Translations under genes and position numbers: made by a program
The notes under the pieces: generated by a model
The model's input: only the letters and a program-made list of their open reading frames with translations
What the model was told of the DNA's origin: nothing
Databases searched by the model: none
Shown here: positions 1 to 64,000 of the stretch, one piece after another
Numbering within the stretch: the stretch's first letter is position 1
Layout: each line of letters opens with the position of its first letter
Assembly (NCBI RefSeq): GCF_900156625.1
Contig: NZ_FTOB01000010.1
Span: 1 to 64,000 of the forward strand
DNA length: 64,000 bases
DNA from: Zobellia uliginosa
GTDB taxonomy: Bacteria; Bacteroidota; Bacteroidia; Flavobacteriales; Flavobacteriaceae
Direction of reading: 5' to 3'

Positions 1-547
1 GTTGTCCATGCGGATCCTCTTTGGCTTTCCTTTTTTATTGATAAGGTGGTTCAGTACCCAGACAACGCGATTGCTGGTCAAGGAAAAGTCGACTTTCTAT
101 ATGAAGTGCTTCTCGATTAAAATTATCGATGACGTTGAACGACCTGAAGCGTCTCTTGTTTTCTAGGACATCGGTCACAAAGTCCATGCTCCAAGTGTGG
201 TTAAGTCCATCGGGTACCTCTAAGGGCTCTTTCACCCTTGCGGGCAAACGTTTCTTTACTTTTCTTCTCAAAGGTGGTCCAAGGGCCTTGTACACACGGT
301 GGACCCCTTTATGGTTTCATGGCTTCCCTTCATTGCGCAAACGGTCGTAGGCCTCGCAAAAGCCTTCCTCCGAATGTTCTTTTGTCTTTTGCCGCAAGGC
401 ATCCTCTATCTCGGTATCGTCCTTTGGAAAAGGTTTATAATAGTAGACGCTCTTGCTCATATTCAATACACGGCACGCCCTGCTGATACCGTAATGAACA
501 AGTTCTTTGGCGACACTGCGCTTACGGCAAGGCTTCAGAGCTTTTTT
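1..547 (-). pseudogene. IS3-family transposase OrfB, broken and partial
   Basis: Read on the minus strand, the frame starting in the A-run at 542-547 gives a recognisable IS3 OrfB N-terminus (KELVHYGISRACRVLNMSKS), then the helix-turn-helix and HTWSMDFV, the start of the DDE integrase core. Two lesions interrupt it. At 317-319 a TGA stands where the family has TGG (W in GKPWNHKG). At 94-96 an extra T on the plus strand shifts the frame just after REALHIE; removing it restores [18 protein letters not shown]. The rest of the catalytic domain lies outside the window. Confidence 0.8.
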
Positions 548-800
548 CGATGATTTCCTTCGCCATTTGATGGTCCAAAGCCAAGTTGGCGTACATCTGC
601 TTGAGCTTTCGGTTCTCTTCTTCCAGTTCCTTTATGCGCCTGAGCTCCTTGTCGCTCATTCCGGCGTACTTCGAACGCCACATGTAGAAAGCGGCCGAAC
701 TCACACCGTGTTCACGGGTTATATCCGCAACGGTCTTGCCATTATCGAACTCTTTTAAAATCTCTGCGATCTGCGGGGGTGAAAATCTACTCTTCCTCAT
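522..800 (-). CDS. IS3-family transposase OrfA (HTH protein)
   Basis: This 92-residue protein starts MRKSRFSPPQIAEILKEF and carries the helix-turn-helix of IS3 OrfA proteins (residues about 8-45) followed by a leucine-zipper-like segment (ELEEENRKLKQMYANL). Family members normally end shortly after IIEKK with a -1 slippage site on a run of A. Here the run (plus strand T542-547) has six A, so orfA reads on through SSEALP and orfB is in the +1 instead of the -1 frame. One lost A would explain this. The reading frame itself is otherwise intact. Confidence 0.8.
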   Translation of the reverse strand: MRKSRFSPPQIAEILKEFDNGKTVADITREHGVSSAAFYMWRSKYAGMSDKELRRIKELEEENRKLKQMYANLALDHQMAKEIIEKSSEALP

Positions 801-849
801 AATAACGTTTAAAATTAAGATTACTATTCTACTTTTAAACAGTTCGGTT

Positions 850-2079
850 TTAAGGGAAGCTTACAGGTTCACTTTTTGTAGTCAGTTGTAGGCCAAAATT
901 CTTGGATTTAGCATATTGAACGAGGTAATTGAAATCGTTTTCATCAATTGAAGGACAATATAAATTTAGTCTCTTGTAAAGATCCTGAAGATTATCAGTA
1001 TTAAATTTGATAGCGTTCTGTATCATATAACCTTCAAAAATAGTCCCAATTGTTTTATAATAAAAATTCTCTAATAAACTAAGATTGTTAGGAGTACTAC
1101 TAACGAAAGAAAAGCCAGACAGATTAATTACTTCTAAAAGTCTTGGTATATAAAACTCATGTGGTGTTTCGACTTCATTAACTAAATGAAAATAGTCCCC
1201 TTCTATATTTTGAATACAAATCTGGTAAAGTATTTTGGCCGCGAAGTCTACAGGAACAATATTTAATCCGGCATTTTTATTGACCATTATTCGTAAATTT
1301 ACTTTTAATGGAATGTTGTAGATGTCTTCAGTATAATTTAGTTGTTTTATTTTCCATCTTAGAAAAAAGGCAGCCCAGCTATAAAAAACATCAAATTTAT
1401 TAATAGCTCCTTTCTTTTGCTCGATTAATCGGCCACAAATTGTAGAAGGCCTGAATATTCGACATCTAATTCCTGTGCGTTGTTGAAACGTTCTTACCAA
1501 AAGCTCACCCTCTAACTTACTTTTTTCATATGGGTTTCTGAATTCTTGATCCAAATTCGTATAATCTGGTTTAACATCTCCGTAGGTTTTTCCACAAGCA
1601 TAAGCAGTACTAACATAACCAAACTCCTTAACAATCAGGCTTGATACTAATTCTAATATTTTTGACGTGCCTATTACATTTGTTCTGTTTAGCCATTCTC
1701 TGGTTTTAGCATTGTCTCTAAAATCGGTAGAAGCGGCGATATGTAAGAAGTAATCTATCCGTTTCCCAACTAGTTTTCTGTACTCTGTACTATTGATTAG
1801 TTCATCAGTCGACAGATCGATATTGATACAACGAATATTTGTACGTAAAAATGATAGTATCAAAGGAAAATTATTCGGACTCATTGACAAATAATCCATT
1901 CCGTCATTAAGAAGTATGTCTTCAATACGTTCTGATAATGACTGATCATAAGATGCGCGTCCTAAAATAAAAATTTCGAGAGTATCAAGATTATCAAGAT
2001 GGTCTTTGATGATCTCAAAAAAAACATGTCGGCCTAAGTGCCCTGTTACGCCTGTTAAAGCAAATACTTTTTGTTTCAT
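850..2079 (-). CDS. NAD(P)-dependent SDR, thioester-reductase / male-sterility type
   Basis: This 409-residue extended short-chain dehydrogenase/reductase has the N-terminal nucleotide-binding motif GVTGHLG (residues about 9-15), the active-site serine/threonine stretch YVSTAYACG and the catalytic pair in NPYEKSKLEGE. The overall pattern (family NAD_binding_4) is that of reductases acting on carrier-bound or CoA-bound acyl thioesters, or of related sugar epimerases. The substrate cannot be told, since no carrier protein or synthetase lies nearby. The gene is clearly richer in A and T than the genes further right, and it is bounded by an IS and a non-coding stretch, which suggests acquisition. 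Its stop codon abuts the IS edge, so the natural C-terminus may have been altered. Confidence 0.7.
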   Translation of the reverse strand: MKQKVFALTGVTGHLGRHVFFEIIKDHLDNLDTLEIFILGRASYDQSLSERIEDILLNDGMDYLSMSPNNFPLILSFLRTNIRCINIDLSTDELINSTEYRKLVGKRIDYFLHIAASTDFRDNAKTREWLNRTNVIGTSKILELVSSLIVKEFGYVSTAYACGKTYGDVKPDYTNLDQEFRNPYEKSKLEGELLVRTFQQRTGIRCRIFRPSTICGRLIEQKKGAINKFDVFYSWAAFFLRWKIKQLNYTEDIYNIPLKVNLRIMVNKNAGLNIVPVDFAAKILYQICIQNIEGDYFHLVNEVETPHEFYIPRLLEVINLSGFSFVSSTPNNLSLLENFYYKTIGTIFEGYMIQNAIKFNTDNLQDLYKRLNLYCPSIDENDFNYLVQYAKSKNFGLQLTTKSEPVSFP

Positions 2080-3147
2080 TTTAAAGTAGATTTTGGGTAG
2101 ATTAAGATTATATCCTTATTAATTTTCGTAATAAATGTTTGGAATTATTATGTGCGCTATATTTAAAAAACTATTATTTCTTTTGTGAAAACCTCATATT
2201 TAGAGTTCGTATTTCGGTGCTTTATTAGATCCTTTAAGACTAAACTCCGTTAAATACAACTATTTTTTTTTCGAAACCTCTCTATGCTATATTAGTATTG
2301 ATTGCTTTAGCAAGAAAGAATTCTTTTATACATATGCCTCTGGTGTTGGTGAATACATAATATGTATTCATGTTATGGCACTCGAATTGATTTGTTTTAT
2401 AGGGTACACAGTTTAGTGTTGCAATGCTGAACGCTACTGTTTTTTAAATACAAATAGATTTTGTTTTTTAATTTTTTTTGATCCAAAAATGCCAGAATAC
2501 CTATTAAAATTTGATGCCTTAGTTTGTTCATAATGTTATTGTGTAAGAGATTTTTATATTCTTGCTTGTTTTTTTATTATGGTCTGATTAAGTCTTAAGC
2601 GTATTGATTATAATTCCGTTTTACTATTCTAGTTGTATCAAAAGTAACATTTCTTACACTTTATGTGAGAATATATTGTTGTGGTAAACTTATGGAAGTA
2701 CTTAAGGAAATGACATCCTGAAAAAAAACGATTTTTATATCATGGTTTATAATGGTTAAATGTTGTGGTTTACCCTTATTTATTTTATAACACTGTTGGA
2801 AGTGTTTTATAGATGATTTTAAAAATAGAATCCAAAAGAAACTATAACTAGAAAATTAAACTTTCATTTATAGCCACATTCATTTACTTAAGACTTTAAC
2901 CTTATAATTACCTCAATTTTGTAAAGAACAAAAATGCATTCCGTTGATGATCGTCTTGCATTCTTGGATGGAGTTTCCATTACAGAAGTAAATCGGCGTC
3001 TAATACAAGAAGATAGAATAACAGGCTAACTTGAGTTGGTGTAATAGATGATTTACAATTGCAATTGGATGATGACCATGATTGTTGTCAAATGAGTTTT
3101 TTTGACCTAAAGAGAAGAATTCTTATTAATCTAACTATTTCAAAGAA
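2080..3147. other. AT-rich stretch without a convincing gene
   Basis: About 1.07 kb between the SDR start and the duplicated block is very AT-rich with many stop codons in all frames. The only tidy short frame is 2934-3029 (plus, 31 codons, MHSVDDRLAFLDGVSI...), which I do not recognise and which lacks obvious neighbours or a clear ribosome-binding site. It may be debris of a former gene. I see no tRNA, array or clear repeat here. The stretch ends abruptly at 3148, where DNA homologous to 10456 onward begins. Confidence 0.5.
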
Positions 3148-3201
3148 AGATTTCGATTGACCGACGTAGACGGACGTGTAATGAAGGATATTCTAACCTG
3201 A
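3148..3201 (+). pseudogene. 3' remnant of a DUF1501 gene
   Basis: Codons 3148-3201 read RFRLTDVDGRVMKDILT then stop, almost the same as the last residues of the intact DUF1501 protein at 9013-10509 (RFRLTDVHGHVMKDILS). Nothing upstream of 3148 continues the homology. This is the tail of a lost second DUF1501 gene and marks the left edge of the duplicated block. Confidence 0.85.
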
Positions 3202-3273
3202 TTTCTTCTGTGGTTGGAAAGGCTTAAGACCGTATCATTGGGCTTAGGGGCTACCACGGCCTAAGAAAGTGTA

Positions 3274-3357
3274 AGGGGCAATGCAGAACCATGTGGTTCT
3301 GCATTGCCCCTGTCTATTTGTACTGGCGATGCTTCGCGCGGCCAGAATCGGTTTTTT
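3274..3357 (+). terminator. Two-hairpin terminator region, copy 1
   Basis: An 18-bp perfect inverted repeat (AGGGGCAATGCAGAACCA, 3274-3291, pairing with 3294-3311) is followed by a small stem (CTGGC 3323-3327 with GCCAG 3341-3345) and a six-T run (3352-3357). It lies between the DUF1501 remnant (plus) and thuA (minus), a convergent junction, and so could act in both directions. The same arrangement occurs at 10582-10665, with a compensated base-pair change in the long stem. Confidence 0.65.
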
Positions 3358-3442
3358 GTCTTGTTTATGGTAGTGGAAATACAGAAAGTATCCTTGTACA
3401 AGTCAAAAGAACCCTAGTTTAATACAGCGATTTTAAATTCCT

Positions 3443-4363
3443 TTATTTTCCAATAGGGGAGTCGTCGCATTTTAAGTCGCCGACAACATACTGTAGGCCA
3501 TCCAAGAAAAACTGAAGTAGCTCTGGGTGGTCTAAACTTTGGGCATTATGTGAAGGGGAGCTATAGAAAACACGGCCTTTGCCATGTCTTTTGATCCAAG
3601 AAACATAGTTCTTGTCATTTGTAACCGTATGGCGTATTCCTTCGATCTTGTTAGTATCGATATAGAGCAAGGGTCTAAAGTTGTAATCGAAGTAGGCGTT
3701 CTTGAAAAAGTAGGGCTCGTCTACATGGGTAAGGCCGTTTCCTTTAAAGGCCTGTACTAAGGGATGGTTTGGATCTACTTCCTTAACGTGCATTTCCTGC
3801 TGTTTCGGATGGTAGTCAAAGCTACCGCCGGTCATTTTGCTGAATTCCATAGAGTTGTTCTGTACAACAATGGCGCCGTGTAAGATCATCAGTCCGCCAC
3901 CCTTGGCTACATAATCGAGCAGGTTTTTTTCGTATTGGGCCGATTTGGCTGCTATTTCTTGGGCCGAGAAGGAAGTGTTGTCTTCCAATAAATCGGAAAA
4001 CAGGTCCCTTTTTTTGCCTCTAGGATTGCAGTTATTAAATACAACTGCGTCGTATTTTTTTAGGTTTTTTTTGTCGAAATTCTCAATGTCGTATCCGACA
4101 TGTACTTCGAAGGCATTGGTTTTCTTACCTAAAATTTTAAGCATTTCCGCGTTGTGCGGAATGGTCCAATGGTCAAAGCCGGTAGCCTTTGAAAAGACCA
4201 GAATTTTCTTTTTTGATACGTCTTTTACGGTAGTTTCAGATGGGGCGATTTGCTCTATCTTGGCCAGCCATTCGTCGGTAATTTTGAAATTTTCCCGTTG
4301 TTGGGCAAAAATGAAACCGGTAACAAGTAAAAATAAGGCGGTAATGGTAATGTTTGTTTTCAT
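3443..4363 (-). CDS. ThuA-domain secreted protein, copy 1
   Basis: This 306-residue protein has a signal peptide (MKTNITITALFLLVTGFIFA) and a ThuA-like domain, a glutamine-amidotransferase-like fold named after a Rhizobium trehalose-utilisation gene. Visible family features are KKILVFSKATGFDHWTIPHN near residue 50, the GGGLMILHGA stretch, and FYSSPSHNAQSLDHPELLQF at the C-terminus. Members of this family in Bacteroidetes and Planctomycetes often sit beside Gfo/Idh/MocA oxidoreductases and DUF1080-type glycosidases, which suggests a role in periplasmic handling of keto-sugars. The biochemical activity is not established. The gene lies 15 bp downstream of lacI on the same strand and is probably co-transcribed with it. 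A close paralogue is at 10751-11665. Confidence 0.8.
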   Translation of the reverse strand: MKTNITITALFLLVTGFIFAQQRENFKITDEWLAKIEQIAPSETTVKDVSKKKILVFSKATGFDHWTIPHNAEMLKILGKKTNAFEVHVGYDIENFDKKNLKKYDAVVFNNCNPRGKKRDLFSDLLEDNTSFSAQEIAAKSAQYEKNLLDYVAKGGGLMILHGAIVVQNNSMEFSKMTGGSFDYHPKQQEMHVKEVDPNHPLVQAFKGNGLTHVDEPYFFKNAYFDYNFRPLLYIDTNKIEGIRHTVTNDKNYVSWIKRHGKGRVFYSSPSHNAQSLDHPELLQFFLDGLQYVVGDLKCDDSPIGK

Positions 4364-4378
4364 GGGTAATGTGTGTCT

Positions 4379-5395
4379 TTAGATTTGGGTAGATTCCCTA
4401 GCTATTAATTTATGTTTAATGATAATTTGATCTGCGGATTGAATGTTTATCGACCCGTTCAAATGGCTGATGATGCTTTGTCCTGCAAGAATGCCCATTT
4501 TGTAGCCCGGGTATTCAATTGTGGAAAGGTTGGGTGATATGACCTCGGAGACGGGGTCGTTGTTGAACCCGATGATTTTGATGTCCTCAGGAATACGGAA
4601 TCCCTCTTTTTTAAGCTCTTTGATGCAGTTTACCGCAAAGGTGTCGTTGGAAACGAATATACCGTCTACCTTATGTTTCGAAGCCTTTATATAGGCCACG
4701 AACTCTTGAACCTTATAAATGTTCAAGTCGCTTTCGATAATGTTTTCGGGCCTGACCGGAAGCTTGTTTTTATACAGGGCCCTTTTGTATCCTTCCAGAC
4801 GATCGGTATAAACGTTTCGTCTTAAGCTACCGGTAATATGTACGATATTTTTACAACCTTTTTCTATGAGATGCCGTGTGGCGTCGTATCCGGCGGCTTC
4901 GTTATCTATGGAAATCGTGGGGCAATTGGGTAGGTCGCAAAGCCTATCGAAAAACAAAAGCGGTATTTTTCTATCGGTATAGGTCGTGAAGTGGTCGTAG
5001 TTCTCCGTTTCATAGGCCAAGGAGACCAAAAGGGCGTCGATCCCACTATCAAAAAGCGTTTTTGCATTGAGTTTTTCCTTTTCCTGCGATTCCAAGGACT
5101 GGCTAATGACCAGGTTGTAGCCGAAATTATTGGCTATTTTCTCTATGCCCGATAATACGGTAGACATAAAAATGGAATTGAGCTTGGGCACGATGACCCC
5201 AATGGTTTTGGACCGTTGCTTGCTAAGGTTGGCGGCAAACTTATTGGTTCTATAGCCGGTTTCCCTGGCGACGGACAAGACTTTGTCCTTTGTCTTTTGG
5301 CTGATGGCCGGATGGTCGTTCAGACTACGACTTACGGTGGCAGGAGATATATTCAGCTTTTGGGCCAAGTCGTATATCGTTATTTTTTTAGCCAT
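4379..5395 (-). CDS. LacI-family transcriptional regulator, copy 1
   Basis: This 338-residue regulator has the LacI helix-turn-helix at residues 4-25 (ITIYDLAQKLNISPATVSRS), the hinge helix near residue 55 (NKFAANLSKQ) and a periplasmic-binding-protein-like ligand domain that ends GILAGQSIISHL. It very likely represses the divergent operon, because a LacI-type palindrome overlaps the -33 element at 5554-5567. Residues 1-43, covering the DNA-reading head, are identical to those of the second copy at 11681-12697, so both should bind the same operators. Differences are spread through the ligand domain. The inducer is unknown but is probably a sugar or uronate from the local locus. Confidence 0.9.
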   Translation of the reverse strand: MAKKITIYDLAQKLNISPATVSRSLNDHPAISQKTKDKVLSVARETGYRTNKFAANLSKQRSKTIGVIVPKLNSIFMSTVLSGIEKIANNFGYNLVISQSLESQEKEKLNAKTLFDSGIDALLVSLAYETENYDHFTTYTDRKIPLLFFDRLCDLPNCPTISIDNEAAGYDATRHLIEKGCKNIVHITGSLRRNVYTDRLEGYKRALYKNKLPVRPENIIESDLNIYKVQEFVAYIKASKHKVDGIFVSNDTFAVNCIKELKKEGFRIPEDIKIIGFNNDPVSEVISPNLSTIEYPGYKMGILAGQSIISHLNGSINIQSADQIIIKHKLIARESTQI

Positions 5396-5416
5396 TTTGG
5401 AGAGTGCAATGTTACT

Positions 5417-5436
5417 GCAACAATATTACGCAACAA
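5417..5436. promoter_or_regulatory. 13-bp-period direct repeat upstream of lacI copy 1
   Basis: GCAACAA occurs twice (5417-5423 and 5430-5436) with the 6-bp spacer TATTAC, 22 bp upstream of the lacI start. The half-site resembles the CGCAA arm of the LacI operator. The arrangement is kept exactly in copy 2 (12718-12737), so it may serve autoregulation of lacI. Confidence 0.5.
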
Positions 5437-5553
5437 TTTTTAATGAGCAATAAAATGAAAGTTTTTTTTAAATAAAAAATCAATAAATACGTTTTTATCC
5501 TACAAATCACACTGATTTTTTGATAAAATCATTAAATATTTAGAAAATATTTG

Positions 5554-5592
5554 CGCAATCGGTTGCGTGATATTTAAAAAATTATAGTTTTG
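5554..5592 (+). promoter_or_regulatory. LacI operator overlapping a Bacteroidetes promoter, copy 1
   Basis: The palindrome CGCAATCGGTTGCG (5554-5567) has perfect CGCAA/TTGCG arms, typical of LacI-family sites. Its TTG (5563-5565) can serve as the -33 element, with 19 bp to a -7 box TAGTTTTG (5585-5592). LacI bound here would block sigma factor access. Today the promoter points at the SusD remnant and the DUF1553/DUF1501 genes. Confidence 0.75.
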
Positions 5593-5636
5593 TTTTTTTT
5601 GCAATCAATACCAATCAAACCAAATTATTTCTTTTC

Positions 5637-5771
5637 GATAAGACGGTTCTCGGCAATCCTTTTGCGGGACTTACTATCGAGCCTTTTAATAACCTGTTCC
5701 CTATCCCATTTGCCGAAATAGAGCTAAATACCTTAGGGGAACTCGAGCAGAACCCAGGATACGTTAATTAA
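5637..5771 (+). pseudogene. 3' remnant of a susD gene
   Basis: An open frame from 5637 to the TAA at 5769-5771 reads DKTVLGNPFAGLTIEPFNN, then LFPIPFAEIELNTLGELEQ and NPGYVN. The ending 'LFPIP..EI..N....QNPGY' is the hallmark C-terminus of SusD/RagB glycan-binding lipoproteins. The rest of the gene and any susC are missing, and the promoter sits only about 45 bp upstream. The tail does not match the C-terminus of the intact SusD at 16097-17953, so it belonged to a different SusC/D pair. The following DUF1553 gene starts 28 bp after its stop, as expected for an ancestral operon. Confidence 0.8.
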
Positions 5772-5799
5772 ATTGTATTTTAGACTAAAGAAGAGAACT

Positions 5800-8700
5800 A
5801 TGCCTTTGAATGAGAATAAGTTGATTTCATTAAATAGATGCCTTGAGCGTACAAAGTCGGTTTTGTTTGTTGCTTTTCTAATTTTAATGGCATCGGCATG
5901 TTCCGATAAGGCTTATGAAAAATATGCCGATGTCCTTCCTGAAAAAGTTGATTTTAATTACCATATAAAACCTATACTTTCCGATCGATGTTTTACTTGT
6001 CATGGGCCCGATAAAAATGGGGTTAAGGCAGGCTTGAGATTGGATATTCCCGAAGGGGCATTGAAAAAGACGCTCGAATCGGGAGGGCATGCCTTTGTTC
6101 CCGGAAGTATTGGAAAAAGTAGGGCCTATCAAAGAATGGTTTCGGATGACCCCGAATTACGGATGCCCCCGCCGAAGTTCAATCTGTCTATGACCGAATT
6201 TGAAATCGCCATGATTGCAAAATGGATCGACCAAGGGGCGGAGTACAAGCCGCACTGGTCTTATGCAAGCCTGAAAAAGACTTCGGTGCCCAAAGTGAAG
6301 AATGAGGATTGGTTGCAGAACCCTATAGATAATTTTGTTCTGAAAAAACTGGAAAACAATGGGTTGAAGCCCAATGTTAAAGCGGATAAGGAATTATTGC
6401 TAAGAAGGCTTTCCCTTGATTTAACGGGACTTCCCCCTACCATAGATGAAATCGACGATTTTATGGCCGACGACAGTGACAAGGCCTATGAAAAGGTGGT
6501 CGATCGCCTGTTGTCATCTTCGCATTATGGGGAGCGAATGGCGGTAGAGTGGCTCGATATCGCACGCTATGCCGACTCCCATGGCTACTCCACCGACGGG
6601 GTGAGAACCATGTGGCCGTGGCGTGATTGGGTTATCGATGCATTCAATAGTAATATGCCGTACAATGATTTTATTACTTGGCAAGTGGCCGGCGATAAAT
6701 TTCCGAACGCCACACGTGAACAAAAGCTGGCAACGGCCTTTTTGAGAAATCAGAAACTAAATGCCGAAGGTGGTATCGTGTTGGAGGAATTTTTGGTCGA
6801 ATATGCGGCCGACCGTGCGGAAACCGTATCAACGGCCTTTTTGGGCTTGACGATGCAGTGCGCGAAATGCCATGACCATAAATATGACCAAATTTCCCAA
6901 AAGGAATATTTTCAATTTTTTAGTTTCTTCAACAGCGTCAATGAAAGGGGAATGACCCCTAATGATGGTAATTCGGGGCCACAGCTATTGCTGACTACCA
7001 AAGAGGTCGATGACCTTATAGCCTATATCGATTTTCAGGTCGATAGTTTGCAGAAAAAACTATCGCCTTTAAAAAGATCGCTGGATGTTGATAAATATAG
7101 CCACCCGAAATTGGATTTAAATGACGGCTTGCTAGTCGATATTTCATTCGAAAACAGCAATTCGAAAAAGGTCTATGATGCTAGTAGGGCTCAAAAAACC
7201 TATGAGGTAGGAGGTGAATTTGAACCGGTCAAAGGTAAGAAGGGAAAAGGGTTTAAGTTTACAGGGTATGACGTTCTTCGGATCAATGATACGAAGTTGG
7301 ACTTTGGTGTGTCGGATCCTTTTTCTTTTAGTTTCTGGGTCAATTCGCATCACGAGAACGAGTACATGCCCTTATTGATGCATGTTGGGGGTAAAAATGA
7401 CAATTATAAGGGGTATGAGATGACGGTCTTAAACGGCTATCCTAGCATACGGCTTATCAATAGTTTGCCGGCCAACATGATTTCGGTGCGTACGGAGAAG
7501 CCGCTCGCTAAAGATGAATGGGTGCATTTGACCTTTGTTTATGACGGGTCGGGAAGTGCCAGTGGTATTCAAATTTATAGCGATGGTAAAAAGTCGAAAA
7601 AGCAAGTGCTCTTAGATGAACTCACTAAAGCCATCTCCCGGGGTAATGGAAGGATGACCCTTGGAGGGAAAATCGATTATCAGGTCGAAGTAGACGGTTT
7701 TGGTCTAATGGATGACCTGAAAATTTACAATAGGGAGTTAAGCGAGGTTGAAGCCTTTGCTTTGTTCGAGGAAGCTAAAGTGGCTCCGGACAACTTCTCG
7801 AAAGAGGCGTTAAAAGAGCACTATTTGCTTACGGAGAGTAGTGAGCAAAAAGCGATAAGCAACAAGATTAAATCGCTTCGGAAAGAGAAAAATACCATAT
7901 TGGATACCGTTCCTACGGTTATGATAATGGGAGACCTTAAAGAGCCTAGGCCTACTTATATTCTTGATAGGGGAGCTTATGATATTCCCTTAGAGGAGGT
8001 TTCCGCAGGAACACCTGAGGATATTTTTCCCTTTACGGAAGAATTTCAACCCGATCGTTTGGGGTTGGCCAATTGGTTGGTCGATGAAAGAAATCCCTTG
8101 ACGGCAAGGGTGACCGTAAACCGTTATTGGCAATTATTGTTCGGTCAAGGTATCGTAAAAACGGTGGAAGATTTCGGTAACCAAGGGGCCTTGCCGCATC
8201 ATCCTGAATTATTGGATTATTTGGCCAAATCTTTTATCGATTCTGGGTGGGACGTCAAAAAAATGATGAAAACCATTGTAATGTCCGCTACCTATCAACA
8301 GTCGTCTAGAGTTCCCGTTGATGAAAGAAAAGATGATCCGGACAATGAAATGTTGGCCCGCGGTCCGAGCAACAGGCTGCAAGGGGAATTTATACGGGAT
8401 TTGGCCTTGGCATCGAGCGGCCTACTGGTTGATGAAATAGGAGGGGCTAGTGTAAAACCATACCAGCCCGAAGGGCTCTGGGAGGAAATTACGGGAAACT
8501 CGGTTTATTTAAGGTCTTATCGGGAAGATGAAGGGGATAAGCTGTATAGAAGGTCGCTTTATACGTTTTGGAGGAGGGCTTCGCCACCGCCTACGATGAC
8601 GATTTTCGATGCGCCCTCCAGGGATTACTGTATCGTGAAGAGGGCAGAGACCAACACTCCCTTACAGGCGCTCTCCTTGCTTAACGACCCTCAATTTGTG

Positions 8701-9000
8701 GAGGCGGCCCGCGTATTGGCTGAAAGGGTGGTCAGGGATAAAAGAGGGATACGGGAACAAATAGTACTGGCCTATCGTTTGCTAACGGGCATAAGCCCCG
8801 ATAAAAATACGATTCAACTTTTAGAGGAACATTACGCCAAGGAGAAGGTGCGTTTCGAGAATAATCCCAGGGAAGCAAAAAAATTATTGGCCTTAGGTTA
8901 CACCCCGGTAAAAATGGGGCAATTTCCGGTAGAGGTGGCGGCCATGACCGTGGTGTGTAATACGATCATGAGTTTTGATGAAACGATTATGAAAAGATAA
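5800..9000 (+). CDS. PSCyt1/DUF1549/LamG/DUF1553 lipoprotein (planctomycete-type cytochrome)
   Basis: This large lipoprotein of about 1066 residues has its lipobox at ILMASAC. I chose ATG 5800 because the signal peptide follows it directly; an upstream TTG at 5773 is in frame. Domains in order: a planctomycete cytochrome-c-type region with the haem motif CFTCH and downstream MPPP; DUF1549, with a second CXXCH (CAKCHDHKYDQ); a LamG/concanavalin-like insert (about residues 450-670), probably carbohydrate-binding; and DUF1553 at the C-terminus (LGLANWLVDERNPLTARV, NRYWQLLFGQGIV, TNTPLQALSLLNDP). Such proteins are abundant in Planctomycetes and are usually paired with DUF1501, as here (12 bp away). 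The function is unknown; electron transfer in sugar oxidation is an inference. Confidence 0.85.
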   Translation: MPLNENKLISLNRCLERTKSVLFVAFLILMASACSDKAYEKYADVLPEKVDFNYHIKPILSDRCFTCHGPDKNGVKAGLRLDIPEGALKKTLESGGHAFVPGSIGKSRAYQRMVSDDPELRMPPPKFNLSMTEFEIAMIAKWIDQGAEYKPHWSYASLKKTSVPKVKNEDWLQNPIDNFVLKKLENNGLKPNVKADKELLLRRLSLDLTGLPPTIDEIDDFMADDSDKAYEKVVDRLLSSSHYGERMAVEWLDIARYADSHGYSTDGVRTMWPWRDWVIDAFNSNMPYNDFITWQVAGDKFPNATREQKLATAFLRNQKLNAEGGIVLEEFLVEYAADRAETVSTAFLGLTMQCAKCHDHKYDQISQKEYFQFFSFFNSVNERGMTPNDGNSGPQLLLTTKEVDDLIAYIDFQVDSLQKKLSPLKRSLDVDKYSHPKLDLNDGLLVDISFENSNSKKVYDASRAQKTYEVGGEFEPVKGKKGKGFKFTGYDVLRINDTKLDFGVSDPFSFSFWVNSHHENEYMPLLMHVGGKNDNYKGYEMTVLNGYPSIRLINSLPANMISVRTEKPLAKDEWVHLTFVYDGSGSASGIQIYSDGKKSKKQVLLDELTKAISRGNGRMTLGGKIDYQVEVDGFGLMDDLKIYNRELSEVEAFALFEEAKVAPDNFSKEALKEHYLLTESSEQKAISNKIKSLRKEKNTILDTVPTVMIMGDLKEPRPTYILDRGAYDIPLEEVSAGTPEDIFPFTEEFQPDRLGLANWLVDERNPLTARVTVNRYWQLLFGQGIVKTVEDFGNQGALPHHPELLDYLAKSFIDSGWDVKKMMKTIVMSATYQQSSRVPVDERKDDPDNEMLARGPSNRLQGEFIRDLALASSGLLVDEIGGASVKPYQPEGLWEEITGNSVYLRSYREDEGDKLYRRSLYTFWRRASPPPTMTIFDAPSRDYCIVKRAETNTPLQALSLLNDPQFVEAARVLAERVVRDKRGIREQIVLAYRLLTGISPDKNTIQLLEEHYAKEKVRFENNPREAKKLLALGYTPVKMGQFPVEVAAMTVVCNTIMSFDETIMKR

Positions 9001-9012
9001 AACAAGGTACAG

Positions 9013-10509
9013 ATGAAATTTTCGGATTTAAATAAGTTCCATAATCAACCGGAAGTAAGGCAAGGTCTTGAAATCAATAGGAGACATTTTCTTACCAAGA
9101 CGGGTTTTGGTATTGGGGGCATGGCCTTGGCGGCCCTTTCCAATCCTCTCAAGGCTTTGGGCCAGGTGGGCAGCATGGGGAGTCCCCCGCCGGGTATGCC
9201 CGATATGCGACATTTTGCCCCAAAGGCAAAAAGGGTGATCTACCTTTTTCAAAGTGGTGGTCCTTCTCAGCATGACCTTTGGGATTATAAGCCCTTGCTT
9301 GAAACAATGAACGGTGAGGAACTTCCCGATTCTATTAGGCAGGGTCAACGTATAACCGGAATGACGGCAGGTCAGCAATCTTTTCCCTTGGCAGGGGCTC
9401 AGTTCAAGTTTGACCAGTATGGGGAAAGTAGGGCTTGGGTAAGCGAGCTTATGCCCCATACGGCGAAGATCGTTGACGATCTGTGTTTTATAAAGAGTAT
9501 GAACACCGATGCCATAAATCACGACCCGGCCATAACCTTTTTTCAAACGGGTTCACAACAACCGGGAAGACCTTGTATCGGTTCTTGGTTGAGCTATGGC
9601 TTGGGTAGTTCTAATAAGAATTTGCCCGAGTTTTGTGTTTTGCTTTCCGATGGTAGTGGAAACCTCGCGCCCCAACCCTTGAACTCACGTCTGTGGGGAA
9701 GTGGTTTTTTACCTTCTTTGCATCAAGGGGTACAATTTAGGTCGGGAAAAGACCCTGTATTGTTTTTGAATAACCCCGATGGGATTTCCGATATGTCGCG
9801 CAGGTCTTCATTGGATTATTATCAAAAAATTCAAGAAATGCAGTACCAGAAGGAGCAAGATCCTGAAATACAAACCCGTATTGCACAGTATGAAATGGCC
9901 TATCGTATGCAGACTTCGGTACCGGAAGTGATGGATGTCACAAAAGAACCTGACCATATCTATGAAATGTATGGGCCTGACTCGCGAATTCCCGGTACCT
10001 ATGCCGCTAATTGTTTGTTGGCAAGACGTTTGGTCGAACAAGATGTCAACTTTATTCAGTTGTACCATCGTGGGTGGGACCAACATGGAAACCTGCCGAA
10101 ACAAATTCGGGGACAATGTAAGGACACCGACCAGCCTTCAGCGGCATTGGTACAAGATTTAAAGCAAAGAGGTTTGTTGGAAGATACCTTGATCGTATGG
10201 GGAGGAGAATTCGGTAGAACCAATTATTCCCAAGGAAAATTGACCAAAACCAATTATGGTAGGGATCATCATCCTAGGTGTTTTACCATTTGGATGGCCG
10301 GTGCTGGTGTGAAAAAGGGACTTAGTTACGGGGAAACCGATGAGTTCGGGTATAATATTATCAGTAATCCGGTTCATGTACATGATTTTCAAGCAACCCT
10401 TATGTATTTGCTCGGGTATGATCACGAAAAACTTACGTATAAACACCAAGGTAGAAGATTTCGATTGACCGATGTACACGGACACGTAATGAAGGATATT
10501 CTAAGCTGA
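9013..10509 (+). CDS. DUF1501 TAT-exported protein
   Basis: This 498-residue protein has a twin-arginine signal (NRRHFLTKTGFGIGGMALAAL, split near residues 23-45) and belongs to DUF1501, a branch of the alkaline phosphatase/sulfatase superfamily. Visible conserved segments are YLFQSGGPSQHDLWDYKP, MNTDAINHDPA, GRPCIGSWLSYGLG, WDQHGN and WGGEFGRT, whose D, H and E residues are likely metal ligands. The substrate is unknown. It follows the DUF1553 gene by 12 bp and certainly forms a unit with it, as in Planctomycetes. TAT export fits a protein that folds with a cofactor or metal before secretion. A hairpin terminator begins 73 bp after its stop. Confidence 0.85.
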   Translation: MKFSDLNKFHNQPEVRQGLEINRRHFLTKTGFGIGGMALAALSNPLKALGQVGSMGSPPPGMPDMRHFAPKAKRVIYLFQSGGPSQHDLWDYKPLLETMNGEELPDSIRQGQRITGMTAGQQSFPLAGAQFKFDQYGESRAWVSELMPHTAKIVDDLCFIKSMNTDAINHDPAITFFQTGSQQPGRPCIGSWLSYGLGSSNKNLPEFCVLLSDGSGNLAPQPLNSRLWGSGFLPSLHQGVQFRSGKDPVLFLNNPDGISDMSRRSSLDYYQKIQEMQYQKEQDPEIQTRIAQYEMAYRMQTSVPEVMDVTKEPDHIYEMYGPDSRIPGTYAANCLLARRLVEQDVNFIQLYHRGWDQHGNLPKQIRGQCKDTDQPSAALVQDLKQRGLLEDTLIVWGGEFGRTNYSQGKLTKTNYGRDHHPRCFTIWMAGAGVKKGLSYGETDEFGYNIISNPVHVHDFQATLMYLLGYDHEKLTYKHQGRRFRLTDVHGHVMKDILS

Positions 10510-10581
10510 TTTCTTCTGTGGTTGGAAAGGCTTAGGACCGTATCATTGGGCTTAGGGTTTGCCGCGGTCTGGGAAGGAGCA

Positions 10582-10665
10582 AGGGGCAATGCAAAACCAC
10601 ATGGTTTTGCATTGCCCCTGTCTATTTACACTGGCGATGCTTCGCGCGGCCAGAATCGGTTTTTT
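10582..10665 (+). terminator. Two-hairpin terminator region, copy 2
   Basis: The 18-bp stem (10582-10599 with 10602-10619) is followed by the CTGGC/GCCAG stem (10631-10635 with 10649-10653) and a T run (10660-10665). It ends the DUF1501 operon and faces the convergent thuA. Relative to copy 1, one G-C pair of the long stem has become A-T through matched changes in both arms. Confidence 0.65.
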
Positions 10666-10750
10666 GCTCTGTTTGTGGTAGTAGAAATACAGAAAGTATC
10701 CTTGTGTAAGTCAAAAGAACCCTAGTTTAATACAACGATTTTAATTCCCT

Positions 10751-11665
10751 TTATTTTCCGATAGGGGAGTCGTCACATTTTAAGTCGCCAACAACATATT
10801 GTAGGCCATCCAAGAAAAATTGAAGTAACCCAGGGTGGTCTAAGCTTTGGGCGTTATGTGATGGGGAGCTATAGAAAACGCGGCCTTTGCCATGTCTTTT
10901 GATCCAAGAAACATAGTTTACCTTTTCGTCGACTTCCTTTTTCATGCCTTCTAGCTTATCGATTTCAATGTAAAGTAAGGGTCTGAAATTATAGTCGAAA
11001 TAGGCATTGTTGAAAAAGTAGGGTTCATCCACATGGGTAAGGCCCTTTCCTTTAAAGGCTTGTACTAAGGGGTGCTTGGGGTCCACTTCCTTAACGTGCA
11101 TTTCTTGTTGTTTCGGATGGTAGTCAAAGCTGCCGCCGGTCATTTGGCTGAACTCCTTAGAGTTGTTCTGAACGGTAATGGCGCCATGTAGGATCATAAG
11201 TCCGCCACCCTTGGCTACGTAGTTCATTAAATTGGTCTCGTACTGCTTTGATAGGGCGGTGATTTCTTGGTCGGGAAGATTTGAATTTTGCTGTAATAAA
11301 TCCCAGAACAAATCTCGCTTAGGTCCCGAGGGATTGCAATTGTTAAATACAACCGCATCGTATTTTTTTAGGTTCTTTTTATCGAAGCTTTCAACGTCGT
11401 AAGCGATGTGGACCTCAAAGGCATTGGTTTTTGTACCTAAAATCTTAAGCATTTCCGCGTTGTGCGGAATGGTCCAGTGGTCAAAGCCGGTAGCCTTTGA
11501 AAAGACCAGTATTTTCTTTTTTGACACATCTTTTACGGTGGTTTCGGATGGGGCCATTTGTTCTATTTGGGCCAGCCATTCGTCGGTAATTTTAAATTTT
11601 TCTATTTGTTGGGCGAAAATGAAACCGGTAACGAGTAAAAATAAGGCGGTGATATTCTTTTTCAT
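10751..11665 (-). CDS. ThuA-domain secreted protein, copy 2
   Basis: This 304-residue paralogue of the protein at 3443-4363 has the same signal peptide, ThuA-like domain and C-terminus. Differences cluster in the middle (around DLFWDLLQQNSNLPDQEITALSKQ) and in the stretch KLEGMKKEVDEKVNYVSW, which may reflect relaxed or diverging substrate contacts. It is exported to the periplasm and most likely works with the Gfo/Idh/MocA oxidoreductases of this locus. Keeping two copies of a putative sugar-processing protein may only be a by-product of the block duplication. It lies 15 bp downstream of lacI copy 2. Confidence 0.8.
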   Translation of the reverse strand: MKKNITALFLLVTGFIFAQQIEKFKITDEWLAQIEQMAPSETTVKDVSKKKILVFSKATGFDHWTIPHNAEMLKILGTKTNAFEVHIAYDVESFDKKNLKKYDAVVFNNCNPSGPKRDLFWDLLQQNSNLPDQEITALSKQYETNLMNYVAKGGGLMILHGAITVQNNSKEFSQMTGGSFDYHPKQQEMHVKEVDPKHPLVQAFKGKGLTHVDEPYFFNNAYFDYNFRPLLYIEIDKLEGMKKEVDEKVNYVSWIKRHGKGRVFYSSPSHNAQSLDHPGLLQFFLDGLQYVVGDLKCDDSPIGK

Positions 11666-11680
11666 GGGTAATGCGTGTCT

Positions 11681-12697
11681 TTAGATTTGGGTAGATTCCC
11701 TAGCTATTAATTTATGTTTGATGAGGATTTGGTCGGCGGACTGAATATTGATCGATCCGCTTAAGTGGCTGATGATGCTTTGTCCGGCAAGAATGCCCAT
11801 TTTGTAGCCCGGGTATTCAATTGTGGATAGGCTGGGCGATATGACCTCGGAGACGGGGTCGTTGTTGAACCCGATAACTTTAATGTCTTCCGGTATACGG
11901 AATCCTTCTTTTATCAGCTCTTTGATGCAGTTTGCGGCAAAGGTGTCGTTGGAAACGAATATACCGTCTACCTTCTGTTCCGAAGCTTTTATACGGGCTA
12001 CGAACTCTTTTACCTGGCCGATGTTCAGGTCGCTTTCGATAATGTTTTCCGGCTTGACCGGAAACTTGTTTTTGTACAGGGCTTTTTTATAGCCTTCCAG
12101 TCTGCCCGCGTAAACGTTGCGCTTAAGGCTACCACTTATATGTACAATGTTTTGGCAACCGTTTTTTATGAGATGCTGTGTGGCGTCATATCCAGCGGCT
12201 TCGTTATCTATGGAAATCGTGGGGCAATTGGGAAGGTCGCATACCCTATCGAAAAACAAAAGCGGTATTTTTCTATCGGTATAGGTCGTGAAGTGGTCGT
12301 AATCGTCCGTCTCGTAGGCCAAGGAGACCAGAAGGGCGTCGACACCGCTATCAAAAAGCGTTTTTGCATTGAGTTTTTCCTTTTCCTGTGATTCCAAGGA
12401 CTGGCTAATGACCAGGTTGTAGCCGAAATTATTGGCTATTTTCTCTATGCCCGATAAAACGGTAGACATAAAAATGGAATTGAGCTTGGGTACGATGACC
12501 CCAATGGTATTGGATTTTTGTTTGCTGAGGTTGGCCGCGAACTTATTGGTTCTATAACCGGTTTCCTTGGCAACGGACAAGACTTTGTCCTTTGTCTTTT
12601 GGCTGATGGCCGGATGGTCGTTCAAGCTGCGACTTACAGTGGCGGGGGAGATATTCAGCTTTTGGGCCAGGTCGTATATCGTTATCTTTTTTGCCAT
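11681..12697 (-). CDS. LacI-family transcriptional regulator, copy 2
   Basis: This 338-residue LacI-family protein is about 91% identical to copy 1 (30 differences counted). The helix-turn-helix and flanking head are unchanged, so DNA specificity should be shared. Substitutions in the effector domain include Y to G and K to Q near the middle, and N to S near the C-terminus. It is transcribed away from susC and separated from it by 248 bp that contain the direct repeat, the operator and the susC promoter. It most likely represses the susC-susD operon until a locus-specific sugar appears. Cross-regulation of both operons by either copy is expected. Confidence 0.9.
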   Translation of the reverse strand: MAKKITIYDLAQKLNISPATVSRSLNDHPAISQKTKDKVLSVAKETGYRTNKFAANLSKQKSNTIGVIVPKLNSIFMSTVLSGIEKIANNFGYNLVISQSLESQEKEKLNAKTLFDSGVDALLVSLAYETDDYDHFTTYTDRKIPLLFFDRVCDLPNCPTISIDNEAAGYDATQHLIKNGCQNIVHISGSLKRNVYAGRLEGYKKALYKNKFPVKPENIIESDLNIGQVKEFVARIKASEQKVDGIFVSNDTFAANCIKELIKEGFRIPEDIKVIGFNNDPVSEVISPSLSTIEYPGYKMGILAGQSIISHLSGSINIQSADQILIKHKLIARESTQI

Positions 12698-12717
12698 TTG
12701 GGTAGTGCAATGTTACT

Positions 12718-12737
12718 GCAACAATATTACGCAACAA
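12718..12737. promoter_or_regulatory. 13-bp-period direct repeat upstream of lacI copy 2
   Basis: GCAACAA (12718-12724), spacer TATTAC, GCAACAA (12731-12737). This is identical to the element before lacI copy 1, although the DNA to its right has diverged, which suggests that it is under selection. Confidence 0.5.
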
Positions 12738-12854
12738 ATAGAAATATACAATGATATTTTCTTCTAAAATCAATTATTGCACTTTATTTCAATATTGTAG
12801 GCCGCTTTTGGGTGTCTAAAATGACTATTTCTCAATTTTTATGTAATTAATTTA

Positions 12855-12893
12855 CGCAATCGGTTGCGCAATTCATAAAATTTTATAGTTTTG
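12855..12893 (+). promoter_or_regulatory. LacI operator overlapping the susC promoter
   Basis: CGCAATCGGTTGCG (12855-12868) is identical to the copy-1 operator. TTG at 12864-12866 lies 19 bp before the -7 box TAGTTTTG (12886-12893), followed by a leader of about 50 nt before the susC ATG. The flanking bases differ between the copies while operator, spacing and -7 box are fixed. Confidence 0.75.
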
Positions 12894-12945
12894 TTTCAAG
12901 TCGACAAGACCTAAATAATCAAAACCAATTTTTAATACACATTGT

Positions 12946-15900
12946 ATGAAGCAACTACTAAACCATTTTAGGCTATTTAAACGAACGCTATTTCTCTTGT
13001 TTCCTATGCTGTTCTTGTCTTATTCGGCATTAGCGCAAGATGATTTTACGGTTACGGGAACGGTAACCGATGAGTATGATGCTCCCTTGCCAGGAGCTTC
13101 CGTCGTGGAAAAGGGCACTACAAATGGGGTATCTACCGATTTTGACGGGAATTATTCCATTTCGGTTTCCAATCAAAATGCAACTTTAGTGATAAGTTAC
13201 ATTGGTTACGCCGAACAAGAGATTGCCATTGAGGGCAAGTCTCAAATCAACACCGCTATGGAGCCAAGTGCTTCTACCCTAGATGAGGTAGTTCTTGTCG
13301 GGTATGGGGCGGTGAAGAAAAAAGATCTAACAGGTGCCATCTCTCAAGTAGAGGCAGAAGATTTGGCCGACCAATCTACGAATTCCGTTACCGATGTCTT
13401 GCGTGGTAATGTGGCAGGTTTAAGTATTGGTTTGTCTTCTGGGCCTAAAGGGGTCAGTAATATTAGAATTCGGGGGAACAATGGTCTTTCGGCAGGGTCC
13501 AATCCTTTAATTGTGGTCGATGGTATTATATATAATGGGGATTTGTCAGATATTGCACCGTCCGATATTGACCGTTTGGATGTAATGAAAGATGCTAGTT
13601 CTGCTGCGGTTTATGGTGCTAGGGGCTCCAGTGGGGTAATTTTGATTACGACCAAAAGGGGTACCAGCGACAAACCCACCATTAATATTAATTCGAGTGT
13701 GGGTATAGCTACGGATGCTTATAAGGAAAGACCGTACGGACCGGAAGGCTACGCCAACTGGAGAACCGATGTATTCAAGAGTATCAACCCACAATTGACA
13801 AAAGATAATCCGGGCCGGTACGACAATCCTAATAACTTACCGGAAGGAGTTACCGTAGAAGAGTGGTTGGCTTATGATGGTTCTGCCGGCGATCCTACCC
13901 GGGCTTGGTTGAACCGTATCGGATTTCAAGATGTTGAAATCAATAACTACTTGGAAGGAAAGTCTATCGATTGGTATGACCGTATCATTAGAACCGGTAT
14001 TAGAAACGATATCAATACCAGTATTTCTGGAAGGAATAATGGATTAAATTATTATTGGTCTATCGGACGTACATCGAACGAGGGGATATACGAAGGTGAA
14101 AAATTTCAAACTTTAAGGTCGCGTTTAAACCTTGATGCCGATATAAATGATTGGTTGACCGTGGGTATGAATACCCAGTTTGCCAAACGTGATGAAGGTT
14201 TTATCGCGGCAGATAGACTACAGATAGAAAGATCCTCTCCTTTTGGTTCGGAGTTCGATGATAATGGCAACCCTAGATTGAGTCCTCAAGACGATAGCGG
14301 GGCAGGGGCGACCAATGCTTTTTTATCTCAACAGTTTACCGATTTGATAGATTTGGAACATACCTTTAATTCAAGAGTGTATGCCAAAGTGAAATTGCCC
14401 TTGGGGTTTACTTATGAGCTGGGCTATACCAATAGATTGGAGTTTCGGGAATATTATAGGCATTTGCAATCTGCTAGTCCTCAAAATGTTGTGGGTGAGG
14501 GTTCTAGGGCCAACAGAAGAATATCAGAATGGCAATTGGATAATATCTTAAGGTGGAACAAGACCATAGACAAGCATCAGTTTGATTTGACCTTTTTGGC
14601 ATATGCCGAGAAATTCAGGTCTTATGAGACCGTGGCCAATGCCACTACATTTGAACCTAACGATGCCTTAGGCTTTAGTAGTCTTGAACTTGGTACCGTT
14701 CCAACGGTAAGTAGTGAAGATGTAACCAGTACGGGCGATGCGTTCATGACGCGCTTCAACTACAATTACGATTCGCGCTATCTACTTACCTTGACGATGA
14801 GAAGAGATGGTTACTCGGCCTTTGGGGCGGGTAATAAGAGGGGGTACTTTCCTTCTATTGCAGGGGCTTGGACCATTTCGAACGAGAGTTTCTTTAATTC
14901 CGATTTCGTAAACTTTTTAAAATTAAGGGCTACCTATGGTGAAAATGGAAATAGGGAAATTGGTCGCTTTGTATCCTTATCCCAATTAAGGGCTGGCAAA
15001 TACTTGAATGCCAATGCTGAAGGCGAAGTCTTTACCGTACCTACATTTAATAATTTCACCCAAGAAAGTCCTGATTTAAAATGGGAAACAACTAAGGCGA
15101 TAAACTTCGGCCTCGATTTTAGTTTGGCCGATGGTATTGTTGAAGGTTCGATCGAGGCGTATAGAAATATTACTACCGATCTTCTTGTTCAGAGAAGGCT
15201 TCCCGATATTATTGGATTTACTTCCGTATTTACCAATCTAGGGGAGGTAGAGAACAAGGGTATTGAATTTAGTCTTTCTACCTTAAACTATGACAAGGAG
15301 AATTTCAACTGGACAACCAACTTCAATTTTTCCCTTAACCGCAGTAAGATCAACGAACTGTATGGTGATTTAGATGAAAATGGAAAAGAGCTTGACGATA
15401 TTTCAAACCGATGGTTCATCGGTGAGGCTTCCGATGTAATCTGGGATTATGAGGTTCTTGGTGTTTTTCAGGAAGACGAGGCCGAAGCCGCAGCTGCGGT
15501 AGGACTTTCCCCAGGAGATTTCAAGCTTAGGGATGTCAATAATGATGGCCTGTTTACCGACGAGGATAAAAAGTTTATCGGGCATAGAACGCCAAGGTTT
15601 CAAGCGGCCATGTCTAACCGCTTTACCCTCTTTGAAAACATCGACTTTTCTTTTGAAATGTATTCCAATTGGGGACAGAAACGTTTGTTCAACGAAGCCA
15701 AGAACAGAAATGGCTTTATTGACCGGACCAATTCCATTCAAACGCCATACTGGACCCCTGAGAACCCGACCAATGAATATGCGAGGTTGTTTTCAAGTGA
15801 TGGTAGTGCCAGTTACAGTATATGGAGGGACGCCTCTTTCATAAGGTTGAACAATGTTACCATTGCCTATCGTTTTCCAACGGAGTTTACCCAAAAATTT

Positions 15901-16077
15901 GCGGTTCAGAAATTACGGGTGTACGCCAATGCAAGAAACTTAGCCGTTTGGGCACCACATTGGGATTTTTATGATCCGGAACCAACCGATATAGAAGGTA
16001 GAAATTCTAACGGAAGTAATAACCCCACTTTACCCACGCCTAGATTCTTTACGGTAGGGTTAGACATTAGCCTTTAA
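12946..16077 (+). CDS. SusC-like TonB-dependent outer-membrane transporter
   Basis: This 1043-residue SusC/RagA family receptor imports oligosaccharides across the outer membrane using TonB energy, with SusD as the lid. Visible are a signal peptide ending SYSALAQ, the carboxypeptidase-regulatory-like domain (VTGTVTDEYDAPLPGASVVEKGT, split about residues 35-57), a TonB-box-like region near DEVVLVGYGAVKKKDLTGA, the plug (VTDVLRGNVAGL, IRIRGNNGLSAGSNPLIVVDG), and a C-terminal beta-barrel ending in a final aromatic-rich strand (RFFTVGLDISL). It is directly followed by susD. It is probably controlled by the LacI operator just upstream. The glycan is unknown. Confidence 0.93.
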   Translation: MKQLLNHFRLFKRTLFLLFPMLFLSYSALAQDDFTVTGTVTDEYDAPLPGASVVEKGTTNGVSTDFDGNYSISVSNQNATLVISYIGYAEQEIAIEGKSQINTAMEPSASTLDEVVLVGYGAVKKKDLTGAISQVEAEDLADQSTNSVTDVLRGNVAGLSIGLSSGPKGVSNIRIRGNNGLSAGSNPLIVVDGIIYNGDLSDIAPSDIDRLDVMKDASSAAVYGARGSSGVILITTKRGTSDKPTININSSVGIATDAYKERPYGPEGYANWRTDVFKSINPQLTKDNPGRYDNPNNLPEGVTVEEWLAYDGSAGDPTRAWLNRIGFQDVEINNYLEGKSIDWYDRIIRTGIRNDINTSISGRNNGLNYYWSIGRTSNEGIYEGEKFQTLRSRLNLDADINDWLTVGMNTQFAKRDEGFIAADRLQIERSSPFGSEFDDNGNPRLSPQDDSGAGATNAFLSQQFTDLIDLEHTFNSRVYAKVKLPLGFTYELGYTNRLEFREYYRHLQSASPQNVVGEGSRANRRISEWQLDNILRWNKTIDKHQFDLTFLAYAEKFRSYETVANATTFEPNDALGFSSLELGTVPTVSSEDVTSTGDAFMTRFNYNYDSRYLLTLTMRRDGYSAFGAGNKRGYFPSIAGAWTISNESFFNSDFVNFLKLRATYGENGNREIGRFVSLSQLRAGKYLNANAEGEVFTVPTFNNFTQESPDLKWETTKAINFGLDFSLADGIVEGSIEAYRNITTDLLVQRRLPDIIGFTSVFTNLGEVENKGIEFSLSTLNYDKENFNWTTNFNFSLNRSKINELYGDLDENGKELDDISNRWFIGEASDVIWDYEVLGVFQEDEAEAAAAVGLSPGDFKLRDVNNDGLFTDEDKKFIGHRTPRFQAAMSNRFTLFENIDFSFEMYSNWGQKRLFNEAKNRNGFIDRTNSIQTPYWTPENPTNEYARLFSSDGSASYSIWRDASFIRLNNVTIAYRFPTEFTQKFAVQKLRVYANARNLAVWAPHWDFYDPEPTDIEGRNSNGSNNPTLPTPRFFTVGLDISL

Positions 16078-16096
16078 TATTCTAAATAAATAGACA

Positions 16097-17953
16097 ATGA
16101 ATAAAGAATTATATAAATATCGAAAAACGTTATTAGGCTTGACTTTTGTCTTTGCCTTGGCCTTTATCTCGTGTGAGGAAGAATTTTTAGATGCGGAACC
16201 GCAGTCCTTTTTTACCCCCGGGAATGCCCTGAATACTCCTGATGGATTGAATAGCTTAAACAATAATGCATTGGCAAGACTTACTTCGGAGTTCTACGGA
16301 GATGGGGCACCGATCATTACGGAGAATATATTTTCAGAGGTTGCCGTGGAAGGAACTACCGACAAATCGGGTCCGGCCCAAGATTTAAACTTGCTGATCC
16401 TACCGGATGCCAACTTGAATAGCTCCAACACCAATAGGATCGGATGGTATTGGAACCTTTTCTATGAAGGGATAAAGTTCAACAATACGGTAATCGGTAG
16501 AATTGACGATGCCGAATTTGAAAATGATGCCGAGCGGGATGCAATTCTCGGTAAAGCCTATTTTTTAAGGGCTTATTTCTATTACAGGCTTACTCAACAG
16601 TTTGGCGATGTTCCTTTTGTGCTAGAAGAGGTAAAGACTCCTAAACTTGATTTTGTAAGTACTAGCCGAACGACCATACTGGAGAAAATTCAAGATGACC
16701 TAAAAGCGGCTGCAGTAATGGTTCCCGAAGGATCGAACAAGGGCGATGTCAGTAGGGCAGCGGTATTTCACTTACTGACCAAGGTGAATTTGGCACTGGC
16801 CGATTTTGATGGGGCCATAGCTTCTGCATCGGAAGTTATCGATGGAAGTGCCCATAGGCTGATGACCGATAGGTTTGGCTCAACAGCCGCCGATGCCACC
16901 AAAGATGTGACCTGGGATTTGCACAGGCCACAGAACAAGAGTATACCCGCCAATACGGAAGGAATATTGATGTCTATCAGTCGCTTGGAATTTGAAGATA
17001 ATGGTTCGCGTGCCGCTACGAGCGTACAACGCCAAGCCGTGCCTTTATGGTGGCGATTTATCAATACTCCCGATGGGCAGAACGGAATGTCCGATTCACC
17101 TGACGCCGAAATCAACCAAGTTTTTGAATATGGTAGAGGTATCGGCAGAAACCGTGGTACGGCCTATAGTACGGAGCAAATCTGGAAAGATGCCAATAAT
17201 GACCAAAGGTTTAAAGATGGCAACTGGGTTCAAATGGAAGATTTAGTGTATAACGCGCCAAGTTTGAAAGAAGCTGGAAATTCGTATTACGGTAAGAATT
17301 TAGAATTGTATCTTCCTGACGGTACGGCCTTATGTTCAGATACTATTCGTAACTGGTATGATTTTCCACATTATAAATTTTCTATTCCAGATCCCTTGAA
17401 CGTTAAACCTTCAGGTGGACATTCGGATTGGTACGTTTTTCGCATAGCGGAAACCCATTTATTGCGGGCCGAAGCCTATTTTTGGAAAGGAAACCTGGCA
17501 GAGGCGGCCAATGATATCAATGCCGTTAGAAGAAGGGCCGAAGCCGACGACATAGCGGCCGCAGATGTAAATATAGATGTTATACTTGATGAGCGCGCCC
17601 GTGAACTTTATTACGAAGAACCACGAAAGACGGAACTTACACGTATAGCCTACATTTTTGCTATGACCGGAAAGACCGCTTACAATGGTGAAACTTATAG
17701 TATGGACAATTTCTCCCAAAAGAATTTCTGGTACGACCGCATTATGGAGGTTACCGATTTTTATAACAAAGGGGTGAAGACCATTCATGGGGATGAGTAT
17801 ACCATGAGTCCCTACCACGTATTATGGCCTGTGCCTTCATCGGCAATTAATGCCAATACCCAAGGGCGGATCAATCAAAATGAAGGCTACCCTGGTGCGG
17901 AACTGAACGTTGCGCCCCTGACCAGTATACCTGAAACAGAGAGTGGTAGTTAG
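16097..17953 (+). CDS. SusD/RagB-family glycan-binding lipoprotein
   Basis: This 618-residue surface lipoprotein (lipobox ALAFISC, C near residue 26) is the partner of the SusC-like transporter that ends 19 bp upstream. SusD features include EEEFLDAEPQ after the lipobox, the TPR-like segment AILGKAYFLRAYFYYRLTQQFGDVPF, the helix LRAEAYFWKGNLAEAANDINAVRRRA, and the ending YHVLWPVPSSAINANTQGRINQNEGYPG. It binds the target glycan at the cell surface and closes over SusC. It is not the parent of the SusD fragment at 5637-5771, whose ending differs. Confidence 0.93.
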   Translation: MNKELYKYRKTLLGLTFVFALAFISCEEEFLDAEPQSFFTPGNALNTPDGLNSLNNNALARLTSEFYGDGAPIITENIFSEVAVEGTTDKSGPAQDLNLLILPDANLNSSNTNRIGWYWNLFYEGIKFNNTVIGRIDDAEFENDAERDAILGKAYFLRAYFYYRLTQQFGDVPFVLEEVKTPKLDFVSTSRTTILEKIQDDLKAAAVMVPEGSNKGDVSRAAVFHLLTKVNLALADFDGAIASASEVIDGSAHRLMTDRFGSTAADATKDVTWDLHRPQNKSIPANTEGILMSISRLEFEDNGSRAATSVQRQAVPLWWRFINTPDGQNGMSDSPDAEINQVFEYGRGIGRNRGTAYSTEQIWKDANNDQRFKDGNWVQMEDLVYNAPSLKEAGNSYYGKNLELYLPDGTALCSDTIRNWYDFPHYKFSIPDPLNVKPSGGHSDWYVFRIAETHLLRAEAYFWKGNLAEAANDINAVRRRAEADDIAAADVNIDVILDERARELYYEEPRKTELTRIAYIFAMTGKTAYNGETYSMDNFSQKNFWYDRIMEVTDFYNKGVKTIHGDEYTMSPYHVLWPVPSSAINANTQGRINQNEGYPGAELNVAPLTSIPETESGS

Positions 17954-18009
17954 CATTAAATTTGTTTAAGTTAGTTTTTGTTTTAATTCCGTCATCTAAA
18001 ATATTGTTT

Positions 18010-19263
18010 ATGCGTACGATTGCTCTTTTTCTTTTTATTTCGACTTTTTGGTCTTGTAGTACTAAAAATTCAATCCGCTTTACGGTAGAAAAAGATGACG
18101 GAATTTTTTTAACACAGCCGGTCGGTTTTGATTTGACCAAGGCCCAAGAAGCTCAAATAGATATAGAAAAAGCTATGGTGCTTTTTCAGGAAGGAAAAGA
18201 AGATATGGAGATTCCTTTTCAAGTAGACCATGAACAGCACAAAATCTGGTTTGTTCCGGTTACGGAAAAAAACAATGATGGCCCCTTAAGCTATCGCTTG
18301 GAAAACGGACTGTCATCGGTGAAGTCGGAAAGTGGTATCTCTGAACAAAAACGAAATGGTAGTTTACAGCTGGGCTTTCAAAATAAGCCTGCTGTTTCCT
18401 ATCGGTATGAAATGACCTATCCCCCGAACGGGGTAGATTCCATCTTTAAAAAATCGGGATACATTCATCCCATTATCACACCTAAGGGCGATACGCTTAC
18501 CCGTATTCAACCTAACGACCATTACCATCATTATGGACTTTGGGGACCATGGACCCATACCCAGGTCGATGGTGAGCGAGTAGATTTTTGGAACTTGGGA
18601 GAAGGTATGGGAACGGTTCTGTTTAAGGAATTCAAAAATGAGGAATCGGGCGATGTCTATGCCTCGTTTACCGCGGGCCAAGAACATATCGATCTTAAGA
18701 CCAAAGAAGAACCCCAAATAGCCTTGAATGAGGATCTTCAGGTGCGTTTGTGGAATTTGAACCGGCCTGATCGCTATATGTTCGACTACAAAAGTGAATT
18801 CAGTACGCCCTTGCAAAACGGGATATTGTTCGAAGCCTACCGCTATGGCGGTGGATTGGGGCTGCGTTTTAACGAAAGGTGGAAGGCCGATAATTGTACG
18901 GTGCTGACTTCGGAGGGCAACGACCGTTTAACGGCGGACGGGACCAATGCGAGATGGTGTATCGTATCAGGTGAATCGGCAGACGGAAAAGGTACGAACG
19001 GAATTTTGTTCATGAGCCACCCGAAAAACAGAAACCATCCCGAACCGATGCGTATATGGCCTATAGATGCCAATGGGGGAAGAGGCGATATGTTCTTTGA
19101 ATTTTGCCCGATACGTCATGAAGAATGGAAAATAGAACCGAATAAAAAATACGAATTGAATTACCGAATGGTAGTTTTTGATGGTACATTGCAAGCAGGG
19201 GAAGCCGAAGCGTACTGGCAGCTATTTGCCCAACAACCCAAAACAGACATAATCAATAATTAG
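18010..19263 (+). CDS. DUF6807 (PmoA-like) lipoprotein
   Basis: This lipoprotein of about 417 residues starts at ATG 18010 with MRTIALFLFISTFWSC (lipobox FWSC). An in-frame earlier start at 17962 would bury this signal. The conserved block HYHHYGLWGPWTH followed by FWNLGEG is typical of DUF6807, a family often called PmoA and found beside Gfo/Idh/MocA oxidoreductases in marine Bacteroidetes and Planctomycetes. The histidine cluster suggests a metal or sugar site. Its activity is unknown. It is co-directional with susD (57 bp gap) and is followed 15 bp later by an oxidoreductase, so the four genes form one operon. Confidence 0.75.
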   Translation: MRTIALFLFISTFWSCSTKNSIRFTVEKDDGIFLTQPVGFDLTKAQEAQIDIEKAMVLFQEGKEDMEIPFQVDHEQHKIWFVPVTEKNNDGPLSYRLENGLSSVKSESGISEQKRNGSLQLGFQNKPAVSYRYEMTYPPNGVDSIFKKSGYIHPIITPKGDTLTRIQPNDHYHHYGLWGPWTHTQVDGERVDFWNLGEGMGTVLFKEFKNEESGDVYASFTAGQEHIDLKTKEEPQIALNEDLQVRLWNLNRPDRYMFDYKSEFSTPLQNGILFEAYRYGGGLGLRFNERWKADNCTVLTSEGNDRLTADGTNARWCIVSGESADGKGTNGILFMSHPKNRNHPEPMRIWPIDANGGRGDMFFEFCPIRHEEWKIEPNKKYELNYRMVVFDGTLQAGEAEAYWQLFAQQPKTDIINN

Positions 19264-19278
19264 TAATACCAAATAACG

Positions 19279-20655
19279 ATGGAGAGAAGAAAATTTATAA
19301 ACAGAACAGCTCTAAGTACCGCCGCTTTGGTGGGTTTTCCTAGCATTGTACCGGCCCATGTATTGGGCAAAAATGCACCAAGTAATAAAATAAACATCGG
19401 GCAGATCGGTTGTGGCCGTATTGCCAGAAGTCATGATATTCACGATACTATTCGTTTTGACCAAGCTAATTATTTGGCTGTGTGTGATCTTGATTCCAAA
19501 AGGGCGGCAGATGCCAAGCTTTTAGTAGATGGGTTTTATCAAAAAAAGACGGGTAAGGCCAAATATAACCGAACAAAAATATACGAAGATTATCGCGAAA
19601 TGCTCTTGAACAAAGATATTGATGCGGTAGTGATCAGTACGCCCGATCATTGGCATTCACAACCTGCAATGGAAGCTGCTTTGGCCGGAAAGGACATCTA
19701 CGTTCAAAAGCCTACTTCCTTAACCGTTAGGGAAGGTCAGCAATTGCGCGAGGTTGTTCAAAAAACAGGTGCCATTTTGCAAGTAGGAACGCAGCAACGT
19801 GCCATGCCGCAATTTAGGATTGCCGCAGAATTGGTAAGAAATGGTCGTATCGGTAAAATTCACACCGTTAAAATCGGTTTGCCGGGCGATCCTGCGGGTC
19901 CTGAGGCACCGGCAATGCCCGTACCTCCAAATTTGAATTTTGATATGTGGTTGGGGTCTACCCCAGAAGTGCCGTATACCGAGATAGGGGTACATCCCCA
20001 AGATGGGTATAGCAGACCGGGCTGGTTGCGTTCGCGTAATTATGGCGCCGGAATGATCACAGGCTGGGGACAGCACCATTATGATTCCGCGGCATGGGGT
20101 ATGAATACCGAATTAAGCGGACCGATTTCCGTAGAGGCTTTGGCCGAATTCCCAAAATCGGGGCTGTGGAACGTACACGGCGATTTCTTTGTAAAACACG
20201 AGTATGATAACGGTATTACCGTATACACCAGTGGAGGGTATACGAACGGTATCCGTTACGAAGGTACGGATGGATGGATTTTCGTTTCACGTGGTTCTTA
20301 CCAAGCTTCCGCCACTGATCCGGTGGATAAGGAAAAGAGCAGTAGGGCCTTAAATGCTTCCGATCCTAAGATTTTAGAATCGGTAATCGGTGAAAATGAA
20401 ATCCACCTAGAAAAAATTGATGACCAACATGGAAACTGGTTAGATTGTATCAAGACCCGAAAAGCTCCTATTTCACCAATAGAAAAAGGACATAAGGCCT
20501 GTGCCATCTGCTTGATCAGTGACATCGCCATGCAGTTCGATAGAAAACTGGAATGGGATTATGATAAGGAAGTCTTTATCAACGATGCCGAGGCCAATGC
20601 CATGTTACACCGTGAGCAAAGAAAGCCTTACGGAACGGATTATGTAAAATACTAA
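19279..20655 (+). CDS. Gfo/Idh/MocA-family oxidoreductase, TAT-exported
   Basis: This 458-residue NAD(P)-dependent sugar oxidoreductase has a TAT-like signal (MERRKFINRTALSTAALVGF). The Rossmann fold begins INIGQIGCGRIARSHD near residue 40. The family's catalytic-lysine motif is present as DIYVQKPTSLTVREG (EKP in most members, QKP here). The C-terminal domain holds GAGMITGWGQHHYDSAAWGM. Exported members probably carry a tightly bound NAD(H) and oxidise or isomerise sugars at C3 or at related positions in the periplasm. The gene ends the susC operon, followed by a strong terminator at 20665-20691. Confidence 0.85.
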   Translation: MERRKFINRTALSTAALVGFPSIVPAHVLGKNAPSNKINIGQIGCGRIARSHDIHDTIRFDQANYLAVCDLDSKRAADAKLLVDGFYQKKTGKAKYNRTKIYEDYREMLLNKDIDAVVISTPDHWHSQPAMEAALAGKDIYVQKPTSLTVREGQQLREVVQKTGAILQVGTQQRAMPQFRIAAELVRNGRIGKIHTVKIGLPGDPAGPEAPAMPVPPNLNFDMWLGSTPEVPYTEIGVHPQDGYSRPGWLRSRNYGAGMITGWGQHHYDSAAWGMNTELSGPISVEALAEFPKSGLWNVHGDFFVKHEYDNGITVYTSGGYTNGIRYEGTDGWIFVSRGSYQASATDPVDKEKSSRALNASDPKILESVIGENEIHLEKIDDQHGNWLDCIKTRKAPISPIEKGHKACAICLISDIAMQFDRKLEWDYDKEVFINDAEANAMLHREQRKPYGTDYVKY

Positions 20656-20664
20656 AGTCCAAAG

Positions 20665-20691
20665 AGCCCGTTCCTTTCGAACGGGCTTTTT
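20665..20691 (+). terminator. Rho-independent terminator after the susC operon
   Basis: A 9-bp stem AGCCCGTTC (20665-20673) with GAACGGGCT (20679-20687), a 5-nt loop and a T run, 9 bp after the oxidoreductase stop codon. Confidence 0.85.
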
Positions 20692-20730
20692 ACACATCTT
20701 CAAGGTTTTTATTCAATAGAAAGAAAAAGA

Positions 20731-20758
20731 CGCCTGAACCGGTTTTCGGTCAAAGGCG
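20731..20758 (+). other. Small hairpin just before the next oxidoreductase gene
   Basis: CGCCT (20731-20735) pairs with AGGCG (20754-20758), and inside it ACCG (20738-20741) pairs with CGGT (20747-20750). It lies 18 bp upstream of the start at 20777, in a leader with no clear promoter. It could be an mRNA leader structure or a chance fold. Confidence 0.3.
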
Positions 20759-20776
20759 ATACAAACAGGTGATTAC

Positions 20777-22156
20777 ATGAAAAATAAAATCGCATTTTTA
20801 CTTTTACTGCTCAGCATCGCATGCGGCGAAAAAAAAACGGATACTAAAATGGTCGAAGCAAAGACAGGCAACAAGGTGAAATTAATGACTTTGGATCCCG
20901 GTCATTTTCATGCTGCCTTGGTACAGAAAAAAATGTATCCCCAAGTTGATTCCACTATTTATCTTTTTGCTCCCGACGGTCCTGAAGTAAAAGATTTTTT
21001 GAACAAGATAAACAGTTATAATTCTCGCGAAGAATCACCCACGGCCTGGAAAGTCGAAAAATACTTAGGTGATGACTATCTCGAAAAAATGATCGCCGAT
21101 AAACCGGGTAACGTTATGATCGTTGCCGGGAAGAACAGTAAAAAAATAGATTACGTACTTGAGGCGGTAAAGGCAGGGTTGAACGTGTATGCCGATAAGC
21201 CTTTGGTTATTAATCCCGAGGGATTTAAAAAACTACAGCAGGCTTTTGATATCGCAGAGAAGAACGGGGTGTTGATCTACGATATAATGACCGAACGTTT
21301 CGAGTCTACTACATTAATGCAAAAAACTTTTTCCGCATTGCCCGATGTTTTCGGGGAATTAGTGGACGGTACGCCCGAGGAACCCGCTATTAGTAAGGAA
21401 AGTGTGCATCACTTTTTTAAGTATGTTTCCGGTCAGCCCCTAGTGCGTCCGGCTTGGTTTTTTGACGTAAACGAAGAGGGGGAAGGCATCGTTGATGTTA
21501 CCACCCACTTGGTAGACTTGGTACAATGGGAAGCTTTTCCTAATCAAATAATAGATACCAACAATATTGAAATGGTAAAGGCCAAACGTTGGCCTACCGT
21601 ACTTACCACCGACGAATTCCAGAAAGTCACCGGCCTTGATGGCTATCCCGAGTATTTAAAAAAGGATTTAAAGGATGATAAACTGAATGTGTTCTGTAAT
21701 GGTGAAATGGTCTATAAAATCAATGGCAAACATGCCAAGGTATCGGTAATCTGGAACTATCAAGCACCTGAGGGTACCGGTGATACGCATTATAGTATTA
21801 TGCGGGGTACCAAAAGTGACCTGGTCATCAAACAAGGAAAGGAAGAGGGCTACAAACCTACCTTGTACGTCGTACCCCATCAAACGGACGGATTTGAAGA
21901 GGTGTTGAACAAGGCCATTGCCGATAAGATATCAAAGCAGTTTCAAGGTACGGCCATGGAGAAAATGGGAGACGGTAGCTATAAGGTCAATATTCCCGAT
22001 ACTTTTAAAATCGGACATGAGGCCCATTTTGGCCAGGTGACCGAAAATTATTTGAAGTATATGGAAGCCGGGGAACTGCCTCAATGGGAAGTGCCCAATA
22101 TGATCAGTAAATACTATACGACCACCAAGGCCTACGAACTGGCCAAGAAAAACTAG
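20777..22156 (+). CDS. Gfo/Idh/MocA-like lipoprotein oxidoreductase
   Basis: This 459-residue protein has a lipobox (LLSIACG, C near residue 16) and a putative-oxidoreductase C-terminal domain. An N-terminal Rossmann-like region (VKLMTLDPGHFHAALVQKKM) leads to the catalytic-type motif NVYADKPLVINPEGF, the equivalent of the EKP motif. The DPGHFHAALV motif is characteristic of a Bacteroidetes subgroup whose substrates are unknown. The lipid anchor places it in the periplasm, where it may act after the TAT-exported oxidoreductase at 19279. It is the first gene of a tight three-gene run with the SDR and uxuA. Confidence 0.75.
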   Translation: MKNKIAFLLLLLSIACGEKKTDTKMVEAKTGNKVKLMTLDPGHFHAALVQKKMYPQVDSTIYLFAPDGPEVKDFLNKINSYNSREESPTAWKVEKYLGDDYLEKMIADKPGNVMIVAGKNSKKIDYVLEAVKAGLNVYADKPLVINPEGFKKLQQAFDIAEKNGVLIYDIMTERFESTTLMQKTFSALPDVFGELVDGTPEEPAISKESVHHFFKYVSGQPLVRPAWFFDVNEEGEGIVDVTTHLVDLVQWEAFPNQIIDTNNIEMVKAKRWPTVLTTDEFQKVTGLDGYPEYLKKDLKDDKLNVFCNGEMVYKINGKHAKVSVIWNYQAPEGTGDTHYSIMRGTKSDLVIKQGKEEGYKPTLYVVPHQTDGFEEVLNKAIADKISKQFQGTAMEKMGDGSYKVNIPDTFKIGHEAHFGQVTENYLKYMEAGELPQWEVPNMISKYYTTTKAYELAKKN

Positions 22157-22158
22157 AT

Positions 22159-22977
22159 ATGAACAACCTTTTTGATCTAAAAGAAAAAACAATAGCCCTT
22201 TCAGGGGGCACCGGGGTCTTAGGGGGTTCCATAGCGGAATACCTTGTACAAAATGGGGCCAAAGTAATTCTATTGGGGCGGTCGGTTGAAAAATTAGACG
22301 CTAAACGTAAAGCATTAAATACCATTTCCGAAGCTAGTACTGCGGCTTATGTTGTGGATGTGATGGAGGAAAATGAGCTGGTGCTGTTACGAAAGAAGAT
22401 AAAGGAAGCCCATGGCAAGATCGATGGTTTGATCAATTTGGCCGGGGGAAATTTGCCCGGTGCCACCTTGCAACCGAATCAGACAATTTTTGATATCTCA
22501 CTGGAAGACACCAAAGAAGTGGTAAATCTCAATCTCTTTGGCAGTGTGCTCCCCACAATTGTTATGGGTCAATTAATGGCCGAGCAGGGCTATGGTTCCA
22601 TTGTCAATATATCTTCCATGGCATCGAAGCAGTCCATAACTAGGGTTTTGGGCTATTCCATGGCCAAAGCGGGCATTGATATATTTACCAAGTGGATGGC
22701 CGAAGAACTGGCTACTAAATTCAATGATAAAATTCGGGTGAATGCCATAGCTCCAGGCTTTTTTATTGGGAATCAAAATAGAAAGATTTTGATCAATGAA
22801 GATGGTTCCTATACGGAGCGAAGCAAAAAAATACTGGCAAAAACCCCTATGAACCGATTTGGCGATGCTTCTGAACTCAATGGAATGGTACATTACCTTT
22901 TGAGTGAAGCCTCCTCCTTTGTAACGGGAACCGTATACGATGTAGACGGTGGTTTCAATTCTTTTACCGGAGTTTGA
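22159..22977 (+). CDS. SDR-family oxidoreductase, probable D-mannonate/fructuronate oxidoreductase
   Basis: This 272-residue classical short-chain dehydrogenase is cytoplasmic. It has GGTGVLGGSIAEYL for cofactor binding, NLAGG, the catalytic serine in NISSMAS and the YSMAKAG Tyr-Lys pair, ending YDVDGGFNSFTGV. The position directly before uxuA (start 1 bp after its stop) and the match to the SDR type of fructuronate reductase suggest that it interconverts D-fructuronate and D-mannonate. The coupling is positional and specificity is not proven. It begins 2 bp after the upstream oxidoreductase, consistent with translational coupling. Confidence 0.78.
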   Translation: MNNLFDLKEKTIALSGGTGVLGGSIAEYLVQNGAKVILLGRSVEKLDAKRKALNTISEASTAAYVVDVMEENELVLLRKKIKEAHGKIDGLINLAGGNLPGATLQPNQTIFDISLEDTKEVVNLNLFGSVLPTIVMGQLMAEQGYGSIVNISSMASKQSITRVLGYSMAKAGIDIFTKWMAEELATKFNDKIRVNAIAPGFFIGNQNRKILINEDGSYTERSKKILAKTPMNRFGDASELNGMVHYLLSEASSFVTGTVYDVDGGFNSFTGV

Positions 22978-22978
22978 T

Positions 22979-24178
22979 ATGGACTACCTAAAGAAGACTT
23001 ACCGGTGGTTCGGGCCCGATTTTGGGGTGACCCTGGCCGATATAGCACAATTGGGTGCCCAAGGTGTCGTTACGGCTTGCCACAGTATACCTACAGGGGA
23101 GGTGTGGCCCGTTGAGGCCATTGCCGATGTAAAGCATCAAATCGAACGGCACGGCATGGAATGGTCGGTGGTAGAGAGCGTTAACGTTCACAATGCCATT
23201 AAATACGGCCTTCCGGAAAGGGATATGTATATAGGGAACTATATTCAAACCCTGAAGAACTTGGCGCAGCACAATATTTATACGATTTGCTATAATTTCA
23301 TGCCGCTTATAGATTGGACGCGTACCCATCTCGATTACCAATTGCCCAACGGAACATCAAGTTTACGCTATGACCCGATTGCCATTGCGGCCTTTGATCT
23401 CTATATCTTAGAGCGAGAGAGTGCCGCTGAGGTATACGAAGCGAGTGTGGTAAGTAAGGCGGAAGCCTATTTTAAAAGCTTGTCCGCTCAAGAAAAACAG
23501 GCCCTGGAAAATGCTGTTCTTGCGGGGATACCCGGAAGCAAGGAACCTATTCAAATGTCGGCTTTCAGGGAGAATTTGGCAAGGGTAAGTCAAATTTCAA
23601 AAAGCGGGCTTCAAGAGAATTTGGCGTATTTTCTTAAAGCCATATTGCCAGAGGCGGAAAAGTTGGGCATCCATATGGCCATTCACCCCGATGACCCTCC
23701 ATTTTCGGTTTTCGGGATTCCAAGAATAACTTCGACCTACGAAGATTTTAAGTCCATTTGTGATGGTTACCCTTCACTGCACAACGGTTTTACCTTTTGT
23801 TCGGGGTCACTAGGGGCTTCGCCCAATAACGATTTGGTGAAAATTATTGAAGATTTTGGCGACCGTATTCATTTTATCCACTTGAGGAATGTACAATTGA
23901 GCCCGAGTGGGGCGTTTTACGAAGCCGAGCACCTTAATGGTTCGGTGATGATGGAAGGGGTAATGGAAGCCCTTATAAAAGAGCAGTTGAAACGGAAAGG
24001 GGCCGGTAGGTCCGATGTGGCCATCCCACTACGGCCCGACCATGGCCATGTATTGTTGGATGATAAAAAACGGCAGGGCGATTTTTACCCAGGCTATTCA
24101 CTTATCGGCAGGGCTTTGGGCATGGCCCAGCTTACGGGCTTGGAAAAGGGGCTTCGTCACCGTATGAAGCTTTCTTGA
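22979..24178 (+). CDS. uxuA: Mannonate dehydratase
   Basis: This protein of about 399 residues dehydrates D-mannonate to 2-keto-3-deoxy-D-gluconate in hexuronate catabolism. Family segments visible are YRWFGPDFGVTLADIAQLGA, HSIPTGEVW, YNFMPLIDWTRT, MAIHPDDPPF, FCSGSLGAS, HFIHLRNV and RPDHGH, with the metal-binding His and Cys residues present. ATG 22979 is preferred over an in-frame start at 22949 that overlaps the SDR. A 2-keto-3-deoxygluconate kinase and aldolase are not next to it, so the product must be used by enzymes encoded elsewhere. The convergent DUF4268 gene stops only 2 bp beyond, with no visible terminator. Confidence 0.9.
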   Translation: MDYLKKTYRWFGPDFGVTLADIAQLGAQGVVTACHSIPTGEVWPVEAIADVKHQIERHGMEWSVVESVNVHNAIKYGLPERDMYIGNYIQTLKNLAQHNIYTICYNFMPLIDWTRTHLDYQLPNGTSSLRYDPIAIAAFDLYILERESAAEVYEASVVSKAEAYFKSLSAQEKQALENAVLAGIPGSKEPIQMSAFRENLARVSQISKSGLQENLAYFLKAILPEAEKLGIHMAIHPDDPPFSVFGIPRITSTYEDFKSICDGYPSLHNGFTFCSGSLGASPNNDLVKIIEDFGDRIHFIHLRNVQLSPSGAFYEAEHLNGSVMMEGVMEALIKEQLKRKGAGRSDVAIPLRPDHGHVLLDDKKRQGDFYPGYSLIGRALGMAQLTGLEKGLRHRMKLS

Positions 24179-24180
24179 GC

Positions 24181-24609
24181 CTACTCGATAATTTCCCTGA
24201 AGTCTTGAAAGAACAGTTCTATTCGTGCCATTTGTTGGCTTAGAAAGATCATGGTTTCTTGCCAAGTGTTCTTGTTGTGAATCGATACGTTTTCCAAGGT
24301 GACGTATATTCTTGAAATTTCTTTTCCGTTCGATAGAAAAAAGGCTTCATCGAAAACAGCGTCGGGAAGGTATTCTTCTGATTGGAGTAGGGACTGTAAG
24401 GATTGAAATTTCTCCCAAAGGGTGATGCGCCTTTCTAGGTCATCGGTTTCGATATCTATGGAAACCATGGCTTTTTTCAGATCGAAATGAAATTTAAAGG
24501 CGAGGCCTTTCACCTTGGTGTTGTACAGTATCCATTTTCTAGGATACGATTTTCCAAAGGCGATCCAGAAGTCTTCCCGTAATTTTTTTGATTCCGCTTT
24601 GCTGAACAT
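24181..24609 (-). CDS. DUF4268-family protein
   Basis: A small cytoplasmic protein of about 142 residues, starting MFSKAESKKLREDFWIAFGKSYPRKW. This N-terminal pattern, with W-rich stretches and a predicted alpha/beta fold, matches DUF4268, a family distantly related to nuclease-like proteins. No catalytic role is known to me. An in-frame longer start at 24639 exists, but it overlaps the ZIP gene by 29 bp. ATG 24609 is 1 bp from the ZIP stop and more likely. It is probably co-transcribed with the ZIP transporter. Confidence 0.7.
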   Translation of the reverse strand: MFSKAESKKLREDFWIAFGKSYPRKWILYNTKVKGLAFKFHFDLKKAMVSIDIETDDLERRITLWEKFQSLQSLLQSEEYLPDAVFDEAFFLSNGKEISRIYVTLENVSIHNKNTWQETMIFLSQQMARIELFFQDFREIIE

Positions 24610-24610
24610 C

Positions 24611-25282
24611 CTATAAAAAATATGCGATAGCAATACCAAAAATAATGGCGATTACCTTACGAAGATTAAAGGTGTGGCCCTCCGAACTTTCAAAGAGTAT
24701 AACCGTTGAAATATGCAAGAACACACCTATGACCAGTGCATTGATATAGGCGAAGTAGGTAGTGGCCCATTCTGCGTGGTCGGCAATATAACTGCCCAAG
24801 GGAGTCATCAATGAAAATATGGTAATAAAGAAAAAGGCCTTGGGCAAGGGTATTTTTGAGTTGAGTAAAAAGATACTCAGAATTACGGCAATGGGTACTT
24901 TGTGAATCAATATGCCATAAAGAATGGTATCGTGATCGTGTATGGGGAATCCTTCTAGAAACGAATGAAGGCAGAGACTACCGAACAATAGCCATGGGAA
25001 CAACTCTTTCTCGGCATCGAGATGAACATGGCCGTGTTCGGCCCCTTTGGAAAAGAACTCCAAAAAAACCTGGAATAAAATCCCTAACATAACAAATAAG
25101 CCCACATCTTTGGGATTGCCATGCTCGTACACCGATGGAAACAGTTCGAACAAGGTCAAGGCCAGCAAAAATGCACCACTAAAGGCAAGAAGTAGCTTAA
25201 AATGACTTCGGTTCGTGGGTTTAACCATGTAAACAAAGACAAAGCTCAGTAGAACGGCAAAAATGGGTAAGGCGTAATTCAT
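24611..25282 (-). CDS. ZIP-family divalent metal transporter
   Basis: This 223-residue inner-membrane protein has about eight hydrophobic segments and the ZIP signatures LHSFLEGFPIHDHD (transmembrane 4, with HS..EG ligands) and LIHKVPIAV (transmembrane 5, HK..P). The segment between transmembrane 3 and 4 is histidine-containing (EHGHVHLDAE). It probably imports zinc, iron or another divalent ion. It leads a two-gene unit with the DUF4268 gene and is divergent from the rRNA methyltransferase gene across a 204-bp gap. No metal-regulator site was recognised. Confidence 0.85.
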   Translation of the reverse strand: MNYALPIFAVLLSFVFVYMVKPTNRSHFKLLLAFSGAFLLALTLFELFPSVYEHGNPKDVGLFVMLGILFQVFLEFFSKGAEHGHVHLDAEKELFPWLLFGSLCLHSFLEGFPIHDHDTILYGILIHKVPIAVILSIFLLNSKIPLPKAFFFITIFSLMTPLGSYIADHAEWATTYFAYINALVIGVFLHISTVILFESSEGHTFNLRKVIAIIFGIAIAYFL

Positions 25283-25458
25283 TAACGGAAAATCATTTTA
25301 TCGAGGCTCTTAGTCTTAGAATTGCGGTACTAATTACATTGACGAAACCGACTTTTTTTAATTTTCTGAAAAGCGAGTTTTATCCTTTCGACAACGAAGG
25401 GGCGAACGGCATTTTAGAAAGCAGAGGGCGGGTTCGTATTTCTCCGGCTAAAATACTG

Positions 25459-25466
25459 TATTTTTG
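25459..25466 (+). promoter_or_regulatory. Candidate -7 box for the THUMP methyltransferase gene
   Basis: TATTTTTG fits TANNTTTG and sits 20 bp before the start codon. No clear -33 TTTG was found at the usual distance, so support is modest. Confidence 0.4.
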
Positions 25467-25486
25467 CGGCAACTTTAGAATAAGAC

Positions 25487-26659
25487 ATGGGTAAAAATTT
25501 TAAAATGGTCGCCAAGACCCTCTTTGGTTTCGAAGAGATTTTGGCCAAGGAAATCCGTAACCTCGGTGGCGGTAATGTAGTAGAAGGGGTAAGAAACGTA
25601 GCTTTCGAAGGCGACACTGGCTTTATGTACAAGGCCAATCTATGTTTGCGTACGGCTATAAAGATCATTAAACCTATTCATTCTTTTTCGGTTCGTAACG
25701 AAAATGAACTTTATAAAAAGATCTATGCAATGGATTGGGCCGAATATCTTTCGGTAGACACCACTTTTGCTATCGATTCTACAGTTAACTCGGATAACTT
25801 TACACATTCGCTCTACGTTTCGCAAAAAGTAAAAGATGCGATTGTAGATAAGTTTAGGGATATGGACGGCAGTCGACCCAATGTTGATGTCAAGTTTCCT
25901 GATGTGCGGATCAATATTCATATCCATAACGAGCATTGTAATGTGTCTTTAGATAGCTCGGGAAGGTCTTTGCACCAAAGGGGCTATCGTACCGCTACCA
26001 ATATAGCACCGATCAACGAAGTGTTGGCGGCAGGTCTTTTGCTTATGAGCGGATGGGACGGGCAATGTGATTTTTTAGATCCCATGTGCGGTAGTGGTAC
26101 CATGCTTACCGAGGCGGCCATGATCGCCTGTAATATTCCGGTAAATATCAATAGAAAGGAATTCGCCTTTGAAAAATGGCATGATTTTGATCAGGAATTA
26201 TTTGATAAGATTGTAGATGTAAGTCTTAACAAGGTTCGTGAATTCCATCATAAAATAGTGGGGTATGACAAAGCCCCTTCTGCGGTTCGCAAGGCAACTG
26301 ACAATGTTGAGAATGCTAACCTCTCTGAATATATAAGCATCGAACGAAAGAACTTTTTCGATACCGAAAAATTTACCGAAGGGAAATTACACATGGTCTT
26401 CAATCCTCCCTATGGCGAGCGATTGAGTTTAGATATGGAAGACTTTTATGCTTCTATCGGTGATACCTTAAAGCAAAAATATCCTGGTACTGAAGCTTGG
26501 TTCATCACCTCCAATATGGAGGCCCTCAAATATGTAGGCTTACGCCCCTCACGAAAGATAAAGGTATTCAACAGTCACCTAGAGTCACGCTTGGTAAAGT
26601 ATGTCATGTACGAGGGCAGTAAGAAGGCCAAGTATATGAACAAAAACAAGGAAGAGTAG
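25487..26659 (+). CDS. THUMP-domain rRNA N2-guanosine methyltransferase (RlmL-like)
   Basis: This 390-residue class I SAM-dependent RNA methyltransferase has an N-terminal ferredoxin-like/THUMP region (to about residue 155), then a Rossmann methyltransferase domain with DPMCGSGTMLTEAAM for SAM binding and the N2-guanine signature NPPYGERL. It corresponds to the RlmL (23S rRNA m2G2445) half of E. coli RlmKL and lacks the RlmK half. It is cytoplasmic and housekeeping, preceded by its own candidate -7 box. Confidence 0.88.
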   Translation: MGKNFKMVAKTLFGFEEILAKEIRNLGGGNVVEGVRNVAFEGDTGFMYKANLCLRTAIKIIKPIHSFSVRNENELYKKIYAMDWAEYLSVDTTFAIDSTVNSDNFTHSLYVSQKVKDAIVDKFRDMDGSRPNVDVKFPDVRINIHIHNEHCNVSLDSSGRSLHQRGYRTATNIAPINEVLAAGLLLMSGWDGQCDFLDPMCGSGTMLTEAAMIACNIPVNINRKEFAFEKWHDFDQELFDKIVDVSLNKVREFHHKIVGYDKAPSAVRKATDNVENANLSEYISIERKNFFDTEKFTEGKLHMVFNPPYGERLSLDMEDFYASIGDTLKQKYPGTEAWFITSNMEALKYVGLRPSRKIKVFNSHLESRLVKYVMYEGSKKAKYMNKNKEE

Positions 26660-26686
26660 GGCGGGGCTTTCCCACAACGCTAAAAA

Positions 26687-27514
26687 CTATTGTCTTTTGG
26701 GACGTTCCGTGGGGTCGGGCTTAGGCTCGGGTTCGGGCTGTACCTCTTTCTCTTTTGGCTCGTTCTTCTTTTTGTAGAGTGGAATCAGGTAACTAATGGA
26801 GTAATTATAGCCTACGCCAAAACGACTGCCATCGGTAACTTTGTTGAAACCGGGTATAAAGAGGTCGTCAAGCTCGTTTTCGGGGCGTTTGTTGGTTATT
26901 AAGATGCCTAGGCGGGCACTCGCCCCAAAAAAGAGGTTTCTCAATACCTCGGCCTTCAGGCCTACCACAAACTCCAACCAAGACTTATTGCGGCCTTCGT
27001 ATTTGCCAAGGGCATCGGTGCCGACGGCAAAATCATCAGGGTTCCAATAACGGTTGGTATCGAAAATCTTATAGGCATTCAATTCTTGGCTAAACGTACT
27101 GAAAGCGTAGCGTCCACCAATGTATATCATATTTTGTTCGCCGTACCAATTGCCGTAGGTGTTATAGTCTATTCCTAGTTTGATATAACTACCCGATGTG
27201 GTAAAGTTATACAGGTCGCCGTCTTCACTATCGATCAATGCGCCGAGGGGGGTGCCTATCGTTTTTTTCTCGTTTCCCAGTTCGGCGGCCAAATAAAGGT
27301 TTTGGGTAAGTCGGTAATCTCCGACCAACTCGAGTCCGGTATAATTGTCTTCGAAAAAGGAAACCGCAAGCCTGCTCAGGTCGGCTCCGACCCTAAGGCC
27401 GTAACGTTGCTTATAGACCGTGGTGTCCTTTTTGTTCAGGTCTATAGGCTCGCTCTGCGAAAATCCCACAGCGATAACCAAAAGAAAAAAGAGACTAGTG
27501 AAATATCTTAACAT
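26687..27514 (-). CDS. DUF6048 outer-membrane beta-barrel-like protein
   Basis: An exported protein of about 275 residues, starting at ATG 27514 (MLRYFTSLFFLLVIAVGFSQ); a start seven codons earlier is also in frame. The body has the alternating aromatic/polar pattern of an outer-membrane beta-barrel (GLRVGADLSRL, GLELVGDYRLTQNLYLAAELG, YIKLGIDYN, IYIGGRYAFS). The tail is rich in K, E and P and may lie in the periplasm. It matches DUF6048, conserved in flavobacteria next to DUF6452 and rlmD. Its function is unknown. It overlaps the upstream gene by 20 bp. Confidence 0.75.
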   Translation of the reverse strand: MLRYFTSLFFLLVIAVGFSQSEPIDLNKKDTTVYKQRYGLRVGADLSRLAVSFFEDNYTGLELVGDYRLTQNLYLAAELGNEKKTIGTPLGALIDSEDGDLYNFTTSGSYIKLGIDYNTYGNWYGEQNMIYIGGRYAFSTFSQELNAYKIFDTNRYWNPDDFAVGTDALGKYEGRNKSWLEFVVGLKAEVLRNLFFGASARLGILITNKRPENELDDLFIPGFNKVTDGSRFGVGYNYSISYLIPLYKKKNEPKEKEVQPEPEPKPDPTERPKRQ

Positions 27515-27983
27515 GGGCAGAAGCTGTGTTTTCAATAAGTGCGTTATCTACATCTATGGTCTGGATCCAGACCGAATCGTCTTGTTCTACGGTTACGGTT
27601 AAGTTCTCGAAATTCGCGATATAGCCACAGGCCCGAGACTTGTACAATTCCGTTACATCGTAATTAAAGGTTAGGGTATCTACATTGATGTCATCAATAC
27701 TAAGCTGTCGTGAAAGGGCAAATGACGTGCTGTTGGCGTCTACCCGCAAAGGCAAGACAATGGAATCTAAAGCCACATTGGCTATGGTGTCTTTTCCTCC
27801 GGAAGGCAAAACACCCCAGACGATTAGGTTTTGTACATCTTTGAATTCCGTAGGGTTTAAGACATCGTAAAAACGAATGACCACCTGGGGCGTGTCATAA
27901 TCGGTACAGATGTCGTCTTTTTCGCAGGCGGAAAAAGAAAGAATGCCCAATAGGATGATAAAAAGTATTTTGAATCTGTTCAT
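27495..27983 (-). CDS. DUF6452 lipoprotein
   Basis: A 162-residue lipoprotein (lipobox LSFSAC, then EKDDICTDYDTPQVVIRFYDV) typical of the flavobacterial family DUF6452. It has a predicted beta-sandwich with no catalytic residues that I can point to. It sits between rlmD (4 bp upstream) and the DUF6048 gene, an order kept in many flavobacteria, so the two envelope proteins may work together, perhaps in outer-membrane maintenance. That role is inference. Confidence 0.75.
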   Translation of the reverse strand: MNRFKILFIILLGILSFSACEKDDICTDYDTPQVVIRFYDVLNPTEFKDVQNLIVWGVLPSGGKDTIANVALDSIVLPLRVDANSTSFALSRQLSIDDINVDTLTFNYDVTELYKSRACGYIANFENLTVTVEQDDSVWIQTIDVDNALIENTASAHVKIFH

Positions 27984-27987
27984 AAAG

Positions 27988-29397
27988 CTATAGCTTTTTC
28001 AAAAGTACGATATTTTCAACATGGTGTGTTTGCGGAAACATATCTACCGGTTGTACTTTTATTACTTGGTAAGTATCTTTCATTAAAGCAAGGTCACGGG
28101 CTTGAGTAGCACTATTACAACTGACGTAAACTACTTTGTCGGGTGCAATGTTCAAGATCTGCTGAACCACATCTTTATGCATGCCGTCCCTTGGGGGGTC
28201 GGTAATGATAACGTCGGGCCTACCATTGGCCGCTATGAATTCTTGGTTGAAGACATTCTTCATATCGCCCACAAAGAAGTCTACATTGTCGATTTCGTTA
28301 CGTTCGGCATTGGCCTTTGCATCGGCGATAGCTTCGGGTACCGATTCTATTCCTATAACTTTCCTCGCTTTTTTGGCCACGAATTGGGCAATGGTTCCGG
28401 TACCGGTATATAGGTCGTAAACGAGTTCATCTCCCTGTAAATCGGCGAACTCACGGGTGAGTTTGTACAGTTCATAGGCTTGGGCCGAATTCGTTTGGTA
28501 AAATGATTTCGCGTTGATTTTGAACTTCAGGCCTTCCATTTCCTCAAAAATATGGTCGCGACCCGAGAAGCAAACAATTTCTTGGTCGTAAATGGTGTCG
28601 TTCTGTTTTTGGTTGATGACGTACAAAAGCGAAGTTATCTCAGGAAAAGTTTCTTTAAGGTGATTCAGTAATAGTTCTCGTTTTGTTGCATCATCTTCAT
28701 AGAACTGCACCATAACCATAAGCTCTCCAGTAGAAGCCGTACGTATCATAAGGGTACGCAATTGCCCATGCTGATTCCTCGGGTTGAAAAATGTGAGTCC
28801 GTTTTTAATGGCAAAATCACGGGTCTCCAAACGAATGGCATTGGACGGATCTTGCTGTAGGTGACATTTTTTTATGTCTAGGATTTTGTCCCACATTCCG
28901 GGAATGTGAAAACCGAGGGCGTTCTTGTCCGTAAAGTTATTGTCCGACTGTATTTCCTCAAGGGTAAGCCATCGGCTATCGGAAAAGGAAAATTCCATCT
29001 TGTTGCGGTAGAAATACTGCTCTTTGGAACCCGCTATAGGTGTAATTTCGGGCAATTCTAAATGTCCGATCCGTCTGAGGTTGTTTTCTACTTCCTTCTG
29101 TTTGTAGAAAAGTTGGTGCCTATAGCCCATATCTTGCCATTTGCATCCCCCGCAAACCCCAAAATGTTCACACTGAGGTTCTACACGTTTGTCGGAGAAG
29201 GTATGAAAAGTGGTAGCGACACCCTCAAAATAAGCCTTGCGCTTTTTTGTGGTCTGTACGTCTACAATATCGCCAGGTACGGCGTTGGTCAAAAAAATCA
29301 CCCTTCCATCGGGCGCTTTACCAATAGTTTTTCCTTTTGCACCGGCATCTACAACCTCTACGTTTTCGAATACCTGTCGCTTGTTCTTTCTTCGCAT
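27988..29397 (-). CDS. rlmD: 23S rRNA (uracil(1939)-C(5))-methyltransferase
   Basis: This enzyme of about 469 residues makes m5U in 23S rRNA. It has an N-terminal TRAM domain (VVDAGAKGKTIGKAPDGRVIFLTNAVPGD), iron-sulfur cysteines (CEHFGVCGGCKWQ), the SAM-binding motif VYDLYTGTGTIAQF, the ITDPPRDGMH motif and the catalytic cysteine in YVSCNSATQARDL. ATG 29397 (MRRKNKRQVF) is preferred over one nine codons upstream, because the family starts just before the TRAM domain. It heads an operon with the DUF6452 and DUF6048 genes. Confidence 0.92.
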   Translation of the reverse strand: MRRKNKRQVFENVEVVDAGAKGKTIGKAPDGRVIFLTNAVPGDIVDVQTTKKRKAYFEGVATTFHTFSDKRVEPQCEHFGVCGGCKWQDMGYRHQLFYKQKEVENNLRRIGHLELPEITPIAGSKEQYFYRNKMEFSFSDSRWLTLEEIQSDNNFTDKNALGFHIPGMWDKILDIKKCHLQQDPSNAIRLETRDFAIKNGLTFFNPRNQHGQLRTLMIRTASTGELMVMVQFYEDDATKRELLLNHLKETFPEITSLLYVINQKQNDTIYDQEIVCFSGRDHIFEEMEGLKFKINAKSFYQTNSAQAYELYKLTREFADLQGDELVYDLYTGTGTIAQFVAKKARKVIGIESVPEAIADAKANAERNEIDNVDFFVGDMKNVFNQEFIAANGRPDVIITDPPRDGMHKDVVQQILNIAPDKVVYVSCNSATQARDLALMKDTYQVIKVQPVDMFPQTHHVENIVLLKKL

Positions 29398-29613
29398 GCC
29401 GCAAAAGTAAGCATCCCGATGCATTTATTATAACTATCGTTACGATCGGACTTATTAAAAATAGTTAAATGTGATTTTTAACTTATTGATACCACATGAA
29501 TCGGGTTTGTTCGGGAGGCTAGATTGGTGGGGATGAAAATTTAAAGAAGTTGTAAAGACTTGGTAAGTAAACATTTGGTCGCTTTTTACAAGGTTCTTTT
29601 TAGAACTGCCAAC

Positions 29614-29621
29614 TAATTTTG
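29614..29621 (+). promoter_or_regulatory. Candidate -7 box for rocD
   Basis: TAATTTTG matches TANNTTTG in the 338-bp gap between divergent rlmD and rocD, giving a leader of about 110 nt. No clear -33 element. The rest of the gap shows no gene or RNA that I recognise. Confidence 0.45.
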
Positions 29622-29735
29622 TTAAGTTTGCAGCTCTACAAGGATGATTTCTCTCCTACGCTGAATTTTCGAATCTTCGAAAGGAAAAAGGTATAGAAGG
29701 AATTACTGAAGTTTTATTTAAAAGTAATTTTTATC

Positions 29736-30980
29736 ATGTCAGTTTTAGAAAAAATCACTTCTGAAGGTGCTATTGCATTGGAGGATAAGTACGGAGCACA
29801 CAACTATCACCCACTACCAGTGGTACTCACCAAGGGAGAAGGGGTTTATGTTTGGGATGTTGAAGGAAAAAAATATTACGATTTCCTTTCGGCCTACTCT
29901 GCGGTAAACCAAGGGCATTGTCACCCGAAAATTGTCAAGGCCATGACCGATCAGGCCCAGACCTTGACCCTTACCTCGAGGGCGTTTTACAACGATATGC
30001 TCGGAAAGTATGAAAAGTATGCCACGGAAATTTTTGGTTTTGACAAGTTGTTGCCTATGAACACAGGGGCCGAGGCTGTCGAGACCGCATTGAAATTGTG
30101 TCGAAAGTGGGCCTATGAGAAAAAAGGCCTGAGCGGGAACGAGGCACAGATCGTTGTTTGTGAAAACAATTTTCACGGAAGAACCACCACGATCATTTCG
30201 TTTTCGAACGACCCGGTGGCCCGTAAGAATTTCGGACCCTATACGACCGGATTTATTAAAATAGAATACGATAACCTAGAGGCTTTGGCCGAGGTGCTCG
30301 AACAAAACCATAACATAGCAGGTTTTCTGGTAGAGCCTATTCAAGGGGAAGCGGGAGTATACGTTCCTTCTGAGGGATATTTAAGGGAGGCCAGGGCATT
30401 GTGCGAAAAGCACAACGTCCTTTTTATAGCCGATGAGGTCCAAACCGGAATAGCCCGAACAGGTAAGATGTTGGCAGTTGATCATGAGAACGTAAAGCCT
30501 GATATCTTGATATTGGGAAAAGCACTTTCTGGTGGAGCTTACCCTGTTTCCGCTGTTTTGGCCAACGATGAAATTATGGGGGTGATCCAACCAGGAAACC
30601 ACGGTAGTACTTTTGGTGGAAACCCTATTGCTGCGGCCGTGGCCATTGCGGCATTAGAGGTAGTCAAAAATGAGGAGTTGGCACAAAATGCCGAAATGCT
30701 CGGACTACTGTTCAGGGATGAACTGAACAAGTTCATACCGAACTGCAATGTGGTGAACGGCGTAAGGGGTAAAGGGCTGTTAAATGCAATTCTTATCAAT
30801 GATACGGAAGACAGTTCGACCGCATGGGATATTTGTATGGCCCTAAAGGAAAACGGACTTTTGGCGAAACCTACCCATGGCAACATTATCCGTTTTGCAC
30901 CGCCCTTGGTAATGAACAGGGAGCAACTGTTAGATTGTGTTGAGATCATAAAAACAACATTGAAACGGTTCGAGAAATAA
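29736..30980 (+). CDS. rocD: Ornithine--oxo-acid transaminase
   Basis: This 414-residue PLP-dependent class III aminotransferase converts ornithine and 2-oxoglutarate to glutamate-5-semialdehyde and glutamate. Features are [19 protein letters not shown], the [14 protein letters not shown]-phosphate region, [33 protein letters not shown], and the PLP lysine in [15 protein letters not shown]. It is typical in length and start. Monocistronic: a bidirectional terminator follows directly. Confidence 0.95.
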
Positions 30981-30983
30981 AAA

Positions 30984-31014
30984 AAAAGCCTGAAACTTAG
31001 TTTCAGGCTTTTTT
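30984..31014. terminator. Bidirectional terminator between rocD and the CCC-motif gene
   Basis: GCCTGAAAC (30988-30996) pairs with GTTTCAGGC (31000-31008), with A and T runs outside both arms, so it can end both convergent transcripts. Confidence 0.88.
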
Positions 31015-31035
31015 GTATACCTCTATCTTTCCGGT

Positions 31036-31347
31036 TTAGAAATCGCCGTTTGTAGCGGCCGCTACAATAATGGCGGCAATGGCGCCAAAGTATATAATGG
31101 CTATTAGCAAGTAAATAGCCGCTAAGATCAAGCCTATATACGACAGGGTTTTTCCAGTCTTTACATTTTCGATTCCCGTGTACTGACCATTACTTTGGTC
31201 ATAGGCTCGCTGTGCGGTTTTCGCGTTAGATAGGCCTATAAAGCTGAAAATAGCGCCAAAGGGTCCGCAGCAAAGAAGCGTCAATACTATGGAAAGAATT
31301 CCAAAAGTTAAGGCGTTACTAGCGCCCGGTAGGGTTTGTTGTGTCAT
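31036..31347 (-). CDS. CCC-motif-type small membrane protein
   Basis: A 103-residue inner-membrane protein with two to three hydrophobic segments. The first holds the cysteine cluster TLLCCGPFGAIFSFIGL and is followed by a polar loop (AQRAYDQSNGQYTGIENVKTGK) before the second segment. The pattern matches the 'CCC motif' / DUF4190-like proteins of Bacteroidetes. It is a paralogue of the next gene upstream (31351-31680), with the same loop (EN.KTGK.L..IG). Function unknown. Confidence 0.75.
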   Translation of the reverse strand: MTQQTLPGASNALTFGILSIVLTLLCCGPFGAIFSFIGLSNAKTAQRAYDQSNGQYTGIENVKTGKTLSYIGLILAAIYLLIAIIYFGAIAAIIVAAATNGDF

Positions 31348-31350
31348 TGT

Positions 31351-31680
31351 CTATCCGAAAAGTTCTTCCATTTTTTCACGCATCATCTCGGGGTCTTGCA
31401 TATCTTCAAATCCGAAGAAAGCAATCATGCCTATGGTCATCATGAGATAAAGGACACTGAGTACGATACCGATAATGGCAAGAATTTTTCCCGTTTTTAC
31501 GTTGCCGTAATCCGTATAGTTTTCTGGGTTTTCCTGATAGATGGAGGTGGCTTTGTTCGCTAAGACCAAGGCAACGATACCGAATATAAGACCAAGAATA
31601 CCGTAGCAGCAACAGGTGACTATCGAAAGAATTCCGAATACAAGAATTAAAGTAGCATTGGGTAATTTGTGTTGTTCCAT
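31351..31680 (-). CDS. CCC-motif membrane protein
   Basis: This 109-residue membrane protein carries the name-giving cysteines in SIVTCCCYGILGLIFG, then the loop IYQENPENYTDYGNVKTGKILA and a second hydrophobic hairpin. It forms a compact cluster with its smaller paralogue (3 bp downstream) and the DUF2752 gene (5 bp upstream). All three are small membrane proteins with cysteine motifs and are commonly adjacent in flavobacteria. The biochemical role is not known. Confidence 0.8.
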   Translation of the reverse strand: MEQHKLPNATLILVFGILSIVTCCCYGILGLIFGIVALVLANKATSIYQENPENYTDYGNVKTGKILAIIGIVLSVLYLMMTIGMIAFFGFEDMQDPEMMREKMEELFG

Positions 31681-31685
31681 TTTTT

Positions 31686-31997
31686 TTAGTGGGTTAGGTG
31701 AGTCATTTTAAGAATATAATTAACTATAATAATAGAACCGCTTAGTATTCCAAGGGTCATTTTTATATGGGTGTCGAAACGAAATCGGGTAAATTGACTT
31801 GCAATGGCGAACATTACAAGTGGAATAAGGGTGAAAATTGCCGGATACATATCAAAGGCCGCACTGAAATCCCCCTTTAAAAAGAGTACAACGGAACGTT
31901 GGAGACCACAGCCCGGACAGTCGATGCCGAAGAGCTTTTTGTTCAGGCAAGGTAGCATGTAATCTTCAAGAGTCAATAAAAAAGTAGCTAACTGCAT
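31686..31997 (-). CDS. DUF2752 membrane protein
   Basis: A 103-residue protein with the DUF2752 signature CPGCGLQRSVV near residue 28 and two downstream transmembrane segments. The CPxCG motif suggests metal or redox chemistry at the membrane, but no function is proven. It is the first gene of the three-gene small-membrane-protein run and is divergent from the Smr gene across about 60 bp. Confidence 0.85.
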   Translation of the reverse strand: MQLATFLLTLEDYMLPCLNKKLFGIDCPGCGLQRSVVLFLKGDFSAAFDMYPAIFTLIPLVMFAIASQFTRFRFDTHIKMTLGILSGSIIIVNYILKMTHLTH

Positions 31998-32059
31998 TTT
32001 TACGGTTTAGCAATTCTATCACGAAAATTACCATTATTTTTGTGGATACAAAACAAATT

Positions 32060-32605
32060 ATGGCCGTTTTTCAAATAGGGGATAAGGTTGAGACCATAGA
32101 TGATGTCATCTCGGGTAGGGTTACAAAGCTTTCCGGGGCTACGGTAACTATTGAGACCAACGATGGGTTCGAGCTCGATTTTGAGGTGAACGAACTGGTT
32201 CGGGTCGATACCGGCGATATCCGGGTCAGCAATTACGAGATAAGCCAGGTGAAGGCCGAAAAAGAACTTCCGAAGAAAAGAAGAACCCAAGCCTTAAAGC
32301 CCAAAGAGCGCAACGCCCCCAAGATGGAAGTGGATCTGCACATTCATCAGTTGACAAAGTCTAGCAAGGGCATGAGCAATTATGATATGCTGAACCTTCA
32401 GTTAGATGCGGCCAAGCGTCAGTTGGAATTCGCTATGAGAAAGCGGATCCAAAAAGTGGTATTCATTCACGGGGTAGGGGAAGGCGTGCTCAAAGAAGAG
32501 CTCTACTACCTTTTTAGACGCTACGACAACGTAAAATACTACGATGCCGATTACCAAAAATACGGCTTGGGCGCTACTGAGGTCTATATTTACCAGAATA
32601 CTTAG
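32060..32605 (+). CDS. DUF2027/Smr-domain protein (MutS2-like C-terminus)
   Basis: A protein of about 181 residues. An N-terminal SH3-like DUF2027 part (FQIGDKVETIDDVISGRVTK) and a basic linker lead to a C-terminal Smr domain with the motifs DLHIHQL and FIHGVGEG. Smr domains act as DNA or RNA endonucleases in MutS2 and in ribosome-collision rescue. ATG 32060 (MAVFQIGDKV) fits the family start; a GTG at 32042 is also in frame. Its stop overlaps the convergent lipoprotein gene by 4 bp. Confidence 0.85.
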   Translation: MAVFQIGDKVETIDDVISGRVTKLSGATVTIETNDGFELDFEVNELVRVDTGDIRVSNYEISQVKAEKELPKKRRTQALKPKERNAPKMEVDLHIHQLTKSSKGMSNYDMLNLQLDAAKRQLEFAMRKRIQKVVFIHGVGEGVLKEELYYLFRRYDNVKYYDADYQKYGLGATEVYIYQNT

Positions 32606-33615
32606 TCGGCTACCGTTGTATAGGTGCCCAGTACAAAGTTGTCAATGGCCGATAGCGTTACATCGGCAACATCTTCACCGTCACCTTTTAGGACAAGTAG
32701 TAAATTGTTGATCGAAATAGTGTGCGTATAGGTAATGGCGCCTGTTCCATCCGCGGCGTTTGCAACGGTCTCAACACTTATGGTTCCGCTGGAAGAGGTA
32801 AAATCAAAGCTTGTAATATCTTCCGAAAGTCCTGCGTCGGTGCAGATCATGTCATCGGTTACTATAGTGTTTAATACGGTGTACTTGAGCGCTCCGTTTT
32901 CCAAGGTCGAAGTTCGGGGTTCTCCTGCCGTTGTAGCCGTATTGGCTATGGTTGTGAGGGGAATATCCAAGGAAACGTATTCGTCGTTTATCTTTTTGTA
33001 TAACCTTAGACTACCGTCTACAAAGGCATTTTCGCATTCTGAAAAATCGGCAATGGCTTCATAATTTGAAAACGGCACATCAAGTCGGGCACTTATCGGT
33101 GTGGTCGTCTTAAAGGTTCCGTAGGTCATGGTAGACGAATCGGTTATACTTTCGTTTTGCTCATTGGCCAAGGAGAGGCCGGTAATGGAAATGGTGTGTG
33201 AATAGGTCTTATTGTCTTTCGAGACCGTACTCACATGTGTTTCTATGCCGATATCACCTGCCGTAGCCGTATTTTCTTTAGTTACGGACGGTTCTAATGC
33301 GGGTATGGTAGAGCAGAAATAATCTTTGGAGACGTCATCGTCAAATAACCTGTAAATAAGGCTTGATGCCGAGGGTAAACTCGATTGAAGCTCATCGGCC
33401 TCCGAAGTCTCGTTTTTGAGCAGGCCGCTGGCCAAGTTGAGCAATAGGGCCTCGTCACCGTCTATTTTAAAGAAAAACGTAGTTTCGAGGGGATCGTCAA
33501 GGTCTCCACAGGTTTGAATATCTACAGAATCAAAATCGACCCGTTCAATTTGTAAATCGCCATCGTCACAGGCGCAGAAAAGAATCAATATACCTAAAAG
33601 CAGCGTTTTCTTCAT
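32602..33615 (-). CDS. Conserved flavobacterial lipoprotein
   Basis: A 337-residue lipoprotein (MKKTLLLGILILFCACDDGD). The mature protein has two similar halves: ISITGLSL...TTYGTF... and ISINNLLLVLKG...VLGTY both follow a 'SVET.....YSHTIS' type beta segment, which suggests an internal duplication of a beta-sandwich unit. No enzymatic motif is seen. It is probably anchored in the periplasm or outer membrane and is convergent with the Smr gene. I do not recognise a named family. Confidence 0.65.
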   Translation of the reverse strand: MKKTLLLGILILFCACDDGDLQIERVDFDSVDIQTCGDLDDPLETTFFFKIDGDEALLLNLASGLLKNETSEADELQSSLPSASSLIYRLFDDDVSKDYFCSTIPALEPSVTKENTATAGDIGIETHVSTVSKDNKTYSHTISITGLSLANEQNESITDSSTMTYGTFKTTTPISARLDVPFSNYEAIADFSECENAFVDGSLRLYKKINDEYVSLDIPLTTIANTATTAGEPRTSTLENGALKYTVLNTIVTDDMICTDAGLSEDITSFDFTSSSGTISVETVANAADGTGAITYTHTISINNLLLVLKGDGEDVADVTLSAIDNFVLGTYTTVAD

Positions 33616-33714
33616 GTGCCAAATTTAATGGAAATAAAGGACAAGTTTATTGGGAATTAGGGAGAAATTAACTTTAATTCCGCTAATTTTGACCGCTCTT
33701 AATTGAATTTTTAG

Positions 33715-34866
33715 GTGATGAAAAAGGTTTATTTAGATAATGCGGCCACTACTCAAGTACGGGAAAATGTAATCGCAAAGATGCAAGATGCCTTGGCCAA
33801 TTTTTACGGCAATCCCTCTTCTACCCATAGTTTTGGCCGTTCGGCAAAGACAGCGGTAGAGAGTGCCAGAAAAACGATTGCGAAATATATGAACGCCCAT
33901 CCTTCTGAAATTATTTTTACTTCAGGGGGTACCGAGGCCGATAACATGATTTTACGCTGTGCCGTTCGCGACCTGAAAGTGGAAACGATCATTACTTCTA
34001 AAATAGAACACCATGCCGTACTTCATACGGTTGAAGACTTGGAGAGTGAAAAAGGTACCAAGGTTTTGTATGTTGACCTTGACGCATTCGGCAATCCCGA
34101 CCTTTTGCATCTGGAAAGCTTGTTGAAGCAAGACGATTCTAAAAAGTTGGTGAGTTTAATGCATGTGAACAATGAAATTGGCAATAAGATCGATATTGCA
34201 GCGGTTTGTGAACTTTGTCATTCCCACGGGGCGCTTTTTCATTCGGACACGGTACAGTCTATCGGCCACTATGCCTGGGATGTAAAAGTCGTTCCTGTCG
34301 ATTTCCTTACGGCTGCGGCCCATAAATTCCATGGGCCAAAGGGAATAGGTTTTGCCTATATCAAGAAAAATTCGGGACTCAAACCTATGATTTCTGGCGG
34401 AGCCCAAGAGCGTGGTTACCGTGCGGGAACCGAATCGTTTCACAATATTGTAGGGCTCGAAATGGCCTTTGTGGAGGCATACGATAATCTAGAGGCCGAG
34501 ACGGCTTACGTTACCGAACTGAAATCTTACTTTATAGACCGAATGAAGGAAGAGATTCCTGGTGTGAAATTTAACGGTCATTCGGCCGACTTGGAAAAAA
34601 GCACCTTTACCTTGGTGAATGCCTGTCTGCCAATAGATCCACAGAAAGCGTTGATGCTTTTGTTTCATTTGGATATAAAAGGTATAGCGTGTTCCAAAGG
34701 AAGTGCTTGTCAATCGGGAAGCGACCTGGGGTCACATGTGCTTGCCGAAATTCTGTCGGAAGATGATTTTAAGAAGCCCTCGGTTCGTTTTTCCTTCTCA
34801 AAATACAATACCAAAGAAGAATTGGACTATACCGTTCAGGTGCTCAAGGAGTTCGTGGATAAATAA
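33715..34866 (+). CDS. Cysteine desulfurase (NifS/IscS family)
   Basis: This 383-residue PLP enzyme releases sulfur from cysteine for Fe-S clusters or tRNA thiolation. It has YLDNAATTQV at the N-terminus, SGGTEADNM, the HH pair in SKIEHHAVLH, the PLP lysine in AAAHKFHGPKGIGF, and the catalytic cysteine loop in ACSKGSACQSGSD. A -7 box TAATTTTG lies at 33684-33691, 24 bp upstream. No scaffold gene is adjacent, so this looks like a stand-alone housekeeping copy. A terminator follows directly. Confidence 0.92.
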   Translation: MMKKVYLDNAATTQVRENVIAKMQDALANFYGNPSSTHSFGRSAKTAVESARKTIAKYMNAHPSEIIFTSGGTEADNMILRCAVRDLKVETIITSKIEHHAVLHTVEDLESEKGTKVLYVDLDAFGNPDLLHLESLLKQDDSKKLVSLMHVNNEIGNKIDIAAVCELCHSHGALFHSDTVQSIGHYAWDVKVVPVDFLTAAAHKFHGPKGIGFAYIKKNSGLKPMISGGAQERGYRAGTESFHNIVGLEMAFVEAYDNLEAETAYVTELKSYFIDRMKEEIPGVKFNGHSADLEKSTFTLVNACLPIDPQKALMLLFHLDIKGIACSKGSACQSGSDLGSHVLAEILSEDDFKKPSVRFSFSKYNTKEELDYTVQVLKEFVDK

Positions 34867-34891
34867 AAACTCCCTTTTCTAGAGGGAGTTT
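34867..34891. terminator. Terminator between the cysteine desulfurase gene and the next convergent gene
   Basis: AAACTCCCT (34867-34875) pairs with AGGGAGTTT (34883-34891) around a 7-nt loop, positioned at the junction of two convergent genes. Confidence 0.8.
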
Positions 34892-34897
34892 CAATGC

Positions 34898-35551
34898 TTA
34901 TTTTTGCTTTCGGTCTTTTCGCTTTTCCCGGTCGTAAGGAAACTTACGCGCCGCCAGTTTCATCATGCGGTCGATAAGGTCGGTCGTATTTTTTCCTGAC
35001 TTTTTGTTGATTTTCTTTTCGTATTTCCAGAGAAGCTTTCCGGTATTGCCATCGCTGATTTTTACACCGATACGGCCATAGTCTGCATTTCCCGAGAAAT
35101 AATCCATAAAGCTGAATTCCGTTGGTATACCTTTTGAAAGCAGTACGTTGAGATCCATATTTCCACTAATGATACCATCTACCCCTAAAATCTCACTGAG
35201 CTGTTTGGTGGTGTATACATCAATGTTATTGTAGTCTATATTGTTTTGGGCCAGTATGGCATTGGTATTCTTTACGTCTTGAAACTCCACTGAAAATTTC
35301 TTTTTCTTTTTGCGCTTTGAAAAGTAGGTCTCGAGGGCGTTCTGTACGGCGTAGCCTTCTTTCTGTTCAAGGGTGCTTAATTCACCCTTTGAAATATCGT
35401 CCTTTAACTCAAGATTCGCCAAAAAAGGGATGATGGCCAAAACTTGGTGGCTATCGCTCAGGTCATCGAATTTGTCACTTTCGTATATATTCTTTTGAGC
35501 ATTGGCAAGAACAGTGGTCAATAGTAGTACGGCAAAAAAAATCTTCTTCAT
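34898..35551 (-). CDS. Secreted protein of unknown function
   Basis: A 217-residue exported protein (signal MKKIFFAVLLLTTVLANAQ). The body (VLAIIPFLANLELK, LSEILGVDGIISGNMDLNVL, GRIGVKISDGNTGKLLWKYEKKINKKSGKNTTDLIDRMM in pieces) resembles the CsgG/GNA1162-like fold, in which a small oligomeric lipoprotein-like unit makes beta strands, but no lipobox is present. The C-terminus is strongly basic (REKRKDRKQK). It is 11 bp downstream of the TonB-receptor gene and probably in the same operon. The family assignment is tentative. Confidence 0.55.
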   Translation of the reverse strand: MKKIFFAVLLLTTVLANAQKNIYESDKFDDLSDSHQVLAIIPFLANLELKDDISKGELSTLEQKEGYAVQNALETYFSKRKKKKKFSVEFQDVKNTNAILAQNNIDYNNIDVYTTKQLSEILGVDGIISGNMDLNVLLSKGIPTEFSFMDYFSGNADYGRIGVKISDGNTGKLLWKYEKKINKKSGKNTTDLIDRMMKLAARKFPYDREKRKDRKQK

Positions 35552-35562
35552 CAGTATGTCTT

Positions 35563-38031
35563 CTAAAAACGCATGCGGAGTTTTAGGTTCAGCACGCGAC
35601 TTGTCATAAAATTGGGGACGGCAAATTGTTGTTTGCTGTCAACATCCCTAACCCATGTATTTGTAATTGAGTTTTGATTGTTGAACAAATTAAAAATTTC
35701 AAAGCCTGCGCTCAGTTCTTTAAACCGGTGCAACCAGTGGTTTTTTTGATAGGTTCTGTTTCCGCCTACAAAAATATGCGAAATTCCCAAATCGGCACGC
35801 TTATAATCGCGTAATCTGGTATTGTAGAGATATGGGTCGGAATAATTTGGCGAACCACCGGGTACGCCGGTGTTGTATACCAGGTTGAGGTACATTTTGA
35901 AATTAGGGAATTCGGGGATGTAATCTTGAAAGAGAACACCGAATTTCAATCGCTGGTCCGAAGGTCTGGCTATATATCCGCGGTCGTTACTGTTTTCCTC
36001 TGTTTTTAAAAAACCGATGCTTACCCAAGATTCGGTGCCGGGAACAAAGGCCCCGTTCAGCCTTAGGTCGGCCCCATATGCATAGGCCTTGGCGTCGGTA
36101 TTGGCCGCGTAGCGTATGCGAACGTCTTCTAAGGTGTAGGTGTTGACATGCTTCATTTTTTTATAGTAGACCTCGCTTATGAGGGTAAAGGGACGCTGCC
36201 ACAGGTCGAACGAATATTCGTTGCCTCCCACAATATGAAGTGACTCTTGGGCCTTTACATTGGGATCGACCCTACCTGTTCGGTCACGGAGCTCCCGATA
36301 AAACGGCGGTTGATGGTATAGGCCGCCGGAAAGCCGAAAGAGCATATCCCTTTTCCAATCGGGTTTTAAGGATATCTGGGCACGTGGACTCACGACGGTC
36401 TGTGGGGAAGTTGAAATTTCAACCCCGGAAACCATCCAATGTTGGGCCCGTAGCCCAAGATTGTAATACAGGGCGTGTGATGCAAGGTCTACTTGGTCAC
36501 TAAATTGCACATATCCTGAAAAACGGTCGGTCTTTACAAAATTTCTGGCGTTTATCCCCGAATAGGCCTCGAGAGGGGCTTCAAAAGGGGTTCTGGGCTG
36601 ATCCTTGATGAATTCGGCCCTTGGCGGACGAACGAAATACCCCGCGGAATCGATAAACTCCGATTCCCGCAATTGGTCGCGAATATCTTCATGGGTGTAT
36701 TTTATGCCCCATTCCAATAATTGGTTTTTCCTTGTAAAGCTTCCTTTGTGCGATAGGTTGAATATCAGGGCGTCAAGCTCGTTCCTCGCACGTTTGTACT
36801 GACTGCCTACGCCTCGTATGTCGGTAGGGGTGCCAAAGGAATCGCTAAAGGGGTCGGTGTTGACGCTGCCTAGATAGTATTGGGCGATTACATCGGAATA
36901 TTCTTCTTCCGTGGTATGATACAGCGAGGCGATTAATTTCATCGTAACATCGTCGCTCACGAAATAATTGGCCTTTAAGGCCCCTAGGACGGTGTTATAG
37001 CGATTGTGCTCTTCTCCTTGGTAGTAGATTTGAAGCGATTTGGGCTCGGCTATTGTTCCAAAATTGGTTTGCCTGTCACGCGGTTCGTTTTGATAATCGT
37101 TGATTGAAACGTTGCCCAAAAAATCGAGGTGGAACTTTCTTGAAAACTGGTAGGTCGTAAAGGTCTGGAAATCGGCAAAAGTGGGGTTGAAGTTGGTGTT
37201 GATATCTTGACTGTTGACGAACAGGCTGTTGTTCCGATAGCGGATACCGTTGATGGTGCTCAGCTTCTTGTCTTTGGAAACGGCCTCGGCCGTTGCGCTG
37301 GCCCCTAAAAAACCAAGGTCGAGCTGGGCGCCATTCTCGGAAGGCTTTTTGTAGGTGATGTCCAATACGGAAGAAAGTTTGTCGCCGTACTTGGCCTGAA
37401 AACCTCCAGAGGAAAAGCGTATGTTCTGAACCATGTCGCTGTTGATAAAGCTCATGCCTTCCTGTTGGGCCGCACGTACTAAAAAGGGACGGTAAACTTC
37501 TATTTCGTTTACATAGACGAGGTTTTCATCGTAATTGCCACCACGTACGTTGTATTGGGTGCTCAGCTCATTGCTCGAAGACACTCCGGGCAATAGTTTT
37601 AGAATGTTCTCCACACCGGCATTGGCGCCGGGTATGTTGTGGGCCATATCCGGACTTACCGTTGTTACCCCTTCAATGTTTCTTTTACCCGTAGGCGAAA
37701 CGGTGACACCGGCGATTTGTATGATATCCGATCGTAAAACCGGACTGAATTCATAGGTTTCGTTGGTGTTGAGAACAAGATCGCGCAATACCACGTTTTT
37801 ATGGCCTATATGGGAAAAAGTCAGGGTTATAGGCTTGTCGGCGGTTACTTGAAGTGAGTAGTATCCATTTGGGTCTGAAATAGTGCCATTGCTTCCTGTG
37901 CTGATATTTACTTCTTCTAAGGGCTCGTTGGCACTATTGAACACAATACCGGTCAGGGTAGCCGTCTGGGCACTAATACTAAGGGTAGCACCTAGGAGAG
38001 CAAGAAGTAGAACAAGTTTAAGGCACTTCAA
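35563..38031 (-). CDS. TonB-dependent outer-membrane receptor with carboxypeptidase-like domain
   Basis: An outer-membrane receptor of about 822 residues. After the signal peptide (KCLKLVLLLALLGATLSISAQ) comes a carboxypeptidase-regulatory-like domain (LTGIVFNSANEPLEEVNIS), a plug (NILKLLPGVSSSNELSTQYNVRGGN in pieces) and a beta-barrel ending in LNLKLRMRF. No SusD partner follows, so it is not a SusC. Many flavobacterial homologues are of unknown ligand. I favour a TTG start at 38031, which places the signal peptide at the N-terminus. An ATG at 38085 would prefix about 18 non-signal residues and overlap the M23 gene by 47 bp. Confidence 0.8.
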   Translation of the reverse strand: MKCLKLVLLLALLGATLSISAQTATLTGIVFNSANEPLEEVNISTGSNGTISDPNGYYSLQVTADKPITLTFSHIGHKNVVLRDLVLNTNETYEFSPVLRSDIIQIAGVTVSPTGKRNIEGVTTVSPDMAHNIPGANAGVENILKLLPGVSSSNELSTQYNVRGGNYDENLVYVNEIEVYRPFLVRAAQQEGMSFINSDMVQNIRFSSGGFQAKYGDKLSSVLDITYKKPSENGAQLDLGFLGASATAEAVSKDKKLSTINGIRYRNNSLFVNSQDINTNFNPTFADFQTFTTYQFSRKFHLDFLGNVSINDYQNEPRDRQTNFGTIAEPKSLQIYYQGEEHNRYNTVLGALKANYFVSDDVTMKLIASLYHTTEEEYSDVIAQYYLGSVNTDPFSDSFGTPTDIRGVGSQYKRARNELDALIFNLSHKGSFTRKNQLLEWGIKYTHEDIRDQLRESEFIDSAGYFVRPPRAEFIKDQPRTPFEAPLEAYSGINARNFVKTDRFSGYVQFSDQVDLASHALYYNLGLRAQHWMVSGVEISTSPQTVVSPRAQISLKPDWKRDMLFRLSGGLYHQPPFYRELRDRTGRVDPNVKAQESLHIVGGNEYSFDLWQRPFTLISEVYYKKMKHVNTYTLEDVRIRYAANTDAKAYAYGADLRLNGAFVPGTESWVSIGFLKTEENSNDRGYIARPSDQRLKFGVLFQDYIPEFPNFKMYLNLVYNTGVPGGSPNYSDPYLYNTRLRDYKRADLGISHIFVGGNRTYQKNHWLHRFKELSAGFEIFNLFNNQNSITNTWVRDVDSKQQFAVPNFMTSRVLNLKLRMRF

Positions 38032-38038
38032 AAAGGTG

Positions 38039-39730
38039 TCATTTTCTATAGAAAGTACTGGTAAAGGTATTGGTGTTACCCACATTGTCGGTTACGGTAA
38101 CTTCAAGGTGACATTCTTTTTCGTCAAGGATGACATCGTCGAAATTATAAGTAATCGTGTTGGTTTTAGGCTCGTATTCCATTAAGATCCATTTACCGTT
38201 CAAGGTGGCCGAATAGGTGTCTATGCCACTGAGGTCATCGGTAATGCGCAGGCTAAGGTAATGGTAATTGTTCAGCCATTGTTTTTCCTTGAAATTCTTT
38301 GGTCGGATCTTTGGTGCCACTGTGTCTTTGGCCAAGGTATAGGTGCCAAGATAGCGTGTGCGCGTTGTAAAGGTGTTTCCGCGTTTGTACGTAGAGGTGT
38401 GCGATGGGCGCAATCTGCTGTCGAGCCGCGCAATGAACATTTGTTTTTTCTCGGCTTCGCTGTATTTTGAGACGTCGAAGGTTATAGTGAAATTACGGTG
38501 TGCCGGTACGCGGTTGTTGTGTATGGTTACCGTATCTTCCCCCGTCTTCAGGTCGATATAGAAATTGTCGTAAAAGGTATTTGCGGGAAAGTAGACCTTG
38601 GCGCCCCCTAAGTCGTAGTTGTTCGGTTTTTTGGCAATGACGTAGTTTTCGGTTTTTTCTTCGTCTTTGTCGATTTTTACGGGCTCGGTTTTTCCCTCTA
38701 TGGGAATGATGGCCTTGGTTTCATTGCCGGCGTAATCTTTGATCAATAGCTCGACCTTGTAGCTCAACCCTTCCTTCACTTCTATTTTGCCATCGTTTTC
38801 AAGTTTGTTGTAAATGCTTAGGCGGTTACCCGGGGCCTTGTACAAGCGTTGTATACGTTGACGGTATTTTCCGTAATGATAGTAATCGATCAAGGTGTTG
38901 ATATATCGGGTTTCCCCGAAAGAGAACGATTCGAAGTCGTAGTCGGTATATACTTTTCCGTTGACGAGCTGCTGAACCGAATAAACGCCGTTGTGGTTGG
39001 CCGCAAGATCTTGTCGGTCATAACCAACAAAGCCCAGGCCAATAGTCCCTGTGGCACTGACCGGGTCGGCCAGAAAAGTACCGTCTTGCTGTCGGGTAAA
39101 ATTAATGGCAGTGGTGTTTTTATTTTGGTTGATCCGTGCGTCATCCGATAAGGGAAAACCATAGAGTTTCAATAGGGTAGGATTGGTAGCGTCCCTTACT
39201 TCAAATCCGTAGAGTAAAGGGTTGGTCGGTTTTTCGGAAATACTGCTTCGGATTTCAAAATGGAGGTGGGGTCCTGAAGAACCTCCGGTATTGCCGCCGT
39301 AGGCGATGATTTCACCTTTTTTGACCTTTATCTCGGCGTAGTCGGGAAAATCCTCCACTTCGTACGCTTGCTTTTTGTATTGTAGTTTTTTTACAAATTC
39401 CTGAATCTTAGGGGCAAATTTCTGTAGGTGTCCGTAAACCGAGGTGTATCCGTTCGGATGGGCTATGTAGAGTACCTTTCCGTAGCCCCAAAGGGAAACC
39501 TTGATACGGGTTACACTGCCATCGGCAACCGCATAAATAGGTAAGCCCTCGCGTTGCTGGGTCTTGATGTCGATACCTGAATGGAAATGGTTCGAACGCA
39601 ACTCCCCAAAGGTACCCGCGAGTACCATGGGAATATCAACGGGCGAACGGAACGCATCTTGTGGATACTTTTCCTGGGAAAAGCCAAAAACAAAAAATAA
39701 AAATGAAAGACCGACAAAAAGTTTTCTCAT
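38039..39730 (-). CDS. M23-family metallopeptidase
   Basis: A 563-residue exported protein (signal MRKLFVGLSFLFFVFGFSQ) with a LytM/M23 zinc peptidase domain at residues about 40-175. Zinc ligands and active-site residues are seen in NHFHSGIDIK (HxxxD) and GPHLHFEI (HxH), with GYTSVYGHLQ before them. The long C-terminal part has repeated beta-sandwich-like segments and ends with VTVTDNVGNTNTFTSTF, an Ig-like pattern. It probably cuts peptidoglycan cross-links or is a regulator of such enzymes. It precedes and perhaps is coupled with the receptor gene. Confidence 0.88.
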   Translation of the reverse strand: MRKLFVGLSFLFFVFGFSQEKYPQDAFRSPVDIPMVLAGTFGELRSNHFHSGIDIKTQQREGLPIYAVADGSVTRIKVSLWGYGKVLYIAHPNGYTSVYGHLQKFAPKIQEFVKKLQYKKQAYEVEDFPDYAEIKVKKGEIIAYGGNTGGSSGPHLHFEIRSSISEKPTNPLLYGFEVRDATNPTLLKLYGFPLSDDARINQNKNTTAINFTRQQDGTFLADPVSATGTIGLGFVGYDRQDLAANHNGVYSVQQLVNGKVYTDYDFESFSFGETRYINTLIDYYHYGKYRQRIQRLYKAPGNRLSIYNKLENDGKIEVKEGLSYKVELLIKDYAGNETKAIIPIEGKTEPVKIDKDEEKTENYVIAKKPNNYDLGGAKVYFPANTFYDNFYIDLKTGEDTVTIHNNRVPAHRNFTITFDVSKYSEAEKKQMFIARLDSRLRPSHTSTYKRGNTFTTRTRYLGTYTLAKDTVAPKIRPKNFKEKQWLNNYHYLSLRITDDLSGIDTYSATLNGKWILMEYEPKTNTITYNFDDVILDEKECHLEVTVTDNVGNTNTFTSTFYRK

Positions 39731-39868
39731 AGTTCTTTAGAAAGAGATACGAAATTAGCCAAACGATTTGAATTCTTGAAAATATCGAGGCCCAAAAATA
39801 ACGTTAGGTGTTTCAACAACGTTTTTTAACGCGTTAAAGTATTACTTTAAGAATAATTGAAAAAAGTA

Positions 39869-39899
39869 TTGCTAGGTAAGGGCAGGTATGTTAACTTTG
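39869..39899 (+). promoter_or_regulatory. Promoter of the zapB-like / zapA / 6S-like / rny block
   Basis: TTG at 39869-39871, 20 bp spacer, then TAACTTTG (39892-39899), a good TANNTTTG box, 25 bp before the first start codon. The 193-bp gap to the divergent M23 gene holds a possible opposite -7 box (39793-39800) and nothing else that I recognise. Confidence 0.6.
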
Positions 39900-39923
39900 T
39901 GTAAAATGCATTGCGTTTGATTT

Positions 39924-40214
39924 ATGAGTGAATTGGTCAAAGTTGTCGACTCTTTAGAGAATAAAATAAGCAAGCTTTTGCATAAGTTGGAGGTGCTGAA
40001 CCAAGCCAACGCCAAATTGCAGGAAGAGATTGCCGTACTGAAGGAAGATAAAGACCACGTGTTGAATTCGGTTTCCGTTTGGGAAGAAAAATACAACTCG
40101 TTGAAACTTGCAAACTCAATGCTTGGCAGTAATACAAATAAAACTGAAGCTAAGCTTAAAATAAACACATTGATCAGGGAGTTGGACTATTGTATAGCGC
40201 AGCTTTCGGAATAA
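39924..40214 (+). CDS. Coiled-coil protein upstream of zapA (ZapB-like)
   Basis: A 96-residue protein that is almost entirely heptad-repeat coiled coil (LVKVVDSLENKISKLLHKLEVLNQANAKLQEEIAVL in pieces). Its place 15 bp before zapA is conserved in Bacteroidetes, where these proteins are sometimes misnamed. The size and coil resemble ZapB, so it may assist the Z-ring with ZapA. That role is inference from position and shape. Confidence 0.75.
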   Translation: MSELVKVVDSLENKISKLLHKLEVLNQANAKLQEEIAVLKEDKDHVLNSVSVWEEKYNSLKLANSMLGSNTNKTEAKLKINTLIRELDYCIAQLSE

Positions 40215-40229
40215 TGTTCAAAAGATAAA

Positions 40230-40526
40230 ATGTCAGAAAAGCTAAAAATAAAGCTTTCTATTGCCGATAGGGTGTACCCTTTGACGATTGACCCAAGCCA
40301 AGAAGAAGGCTTGAGAAAGGCGGCGAAGAACATCGAGCAATTGGCGAAAAAGTTTGAACAGAGTTATGCCGTAAGAGATAAGCAAGATGTATTGGCCATG
40401 TGTGCCCTGCAGTTTGCCTCTAAAATTGAGCAACGCGGTATCGATCAATCGGAAGGGACCCAAAATGCGACCGAGCGCCTTAAAGCGTTGGACGAATTGA
40501 TAACTTCAAAGCTTGGCGTCAAATAA
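40230..40526 (+). CDS. zapA: Cell division protein ZapA
   Basis: A 98-residue ZapA: an N-terminal beta part (KIKLSIADRVYPLTIDPSQEEGLRKAAKNI in pieces) and a C-terminal coiled coil (NIEQLAKKFEQ...ERLKALDELITSKL). It cross-links FtsZ filaments in the cytoplasm. Length and motifs are typical. The 6S-like RNA follows, as in the zapA-ssrS order of proteobacteria. Confidence 0.9.
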   Translation: MSEKLKIKLSIADRVYPLTIDPSQEEGLRKAAKNIEQLAKKFEQSYAVRDKQDVLAMCALQFASKIEQRGIDQSEGTQNATERLKALDELITSKLGVK

Positions 40527-40556
40527 AAAACGTTCTTTAAAATAACATAAGTTACT

Positions 40557-40718
40557 GCCCACATTGGTATTACCTTTTGACAAACTCAACATTAATTTTG
40601 TTTAAAAAGGGTGAGTTTAGATTGTAAAAGCAGGCCCTACCCGTATAGGGATCCTTGATCAGTCTTGTAGCCCTAAACCTGTTTATTGGAGTTTGTACAA
40701 AACTTCGCTAATGTGGGC
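40557..40718 (+). ncRNA. ssrS: 6S-like RNA
   Basis: The gap between zapA and rny folds as one long hairpin: closing stem GCCCACATT (40557-40565) with AATGTGGGC (40710-40718), then ACAAACTC (40580-40587) with GAGTTTGT (40689-40696), an asymmetric central bubble, GTTTAG (40615-40620) with CTAAAC (40673-40678), and a terminal part with small hairpins (CCCTA 40635-40639 with TAGGG 40646-40650). A seven-T run follows directly. A long rod with a central bubble, about 160 nt, next to zapA is what 6S RNA looks like. It would bind RNA polymerase in stationary phase. The assignment rests on structure and position, and exact ends are unproven. Confidence 0.62.
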
Positions 40719-40816
40719 TTTTTTTATGAATTGGTTTGAGCGGCCACGGTCGGTACCCCCATTCTTTACGTACCACTTTGAACGCTTAGGTCGATTCGAA
40801 CCTAAATATTTGATAT

Positions 40817-42385
40817 ATGGATAGTGCAACACTTATAATAGCCGGTATTATCGGCCTAGCAATTGGCTTTGCCATTGCAAAATTTATGGAAAAGGGCAAA
40901 GCCTCAAAAACCCTTTTAAACGCCAAGAACGAGGCTAACTCTATAATTAATGCCGCCAAAGTAGAAGGTGAGAACATTAAGAAAGATAAAATCTTTCAGG
41001 CCAAGGAAAAGTTCTTGGAGCTTAAGGCCGAGCATGAAAAGGTAATTATCGGCAAGGACAAAAAAATCGGGGAAGCCGAAAAACGTACACGTGACAAAGA
41101 GTCGCAAGTAAGTAACGAATTGGCCCGAAGCAAGAAATTGAACAGTCAGCTCGATAGTAAATTGAAGGAAGTCGCCCATAAGGAAGAGTATCTTGAAAAG
41201 AAACAAAACGAACTGGAAAAGCTTCATAAGAACCAGGTACAGCAGCTAGAGGTTATTTCAGGGCTTTCGGCAGATGATGCCAAAGGGCAGTTGATGGAGT
41301 CCTTGAAGGAAACGGCAAAGACCGATGCTATGGCCTATATCCAAACTACTGTGGAAGAGGCCAAATTAACCGCACAGCAAGAGGCCAAGAAAATCGTAAT
41401 CAATACCATACAACGTATCGGTACGGAAGAGGCCGTAGAGAATTGCGTTTCGGTTTTTAACCTTGAATCCGACGATGTAAAAGGTAGGATTATCGGTCGG
41501 GAAGGGCGAAACATTCGTGCTCTTGAATCGGCCACTGGTGTTGAAATTATTGTAGACGATACACCGGAAGCTATTATTCTTTCCTGTTTTGATTCGGTCC
41601 GTCGCGAAGTAGCACGCCTTTCGTTGCACAAATTGGTAACGGACGGTAGGATACATCCGGCTCGAATCGAGGAAATTGTTAAAAAGACAGAGAAACAGAT
41701 CGAACAGGAAATCGTTGAGGTCGGTAAACGTACCGTAATCGATTTGGGTATTCATGGTCTGCACCCTGAATTGGTCCGCGCTATAGGTCGAATGAAATAC
41801 CGTTCGTCTTATGGCCAAAACCTATTGCAACACTCTAGGGAGGTTGCCAAATTATGTGGTGTAATGGCCGCCGAACTTGGGTTGAATCCCAAATTGGCTA
41901 AACGTGCAGGACTTTTACACGATATAGGTAAAGTGCCGAATACCGAAGCGGAAGTAGAAACCCCGCATGCTATTTTAGGGATGCAGTGGGCCGAGAAATA
42001 TGGCGAAAAACCAGATGTCTGCAACGCTATCGGGGCTCACCATGATGAAATTGAAATGAAGACGCTTATTGCGCCCATCGTTCAGGTCTGTGATGCTATT
42101 AGCGGTGCAAGGCCAGGTGCTCGTAGACAAGTGTTGGATTCGTACATTCAACGTCTAAAAGATCTTGAGGAAGTGGCCTTCAGTTTTGGTGGGGTTCAAA
42201 AAGCCTACGCTATTCAAGCGGGTCGTGAACTAAGGGTGATTGTCGAAAGCGAAAAGGTGAACGACGAAAAAGCGGCACAGTTGTCTTTTGAGATTTCACA
42301 GAAAATACAGACCGATATGACCTATCCGGGTCAGGTAAAGGTTACCGTAATTCGGGAAACCCGTTCGGTAAACGTAGCAAAGTAA
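40817..42385 (+). CDS. rny: Ribonuclease Y
   Basis: A 522-residue membrane-anchored endoribonuclease that starts mRNA decay. An N-terminal transmembrane helix ([20 protein letters not shown]) is followed by a long coiled coil (to about residue 200), a KH domain ([17 protein letters not shown]), and an HD domain ([17 protein letters not shown], with HH at GAHHDEIEM). Length and architecture are standard. It follows the 6S-like RNA by about 100 bp and is ended by a clear terminator. Confidence 0.95.
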
Positions 42386-42407
42386 CATACCGTATACTTT
42401 ATAATAG

Positions 42408-42436
42408 AAAGGGCCCCGTACATACGAGGCCCTTTT
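42408..42436. terminator. Terminator between rny and the sulfatase gene
   Basis: AAAGGGCC (42408-42415) pairs with GGCCCTTT (42428-42435), with an inner CGTA/TACG stem. It separates two convergent transcripts and marks the right edge of the core-genome region. Confidence 0.85.
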
Positions 42437-42455
42437 CGTTTGGTAATTATAATTT

Positions 42456-43937
42456 TTATTTGTGATAAGGACTGTCAACTAGTTTGTCTACTTCAAAAGT
42501 AGCCTCATAATTCGGCATTTGGCCGCTCTCCCAGAGTTCCTTGTCCTTTACCGAATAAACCCATAGCGGTCTTACGAAGCTTTTGGTCCACTCCCGGGTC
42601 TTGGCTATCATTTCCTTTAAGCGGTCGGGGTATCGGCCCGCTAGGTTCTTCTTTTCGCCTATATCTTGGGTGATGTTGTGTAGTCGCCAAGGTTCGTTGC
42701 CCATACGTGTAATTTTCCAATCGCCCATTCGGGCGCCCACATCGTTATAGCCCTCGCGGTAGCGCAATGAATAGATCATTTCATCTTTATAGGGTTCGGT
42801 GTTTTTTAAGACATCGTCCATGATATTTTTACCGTCAAGTAGCTTTCCTTTCGGAAGTTTTGCCTCGGCAAGGTCCGTAAAGGTAGGGTAGAGGTCAAGG
42901 GAGGAAACGGGGAAATCGAAACGCTGGTCTTTTTTGATTTTTTTGGGCCAATGAAAGAACATGGGCACACGATAGCCACCTTCCCAAGTATCTCCTTTGG
43001 TGCCTTTTAGGGGATAGTTGTTGGCACCGTGATCAAAATTTCCTCCGTTATCACTCAAAAATACAATAAGGGTGTTGTCAAATTGCTTCGTTTCTTTTAA
43101 GGCCTGAACAATTTTGCCGACACCGCGGTCTACGGCATATACCATTGCAGCATAGGTTCTTCGGTCTTTGTCCTCTATATGGGCGAATTTGGCCACGTCC
43201 GCGGCCTTGGCCTGAAGTGGAACGTGGGGGGCGTTGTAGGCAAGATATATAAAGAAGGGTTGTTTTTTTGCCGCGGCAATTTTGATGTTTTTGATGGCTT
43301 CCCGCGAAAAACCGTCGGTAATGTATTCCGTTTCATTGGCGGGCTTCCCATTGTGTTCCATGGGAAAAACATAATCCCTGATATTTAGATTGCCGGCTTT
43401 CTTTTGCGCTGTATAGGTCTTTTGGTACTCGGAAGGAAAATAGTCATGCCCTCCTCCCAAAAAACCATAAAAATCATCGAACCCTCTTTTGTTGGGGTGG
43501 AATTTAGGGGCGGCACCTAAGTGCCATTTACCGATGGCACTTGTATAGTAACCGGCGTTTTGAAGTACTTTGGACATATAGGTCTCTTCAACGGGAACGC
43601 CCATATTGTCTTTGTCATCATCACTACTATTGTGAAAAAGGTTGTAGGGCGTACCGGTGAGGTGTGGATATCGCCCGGTTAAAATGGCGGAACGACTAGG
43701 GCCACAGAAAGGATGGGCCACGTAGGCCGATGTAAAAATGGTGCCATTTTGCGCCAAGTTATCCAGTTCGGGCGTAACGATATCGGTAGAACCGTTAAAA
43801 CCAACGTCGGCATAACCGAGGTCGTCACATAAGACCACAAGGATGTTCGGACGCGTTTCTTGCGCCAGTCCGATGCTCGTAACGGACAGGGCAACAGCGT
43901 AAAGAAACAGTTTAAAATGATTAAAGTGAATTGCCAT
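42456..43937 (-). CDS. S1-family sulfatase (carrageenan-type locus), exported
   Basis: A 493-residue type I sulfatase with signal peptide (MAIHFNHFKLFLYAVALSVTSIGLAQ). The formylglycine motif is C78-G-P-S-R (FCGPSRSAILTGRYPH). Metal-binding DD (LCDDLGYAD) and the LSDNGG motif are present. It removes sulfate esters from a sulfated galactan; the S1_19 subfamily is likely from memory of the Zobellia carrageenan locus. It is the last gene of the operon GH127-sulfatase-sulfatase (47 bp after the second sulfatase gene), under the motif at 47776-47839. The substrate position is not readable from sequence alone. Confidence 0.85.
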   Translation of the reverse strand: MAIHFNHFKLFLYAVALSVTSIGLAQETRPNILVVLCDDLGYADVGFNGSTDIVTPELDNLAQNGTIFTSAYVAHPFCGPSRSAILTGRYPHLTGTPYNLFHNSSDDDKDNMGVPVEETYMSKVLQNAGYYTSAIGKWHLGAAPKFHPNKRGFDDFYGFLGGGHDYFPSEYQKTYTAQKKAGNLNIRDYVFPMEHNGKPANETEYITDGFSREAIKNIKIAAAKKQPFFIYLAYNAPHVPLQAKAADVAKFAHIEDKDRRTYAAMVYAVDRGVGKIVQALKETKQFDNTLIVFLSDNGGNFDHGANNYPLKGTKGDTWEGGYRVPMFFHWPKKIKKDQRFDFPVSSLDLYPTFTDLAEAKLPKGKLLDGKNIMDDVLKNTEPYKDEMIYSLRYREGYNDVGARMGDWKITRMGNEPWRLHNITQDIGEKKNLAGRYPDRLKEMIAKTREWTKSFVRPLWVYSVKDKELWESGQMPNYEATFEVDKLVDSPYHK

Positions 43938-43983
43938 AACTGTAAATTTTAATATGTGTTTAAATGATGTTTTTCCTCTTTCA

Positions 43984-45627
43984 TTAGTTGAGGGAATGAT
44001 GCTCTTTTTCTTTTTTGAATTGGGCCAATAGGCGTGCTACAAGTTGAGGGTGACTAGAGGCGATGTTTATCGTTTCCCCGGGATCCTTTCTGTGGTCGTA
44101 GAGTTCAATATAAAGGGGTGACGCTTGCGGTAGTGTACGGTCTTTCCAGACAATAAAGCGATATTGGTCGGTACGCATGGCGTACCCCATTATTTTGTTT
44201 TCAAACAGGTTTCGGTCCCATTTCTCCTTTTGTTGCGTTTTGATCTTTAATTCCACCTCTTCTAGTAAGGGACCAAAGTAGGTTTCCCGCATGGCGGGCC
44301 GTAATGGGTATGAGCCCCATTCCCGTAAGGCGGGCGAGGGAAATTGACTGAATGCCGCTGTTTTCCAGTCTTGTTCCGGGTGCTTTAAAAGGGGGGTAAA
44401 ACTTTGCCCATCTAGGTGTTCGGGTTTTTCGATTTGGGCGAGTTCACAAAGGGTAGGGTACATATCGATTAATTCTACCAGTGCTTCCGTTTGGGCACCT
44501 CTATTGCTGTCGGGCATATCAGGGGTCCAAATCATCAGTGGCACCCTTGTCGCTATTTCGTAATTAGTGGCCTTTCCCCAAATACCCATATCGCCTAAAT
44601 GCCAACCGTGGTCGCTCCAAACAATGATGATGGTATTATCGCGTATGCCGGCTTCTTCCAGGGCTTGTATGGCGCGGCCGATCTGTGCATCTACATAGCT
44701 GATACAAGCGAGGTAGGCGTGTTTTAAGGTTCGGGAAAGCTCAGGAGGTAGTTTTCCTGTTTTCGGTATGCCTGAACGGACCCGTAACTCAAATGAGGGG
44801 TGAAGCCCCATGGCAGCCCCATCTTTTGGGGGAGTACTGTCAGAAGCCATCGGGATCTTGCTTTCATCGTATAGGTCCCAATACTTTTTAGGAGCCACCC
44901 AATTGAGATGAGGTTTGTGAAACCCGAGTCCTAAAAAAAATGGTCGATCTTGGTTTTTGGCCATCTGCTTTATATCGGCAATGGCCAAGTCGGTATTATA
45001 GCCATCGGCGTAGGTATTATCGGGAACATCGGCAGATTCGTATGCGGGTCCCATAGCCAAACCATATTTGGCCACATCACCATATTTTGAGAACATTTCC
45101 TTTCGGGTTTCTCTTTGTAAGCGTTGGTTTTCAGAAAGGGCAAAACCGACTACCGATTTGGGTTTTGGCCCCGGTATGCGGCTCCATGATAAAGAATCGT
45201 CTAAATCACCATGATGGAATATCTTACCGTAATAGACCGATTCGTACCCATTGTTTTTAAAGTGTTGTGGTAAGGTAACAATATCGGGATGCAGCTCTCG
45301 TATTTTCAAATAGTTGTGGAAAATACCACTGGTCTCTGGCCTCAGTCCCGTAAGAACGCTGGCTCGCGAAGGACCACAGATGGCTTGTTGACAATAGGCC
45401 CTGTTGAATTGTAAACCTTCGCTTGCGAGCTGGTCTAAATTGGGGCTCTGGCCTATTTCAGAGCCATATGACCCTAGTTCGGGCCTAAGGTCGTCTATGG
45501 CTATAAACAAAATATTTGGTTTCTTGCTCTCTTTTTTAGGGGTGCTGTTTTGTGCCGAGCTACAACCTACCGCTTGTCCAAGCAGAAAAATAAAAACGAT
45601 AAATTTTGATAGGCTCATCTTTTTCAA
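43984..45627 (-). CDS. S1-family sulfatase, iduronate-2-sulfatase-like lipoprotein
   Basis: A 547-residue sulfatase with lipobox (LLGQAVGC, C22) and formylglycine motif C84-G-P-S-R (ICGPSRASVLTGLRPET). Also visible are IAIDDLRPELGSYG and VWSDHGWHLGDMGIWGK, typical of the iduronate-2-sulfatase-like group (S1_7). It is anchored in the periplasm or outer membrane. It desulfates oligosaccharides, in context probably carrageenan-derived. It lies 32 bp after the GH127 gene in the same operon. Confidence 0.85.
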   Translation of the reverse strand: MKKMSLSKFIVFIFLLGQAVGCSSAQNSTPKKESKKPNILFIAIDDLRPELGSYGSEIGQSPNLDQLASEGLQFNRAYCQQAICGPSRASVLTGLRPETSGIFHNYLKIRELHPDIVTLPQHFKNNGYESVYYGKIFHHGDLDDSLSWSRIPGPKPKSVVGFALSENQRLQRETRKEMFSKYGDVAKYGLAMGPAYESADVPDNTYADGYNTDLAIADIKQMAKNQDRPFFLGLGFHKPHLNWVAPKKYWDLYDESKIPMASDSTPPKDGAAMGLHPSFELRVRSGIPKTGKLPPELSRTLKHAYLACISYVDAQIGRAIQALEEAGIRDNTIIIVWSDHGWHLGDMGIWGKATNYEIATRVPLMIWTPDMPDSNRGAQTEALVELIDMYPTLCELAQIEKPEHLDGQSFTPLLKHPEQDWKTAAFSQFPSPALREWGSYPLRPAMRETYFGPLLEEVELKIKTQQKEKWDRNLFENKIMGYAMRTDQYRFIVWKDRTLPQASPLYIELYDHRKDPGETINIASSHPQLVARLLAQFKKEKEHHSLN

Positions 45628-45659
45628 TCTTTTAGATTTTCATTTCCCCATATTTAAAA

Positions 45660-47705
45660 TCAATATTGCAAAGGCAACCAAACGGACATATCATTTATCC
45701 CTCTGTTTGCCCAAGCAAAATAGGGTATCATCTTAATCGGGGTTTTCTTAAGTTCGGTTTTTATCAATGGCTTGTATAATTGCTTTGACCAGTCTTCATT
45801 TGGTAATAATTTGGCTTCGCCTTCCAAGACCGTGACTCCTGATAAAAGATTGGCTTCATATTTTGGTCGAAGCTTGATATCTGAAGGAAGTACGATATCC
45901 TTGATATCGGTGCCTGTCGTTAAGTCTTTACTTTCTAAACAATACACAATAGGGCCTCGTTTTACCGCTACTTGGTTTCGGGTTTCCTCAACATTCGGGT
46001 CTGCGGTTATTAAAAGGGGAACCATGGGCAACTCAAGCTCTACTACATCGCCTTTTTTCCACTTGCGGTTGAGTTCGGCGTAGGATCCTGCCCTTGGCGA
46101 TTGGTCTATCTTCTCTCCGTTCACTTTGATACTGGCACCTTCGGCCCAAGCGGGAATTCGCAGCATTAGGGCATATTCTTTTTTCTTTTTGGAATCAATG
46201 GTGATTTTGATATTTCCGTCCCAAGGGTAATTGCTCTCTTGAGTTAGTTTGATGTTACTGCCATCCGCTAAATCGGTATCAAGGACATTGCTTCCGTATA
46301 GGTTTACCCAGATGCCTTTTTCCGAAGTGCTATAGGCATAGGTGTGCATTTTGGCAATTGTACGTATGATGTTCGGAGGGCAGCAGAAAACGGACATGAA
46401 TTCCCCGCGTTTGCCTTGGTCTTTGGTGTTTTGTGGATGGCCTTCAATAAAACGCAACGGGTTGGTGTAAAAGAAATGCTCGCCGTCCAAAGAGATTCCT
46501 GAAATGGCGCTGTTGTAAAAAATGAGTTCCATGATATCGGCAAAGCGGCCTTCGCCATTCATCAAGAACATACGCCAGTTCCACATGGCGTTTCCTATAT
46601 TGGCACAGGTTTCGTTATACGCTTTGATATTGGGAAGTTCGTAGTCCATTCCATATGCTTCGGATACCATTGCGTGGTTTGAAGTTCCAAAATGATGAGG
46701 TCCGGTACCTCCATGTAAAGACATTTTTCGGGTGGTGACATTGGTCCAAATACGCTCTAGGGCCTCCTTTAGGGCCAGGTCTCCGGTTTCGGCATATAGA
46801 TCGGCCACACCGGCATAAAGATAATTACCATGACCGGCATGGCCAACTGCTTCAGATTCTTCCCTGATGGGGGTACCTCTTTGGCTATGGTCCATGCCAC
46901 GGTGGTCTGAAGGTTTTTTGGGAGCTGTACCCAGCATATCAACAAATGTTTCCGTGAGCTCGAGGTATTTTTTGTCTCCCGTGGTACGGTACATTTCTAT
47001 CAGACCCATGTAGTGGGGTGGGTTCCAGTCAATGCGAGCAAGCTCAGGGGAAGGTTCTTTAAAGTGTTCGTATATATTGTCGCTCGCCTTGATAGCGATA
47101 TTAAGAAAGTTCTTTTTTCCTGTAATTCTATAGTGTACGCAAGCGGCCGTCATCAGATGGCCAAAGTTGTAAAATTCGTGTGAAGGACCATTGGTATAAG
47201 GCTTTTCATCGCTTGTAAAAGGATGGGCCGATTCGTGAAGGAAACCGGCAATGCCGTGGCCGATCTGGATTTTGGTATGGATGTAACCGTCAGGGCGTTG
47301 TGCTTTGGCAATTACCGCAATAATCTCATCCATCTGTTGGTTGATCTTTTCGTCTTTGGTCATTGCGTATTCGTAGGCCAGGGCCTCGACATACTTGTAA
47401 AAGTCCCCATCGGTAAAAGACCATCCTCTAAACTCGCCTTCCTCTAAACCGGCGGCTACTTTAAAATTGGAGTAGGCATGAATGATTTCGGGGTCGTCCA
47501 TGAGCCTTCCTAAATTAGGAATCATCACATCATGTGCGGTTTTTACTTTATCTGCCCAAAAGCCATCGGTCCATTGACAATCATCAATGTCAATAGTCTT
47601 TAGGTGCATGTGTGGGGTCTTGGAGTTGTTGAGTACCCCGTGTTCTTGTGCAAAGTTGGAAATGGACAACAATAGGGTACCGGCAAATACAATGGTTCTT
47701 TTCAT
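45660..47705 (-). CDS. GH127-family glycosidase, exported
   Basis: A 681-residue GH127 enzyme (beta-L-arabinofuranosidase superfamily) with signal peptide (MKRTIVFAGTLLLSISNFAQ). The zinc-site residues of the family are visible: E365 and C367 in AYNETCANIGNAM, and C441-C442 in VFCCPPNIIRTI. In Zobellia this subfamily is reported to act as exo-alpha-1,3-(3,6-anhydro)-D-galactosidases, releasing anhydrogalactose from desulfated carrageenan oligosaccharides. It is first in its operon, 108 bp downstream of the shared regulatory motif. Of the three GH127 proteins here it is the most divergent. Confidence 0.87.
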   Translation of the reverse strand: MKRTIVFAGTLLLSISNFAQEHGVLNNSKTPHMHLKTIDIDDCQWTDGFWADKVKTAHDVMIPNLGRLMDDPEIIHAYSNFKVAAGLEEGEFRGWSFTDGDFYKYVEALAYEYAMTKDEKINQQMDEIIAVIAKAQRPDGYIHTKIQIGHGIAGFLHESAHPFTSDEKPYTNGPSHEFYNFGHLMTAACVHYRITGKKNFLNIAIKASDNIYEHFKEPSPELARIDWNPPHYMGLIEMYRTTGDKKYLELTETFVDMLGTAPKKPSDHRGMDHSQRGTPIREESEAVGHAGHGNYLYAGVADLYAETGDLALKEALERIWTNVTTRKMSLHGGTGPHHFGTSNHAMVSEAYGMDYELPNIKAYNETCANIGNAMWNWRMFLMNGEGRFADIMELIFYNSAISGISLDGEHFFYTNPLRFIEGHPQNTKDQGKRGEFMSVFCCPPNIIRTIAKMHTYAYSTSEKGIWVNLYGSNVLDTDLADGSNIKLTQESNYPWDGNIKITIDSKKKKEYALMLRIPAWAEGASIKVNGEKIDQSPRAGSYAELNRKWKKGDVVELELPMVPLLITADPNVEETRNQVAVKRGPIVYCLESKDLTTGTDIKDIVLPSDIKLRPKYEANLLSGVTVLEGEAKLLPNEDWSKQLYKPLIKTELKKTPIKMIPYFAWANRGINDMSVWLPLQY

Positions 47706-47775
47706 AGTTAAGACTTCTAAAGATGAATGTTTAGTTATGTTGAGATGTTGGTTCAGGATTGTATCCCGAGTCTTA

Positions 47776-47839
47776 CAAATAAAGCACTAAAACCAAGCTT
47801 TCTTTTTACCTCTGTTAACTGCTGTTGGCACTATTTTAT
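47776..47839 (-). promoter_or_regulatory. Shared regulatory motif and -7 box, operon GH127-sulfatase-sulfatase
   Basis: The core GGCACTATTTTA (47827-47838, plus strand) is preceded at 47813 by TGTTAACT. The reversed -7 box CAAATAAA begins at 47776, exactly 51 bp from the core, and this distance is the same in all four copies. The operon start lies to the left at 47705. Position relative to the -7 box (about 30 bp further) fits a class II activator site, and no clear -33 element is seen. Confidence 0.75.
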
Positions 47840-47888
47840 CTATTTGGTTGGGTTTGGTCTGTTTTTTTGGCCTTCTAAGGGAGAGGGG

Positions 47889-49859
47889 CTAATCCTTCCA
47901 GATCACGGGCATGAATACGGTCATTTCGGCCTGTCCTCTATTGCTCCATGCGAAATAGGGTATCAGCTGGGTACTGTGAGGCTTCCATTCAGGTTTTTTG
48001 ATTGTTCTGTAAATGCCTTCGCCCTTATCCTTGCGTATCAAAATTTCTCCTTCCAATGTGGTGATCCCCCCTAAAAAGTCGGGGCGATAAATGGGCTTTA
48101 GCTTTTTGTTCCCATTGAAATAGACATCTAGGATATCGGTATCCTTCGGTAGGTCGGGAGACTCAATGCAGTAGACTACGGGTCCGCGTTTTACGGCTAT
48201 TTGGTTACGTACTTCTTCAATTCTTGGGTGGCCTTCTATAAATTCGACTTCCATGGGCATATCAAGAATGAGCACATCGCCTTTTTTCCAATTGCGTTCA
48301 AATTGGGCAAAACTTCCCGGTTCTAAAGATGTGGTTAATTCTTCACCGTTCAGCGTGAGTTTTGAATTCTTGGCCCATTTTGGAATACGCAGACTAATGG
48401 TGAAAGCCTCCGTTTTACATTCGTCAATATTCAATTTTACCCTTCCTTGCCACGGATATTCCGTTTCTTGGGAAATCTGAATAGGAGAACCGTCTTGAAG
48501 GTGGGAAACGAGATTATTGGCACCATAGAGATTTACGGTTATTCCGTTTTCCGAGAGGCTATAGGCCCACTCTGAAACTGTGGCAATGGTGCGGACCAAA
48601 TTTGGAGGGCAGCAGAAACAGCTCAGATACGGTTCCCTGTTGGGAGTTTCGGTGACATTTTCATGTGCGTTGTAGTCTCTGGTATTGTTGAGCATTCGTA
48701 AGGGATTCGCGTAAAAATATTCCTTTCCGGTTACGCTGATGCCCGAAAGGGCACTGTTGTAAAGGACGAGCTCGACGATATCGGCGTATTTTGCCTCGCC
48801 GTTCAGGTTTAACATGCGATAGCTGAACATAGCGTTACATAAGTTGGCACAGGTTTCGTTATAGGCGGTCATATTGGGCATCATATAGGCATCGATAAAG
48901 CCTTCCTCTATCATATCACGATTTACCGAAGCCCCATAATGGGCCTGGCCCACGGCTCCGGTAACGTACATTTTTTGGGTCGTCACATTTTCCCATAAAC
49001 GGTCTAGTGCATCAATAAGGGCTTTTTCCCCTGTTTCAGCGTAGACGTCAGCAGCGCCGGCGTAGTAGTATAAAGCAAGCACGGCATGGCCCACGGCTTC
49101 ATGCGATTCGCGCAGGGGCGTGCGTTCCTGTACCATATCGCCAATGGGGTATCCCTCGGTGGTAGGGTGGTGTTTTACTTCGTATTTACCACGGTTATTG
49201 ATGAACTTTTCCGCCAAGTCCAAATACTTTTTGTCGTCCACCGTACGGTACAGTTCAACCAAGCCCATTATCTGGGTCTGGTTGAAGCCAAAGCGGCCGT
49301 AATGTTTGGTGTCGGGCATAAAAATAGTGTACAATAAATCGGCATGTTTGATGGCGATATCGAGGAAATTACCTTGCCCGGTGACCCTGTGGTGAATGCA
49401 GGCGCTGATAAGCAAATGCCCGGTGTTGTACATTTCGTGGTACTTTCGGTTTTCGTAACGGTCTACGTCTTTCCGAAGCTGTACTTGGGTCTGAAGGTAT
49501 CCGTCTTTTTCTTGGGCTTTAGCAATGATGTCTATGTATTGGTCCAATTCTTTTAATAACGCCTTATTTTTGGTATGGGCATACACATAGGTCTTGGCTT
49601 CCATGAATTTGTAGAAGTCACCGTCATGCCAAAACATGCCTTGGTGTTCTCCTTCCTTTTCGCCGGCCGCTATTTTAAAATTATTAAGCGCGTGGCCTAC
49701 CTCCCCACACAGTACATCGCCCATGTAGGGGACCATGGCATTGGCGCAAAGTTGGAATTTATCGGCCCAAAAACCTGAGGTCCACTGGCAATCGCCGATG
49801 TTCAAACTTTTTAGTTGGGTATAAGGACTTTTCCTATTGGCGGGAGTGGCTTGTTTCAT
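47889..49859 (-). CDS. GH127-family glycosidase, no signal peptide
   Basis: A 656-residue GH127 enzyme that begins MKQATPANRKSPYTQLKSLN with no signal peptide or lipobox, so it is predicted to be cytoplasmic. The catalytic set is complete: YNETCANLCNAMFSYR and SCFCCPPNLVRTIA. It resembles the lipoprotein enzyme at 51518 more than the one at 45660. It follows the MFS transporter gene (36 bp) and would act on disaccharides brought in by it, probably releasing 3,6-anhydro-D-galactose inside the cell. Confidence 0.87.
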   Translation of the reverse strand: MKQATPANRKSPYTQLKSLNIGDCQWTSGFWADKFQLCANAMVPYMGDVLCGEVGHALNNFKIAAGEKEGEHQGMFWHDGDFYKFMEAKTYVYAHTKNKALLKELDQYIDIIAKAQEKDGYLQTQVQLRKDVDRYENRKYHEMYNTGHLLISACIHHRVTGQGNFLDIAIKHADLLYTIFMPDTKHYGRFGFNQTQIMGLVELYRTVDDKKYLDLAEKFINNRGKYEVKHHPTTEGYPIGDMVQERTPLRESHEAVGHAVLALYYYAGAADVYAETGEKALIDALDRLWENVTTQKMYVTGAVGQAHYGASVNRDMIEEGFIDAYMMPNMTAYNETCANLCNAMFSYRMLNLNGEAKYADIVELVLYNSALSGISVTGKEYFYANPLRMLNNTRDYNAHENVTETPNREPYLSCFCCPPNLVRTIATVSEWAYSLSENGITVNLYGANNLVSHLQDGSPIQISQETEYPWQGRVKLNIDECKTEAFTISLRIPKWAKNSKLTLNGEELTTSLEPGSFAQFERNWKKGDVLILDMPMEVEFIEGHPRIEEVRNQIAVKRGPVVYCIESPDLPKDTDILDVYFNGNKKLKPIYRPDFLGGITTLEGEILIRKDKGEGIYRTIKKPEWKPHSTQLIPYFAWSNRGQAEMTVFMPVIWKD

Positions 49860-49895
49860 CTAGGCAAAAAATGTTTGATATTATATGTTTGATCT

Positions 49896-51476
49896 CTAAG
49901 TCTGTCTTTTTGGTTTGGGGGCCAAGGCCAGTTGTACTTCTTCAATGGACATGTTTTTGGTTTCCTTTAAAAAGAAATACAAAATGACCATGCCTATGGT
50001 CACTACAATGGCATAGAACAATAATGTTAAGCTAATGCCCATGGTGGCCAATTGCCAAGGGAAAAACTTCTGTACCAAATAGCTCACAAAGCTGGTGACC
50101 AAGGTGAAAAATGGTATGGCGATACCCCTGAGGGAAATCGGAAAAATTTCTGAAAACAAGACCCACATTACCGGGCCGATGGAAAAGTGAAAGGCCCCGA
50201 TAAAACTCAATATGCCCAATAGAATGAGCAGGGCGTTTATATTGGCCGCTTTTTGTAAGAGTAGTCCCGAATAAGCTTTGGCGTCAGTTTCCCCGAGGGT
50301 CTCGTTGAGTGCTTTCTTAAAACTGATGTCGCTATCGAAAGGCACATCTATCAGGGGATTCAATCTTTCTGCATCGGGTATGGACGACATTTCGGAAATA
50401 GCACTTTCGGTAATGGTATAATTGGCGGTTTCAAATCCGTAATAGCAAACCCCGAGACTCAATACGATCCAGAGCATGCCCCAAATAATCATCGGTCGCC
50501 GGCCTATTCTGTCGACTAATAGTAAGCCTAAAACCGTAAAGACTACACTGGTCAGGCCAATGTAGATGGCCTGTGCAAAAGCGGCGTCGGTTCCGATACC
50601 TAATTGTTCGAACACGGTTGGTGCGTAGAAAAGAATGGCGTTTATGCCCGTTGCCTGCTGGGCTATGGCAAGGGTCATCGCAATGACCATGGTAATCCGC
50701 ATCGGTCTACTGAAAATTTCTTTCAATTGCGTGAGCATGGAGCGGTCTTGGTTGCTATTCTCGATACTAGACCGCATTTCCTGAATTTTTTGCGCAATTT
50801 CATTTTGGGGCGTAACCTTTAAGAGCATTTTTTCCGCTTCGTCTTCCCTGCCTTTGTAGAGTAACCAAGCCGGTGATCGAGGGATGAAAAACAAGAGAAC
50901 GAACCACAAGAGGGCAAAAATCACTTCGGTGGCCAACATCCAGCGCCAAGTATGTTGGTTAATCCCCAAGGCAGCTACCCAATGGGCATCGGAATCGGCT
51001 AGGCCAAGGATCAAATAATTGATGAAGTAGGCCGCCGATAAGCCTAGAACGATATTGATCTGGGTCATCGAGACCAATTTGCCACGCCATTTTGGAGGGG
51101 CTATTTCACCGATATACATTGAGGCCAATGAAATTGAACTAAAAGCGAGTCCGCCTAAGAAGCGTGCGGTTATAAGGGTCCAGTAGGTAGGGGCCAAAGA
51201 AGAGCATACCGCTGAAACCAGATAAAGTATAGCGGCGAACATCAGGGTGGTTCTTCGGCCGTATTTATTACAGGCATAGCCAACAAATACCAAGGCCAAG
51301 AGTACACCCATAGCGGGAGCTCCCACAACGGAGCCCAGTTCTAGGTCGGTAAGCGAGAATTCCTGTGTTATAAACTTTACCGTTCCCGATATTAATGCGG
51401 CGTCCAACCCGAAGACAAAGCCACCCATAGCTACAATGGTTGCGTACGTAAAAGCATTCTTTTTATAAGAACCCAT
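49896..51476 (-). CDS. MFS sugar porter
   Basis: A 526-residue inner-membrane transporter of the sugar porter family with 12 predicted transmembrane segments. Motifs include GFVFGLDAALISG in helix 1, YACNKYGRRTTL (GxxxDRxGRR type), IPRSPAWLLYKGRE (PESPRWL type), LVDRIGRRPMI and the C-terminal LKETKN. A longer loop between helices 8 and 9 (SAISEMSSIPDAERLNPLIDV) is unusual. It probably imports carrageenan-derived galactose, anhydrogalactose or oligosaccharides. It sits between two GH127 genes in one operon. Confidence 0.9.
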   Translation of the reverse strand: MGSYKKNAFTYATIVAMGGFVFGLDAALISGTVKFITQEFSLTDLELGSVVGAPAMGVLLALVFVGYACNKYGRRTTLMFAAILYLVSAVCSSLAPTYWTLITARFLGGLAFSSISLASMYIGEIAPPKWRGKLVSMTQINIVLGLSAAYFINYLILGLADSDAHWVAALGINQHTWRWMLATEVIFALLWFVLLFFIPRSPAWLLYKGREDEAEKMLLKVTPQNEIAQKIQEMRSSIENSNQDRSMLTQLKEIFSRPMRITMVIAMTLAIAQQATGINAILFYAPTVFEQLGIGTDAAFAQAIYIGLTSVVFTVLGLLLVDRIGRRPMIIWGMLWIVLSLGVCYYGFETANYTITESAISEMSSIPDAERLNPLIDVPFDSDISFKKALNETLGETDAKAYSGLLLQKAANINALLILLGILSFIGAFHFSIGPVMWVLFSEIFPISLRGIAIPFFTLVTSFVSYLVQKFFPWQLATMGISLTLLFYAIVVTIGMVILYFFLKETKNMSIEEVQLALAPKPKRQT

Positions 51477-51517
51477 ATGATTGTTTAAGTTAAGTTATGG
51501 CCAATGGATACGGGGTC

Positions 51518-53596
51518 TTAATTCCAGATTACCGGCAAGAAAACCGTCATTTCGCCTTGGCCTCTATTGCTCCAAGCATAGTAAGGTATAAAATTGGTTT
51601 TAAACGATTGAAAATCGGGTGTGCTGACTTCTTGATACATCTTGCCGAGCTTATCCTTTCGGATAAGGATTTCGCCTTCAAGAGTGGTTACTCCTCCTAG
51701 AAAATCAGGTCTAAAGGTTGGGGAAAGTTTGTTTTCAGAGGAAAGGTAGACATCGGTGATATCTGTATTCTTCGGGAGGTCGGCCGACTCGATACAGTAG
51801 ACTACCGGTCCCCGTTTCAAGGCTACTTGGTTGCGGACTTCTTCAATACGGGGGTGGCCTTCAATGAACTTGGTTTCCATGGGCATATCGATAGTAATTT
51901 CATCTCCGGGCTTCCATTTTCTTTCGATTTTGGAAAAGGTACCGGGTACGGCTTCGGCCACTTTTGTGCCGTTTACTTTAATATGGGTACCCTTGGCCCA
52001 ACTAGGTATGCGAAGAAGAAGGTCGAAAGCATCGGCCTTGCATTCATCGATTGTAATTTTAATGGCCCCATTCCATGGGTAATCTGTTTTTTGGGTAAGC
52101 CTTATGGGGGAGCCGTCCATTAAGGTCGTATTCAATTCGTTTCCTCCGTAAAGGTTGACCGCTATACCATTTTCCGATTTGCTGTAAGCCCAGCCTGGGG
52201 ATTTGGCAATGGTTCGGACTAGGTTGGGAGGACAGCAGAAGCACTTAAGATAGGGCTGTCTTTCAGGAAACTCAACGTTCATTTTGTCATAATCTAGGGC
52301 ACCTTCAATTTTTCGTAGGGGATTGGAATAGTAGTAGTGTTTCCCTTCAAGACTGATGCCCGAGAGACCGCTATTGTGCAAGACAAGCTCCATAATGTCA
52401 CCGTGTTTGGCATCGCCTGTTAGCGTGAGCATTCGATAGTTGAACATGGAATTACAAATGTTCGCACAAGTTTCGTTATAGGCGGTCATATTGGGCATCA
52501 TGTACTCGTCGATAAAGCCTTCCTCGATTTTATCGAGACGGGAAGAACGGCCGTAATGCGTTTGACCCACGGCGCCTGTAACGTACATTTTTTTGTTGGT
52601 CACGTTGTCCCATAATCGCTCTAGGGCATCGATCAGTGCCTTTTCGCCGGTTTCGGCATATACATCGGCGGCTCCTGCATAGTAGTAAAGGGCCAGCACG
52701 GCATGGCCGACGGCCTCGGTTTCTTTGCGAAGCGGAACCCGCTCTTGTACCATATCGCCAATAGGATATCCTTTTGTGGTTTCGTCATCTTCAATTTTAT
52801 AGGTGCCGCGCATATTTATAAATTGCTCGGCCAGTTCTAGGTAGCGCTTGTCTTTAGTGGTTCGGTACAATTCTACAAGGCCCATTATCTGGGTCTGATT
52901 GAAGCCAAAACGCTTTAAGTGTTCGGGTTTGGGCGAAAAAAGTTTGTATAGGTAGTCGGCATGTTTTACCGCAATGTCAAGAAAGTTGGTCTTTCCGGTC
53001 AGCCTATAATGGATACATGCACTGGTAAGGAGGTGACCGCTATTGTACAGCTCGTGGTACCTTCTATTGGTAAAGGGCTCTATGTCATCTCGAATAATGG
53101 CCGGTGTTGAGAGGTAGCCATCGTCTTGTTGGGCTTGGGCGATTACATCTATAATTTCATCCATTTCCTCAACAATTTTTTCGTCCTTGTTTACACCATA
53201 GATATACATTTTGGCTTCCATCCATTTATAGAAGTCCCCATCGTGCCACCAGAATCCTTTGTGTTCGCCCTCTTTGAGTCCGGCCGCAATTTTAAAGTTG
53301 TTGTAGCCGTGGCCGACATCCCCTTTTAGGATTTCGCCCATATGGGGTATCATCGTTTCTTCGGCAACTTTCCACTTTTCGGCCCAGAAGCCTTCGGTCC
53401 ACCTACAATCACCGATGTCAATACTCTTTAGCTTGACATGTGGACTGTTCGTATTGTTGATGATGCCACTACCGGAATCAAGGTGTGATGCGTAATCGTT
53501 GGTAGTCGCTGATTCGGTTGGGGACTGTTCAACTGGGCTTTGTTTACAAGAAAGTACGCTTAGTGCAATACAGATGGATAAGCTTATGTTTTTCAT
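51518..53596 (-). CDS. GH127-family glycosidase, lipoprotein
   Basis: A 692-residue GH127 with a lipobox (ALSVLSC, C17), so membrane-anchored in the periplasm or at the surface. Family zinc ligands are in AYNETCANICNSMFNY and KCFCCPPNLVRTIA. It shares long segments (GYPIGDMVQERVPLR, AVGHAVLALYYYAGAADVYAETGEKALIDAL in pieces) with the cytoplasmic enzyme at 47889, indicating a local duplication followed by loss or gain of the export signal. It leads the operon GH127-MFS-GH127. The 307-bp gap upstream holds the shared motif. Confidence 0.87.
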   Translation of the reverse strand: MKNISLSICIALSVLSCKQSPVEQSPTESATTNDYASHLDSGSGIINNTNSPHVKLKSIDIGDCRWTEGFWAEKWKVAEETMIPHMGEILKGDVGHGYNNFKIAAGLKEGEHKGFWWHDGDFYKWMEAKMYIYGVNKDEKIVEEMDEIIDVIAQAQQDDGYLSTPAIIRDDIEPFTNRRYHELYNSGHLLTSACIHYRLTGKTNFLDIAVKHADYLYKLFSPKPEHLKRFGFNQTQIMGLVELYRTTKDKRYLELAEQFINMRGTYKIEDDETTKGYPIGDMVQERVPLRKETEAVGHAVLALYYYAGAADVYAETGEKALIDALERLWDNVTNKKMYVTGAVGQTHYGRSSRLDKIEEGFIDEYMMPNMTAYNETCANICNSMFNYRMLTLTGDAKHGDIMELVLHNSGLSGISLEGKHYYYSNPLRKIEGALDYDKMNVEFPERQPYLKCFCCPPNLVRTIAKSPGWAYSKSENGIAVNLYGGNELNTTLMDGSPIRLTQKTDYPWNGAIKITIDECKADAFDLLLRIPSWAKGTHIKVNGTKVAEAVPGTFSKIERKWKPGDEITIDMPMETKFIEGHPRIEEVRNQVALKRGPVVYCIESADLPKNTDITDVYLSSENKLSPTFRPDFLGGVTTLEGEILIRKDKLGKMYQEVSTPDFQSFKTNFIPYYAWSNRGQGEMTVFLPVIWN

Positions 53597-53734
53597 AGTG
53601 GTAAATCTTTAAGGTATAGCTATGGTGTAACTCATAAATGTTTCCTTTTGCGTTTTTAGGATGCAATACAAGCTTGATGCAACCCTGAAAAGGCAAGGGG
53701 AAAATAATCGTGCATACTCAAATGGCACAGCATA

Positions 53735-53799
53735 CAAATAAAGGCCAATTAAGAAGGATCTAATTGACAAATATTATCTTGTTGTGGCACTATTTTACC
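53735..53799 (-). promoter_or_regulatory. Shared regulatory motif and -7 box, operon GH127-MFS-GH127
   Basis: TATTATCT (53772) and the core GGCACTATTTTA (53786-53797) on the plus strand, with reversed -7 box CAAATAAA at 53735, 51 bp from the core. The 307-bp gap (53597-53903) otherwise shows no gene; no sulfatase remnant is visible. Confidence 0.75.
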
Positions 53800-53903
53800 C
53801 TTATATGTTAAAGAGGTGAGTCGTAAAAGGTACTTGAGTACGAGTTCAAGGGTGTTTTATCTTGTGATTTTAGCGGGTAATGACATACCTTCAATGGTGT
53901 TTT

Positions 53904-55988
53904 TTATTCATCCATATGGAGGCTGACCTGAAAATGGCCAGTCTTTAGGGAGCCGTCTTTCATTTTAATTCTATACCCATAGCCCGGAATTGTAATGCCG
54001 CCTTCTATTTTTTGGGCAACGGGCCCTAGATTGGCGATTACTTCGGTGCCACTTGAAAAGCGGCTTCTTTGTACCTTATAGTCGGCACTTAAGTATTCAT
54101 GGCTCTGTAGCTCTGAGAAGAAAGTTTCTTTGTGTACGGGTGCTACTAGGTCCCTGGCCATTTCTATCATGGGGCGCATGCCTTCAAATTCATAAGGGGA
54201 AAAGAAAATGGTCGTACCCCTTCCGAACAACATACTTCGCAAGGCCTTGATCCTAAAATCGCCATTGGCGGTAACCTCATTGTCGGGGTCTTGAATTTTT
54301 CCAAAATTGGCTATTGCTTCATGGTACACCAAATTGAACAGCGGGGCAGGGTGTGAGATGACCGAAAGTGGGCGGTCTTCCAAATAAGTCATTCCTTCGA
54401 ACATATCAAAGTATGGGATCCATTGCTCTTGTCCGTGTTCGGTTCCGTTGACAAGGTTAAAACTATCAATGTATTTGGCCAGTTCAATACGACCTTCTTT
54501 TCCGTTTTCACGATATGCGGCAAAAGTAATATCGGTTATATCTGCCTCTAGGCCCAAGTATGAAATTTCCTTTTCAATGTTTTTCTGGGCCAACCCTTTT
54601 TGGAACTTGGGGTCAACACGTGCCCAACGGCTACCGGTATTCATCAATTTTCCTTCGGCATCGCGTTGCATAAGGTCGGTCGTAAAATTCGGGTCGTTTT
54701 CCAACATGGGCGAATAGGCGTGGTAAGACGAGTACAAATACCCGTAAGATTTAGCCAAATCTACCGCGGCCTTCAGTTTTTCAGGACCTCCCAAGGCTTC
54801 GCTAATAGGGTAGTTGTGAGGAACGAAATTCGAAAAAGTGCCCCACGCATGAACAAAGGCCTTGTCTACCTTTAAATCATCGTGAATGGTCTTTATGATG
54901 TTTTTTAATTCGTCGAAAGTAAAGGCCATACCGGGCATGTTCACGTAGTGCGGATATCCGCCGTAAATACCGAAATAAATAGCCCCGGGAAGTTTGTTGA
55001 CGTTCGGGTTTCGCTTTAATTTTTCTTGGAGCGAAACAAAGTGGCCACGTGCCTTGGCCTCTTTTTGGTAAACTTTGGCCATGTCAACGTAATCGCCACC
55101 GGGAATAAAATGGTAGCTCATTCTCATTTTTCCCTTTTCTTGATCCAATTTCCAAATGGGATCAAGAAATACAATACGCTGGTAAGGAGACATTACTCCC
55201 TTGGCATTGAAAAGGTATTGTCCGTTATTGTTGATGTTGTATTGCATGTGTGGACGGGCCGAAACATCTACAATGCCTATAACCGCCGATTTTTCATTGT
55301 AGGTACCCCACCAAGGCATGGTAAGTCCCGTACCGTTGTTGAACAGTTCTAAAGAACCTTGCGATTTGTTGTTGTAGGTGGCATCGTCCCACTTGCAGAA
55401 ACGTCCCCCGTTCATGGGGAAGATGTATGAAGGACAGATAACGCCCTGCTTTTGGGGAATTACCGCCGCCCCTTTGTCTTCATCGGTTTTTAAACTAAAG
55501 GCCCTGGCGGGATAACGCAGGTCGAAGAGGGTAAAATTGCCTGAACGGTGTTCCATCACTTCAACGTCTAATTGGGTGTTGTTGGGGTCTAGCCTTAACT
55601 CTGTCGCGATAGAGACGCCTTTTGCAACGGAGCCGTCTGCAAAAACCGGGTCGATAAATTTTAGGGATACCGTATTTTTTCCGGTTTTGGAAACTTCGAT
55701 TTTTTTGCTCTTTGAAATATTGACGGTCTGCTTTTTTCCTTTGGGATCGCTCAGGGTCAGTAGGCCTGCGGCATGGTCCCACGGATCCGATTTCCAGAGG
55801 TGGCCAGAGATTTTTTCCGTAACCGAAAAGCAGCCCGTTTTAGAATCGACGCTGATATTCAATTTTTCGTTCTCCAAAACAATAGGGTCTGGGCTAACGG
55901 AGTCAAAGGCAAGACCTTTGAATGCGGTCAAACAGGTGATAACCAAGAGTACAAGGGTGTTTTTTGCTAATGTGCTATTGTTTTTCAT
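53904..55988 (-). CDS. GH129-like glycosidase, exported
   Basis: A 694-residue protein with signal peptide (about residues 1-28) and a C-terminal catalytic region related to GH101/GH129 (alpha-N-acetylgalactosaminidase superfamily). Recognisable stretches are LEADITDITFAAYREN and IPYFDMFEGMTYLEDRPL, which hold acidic residues that could be the catalytic pair, and FVHAWGTFSNFVPHNYPISEA. In the Zobellia carrageenan system a GH129 also acts as an exo-alpha-(3,6-anhydro)-D-galactosidase. It is the last gene of the anhydrogalactose operon, 61 bp after the aldolase gene. Confidence 0.75.
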   Translation of the reverse strand: MKNNSTLAKNTLVLLVITCLTAFKGLAFDSVSPDPIVLENEKLNISVDSKTGCFSVTEKISGHLWKSDPWDHAAGLLTLSDPKGKKQTVNISKSKKIEVSKTGKNTVSLKFIDPVFADGSVAKGVSIATELRLDPNNTQLDVEVMEHRSGNFTLFDLRYPARAFSLKTDEDKGAAVIPQKQGVICPSYIFPMNGGRFCKWDDATYNNKSQGSLELFNNGTGLTMPWWGTYNEKSAVIGIVDVSARPHMQYNINNNGQYLFNAKGVMSPYQRIVFLDPIWKLDQEKGKMRMSYHFIPGGDYVDMAKVYQKEAKARGHFVSLQEKLKRNPNVNKLPGAIYFGIYGGYPHYVNMPGMAFTFDELKNIIKTIHDDLKVDKAFVHAWGTFSNFVPHNYPISEALGGPEKLKAAVDLAKSYGYLYSSYHAYSPMLENDPNFTTDLMQRDAEGKLMNTGSRWARVDPKFQKGLAQKNIEKEISYLGLEADITDITFAAYRENGKEGRIELAKYIDSFNLVNGTEHGQEQWIPYFDMFEGMTYLEDRPLSVISHPAPLFNLVYHEAIANFGKIQDPDNEVTANGDFRIKALRSMLFGRGTTIFFSPYEFEGMRPMIEMARDLVAPVHKETFFSELQSHEYLSADYKVQRSRFSSGTEVIANLGPVAQKIEGGITIPGYGYRIKMKDGSLKTGHFQVSLHMDE

Positions 55989-56049
55989 CGTTGCGAATGA
56001 TATGGATTGAACTTTATAATTGAGGGTCGATAGGGTTTTGGGGAAAGGC

Positions 56050-56697
56050 TTATTCTTTTATAAAATCACTTATTTCGTTTTTCATTTTTAAAAAGTGCTT
56101 TTCAAGGTCGGCGTAATTACCGTCATGGATCATTTTTTTGTCAAAAAGGGAACTGGCCAGACCGGCGCCAACAGCTCCTGCTTCAAAAAATGATTTTATA
56201 TTTTCTACTGATACGCCTCCCGTAGGCAAAAGTTTTATTTCGTTCAGTGGGGCCAATACGTCTTTGATGTATTGAATGCCCAATTGGGTAGCTGGAAATA
56301 CTTTGACCGCCGAAGCTCCCAAAGACCACGCCCTATAAATTTCGGTAGGGGTATATGCCCCTGGGAAAATGGGGATATCATGGGCTACACAATGTTTGAT
56401 GACCTCTTCGTCGATAATAGGGGTTACGATAAATTGAGCCCCCGCCTCTAGGGCTACGGTCAAATCTTTCATGTTGCAAACCGTACCGGCACCTACGTTT
56501 AACTCTGGGTATTCTTTAGCCAAAGTGGCTATGGTTTGTGAGACCTCGGGTGAGTTCATGGTTATCTCAATGGTATAGTAGCCGCTACTCACATATGGAG
56601 GGATGATCTTAAGCACCTCTTCGGTAGTTAGGCCCCGTAAAATGCCGACGATGGGATTTTGATTGTATTTTTTCCAAGAAAATGAATTATTCTGCAT
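56050..56697 (-). CDS. 2-keto-3-deoxy-6-phospho-galactonate/gluconate aldolase
   Basis: A 215-residue class I aldolase of the KDPG/KDPGal family. The Schiff-base lysine is K132 (SAVKVFPATQLG) and the catalytic glutamate E44 (YTIEITMNS). VGAGTV and LLPTGGVS complete the barrel. It cleaves the phosphorylated keto-deoxy acid to pyruvate and glyceraldehyde-3-phosphate, the last step of 3,6-anhydro-D-galactose degradation. Its start overlaps the end of the kinase gene by 11 bp. Confidence 0.9.
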   Translation of the reverse strand: MQNNSFSWKKYNQNPIVGILRGLTTEEVLKIIPPYVSSGYYTIEITMNSPEVSQTIATLAKEYPELNVGAGTVCNMKDLTVALEAGAQFIVTPIIDEEVIKHCVAHDIPIFPGAYTPTEIYRAWSLGASAVKVFPATQLGIQYIKDVLAPLNEIKLLPTGGVSVENIKSFFEAGAVGAGLASSLFDKKMIHDGNYADLEKHFLKMKNEISDFIKE

Positions 56698-57640
56698 AGG
56701 TCTCTAGTATTTTTTTTTGTCCTTTAAGTAGTGCTTTTTCCAGTATCCGTTCTTCAAAACAAATGATTTCGTCCTTTGGTAAGAACGAGGCAAGGGCTAG
56801 TTTATATAGGGTATTGTATATTCCGCTTGCAGCTAGAAAAACGGTTTCCTTCCTGCGTTGCAAATTTGTTATCTCGGCACCGATCAAAAGTCCCGATAGG
56901 TAAAAGTAATTATCATGGCCCGATATATGGTTGAGTAAGGTGTTGGCCCTGATGGAGAATAGCGATGGCATGCATTGGTTGGTAAGGCCTTTCTCTACGC
57001 CTTCCAAAAAAATGTTTTGAAAGGAAGTCTCCCATTGGGCCGGTTCAAGCGAGGCCGATAAAATGCTATGCCGACTTATGATTTCAAATAGTTCACCGGT
57101 CATAAAAGTAGTGAAGTCTTTAAAGATTCCCTTTTCAAAACGGATATGCTTGCTGTGGGTACCCGGTAATAATAAGGTTCCCGATTTGTGATGGGCGAGT
57201 TCTTCGGCCAGGCCAACCGCTTGTATTTCTTCGCCCCGCATTACGTCAGATTTGGAGGAAACACCCGAAACAAGTAGTACATTGGGCATGGAATCAAAAG
57301 GGATGAACTCACTTGACAAGTCCATTCCATCAAAGGAAAAGGGCATGGGCGCATAGCTCAACTCTTTCATTCCGATGGATGAGGAAAGCATACCCGAAGC
57401 AACAATGATCCTGTCGTTGTCTTCGGCTATGTTCAATGCTTTTAATTGTTCTTTAAGATAGGCTGCAAAAAATTGGTCCTGTTTCATTTCGGATTGGGAC
57501 TTGAATTGTTGAAAACGCTTCTTTGTGCCCATATCGGTTGTATGTTCGCACAGAACATCCAAGGTGTCGGTATCTACCCAACGCAATCTGAAATTAGAGG
57601 TACCCCAATCACAGCTAATAAAATTTTTTGGTAATTTCAT
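56687..57640 (-). CDS. 2-keto-3-deoxy-galactonate kinase (DgoK family)
   Basis: A 317-residue kinase of the DgoK family. The N-terminal phosphate-binding motif is SCDWGTSNFRLRWVDT, followed by SGMLSSSIGMKELSY, VSSKSDVMRGEE and LLLPGTHSKHIRFE. It phosphorylates 2-keto-3-deoxy-galactonate at O6 using ATP. It lies between aldolase and dehydrogenase genes with overlapping ends (4-bp overlap with the dehydrogenase), which suggests coupled translation. Confidence 0.9.
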   Translation of the reverse strand: MKLPKNFISCDWGTSNFRLRWVDTDTLDVLCEHTTDMGTKKRFQQFKSQSEMKQDQFFAAYLKEQLKALNIAEDNDRIIVASGMLSSSIGMKELSYAPMPFSFDGMDLSSEFIPFDSMPNVLLVSGVSSKSDVMRGEEIQAVGLAEELAHHKSGTLLLPGTHSKHIRFEKGIFKDFTTFMTGELFEIISRHSILSASLEPAQWETSFQNIFLEGVEKGLTNQCMPSLFSIRANTLLNHISGHDNYFYLSGLLIGAEITNLQRRKETVFLAASGIYNTLYKLALASFLPKDEIICFEERILEKALLKGQKKILETYAE

Positions 57641-59088
57641 TGGCGTAGTAAGGCTTTGGTTACTCTTTTTTTCGCAAGATAGTCATCTAGGGCATAAGTA
57701 GAGCAGTCGACACCGATACCGCTATTCTTCACCCCACCATGGGGTAGGTATATGTCGTATTTTACGCCGTTCAGTTGTACTTCCCCGAATTCTAGGCGGT
57801 TCGCAAAGAAATCAAGGGTTTCGTTATTCTTTGAAAAGACATAAGAAGCTAGTCCCGCATCGGTATTATTGGCCAAAACAATAACTTCTTCTTTTGTTTT
57901 AAATGGAACAATGAGGGCTACAGGGCCGAAAATTTCATGCTGAAGTACTTCGACTTCGTTGTGGTCGAAAGTAATTACGGTAGGTTCAAAATAATAACCC
58001 GTGCCGTCTATAGCCTTTCCTCCATAGCGTAATTTACCTCCTTGTTCAATGGCTTTATTTACGATATGCTCTACTTTTTTTACCGAAGCTTTATTTGCTA
58101 AAGGTCCCATGTCGGGCTGGTTTTCGCGGCCAAAGCCTACTTTGGTACCACTAAATTTTTCTACCAGGCCCGCGGTAAAGTCCTCTAAAAGCGATTCGTG
58201 AACAAAAAAGCGGTTAGGTGCCACGCATATTTGACCGCTATTCCCTGTTTTTAGGGCTGCCCCGATATTTATGGCGAGTTCTAGGTCGGCATCGTGACAA
58301 ACGATGAAGGGGGCGTTTCCGCCACATTCCATACTGTATCTTTTGATCGAGGTTTTTGCACTTTGCGCAATAAGTTTTTGTGCGGTCTCGGTAGAACCTA
58401 TCATTGTGATGAGTCGGGGTATGGTACTTTCGCATAGCGGAATACCTACCTCATTGACATCGCCACAAAGCACGGTTATTACCCCTGGCGGGAAATTGAT
58501 TTCTTCGCAAAGCTCTCCGATAAGATATGCCGATAGGGGAGAGAATTCAGAGGGTTTTAGAATAATGCTCGAACCGGAAGCCAAGGCCGGGCCTAGTTTA
58601 AACCCAAGGTTGAGCAAGGGGAAGTTGTAGGCTAAAAATGCGACGGCAACCCCTAGGGGCTGTGATATAAAATGGTGTTCGTGCGTGCCCTCTTTGTCCT
58701 CAAGGGGAATGTCGGAACGTTTCTTGATTTCTTCCGAATAGTATTTTAGTGAATTGGTAATACTGGTGAGGTCTTCTTCGGTGCCTTCCCAGGTCTTGCC
58801 CATTTCATACATGATACTTTCCCGTAAACGGTCTTGGTTCTCTAGAATTTTATTCCTGAGCTTATCGATCCAATCCAAACGTTCGTTCAGGGGTAGGGCC
58901 GACCAGGTATTGAATCCTCTTTGTGCACTGTCAAGGGCCCTTTCGGTATCTTGGCGACTGGCCCAGGCAATTGTAGCGGTGGGTTTTTCGTCGGCGGGAC
59001 AAATTACCTCAAAAATTTTGTTGTCGGAGGCTTCTACAAGCTTTCCATCTATATATAGTTTTTTATGACCGAATTTTAGTTGCTCCAT
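57637..59088 (-). CDS. Aldehyde dehydrogenase, probable 3,6-anhydro-D-galactose dehydrogenase
   Basis: A 483-residue NAD(P)-dependent aldehyde dehydrogenase. Key residues are all present: N155 (YNFPLLN), E254 (SMECGGNAP) and the catalytic C288 (GNSGQICVAP). It probably oxidises 3,6-anhydro-D-galactose to the anhydro-galactonate, the first step of its catabolism. The assignment to this substrate comes from the operon, not from the sequence. It overlaps the cycloisomerase gene by 26 bp. Confidence 0.88.
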   Translation of the reverse strand: MEQLKFGHKKLYIDGKLVEASDNKIFEVICPADEKPTATIAWASRQDTERALDSAQRGFNTWSALPLNERLDWIDKLRNKILENQDRLRESIMYEMGKTWEGTEEDLTSITNSLKYYSEEIKKRSDIPLEDKEGTHEHHFISQPLGVAVAFLAYNFPLLNLGFKLGPALASGSSIILKPSEFSPLSAYLIGELCEEINFPPGVITVLCGDVNEVGIPLCESTIPRLITMIGSTETAQKLIAQSAKTSIKRYSMECGGNAPFIVCHDADLELAINIGAALKTGNSGQICVAPNRFFVHESLLEDFTAGLVEKFSGTKVGFGRENQPDMGPLANKASVKKVEHIVNKAIEQGGKLRYGGKAIDGTGYYFEPTVITFDHNEVEVLQHEIFGPVALIVPFKTKEEVIVLANNTDAGLASYVFSKNNETLDFFANRLEFGEVQLNGVKYDIYLPHGGVKNSGIGVDCSTYALDDYLAKKRVTKALLRQ

Positions 59089-60229
59089 CTTTGTGTATTT
59101 CTTTATCTAAATAGTGTTCTAGTTTATCCATATCGACATCAACGCCTAAACCGGGAGTGCATGGTACTTCCAAATGGCCGTTTTCCAATTTGATCTTATG
59201 GAGTGTAACCTCGTCTCGCAGGGCGTTTTCGGTTCTGTCAAGTTCCATGGTGGGTAAGTCGTTGTACATTCTCCCCGGGTTTTTATCAAGGTTGGCCACT
59301 AAGTGTACAGCGGCACTAATGGCGATCCATGTACCCCAAGTATGTGGAACCAGGTCAATGTTATAAGTCTGGGCCAGGGTTGCTATTTTCTTGACTTCCG
59401 TAAGTCCACCCGCGGCACAGATGTCGGGTTGGGCGATGTCTACGCAATCTTTATCGAAAAGACGTTTAAAGCCATATTTTAAATATTCGCATTCGCCGCC
59501 CGATATGGGTATGGTCGTATTTTGCCTCAATCGTTTATAGCCGTCGTAATCTTCGGGTGACACGGGTTCTTCAAACCACGAAATATCGAATTTCTCGGCT
59601 TTTCTGGCCAGTTCTATGGCTTCCTTATAGCAATAGGCATGATTGGAATCGATCATTAATCGCATATCGGGACCAATGGCCTTGCGAATCGCGGCAATAT
59701 ATTTGAGGTCTTGTTCTATGCCCAGGCCTACTTTCATTTTTGTGGCCTTGAACCCTTGAGATTTGTACAATAAAGCCTCTTCGACCAGTAGCTCTTCAAG
59801 GTTTTCGGTTCGGGTAAAATAGAGGCCCGTCGCGTATGGTTCTATAATTGGGTTTTTGACCCCGCCCAAAAGGACGGATACAGGTAGATTCAGCAATTTG
59901 CCCTTGATGTCCCACAAGGCTACATCGATAGCACTGATGGCGGCTTGAAGCACACCGCTTCTCGCGTAATCCATAGATCGTCTGTACATCTCCTGCCATA
60001 AGACCTCATGCCCCATAGCTTCCTTTCCCAGTAGGAAGGGGGTAAAGAAATCGATTCCGGATTTAATGACCGCGGCAGGTCCATAGCCTTCTCCCCATCC
60101 ATAGGTGCCATCATCTAAGGTAACCTTCACGATACATATTTTTCGAGTGTCGTACTGCCATTGCGAAAAATAGAAAGGCGTGTCTAGTTTATGGCTGATG
60201 ACATAGGGTTCTATCTTTTTGATTTTCAT
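59063..60229 (-). CDS. Enolase-superfamily cycloisomerase (3,6-anhydro-D-galactonate)
   Basis: A 388-residue member of the mandelate racemase group of the enolase superfamily. Catalytic lysines are in ATKMKVGLG (KxK), metal ligands in LMIDSNHAY, SWFEEPVSPEDY and GGECEYLKYG, and the general acid/base region in LVPHTWGTW. In context it opens the anhydro ring of 3,6-anhydro-D-galactonate to 2-keto-3-deoxy-galactonate. Homologues include galactonate and fuconate dehydratases, so the substrate is assigned by neighbourhood. It is the second gene after the RhaT-family transporter (35 bp). Confidence 0.87.
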   Translation of the reverse strand: MKIKKIEPYVISHKLDTPFYFSQWQYDTRKICIVKVTLDDGTYGWGEGYGPAAVIKSGIDFFTPFLLGKEAMGHEVLWQEMYRRSMDYARSGVLQAAISAIDVALWDIKGKLLNLPVSVLLGGVKNPIIEPYATGLYFTRTENLEELLVEEALLYKSQGFKATKMKVGLGIEQDLKYIAAIRKAIGPDMRLMIDSNHAYCYKEAIELARKAEKFDISWFEEPVSPEDYDGYKRLRQNTTIPISGGECEYLKYGFKRLFDKDCVDIAQPDICAAGGLTEVKKIATLAQTYNIDLVPHTWGTWIAISAAVHLVANLDKNPGRMYNDLPTMELDRTENALRDEVTLHKIKLENGHLEVPCTPGLGVDVDMDKLEHYLDKEIHKDGATKIRS

Positions 60230-60264
60230 AATTTAAAAGGCTTATAGTTAATGAAATGCTTGGT

Positions 60265-61272
60265 TTAATAGTTGGCGTAACCTAAGATACATATGGCAAC
60301 GATGAGAACGGCAAGACCGCTCAATAAAATTTTGAAGGGTCTGTCCGCGTTTTTCCATTCGCCTTCCCTATAGCCCCAAATATTGCTGATGATCAAGGCC
60401 AAGCCTAAAAGAATGGGCCAGCCTACCACAGGACCTAGGTTTCCCATCAGGGCGGCACCTTGTCCGTATACACCAAGGGCGGCGAACCAGAAAATGCCCG
60501 CTAAAATTGCCCAGCCAAGGGCTTTACGCTTGTTAGGCACCCGGTAGGCATTCCACGATTTATTCTTGATAAATAGATAGAGCGCATAGCCGCCGTTCAT
60601 GGCAAAGGCGCCTAAGAGCACGACGACCCAAGAGGCCAAGCTCGCATTTTGGGCGTCTACCCCATATTGTGTCACGGCAACACTGGCTACCGGTGCGGCA
60701 TTGGAAAAACCAATATTCAAAAATGCGGAAAGTACCCCTGATGCCACGGCGATCAGTACTCCCAGTTTTATAGATTTACTTGTAGTGGAGGAATTGCTGT
60801 GGAGCTTGTCCCTTTGTACCCCGGCCACGGCCGTAATGGCGACTCCTACGAGAAGAAGGGCTACGCCCAACATGATTATGGGAAAGGAGGGCTGTTCAAA
60901 TGCGCCTTCAATCTGGAAAAGCGGAATGATCGAACCCACCGATGCGGCAAGGCCCATTACAATACCGTAAGTTATCGATATGCCGGTTTTTTCTACACTT
61001 ACCCCAAAGAGAATACCCCCGATACCCCAGAGAAAGCCATAAAATGCGGCCAAGAACAAGGTGTTGCCCTCGGTTTGTGAAATAATCTCAAAAAGGTTCG
61101 GTATAACTATTAGGGCCCATAGTATAGGAAACAATAGCATAGCCGTGAAGGCGTGAACCAACCACCATGCTTCCCATTTCAGGGGAGCTATATGCTTCAT
61201 GCCCAATCCGAAGGTTCCTTGAAAAAAACTCGCGAATACGATTAAAACGATAGCCAAAATATAGGTGTCCAT
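60265..61272 (-). CDS. RhaT-family sugar/proton symporter
   Basis: An inner-membrane protein of about 335 residues with 10 predicted transmembrane helices, related to the L-rhamnose/proton symporter RhaT (family markers FASFFQGTFGLGMKHI and GIGGILFGVSVEKTGISITYGIVMG in pieces). I chose ATG 61272, since the stretch before it lacks membrane character and would begin only at 61341. It is the first gene of the anhydrogalactose operon, so its cargo is probably 3,6-anhydro-D-galactose rather than rhamnose. That is inference from position. Confidence 0.82.
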   Translation of the reverse strand: MDTYILAIVLIVFASFFQGTFGLGMKHIAPLKWEAWWLVHAFTAMLLFPILWALIVIPNLFEIISQTEGNTLFLAAFYGFLWGIGGILFGVSVEKTGISITYGIVMGLAASVGSIIPLFQIEGAFEQPSFPIIMLGVALLLVGVAITAVAGVQRDKLHSNSSTTSKSIKLGVLIAVASGVLSAFLNIGFSNAAPVASVAVTQYGVDAQNASLASWVVVLLGAFAMNGGYALYLFIKNKSWNAYRVPNKRKALGWAILAGIFWFAALGVYGQGAALMGNLGPVVGWPILLGLALIISNIWGYREGEWKNADRPFKILLSGLAVLIVAICILGYANY

Positions 61273-61338
61273 GTATGGTTTTGTTTGATGTTTACAAATA
61301 AAAAAGTGAGGTAGAACGGTTAAGACCTTCAAGTGATA

Positions 61339-61401
61339 CAAAGAAAAATCAATAAGAAGCAGGTAGATTGGCCAATTTTACCTTAGTATGACATTATTTT
61401 A
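61339..61401 (-). promoter_or_regulatory. Shared regulatory motif and -7 box, anhydrogalactose operon
   Basis: TTTTACCT (61376) and the core GACATTATTTTA (61390-61401) on the plus strand, with reversed -7 box CAAAGAAA at 61339, again 51 bp from the core. This is the weakest of the four copies in sequence, with the same geometry. Confidence 0.65.
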
Positions 61402-61407
61402 TCCGTG

Positions 61408-62709
61408 TTATAACTCACTCAAATAATATAATGCCAGAACCAATAATCCACCACTTAAGGCTACTACGCCCGATAACAGGCTGAACGATTTTAACAATCG
61501 GGACACGGAAACGTCGTGGACTTCCTTGAACAACCAGAAAAAGCTGCTGTTCACATGGATGACCCCTAGGGAACCGGCGCCAATAGCGGCTGCGGTAAAG
61601 GTAGGGTGCAGTGTTCCGTTGGAAACCAAGGGGGCTACAATGGAGGCCGTGGTTATAAGGGAGACGGTAATGGAACCCGTAACCGTGGTGAACAATAGGC
61701 TCAATAAAAAGGGAATGACAATGCCCATGGCCGCAATATCCCCCATGTCGGAAAACATGGAGCCTACAATTTCAGTGTCTTTTATGACCTGGCCAAAGGC
61801 CCCTCCCGTTCCGGTAATAAGAATAACAATGGCCGATTTTTCTCCCGATGATTGAAAATAGGAGTTCAATAGGGTAGAAAAGTTTTTCTTTGGCAATAGG
61901 GGTAGGGCAAATAGAACCCCTATAAGAAGGGCCCATACAGGGTTTTTAATGAAAGATATGATTTCGTTTTCGAAGGGGTAAATAGTGCCTATGGACATCA
62001 AGAACAAGGGAACTAATAAGGCTGCAAACGGAAGGATCCGCTTAGGACCCTTTAGTAGGGCGACCGGAGCGGCTTCCGCTTCGGTTTGTGAAAGGGTATC
62101 AAGACTGAGGTTCTTCTTGTTGAACCGAATAAATATCAAGCCCCCGATGATGGCGGCTATGGCCACGGCTATGTTTATCGGAATCATTTCGCCGATATTG
62201 ATTTCGAGAATGGCGGCCACGGCAAGCGGACCTGGGGTAGGGGGGATTAAGGCATGGGCAACGGTTAGACTTATGGCCAATGATAGGCCCAGTGTAAGCA
62301 CCGAATGGCCTGATTTTTTCGACAGAACGAATATGGTGGGCAACAAGGTCAGGTAAGCAACATCCATAAAAACGGGAATGCCTATCAGAAAACCAATAAC
62401 CGCCATGCTTAGGGGGAGGTATTTGGTGCCAAAAAGACCAATGATACTATTGGCGATCACATCGGCCCCGCCTGTTCGTGCGAGAATTTCACCTAATAGC
62501 GTGCCGAACAAAATAATCAGTCCGATCCACTTCAGGGTATTCCCGAAACCGCTGAGCAGACTTTCGGTAACGACTTCTACCGAACTCCCCGTAGCCAAGC
62601 CCAAAATAAGGCCGCAAACCAAAAGGGCCGGTATGGGATGGACCTTAAACACGGTAACGGCAACAATCAGTAAGATGATGCAAAAAAGTAAGAACAATAA
62701 ACTGGTCAC
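61408..62709 (-). CDS. GntP-family gluconate/proton symporter
   Basis: A 433-residue inner-membrane transporter of the GntP family, with about 12 hydrophobic segments and family stretches VADVIANSIIGLFGTKYLP, IPPTPGPLAVA, TGTGGAFGQVIKDT and VTGSITVSLITTASI. GntP proteins carry gluconate and related aldonates. Here it might move galactonate-type acids formed in the pathway. It is monocistronic, has its own motif upstream, and is followed 66 bp before the core of the next motif. Confidence 0.88.
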   Translation of the reverse strand: MTSLLFLLFCIILLIVAVTVFKVHPIPALLVCGLILGLATGSSVEVVTESLLSGFGNTLKWIGLIILFGTLLGEILARTGGADVIANSIIGLFGTKYLPLSMAVIGFLIGIPVFMDVAYLTLLPTIFVLSKKSGHSVLTLGLSLAISLTVAHALIPPTPGPLAVAAILEINIGEMIPINIAVAIAAIIGGLIFIRFNKKNLSLDTLSQTEAEAAPVALLKGPKRILPFAALLVPLFLMSIGTIYPFENEIISFIKNPVWALLIGVLFALPLLPKKNFSTLLNSYFQSSGEKSAIVILITGTGGAFGQVIKDTEIVGSMFSDMGDIAAMGIVIPFLLSLLFTTVTGSITVSLITTASIVAPLVSNGTLHPTFTAAAIGAGSLGVIHVNSSFFWLFKEVHDVSVSRLLKSFSLLSGVVALSGGLLVLALYYLSEL

Positions 62710-62746
62710 TCGTTGGTATTTAAGTTAGGTCGCTTTTTCGTATGCT

Positions 62747-62809
62747 CAAATATAACCTAAAGCCCTTAGGGGGGAGACACGTGTATTATCTTGTGTCGGC
62801 ACTATATTA
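62747..62809 (-). promoter_or_regulatory. Shared regulatory motif and -7 box, gntP-family gene
   Basis: TATTATCT (62784) and the core GGCACTATATTA (62798-62809), with reversed -7 box CAAATATA (62747-62754; minus strand TATATTTG, a full TANNTTTG match), 51 bp from the core. It lies between the AraC-family gene and the transporter gene. Confidence 0.75.
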
Positions 62810-62827
62810 ACATTCTGCCCGGTAAAA

Positions 62828-63712
62828 TTATACCGCTTCTTTTTTCTTGTTGTATTTATGCATGTATTCCGTAGGGGTAATATTCATTAAGGCTTTGAAC
62901 TGTCGGTTGAAGTTGGTAAGGGTATTGAAGCCCGATTGGTAACAAATGGTGGAAATCTGCATTTCCCCCTCAATCAAAAGTTTACAGGCATTTCTTAATC
63001 GTATTTCGTTCAAATATTGGGTAAACGATTTTCGGGTGCGCTTTTTGAAGTAACGGCAAAAGGCATTGGGGGTCATATGTGCTATTGAAGCCACTTTTTC
63101 CAGCTCTATTTTCTTTTCAAAGTTTTCGGTAAGAAAGGTAATGACCTTGCCCATGCGGTCTTTTTCATTATTGTTATAGGTGTTGGCTATAACTTCTGAA
63201 CAGAGCGTTTTGTAATTTTCACTTATGGATAGGGTGTCGAGCACATTAAGAAGGCCTACAACACTAGATAGCCCTTGGTCACCGACAAGACCCGTAATCA
63301 GATTGTGGACCATATAAGTGGTAGCTTTTGAGAATTTTATGCCCCGGTCGGCAAGTTGGAATAGACTTTTTAGTTTTTGTGATTCGGTAAGATCCAAAAA
63401 TTCCCTACCTAGAAAATTTGATTCAAATTTGATTACGATGAGGTTGACGGCTTCGGCTTCCTGCTGGTCTTGATAGTATTCCTTATGGTTTTTGAACAGA
63501 TGCGGTACATTGCTTCCAATGAGATAGAGCTCCCCAGGGCCAAAACTTCCTATAGAATTGCCAACGTATCTGGTGCCACTGCTTTTTATAAAGTATATCA
63601 GCTCAAGTTCTTTATGGAAATGCCAGTTTTGCTCTATACACGGCAGTCGGTCTTGTCTCGCTAAAAAAGAGTTTTCAGGTCGTTTTTCGGTCTGTTTGTA
63701 CGTCAGCTTCAT
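62828..63712 (-). CDS. AraC-family transcriptional regulator
   Basis: A 294-residue regulator. The N-terminal cupin-like sensor (HFHKELELIYFIKSSGTRYVG) probably binds a small sugar. The C-terminal AraC/XylS DNA-binding domain has two helix-turn-helix units (ELEKVASIAHMTPNAFCRYF; QISTICYQSGFNTLTNFNRQ), ending FKALMNITPTEYMHKY. It stands at the head of the carrageenan-type locus and is the natural candidate to read the motif found before each operon to its left. No copy of that motif is seen in the 288 bp upstream of its own start. Confidence 0.92.
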   Translation of the reverse strand: MKLTYKQTEKRPENSFLARQDRLPCIEQNWHFHKELELIYFIKSSGTRYVGNSIGSFGPGELYLIGSNVPHLFKNHKEYYQDQQEAEAVNLIVIKFESNFLGREFLDLTESQKLKSLFQLADRGIKFSKATTYMVHNLITGLVGDQGLSSVVGLLNVLDTLSISENYKTLCSEVIANTYNNNEKDRMGKVITFLTENFEKKIELEKVASIAHMTPNAFCRYFKKRTRKSFTQYLNEIRLRNACKLLIEGEMQISTICYQSGFNTLTNFNRQFKALMNITPTEYMHKYNKKKEAV

Positions 63713-64000
63713 AGTCTATTTCTCTGTTTACTTTCCCGCTCTAAAAGTTCGAATGGATTGTCAAATTTTTCGAAATTCCTTTTTTTTACAAGGTGAAATT
63801 CCGATAAATATACAAAATTACCTCAAATAATATCAAATGTTTGATTTAAGGATAGAATAGTGTGGGTTTTAGATGTGGCTATGGCTGTGTACTTGCCCAC
63901 TGCTTTATAGGATTAGGGTCTAAAACTAAAGAACCCCTCGAAAGAGGGGCCCAGTTTAACAACGGATAATGTCGATTTGGTACTTATTGTTTTTTTATAA
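63713..64000. other. Intergenic region upstream of the AraC-family gene
   Basis: AT-rich and without a gene in the window. It contains a poly-T stretch near 63780 and one hairpin at 63934-63949 (listed separately). No motif copy and no recognised promoter with both elements. Confidence 0.6.
63934..63949 (-). terminator. Hairpin, possible terminator of a gene beyond the window
   Basis: CCCCTC (63934-63939) pairs with GAGGGG (63944-63949) across a GAAA loop. Read on the minus strand it is followed by a T-rich stretch (TTCTTTAGTTTTAG), so it may end a minus-strand gene lying to the right of the window. Confidence 0.55.

Follow-up and report, generated by a model that had tools for sequence, protein, structure and literature searches.

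At araBAD of E. coli, AraC recruits RNA polymerase, as is proposed here for CgrA. Its half-sites I1-I2 form a direct repeat with a 21-bp period that ends beside the polymerase, and activation occurs without a good -35 box. The element described herein has the 21-bp direct repeat beside the polymerase and the proposed activation without a good -35 box in common with AraC at araBAD, but differs in the half-site sequence and the sigma-A promoter type.

Similarly, the motifs of the AraC-family RhaR regulators in Bacteroides and others belong to sugar-use regulators and are direct repeats with 21-bp periodicity, whereas their sequence, their regulators and their rhamnose target genes are different (PMC3870299). 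The hybrid two-component motifs of Bacteroides thetaiotaomicron also involve an AraC-type domain, direct repeats, an average of 21 bp between sites, and PUL genes (PMC3878776). In these hybrids a membrane sensor kinase is fused to the regulator, whereas CgrA is a one-component protein with a sensor part predicted to be cupin-like.

The CgrA regulon of Z. galactanivorans (PMC5698469) has a like locus, the same regulator and the same induced genes, and the positive role of cgrA was established there by deletion. The main text of that paper gives neither a DNA site for CgrA nor a promoter geometry; wherever promoter, binding site, upstream or operator occurs in it, something other than a CgrA site is meant. 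Ficko-Blean 2017 did not settle how a polysaccharide locus that lacks a susCD pair of its own is kept in step with far-off genes (PMC5698469). A literature search beyond this paper found no described CgrA site, and the available text of PMC5613140 and PMC12125979 describes none. A site is proposed here. What is new is an operator and a regulon of a known kind; the regulator CgrA was already known.

The carrageenan locus and its transcription units

The window, which is the whole 64,000-nucleotide stretch of DNA that was analysed, is from Zobellia, and its locus is the one described for carrageenan by Ficko-Blean 2017 (PMC5698469). The AraC-family protein at 62828..63712 is CgrA, which is known genetically as a positive regulator (PMC5698469). 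The genes concerned are as follows.

62828..63712, minus strand: cgrA, AraC-family regulator and proposed binder (HTH_18 1.9e-21; model and fold matches)
61408..62709, minus strand: GntP-family permease, counterpart of ZGAL_3158 (Pfam 2.7e-82; gene order)
60265..61272, minus strand: RhaT/DMT-type sugar symporter, counterpart of ZGAL_3157 (Pfam 7.9e-23; gene order)
57637..60229, minus strand: dauB and dauA, cycloisomerase and 3,6-anhydro-D-galactose dehydrogenase (Pfam; gene order)
53904..57640, minus strand: dauC, dauD and dagB, 3' of dauA and without a site of their own (Pfam; gap scan)
47889..53596, minus strand: dagA3, MFS permease, dagA2 (Pfam; gene order)
42456..47705, minus strand: dagA1, cgsB1, cgsA (Pfam; gene order)

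The gene at 60265 starts better at ATG 61272 than at TTG 61341, and most of its orthologs have 335-338 aa. The TTG start was rejected because it would fall within the gene's own promoter.

A phased element precedes four operons

The original prediction described a two-part element in four intergenic gaps, with a CAAA that starts 51 bp left of every core. All four copies were found at their predicted positions with 0 mismatches to the pattern, and the CAAA starts exactly 51 bp left of the core in each of them. When up to 3 mismatches were allowed, the window contained just these 4 matches, all with 0 mismatches, while 100 shuffles gave a mean of 0.67 and a largest count of 3. Over the whole 5.30-Mb genome the exact pattern occurs at these 4 places only, and allowing up to 2 mismatches gives 11 matches versus 5 for the reversed pattern. 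The phased element is exact and far beyond chance.

It had also been claimed that every gap longer than about 65 bp to the left of the AraC gene carries a copy. All four such gaps between cgsA and cgrA do so, but the 70-bp gap at 42386-42455 is without one. This gap lies at the convergent left edge of the locus and had not been counted. Between cgsA and cgrA, the next largest gap (55989-56049, 61 bp) and the shorter ones are free of copies, in line with the claim.

The putative operators are listed below. They were scored with a profile (R1) built from 24 sites, none of which lies before cgsB2 or cgtA.

47813..47841, minus strand: operator of the dagA1-cgsB1-cgsA operon, a direct repeat of GGnTAAAAT-like half-sites with a 21-bp period (exact match; profile E 5.7e-9, training site)
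53772..53800, minus strand: operator of the dagA3-MFS-dagA2 operon (exact match; profile E 1.6e-11, training site)
61376..61404, minus strand: operator of the DMT-dauB-dauA(-dauC-dauD-dagB) operon (exact match; profile E 4.9e-12, training site)
62784..62812, minus strand: operator of the GntP permease gene (exact match; profile E 2.8e-8, training site)

Repeat architecture and distance to the -7 box

Along the sense (minus) strand, the element reads as GGnTAAAAT in direct repeat with a 21-bp period. The self-match of 45 sites was 7.38 of 9 on average at shift 21, and no more than 5.02 at any other shift between 10 and 32. This peak is as expected of an AraC/XylS-type direct-repeat operator with a period of about 21 bp. 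The repeat spans about -70 to -34, upstream of the -7 box, which is mostly TTnnTTTG rather than TAnnTTTG (second base T in 39/45 sites). The operator-to-box distance is fixed, with the TTTG at +34 in 27 of the 28 sites that were picked by hand. There is no -33 TTG: at each offset from 6 to 14 it was present in 0 or 1 of the 45 sites. The boxes in the window were assigned by sequence, and the transcription starts are predictions from a position rule, about 5 nt after the TTTG.

47776..47783, minus strand: -7 box TTTATTTG of the dagA1 operon, predicted start ~47771
53735..53742, minus strand: -7 box TTTATTTG of the dagA3 operon, predicted start ~53730
61339..61346, minus strand: -7 box TTTCTTTG of the DMT operon, predicted start ~61334
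62747..62754, minus strand: -7 box TATATTTG of the GntP gene, predicted start ~62742

A blind spacing test was performed on 12 loci of relatives, in which the matches were chosen without using the TTTG and the TTTG position was then read. The TTTG stood at exactly +34 in 12/12 sense matches with up to 2 mismatches, in 9/12 with 3 mismatches, in 4/20 with 4 and in 2/118 with 5. Among the antisense matches with 3 to 5 mismatches it was 0/191, and the background was 0.8%. Both the 12/12 and the 27/28 counts take in loci that were also used for training the profile.

These words could merely belong to a strong promoter, read by sigma-A or an alternative sigma factor, or be alike because the promoters were recently copied from one another, with no dedicated regulator involved. 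The -7 box is indeed common to all sites, and gene duplication is known in the locus (dagA1-3, cgsB1/cgsB2). However, the stretch that separates the repeat from the -7 box shows little conservation, as had been claimed, while both of its ends are fixed; and strong matches are rare (6 in the genome) and stand at functionally related genes. The site-bearing genes span many families, including permeases, hydrolases, sulfatases and receptors, and therefore duplication does not explain the shared promoters. A promoter without a dedicated regulator is highly improbable.

Distant sites and the match to published induction

In the own 5.3-Mb genome, the profile found six strong sites: the four above, one before cgtA (2.5e-9) and one before cgsB2 (6e-8). 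The next matches had E-values of 0.002 and 0.17. Random spread of the motif, which had been named beforehand as evidence against the idea, was not seen; the motif is not scattered, and the two extra strong sites precede cgsB2 and cgtA-cgtB. The cgtA product is a TonB-dependent receptor and the cgtB product a SusD-family protein. CgsB2 is 64.6% identical to CgsB1 as computed here, and 65% in PMC5698469. The plain-pattern two-mismatch matches C12:2116 and C13:345049 are the cgsB2 and cgtA sites. Those of the plain 26-mer at C10, C13:615695, C15, C18 and C23 are absent among the listed strong profile matches and were dropped.

Motif matches were then compared with carrageenan-induced genes in genome G004, which is very probably Z. 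galactanivorans DsijT. All seven of its strong sites stand before units induced by carrageenan according to Table 1 of PMC5698469. All 13 genes that respond to 3,6-anhydro-D-galactose (D-AnG), of 29 listed in that table, belong to units headed by a site in G004. One gene does not fit the CgrA-operator explanation: cgiA3 has a strong site in G004, yet it is not induced by D-AnG (log2 0.1), while carrageenans do induce it (PMC5698469). The counterparts of dauC, dauD and dagB lie close behind dauA, yet their induction by D-AnG is not significant; D-AnG also induces stress genes other than those compared here (PMC5698469). Since cgkA, cgiA1 and the 3629-3638 locus respond to polymers only, a second regulator is probably needed for them.

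Autoregulation of cgrA was considered and rejected. No strong site lies before cgrA, where a partial match has E 0.46 (C5:64301), and cgrA is unresponsive to D-AnG.

CgrA and its co-occurrence with the sites

CgrA has 294 aa and carries a C-terminal double helix-turn-helix (Pfam HTH_18 1.9e-21, HTH_AraC 4.9e-10). Its structure model, which is of moderate confidence (mean pLDDT 72.8) and was used for general architecture only, matches the fold of AraC-type DNA-binding domains. The N-terminal strands have no Pfam domain and match the regulatory domains of AraC and RhaR at a target TM of about 0.55-0.6. A WHxHxxxE motif is conserved in the CgrA alignment, as WHFHxE in 13/16 rows and WHYHxxxE in the other 3. 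CgrA is not itself a hybrid two-component regulator, as the AraC-type domain is its only Pfam domain within 294 aa. Deletion of cgrA caused a lag and reduced growth on carrageenans, and complementation restored growth on kappa-carrageenan (PMC5698469). The mutant still grows, and therefore something else also acts.

CgrA orthologs are present in 11/397 genomes of the family. Sites were found in 11/11 of these genomes versus 9/386 of the others (Fisher 2e-16). Given the nine genomes that have a site and no CgrA ortholog, the site may also be recognised by related AraC proteins; in one of these genomes (G362) no carrageenan gene lies near the site. When 395 genomes from across the phylum were scanned, 4 had matches: the own genome, G126, which had already matched, G545, with one more carrageenan-type locus, and G541, with a locus not of that type.

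An alternative is that CgrA acts indirectly and a different AraC-type regulator recognises the sites. This could be the hybrid two-component system encoded divergently from cgsB2, or the AraC paralog in the neighbourhood of cgtA. The hybrid protein, encoded beside cgsB2, has a kinase, a receiver and an AraC-type helix-turn-helix, and for 16 hybrid two-component systems of Bacteroides the motifs predicted are direct repeats spaced by about 21 bp (PMC3878776). In the own genome, about 3.5 kb separates the cgtA site from the AraC paralog, which has 37% identity. However, a full-length relative of the hybrid protein is present in only 5/11 CgrA genomes (four Zobellia and one other at 66%); four have partial matches (34-38%) and two have none at E 1e-120, while all 11 have sites. 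The hybrid protein was thus set aside as the common reader. Among the matches listed, the one at the place of the cgtA-side AraC in G004 covers only residues 186-290 and has two internal stops, but cgtA and cgtB are still responsive to D-AnG (PMC5698469). Another reader is therefore unlikely.

Carrageenan loci of different Flavobacteriaceae have the 21-bp repeat and its phase to the -7 box in common. The AraC proteins beside them form two clades that are about 35-40% identical and alike chiefly in the DNA-reading part. The operator may be more stable than its reader: it would stay fixed and move along with the locus, while the AraC regulator is exchanged or has its sensor part remodelled around it; this idea is tentative and somewhat doubtful. 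If it is true, the operator alone can find complete, scattered carrageenan systems.

Proposed mechanism

The element is very likely the CgrA operator, to which a CgrA dimer is predicted to bind, activating the locus operons as well as cgsB2 and cgtA-cgtB in the manner of AraC at araBAD. The original prediction of an AraC-type activator working beside RNA polymerase is supported by the exact phasing, the conservation, the lack of a -33 TTG and the co-occurrence with CgrA. Binding, dimer, ligand, polymerase contact and transcription starts are what we infer for this operator. The two GGnTAAAAT half-sites lie in tandem at a distance of 21 bp, or two helical turns, from about -70 to -34, with the upstream half-site extended to GGnTAAAATArTGyc. 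The CgrA dimer would sense 3,6-anhydro-D-galactose or a metabolite made from it, and would sit just upstream of the position of a would-be -33 box. It would then bring sigma-A RNA polymerase to the -7 box, which is weak by sequence. One type of site could thereby switch on four operons in the window together with the distant cgsB2 and cgtA-cgtB.

Significance

If true, one phased operator would be a direct answer to how the locus is coordinated with scattered, distant genes. The operator would set the D-AnG-responsive genes apart from the polymer-only responders cgkA, cgiA1 and the 3629-3638 locus, and would serve as a sequence tag for recognising the carrageenan systems of other genomes. The site-bearing promoters would also be a matched set for studying AraC-type activators in Bacteroidota.

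The carrageenan locus and its element

In gene order and Pfam content, the window matches ZGAL_3145-3159, the carrageenan locus described for Z. galactanivorans (PMC5698469). The published locus has cgsC between dagA3 and dagB (PMC5698469). This gene is absent from the window (dagA3/dagB interval, 53597-53903), and a sulfatase gene lies between dagA3 and dagB in the compared genome G004. G004 very probably represents the type strain DsijT, because four features lie at positions proportional to their ZGAL locus numbers (181 at 0.211 Mb, 1973 at 2.300, 3159 at 3.657, and 3581 at 4.148). The regulator gene in the window is the following.

62828-63712, cgrA, gene of the AraC-family regulator CgrA

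The original prediction placed a two-part element (TnTTAnCT, six variable bases, GrCAyTATwTTA) at four places, with CAAA 51 bp to the left. Pattern and spacing were exact at 4/4 places. The four copies were still the sole matches in the window when 3 mismatches were allowed (0.67 expected), and they are the only exact copies in the whole genome.

Search for further sites

The genome was scanned with R1, a sequence-only profile of 24 sites, the four of the window and 20 from relatives, with no site 5' of cgsB2 or cgtA among them. R1 recovered the four and found two more strong sites in the same genome.

C13:345011, E 2.5e-9, 5' of a TonB-dependent receptor gene
C12:2078, E 6e-8, 5' of a sulfatase gene

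These units correspond to cgtA-cgtB and cgsB2, respectively. The product of the C12:2078 sulfatase gene is 64.6% identical to CgsB1, and in G004 a SusD-family gene then follows the receptor gene. The next match was C13:902274 (E 0.002), followed by one at E 0.17. G004 has seven strong sites, six corresponding in kind to those above and a seventh 5' of a frame matching iota-carrageenase (PDB 1h80, 1.7e-36), which is cgiA3 by position. The iota-carrageenase region there (L140) is split over two minus-strand frames, 3514-4503 and 2521-3405, the first without an in-frame ATG.

Similar sites were seen at other operons. The same repeat and phase occur in L139 (G000:C13:902274-902341, E 0.002) and L157 (G008:C9:1142239-1142306, E 0.27), 5' of an operon whose divergent neighbor is an AraC paralog (about 32% identity); the L139 operon contains dihydrodipicolinate-synthase-family and proline-racemase-family genes. 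The site code may be common to a wider AraC subfamily. Outside the family, L218 (G541:C2:1555601-1555668) has a same-phase site 5' of an operon that is not of carrageenan type and diverges from the gene of an AraC protein 38% identical to CgrA. In four Zobellia genomes (L146, L148, L152, L155), a CgrA-like site lies about 430 bp 5' of a SusC-type gene (E 1e-5 to 0.02), with TTTG in 2/4. The one annotated locus of this group, L210, encodes a cytochrome P450, its reductase, an alcohol dehydrogenase, a sulfatase, and a fucosidase, a gene set reminiscent of methyl-galactose (porphyran) loci. The AraC of this locus has DNA-reading helices unlike those of CgrA.

Conservation of the phase among relatives

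Where named Zobellia, Cellulophaga, Maribacter, and Pseudozobellia have loci with CgrA, the site recurs 5' of GntP, DMT, and sulfatase genes. For Kriegella (L050), the 21 kb fetched contain no match at up to 3 mismatches; three profile matches lie elsewhere in the same genome (G136). TTTG was located at +34, counted from the end of the 26-mer, in 27/28 sites and at +35 in one. Since the 28 sites were chosen by eye, the count was redone blind to TTTG over 12 loci, with the near-duplicate L048 left out. On the sense strand, TTTG stood at +34 in 12/12 matches with up to 2 mismatches, 9/12 with 3, 4/20 with 4, and 2/118 with 5. On the opposite strand, with 3 to 5 mismatches, the count was 0/191, and the background is 0.8%. 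A plain promoter or a recent duplication does not explain why the words are rare, keep a phase, and stand at gene families with no relation to one another.

Co-occurrence with CgrA

Cut-offs of E <=1e-90 for CgrA orthologs and E <=1e-4 for strong sites were applied to 397 genomes of the family. Orthologs were found in 11 and strong sites in 20, and all 11 were within the 20 (Fisher 2e-16). The strong sites number 54; 12 of them were used in training or are nearly identical to such sites, and some further ones are orthologous to training sites but come from closely related species. By our own reading, carrageenan-type genes are present at 50/54, two of G008 being placed by spacing alone and G079 only through a receptor that shares 52% identity with CgtA. 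Three of the remaining four (G136:C19:100410, G295:C23:2609, G340:C1:530972) precede other SusC-type genes, and G362:C39:6162 is unrelated.

Two other common readers were weighed against CgrA. The hybrid two-component protein beside cgsB2 does not fit, since a full-length relative was found in only 5/11 CgrA genomes, of which four are Zobellia. Nor does the AraC paralog close to cgtA fit; among the matches listed for G004 it appears as a broken remnant.

Nine site genomes lack a CgrA ortholog, and in 8/9 the site lies in a carrageenan-type locus. Four of these eight have a more distant AraC (36-40%) within the site region, and a fifth, G243, has two in the next 20 kb. No AraC match was found in G176, G191, and G252 within the site region and 20 kb on one side. 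The AraC link is thus missing in 3/8 loci, which slightly lowers confidence both in the operator reading and in the reading that the operator outlasted its regulator. The four distant AraC included in the tree, of which one is truncated where the region ends, group in a single clade separate from CgrA, in a part of the tree where, by the program's warning, long branches come together. Support is weak (84/84) for the node that unites this clade with that of CgrA and additionally takes in a Zobellia paralog group. The DNA-reading helices of the distant AraC resemble those of CgrA; similar helices were found in further AraC relatives, so the likeness alone is not specific.

Anatomy of the element and its promoters

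On the transcribed strand, GGnTAAAATArTGyc is followed by a short spacer and then by GGnTAAAAt. The word GGnTAAAAT, with one position left free, was shifted along 45 aligned sites of the 54 (omitted were six of G008, one of G004 at GntP, G340:C1, and G362). The upstream copy scored 8.44 of 9 and the shift of +21 scored 7.38; the remaining shifts from 10 to 32 scored at most 5.02. The sigma-A box TAnnTTTG of F. psychrophilum sits at -12 to -5 (PMC9723704). By this rule, the repeat would extend from about -70 to -34 relative to the predicted starts.

near 47771, 53730, 61334, and 62742, predicted transcription starts (F. psychrophilum -12 to -5 rule)

TTG is nearly absent at the expected -33 box position of the 45 aligned sites, and 39/45 have T as the second base of the -7 box. 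These promoters therefore look as if they need help.

Agreement with published expression

Table 1 of PMC5698469 contains 29 genes selected by its authors. All 13/29 that respond to 3,6-anhydro-D-galactose (D-AnG), namely 3145-3150, 3155-3158, 181, 3580, and 3581, lie in site-headed units. Among the 16 nonresponsive genes, one (cgiA3) has a site, 11 are in units without a strong site, and four (3151-3154) lie behind dauA with no site of their own. By unit, 6/7 with a site responded vs 0/5 without (Fisher 0.015; 3151-3154 omitted as ambiguous), where the grouping is our own and siteless means that the profile scan gave no strong site. D-AnG also induces stress genes outside Table 1 (PMC5698469). 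From the dauA to the dauC counterpart, induction on kappa-carrageenan drops from log2 8.1 to 3.6, and that on D-AnG from 5.6 to 1.2 (PMC5698469). Processing or attenuation within the operon may underlie this drop. In the window, dauA and dauC overlap at 57637-57640.

Proposed mechanism and significance

A positive role of cgrA has been published (PMC5698469). Beyond the observed sites, their geometry, their distribution, and their agreement with the D-AnG response, it is most likely that D-AnG or its product would bind the N-terminal part of CgrA. A CgrA dimer would then occupy both half-sites and keep sigma-A polymerase in place at the -7 box, which is weak. Control of cgkA, cgiA1, and the 3629-3638 locus probably requires a second regulator, which may also act at cgiA3. 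The hybrid two-component gene divergent from cgsB2 (L001:2272-6204, on G000:C12) is a candidate by its place only.

Direct repeats with a 21-bp period have been described for AraC-type regulators in Bacteroides (PMC3878776, PMC3870299), so this kind of operator is already known. As far as literature searches on a CgrA site show, the novelty lies in the operator itself, the constant phase that it keeps at these promoters, the regulon that it delimits, and its persistence next to AraC proteins that have diverged.
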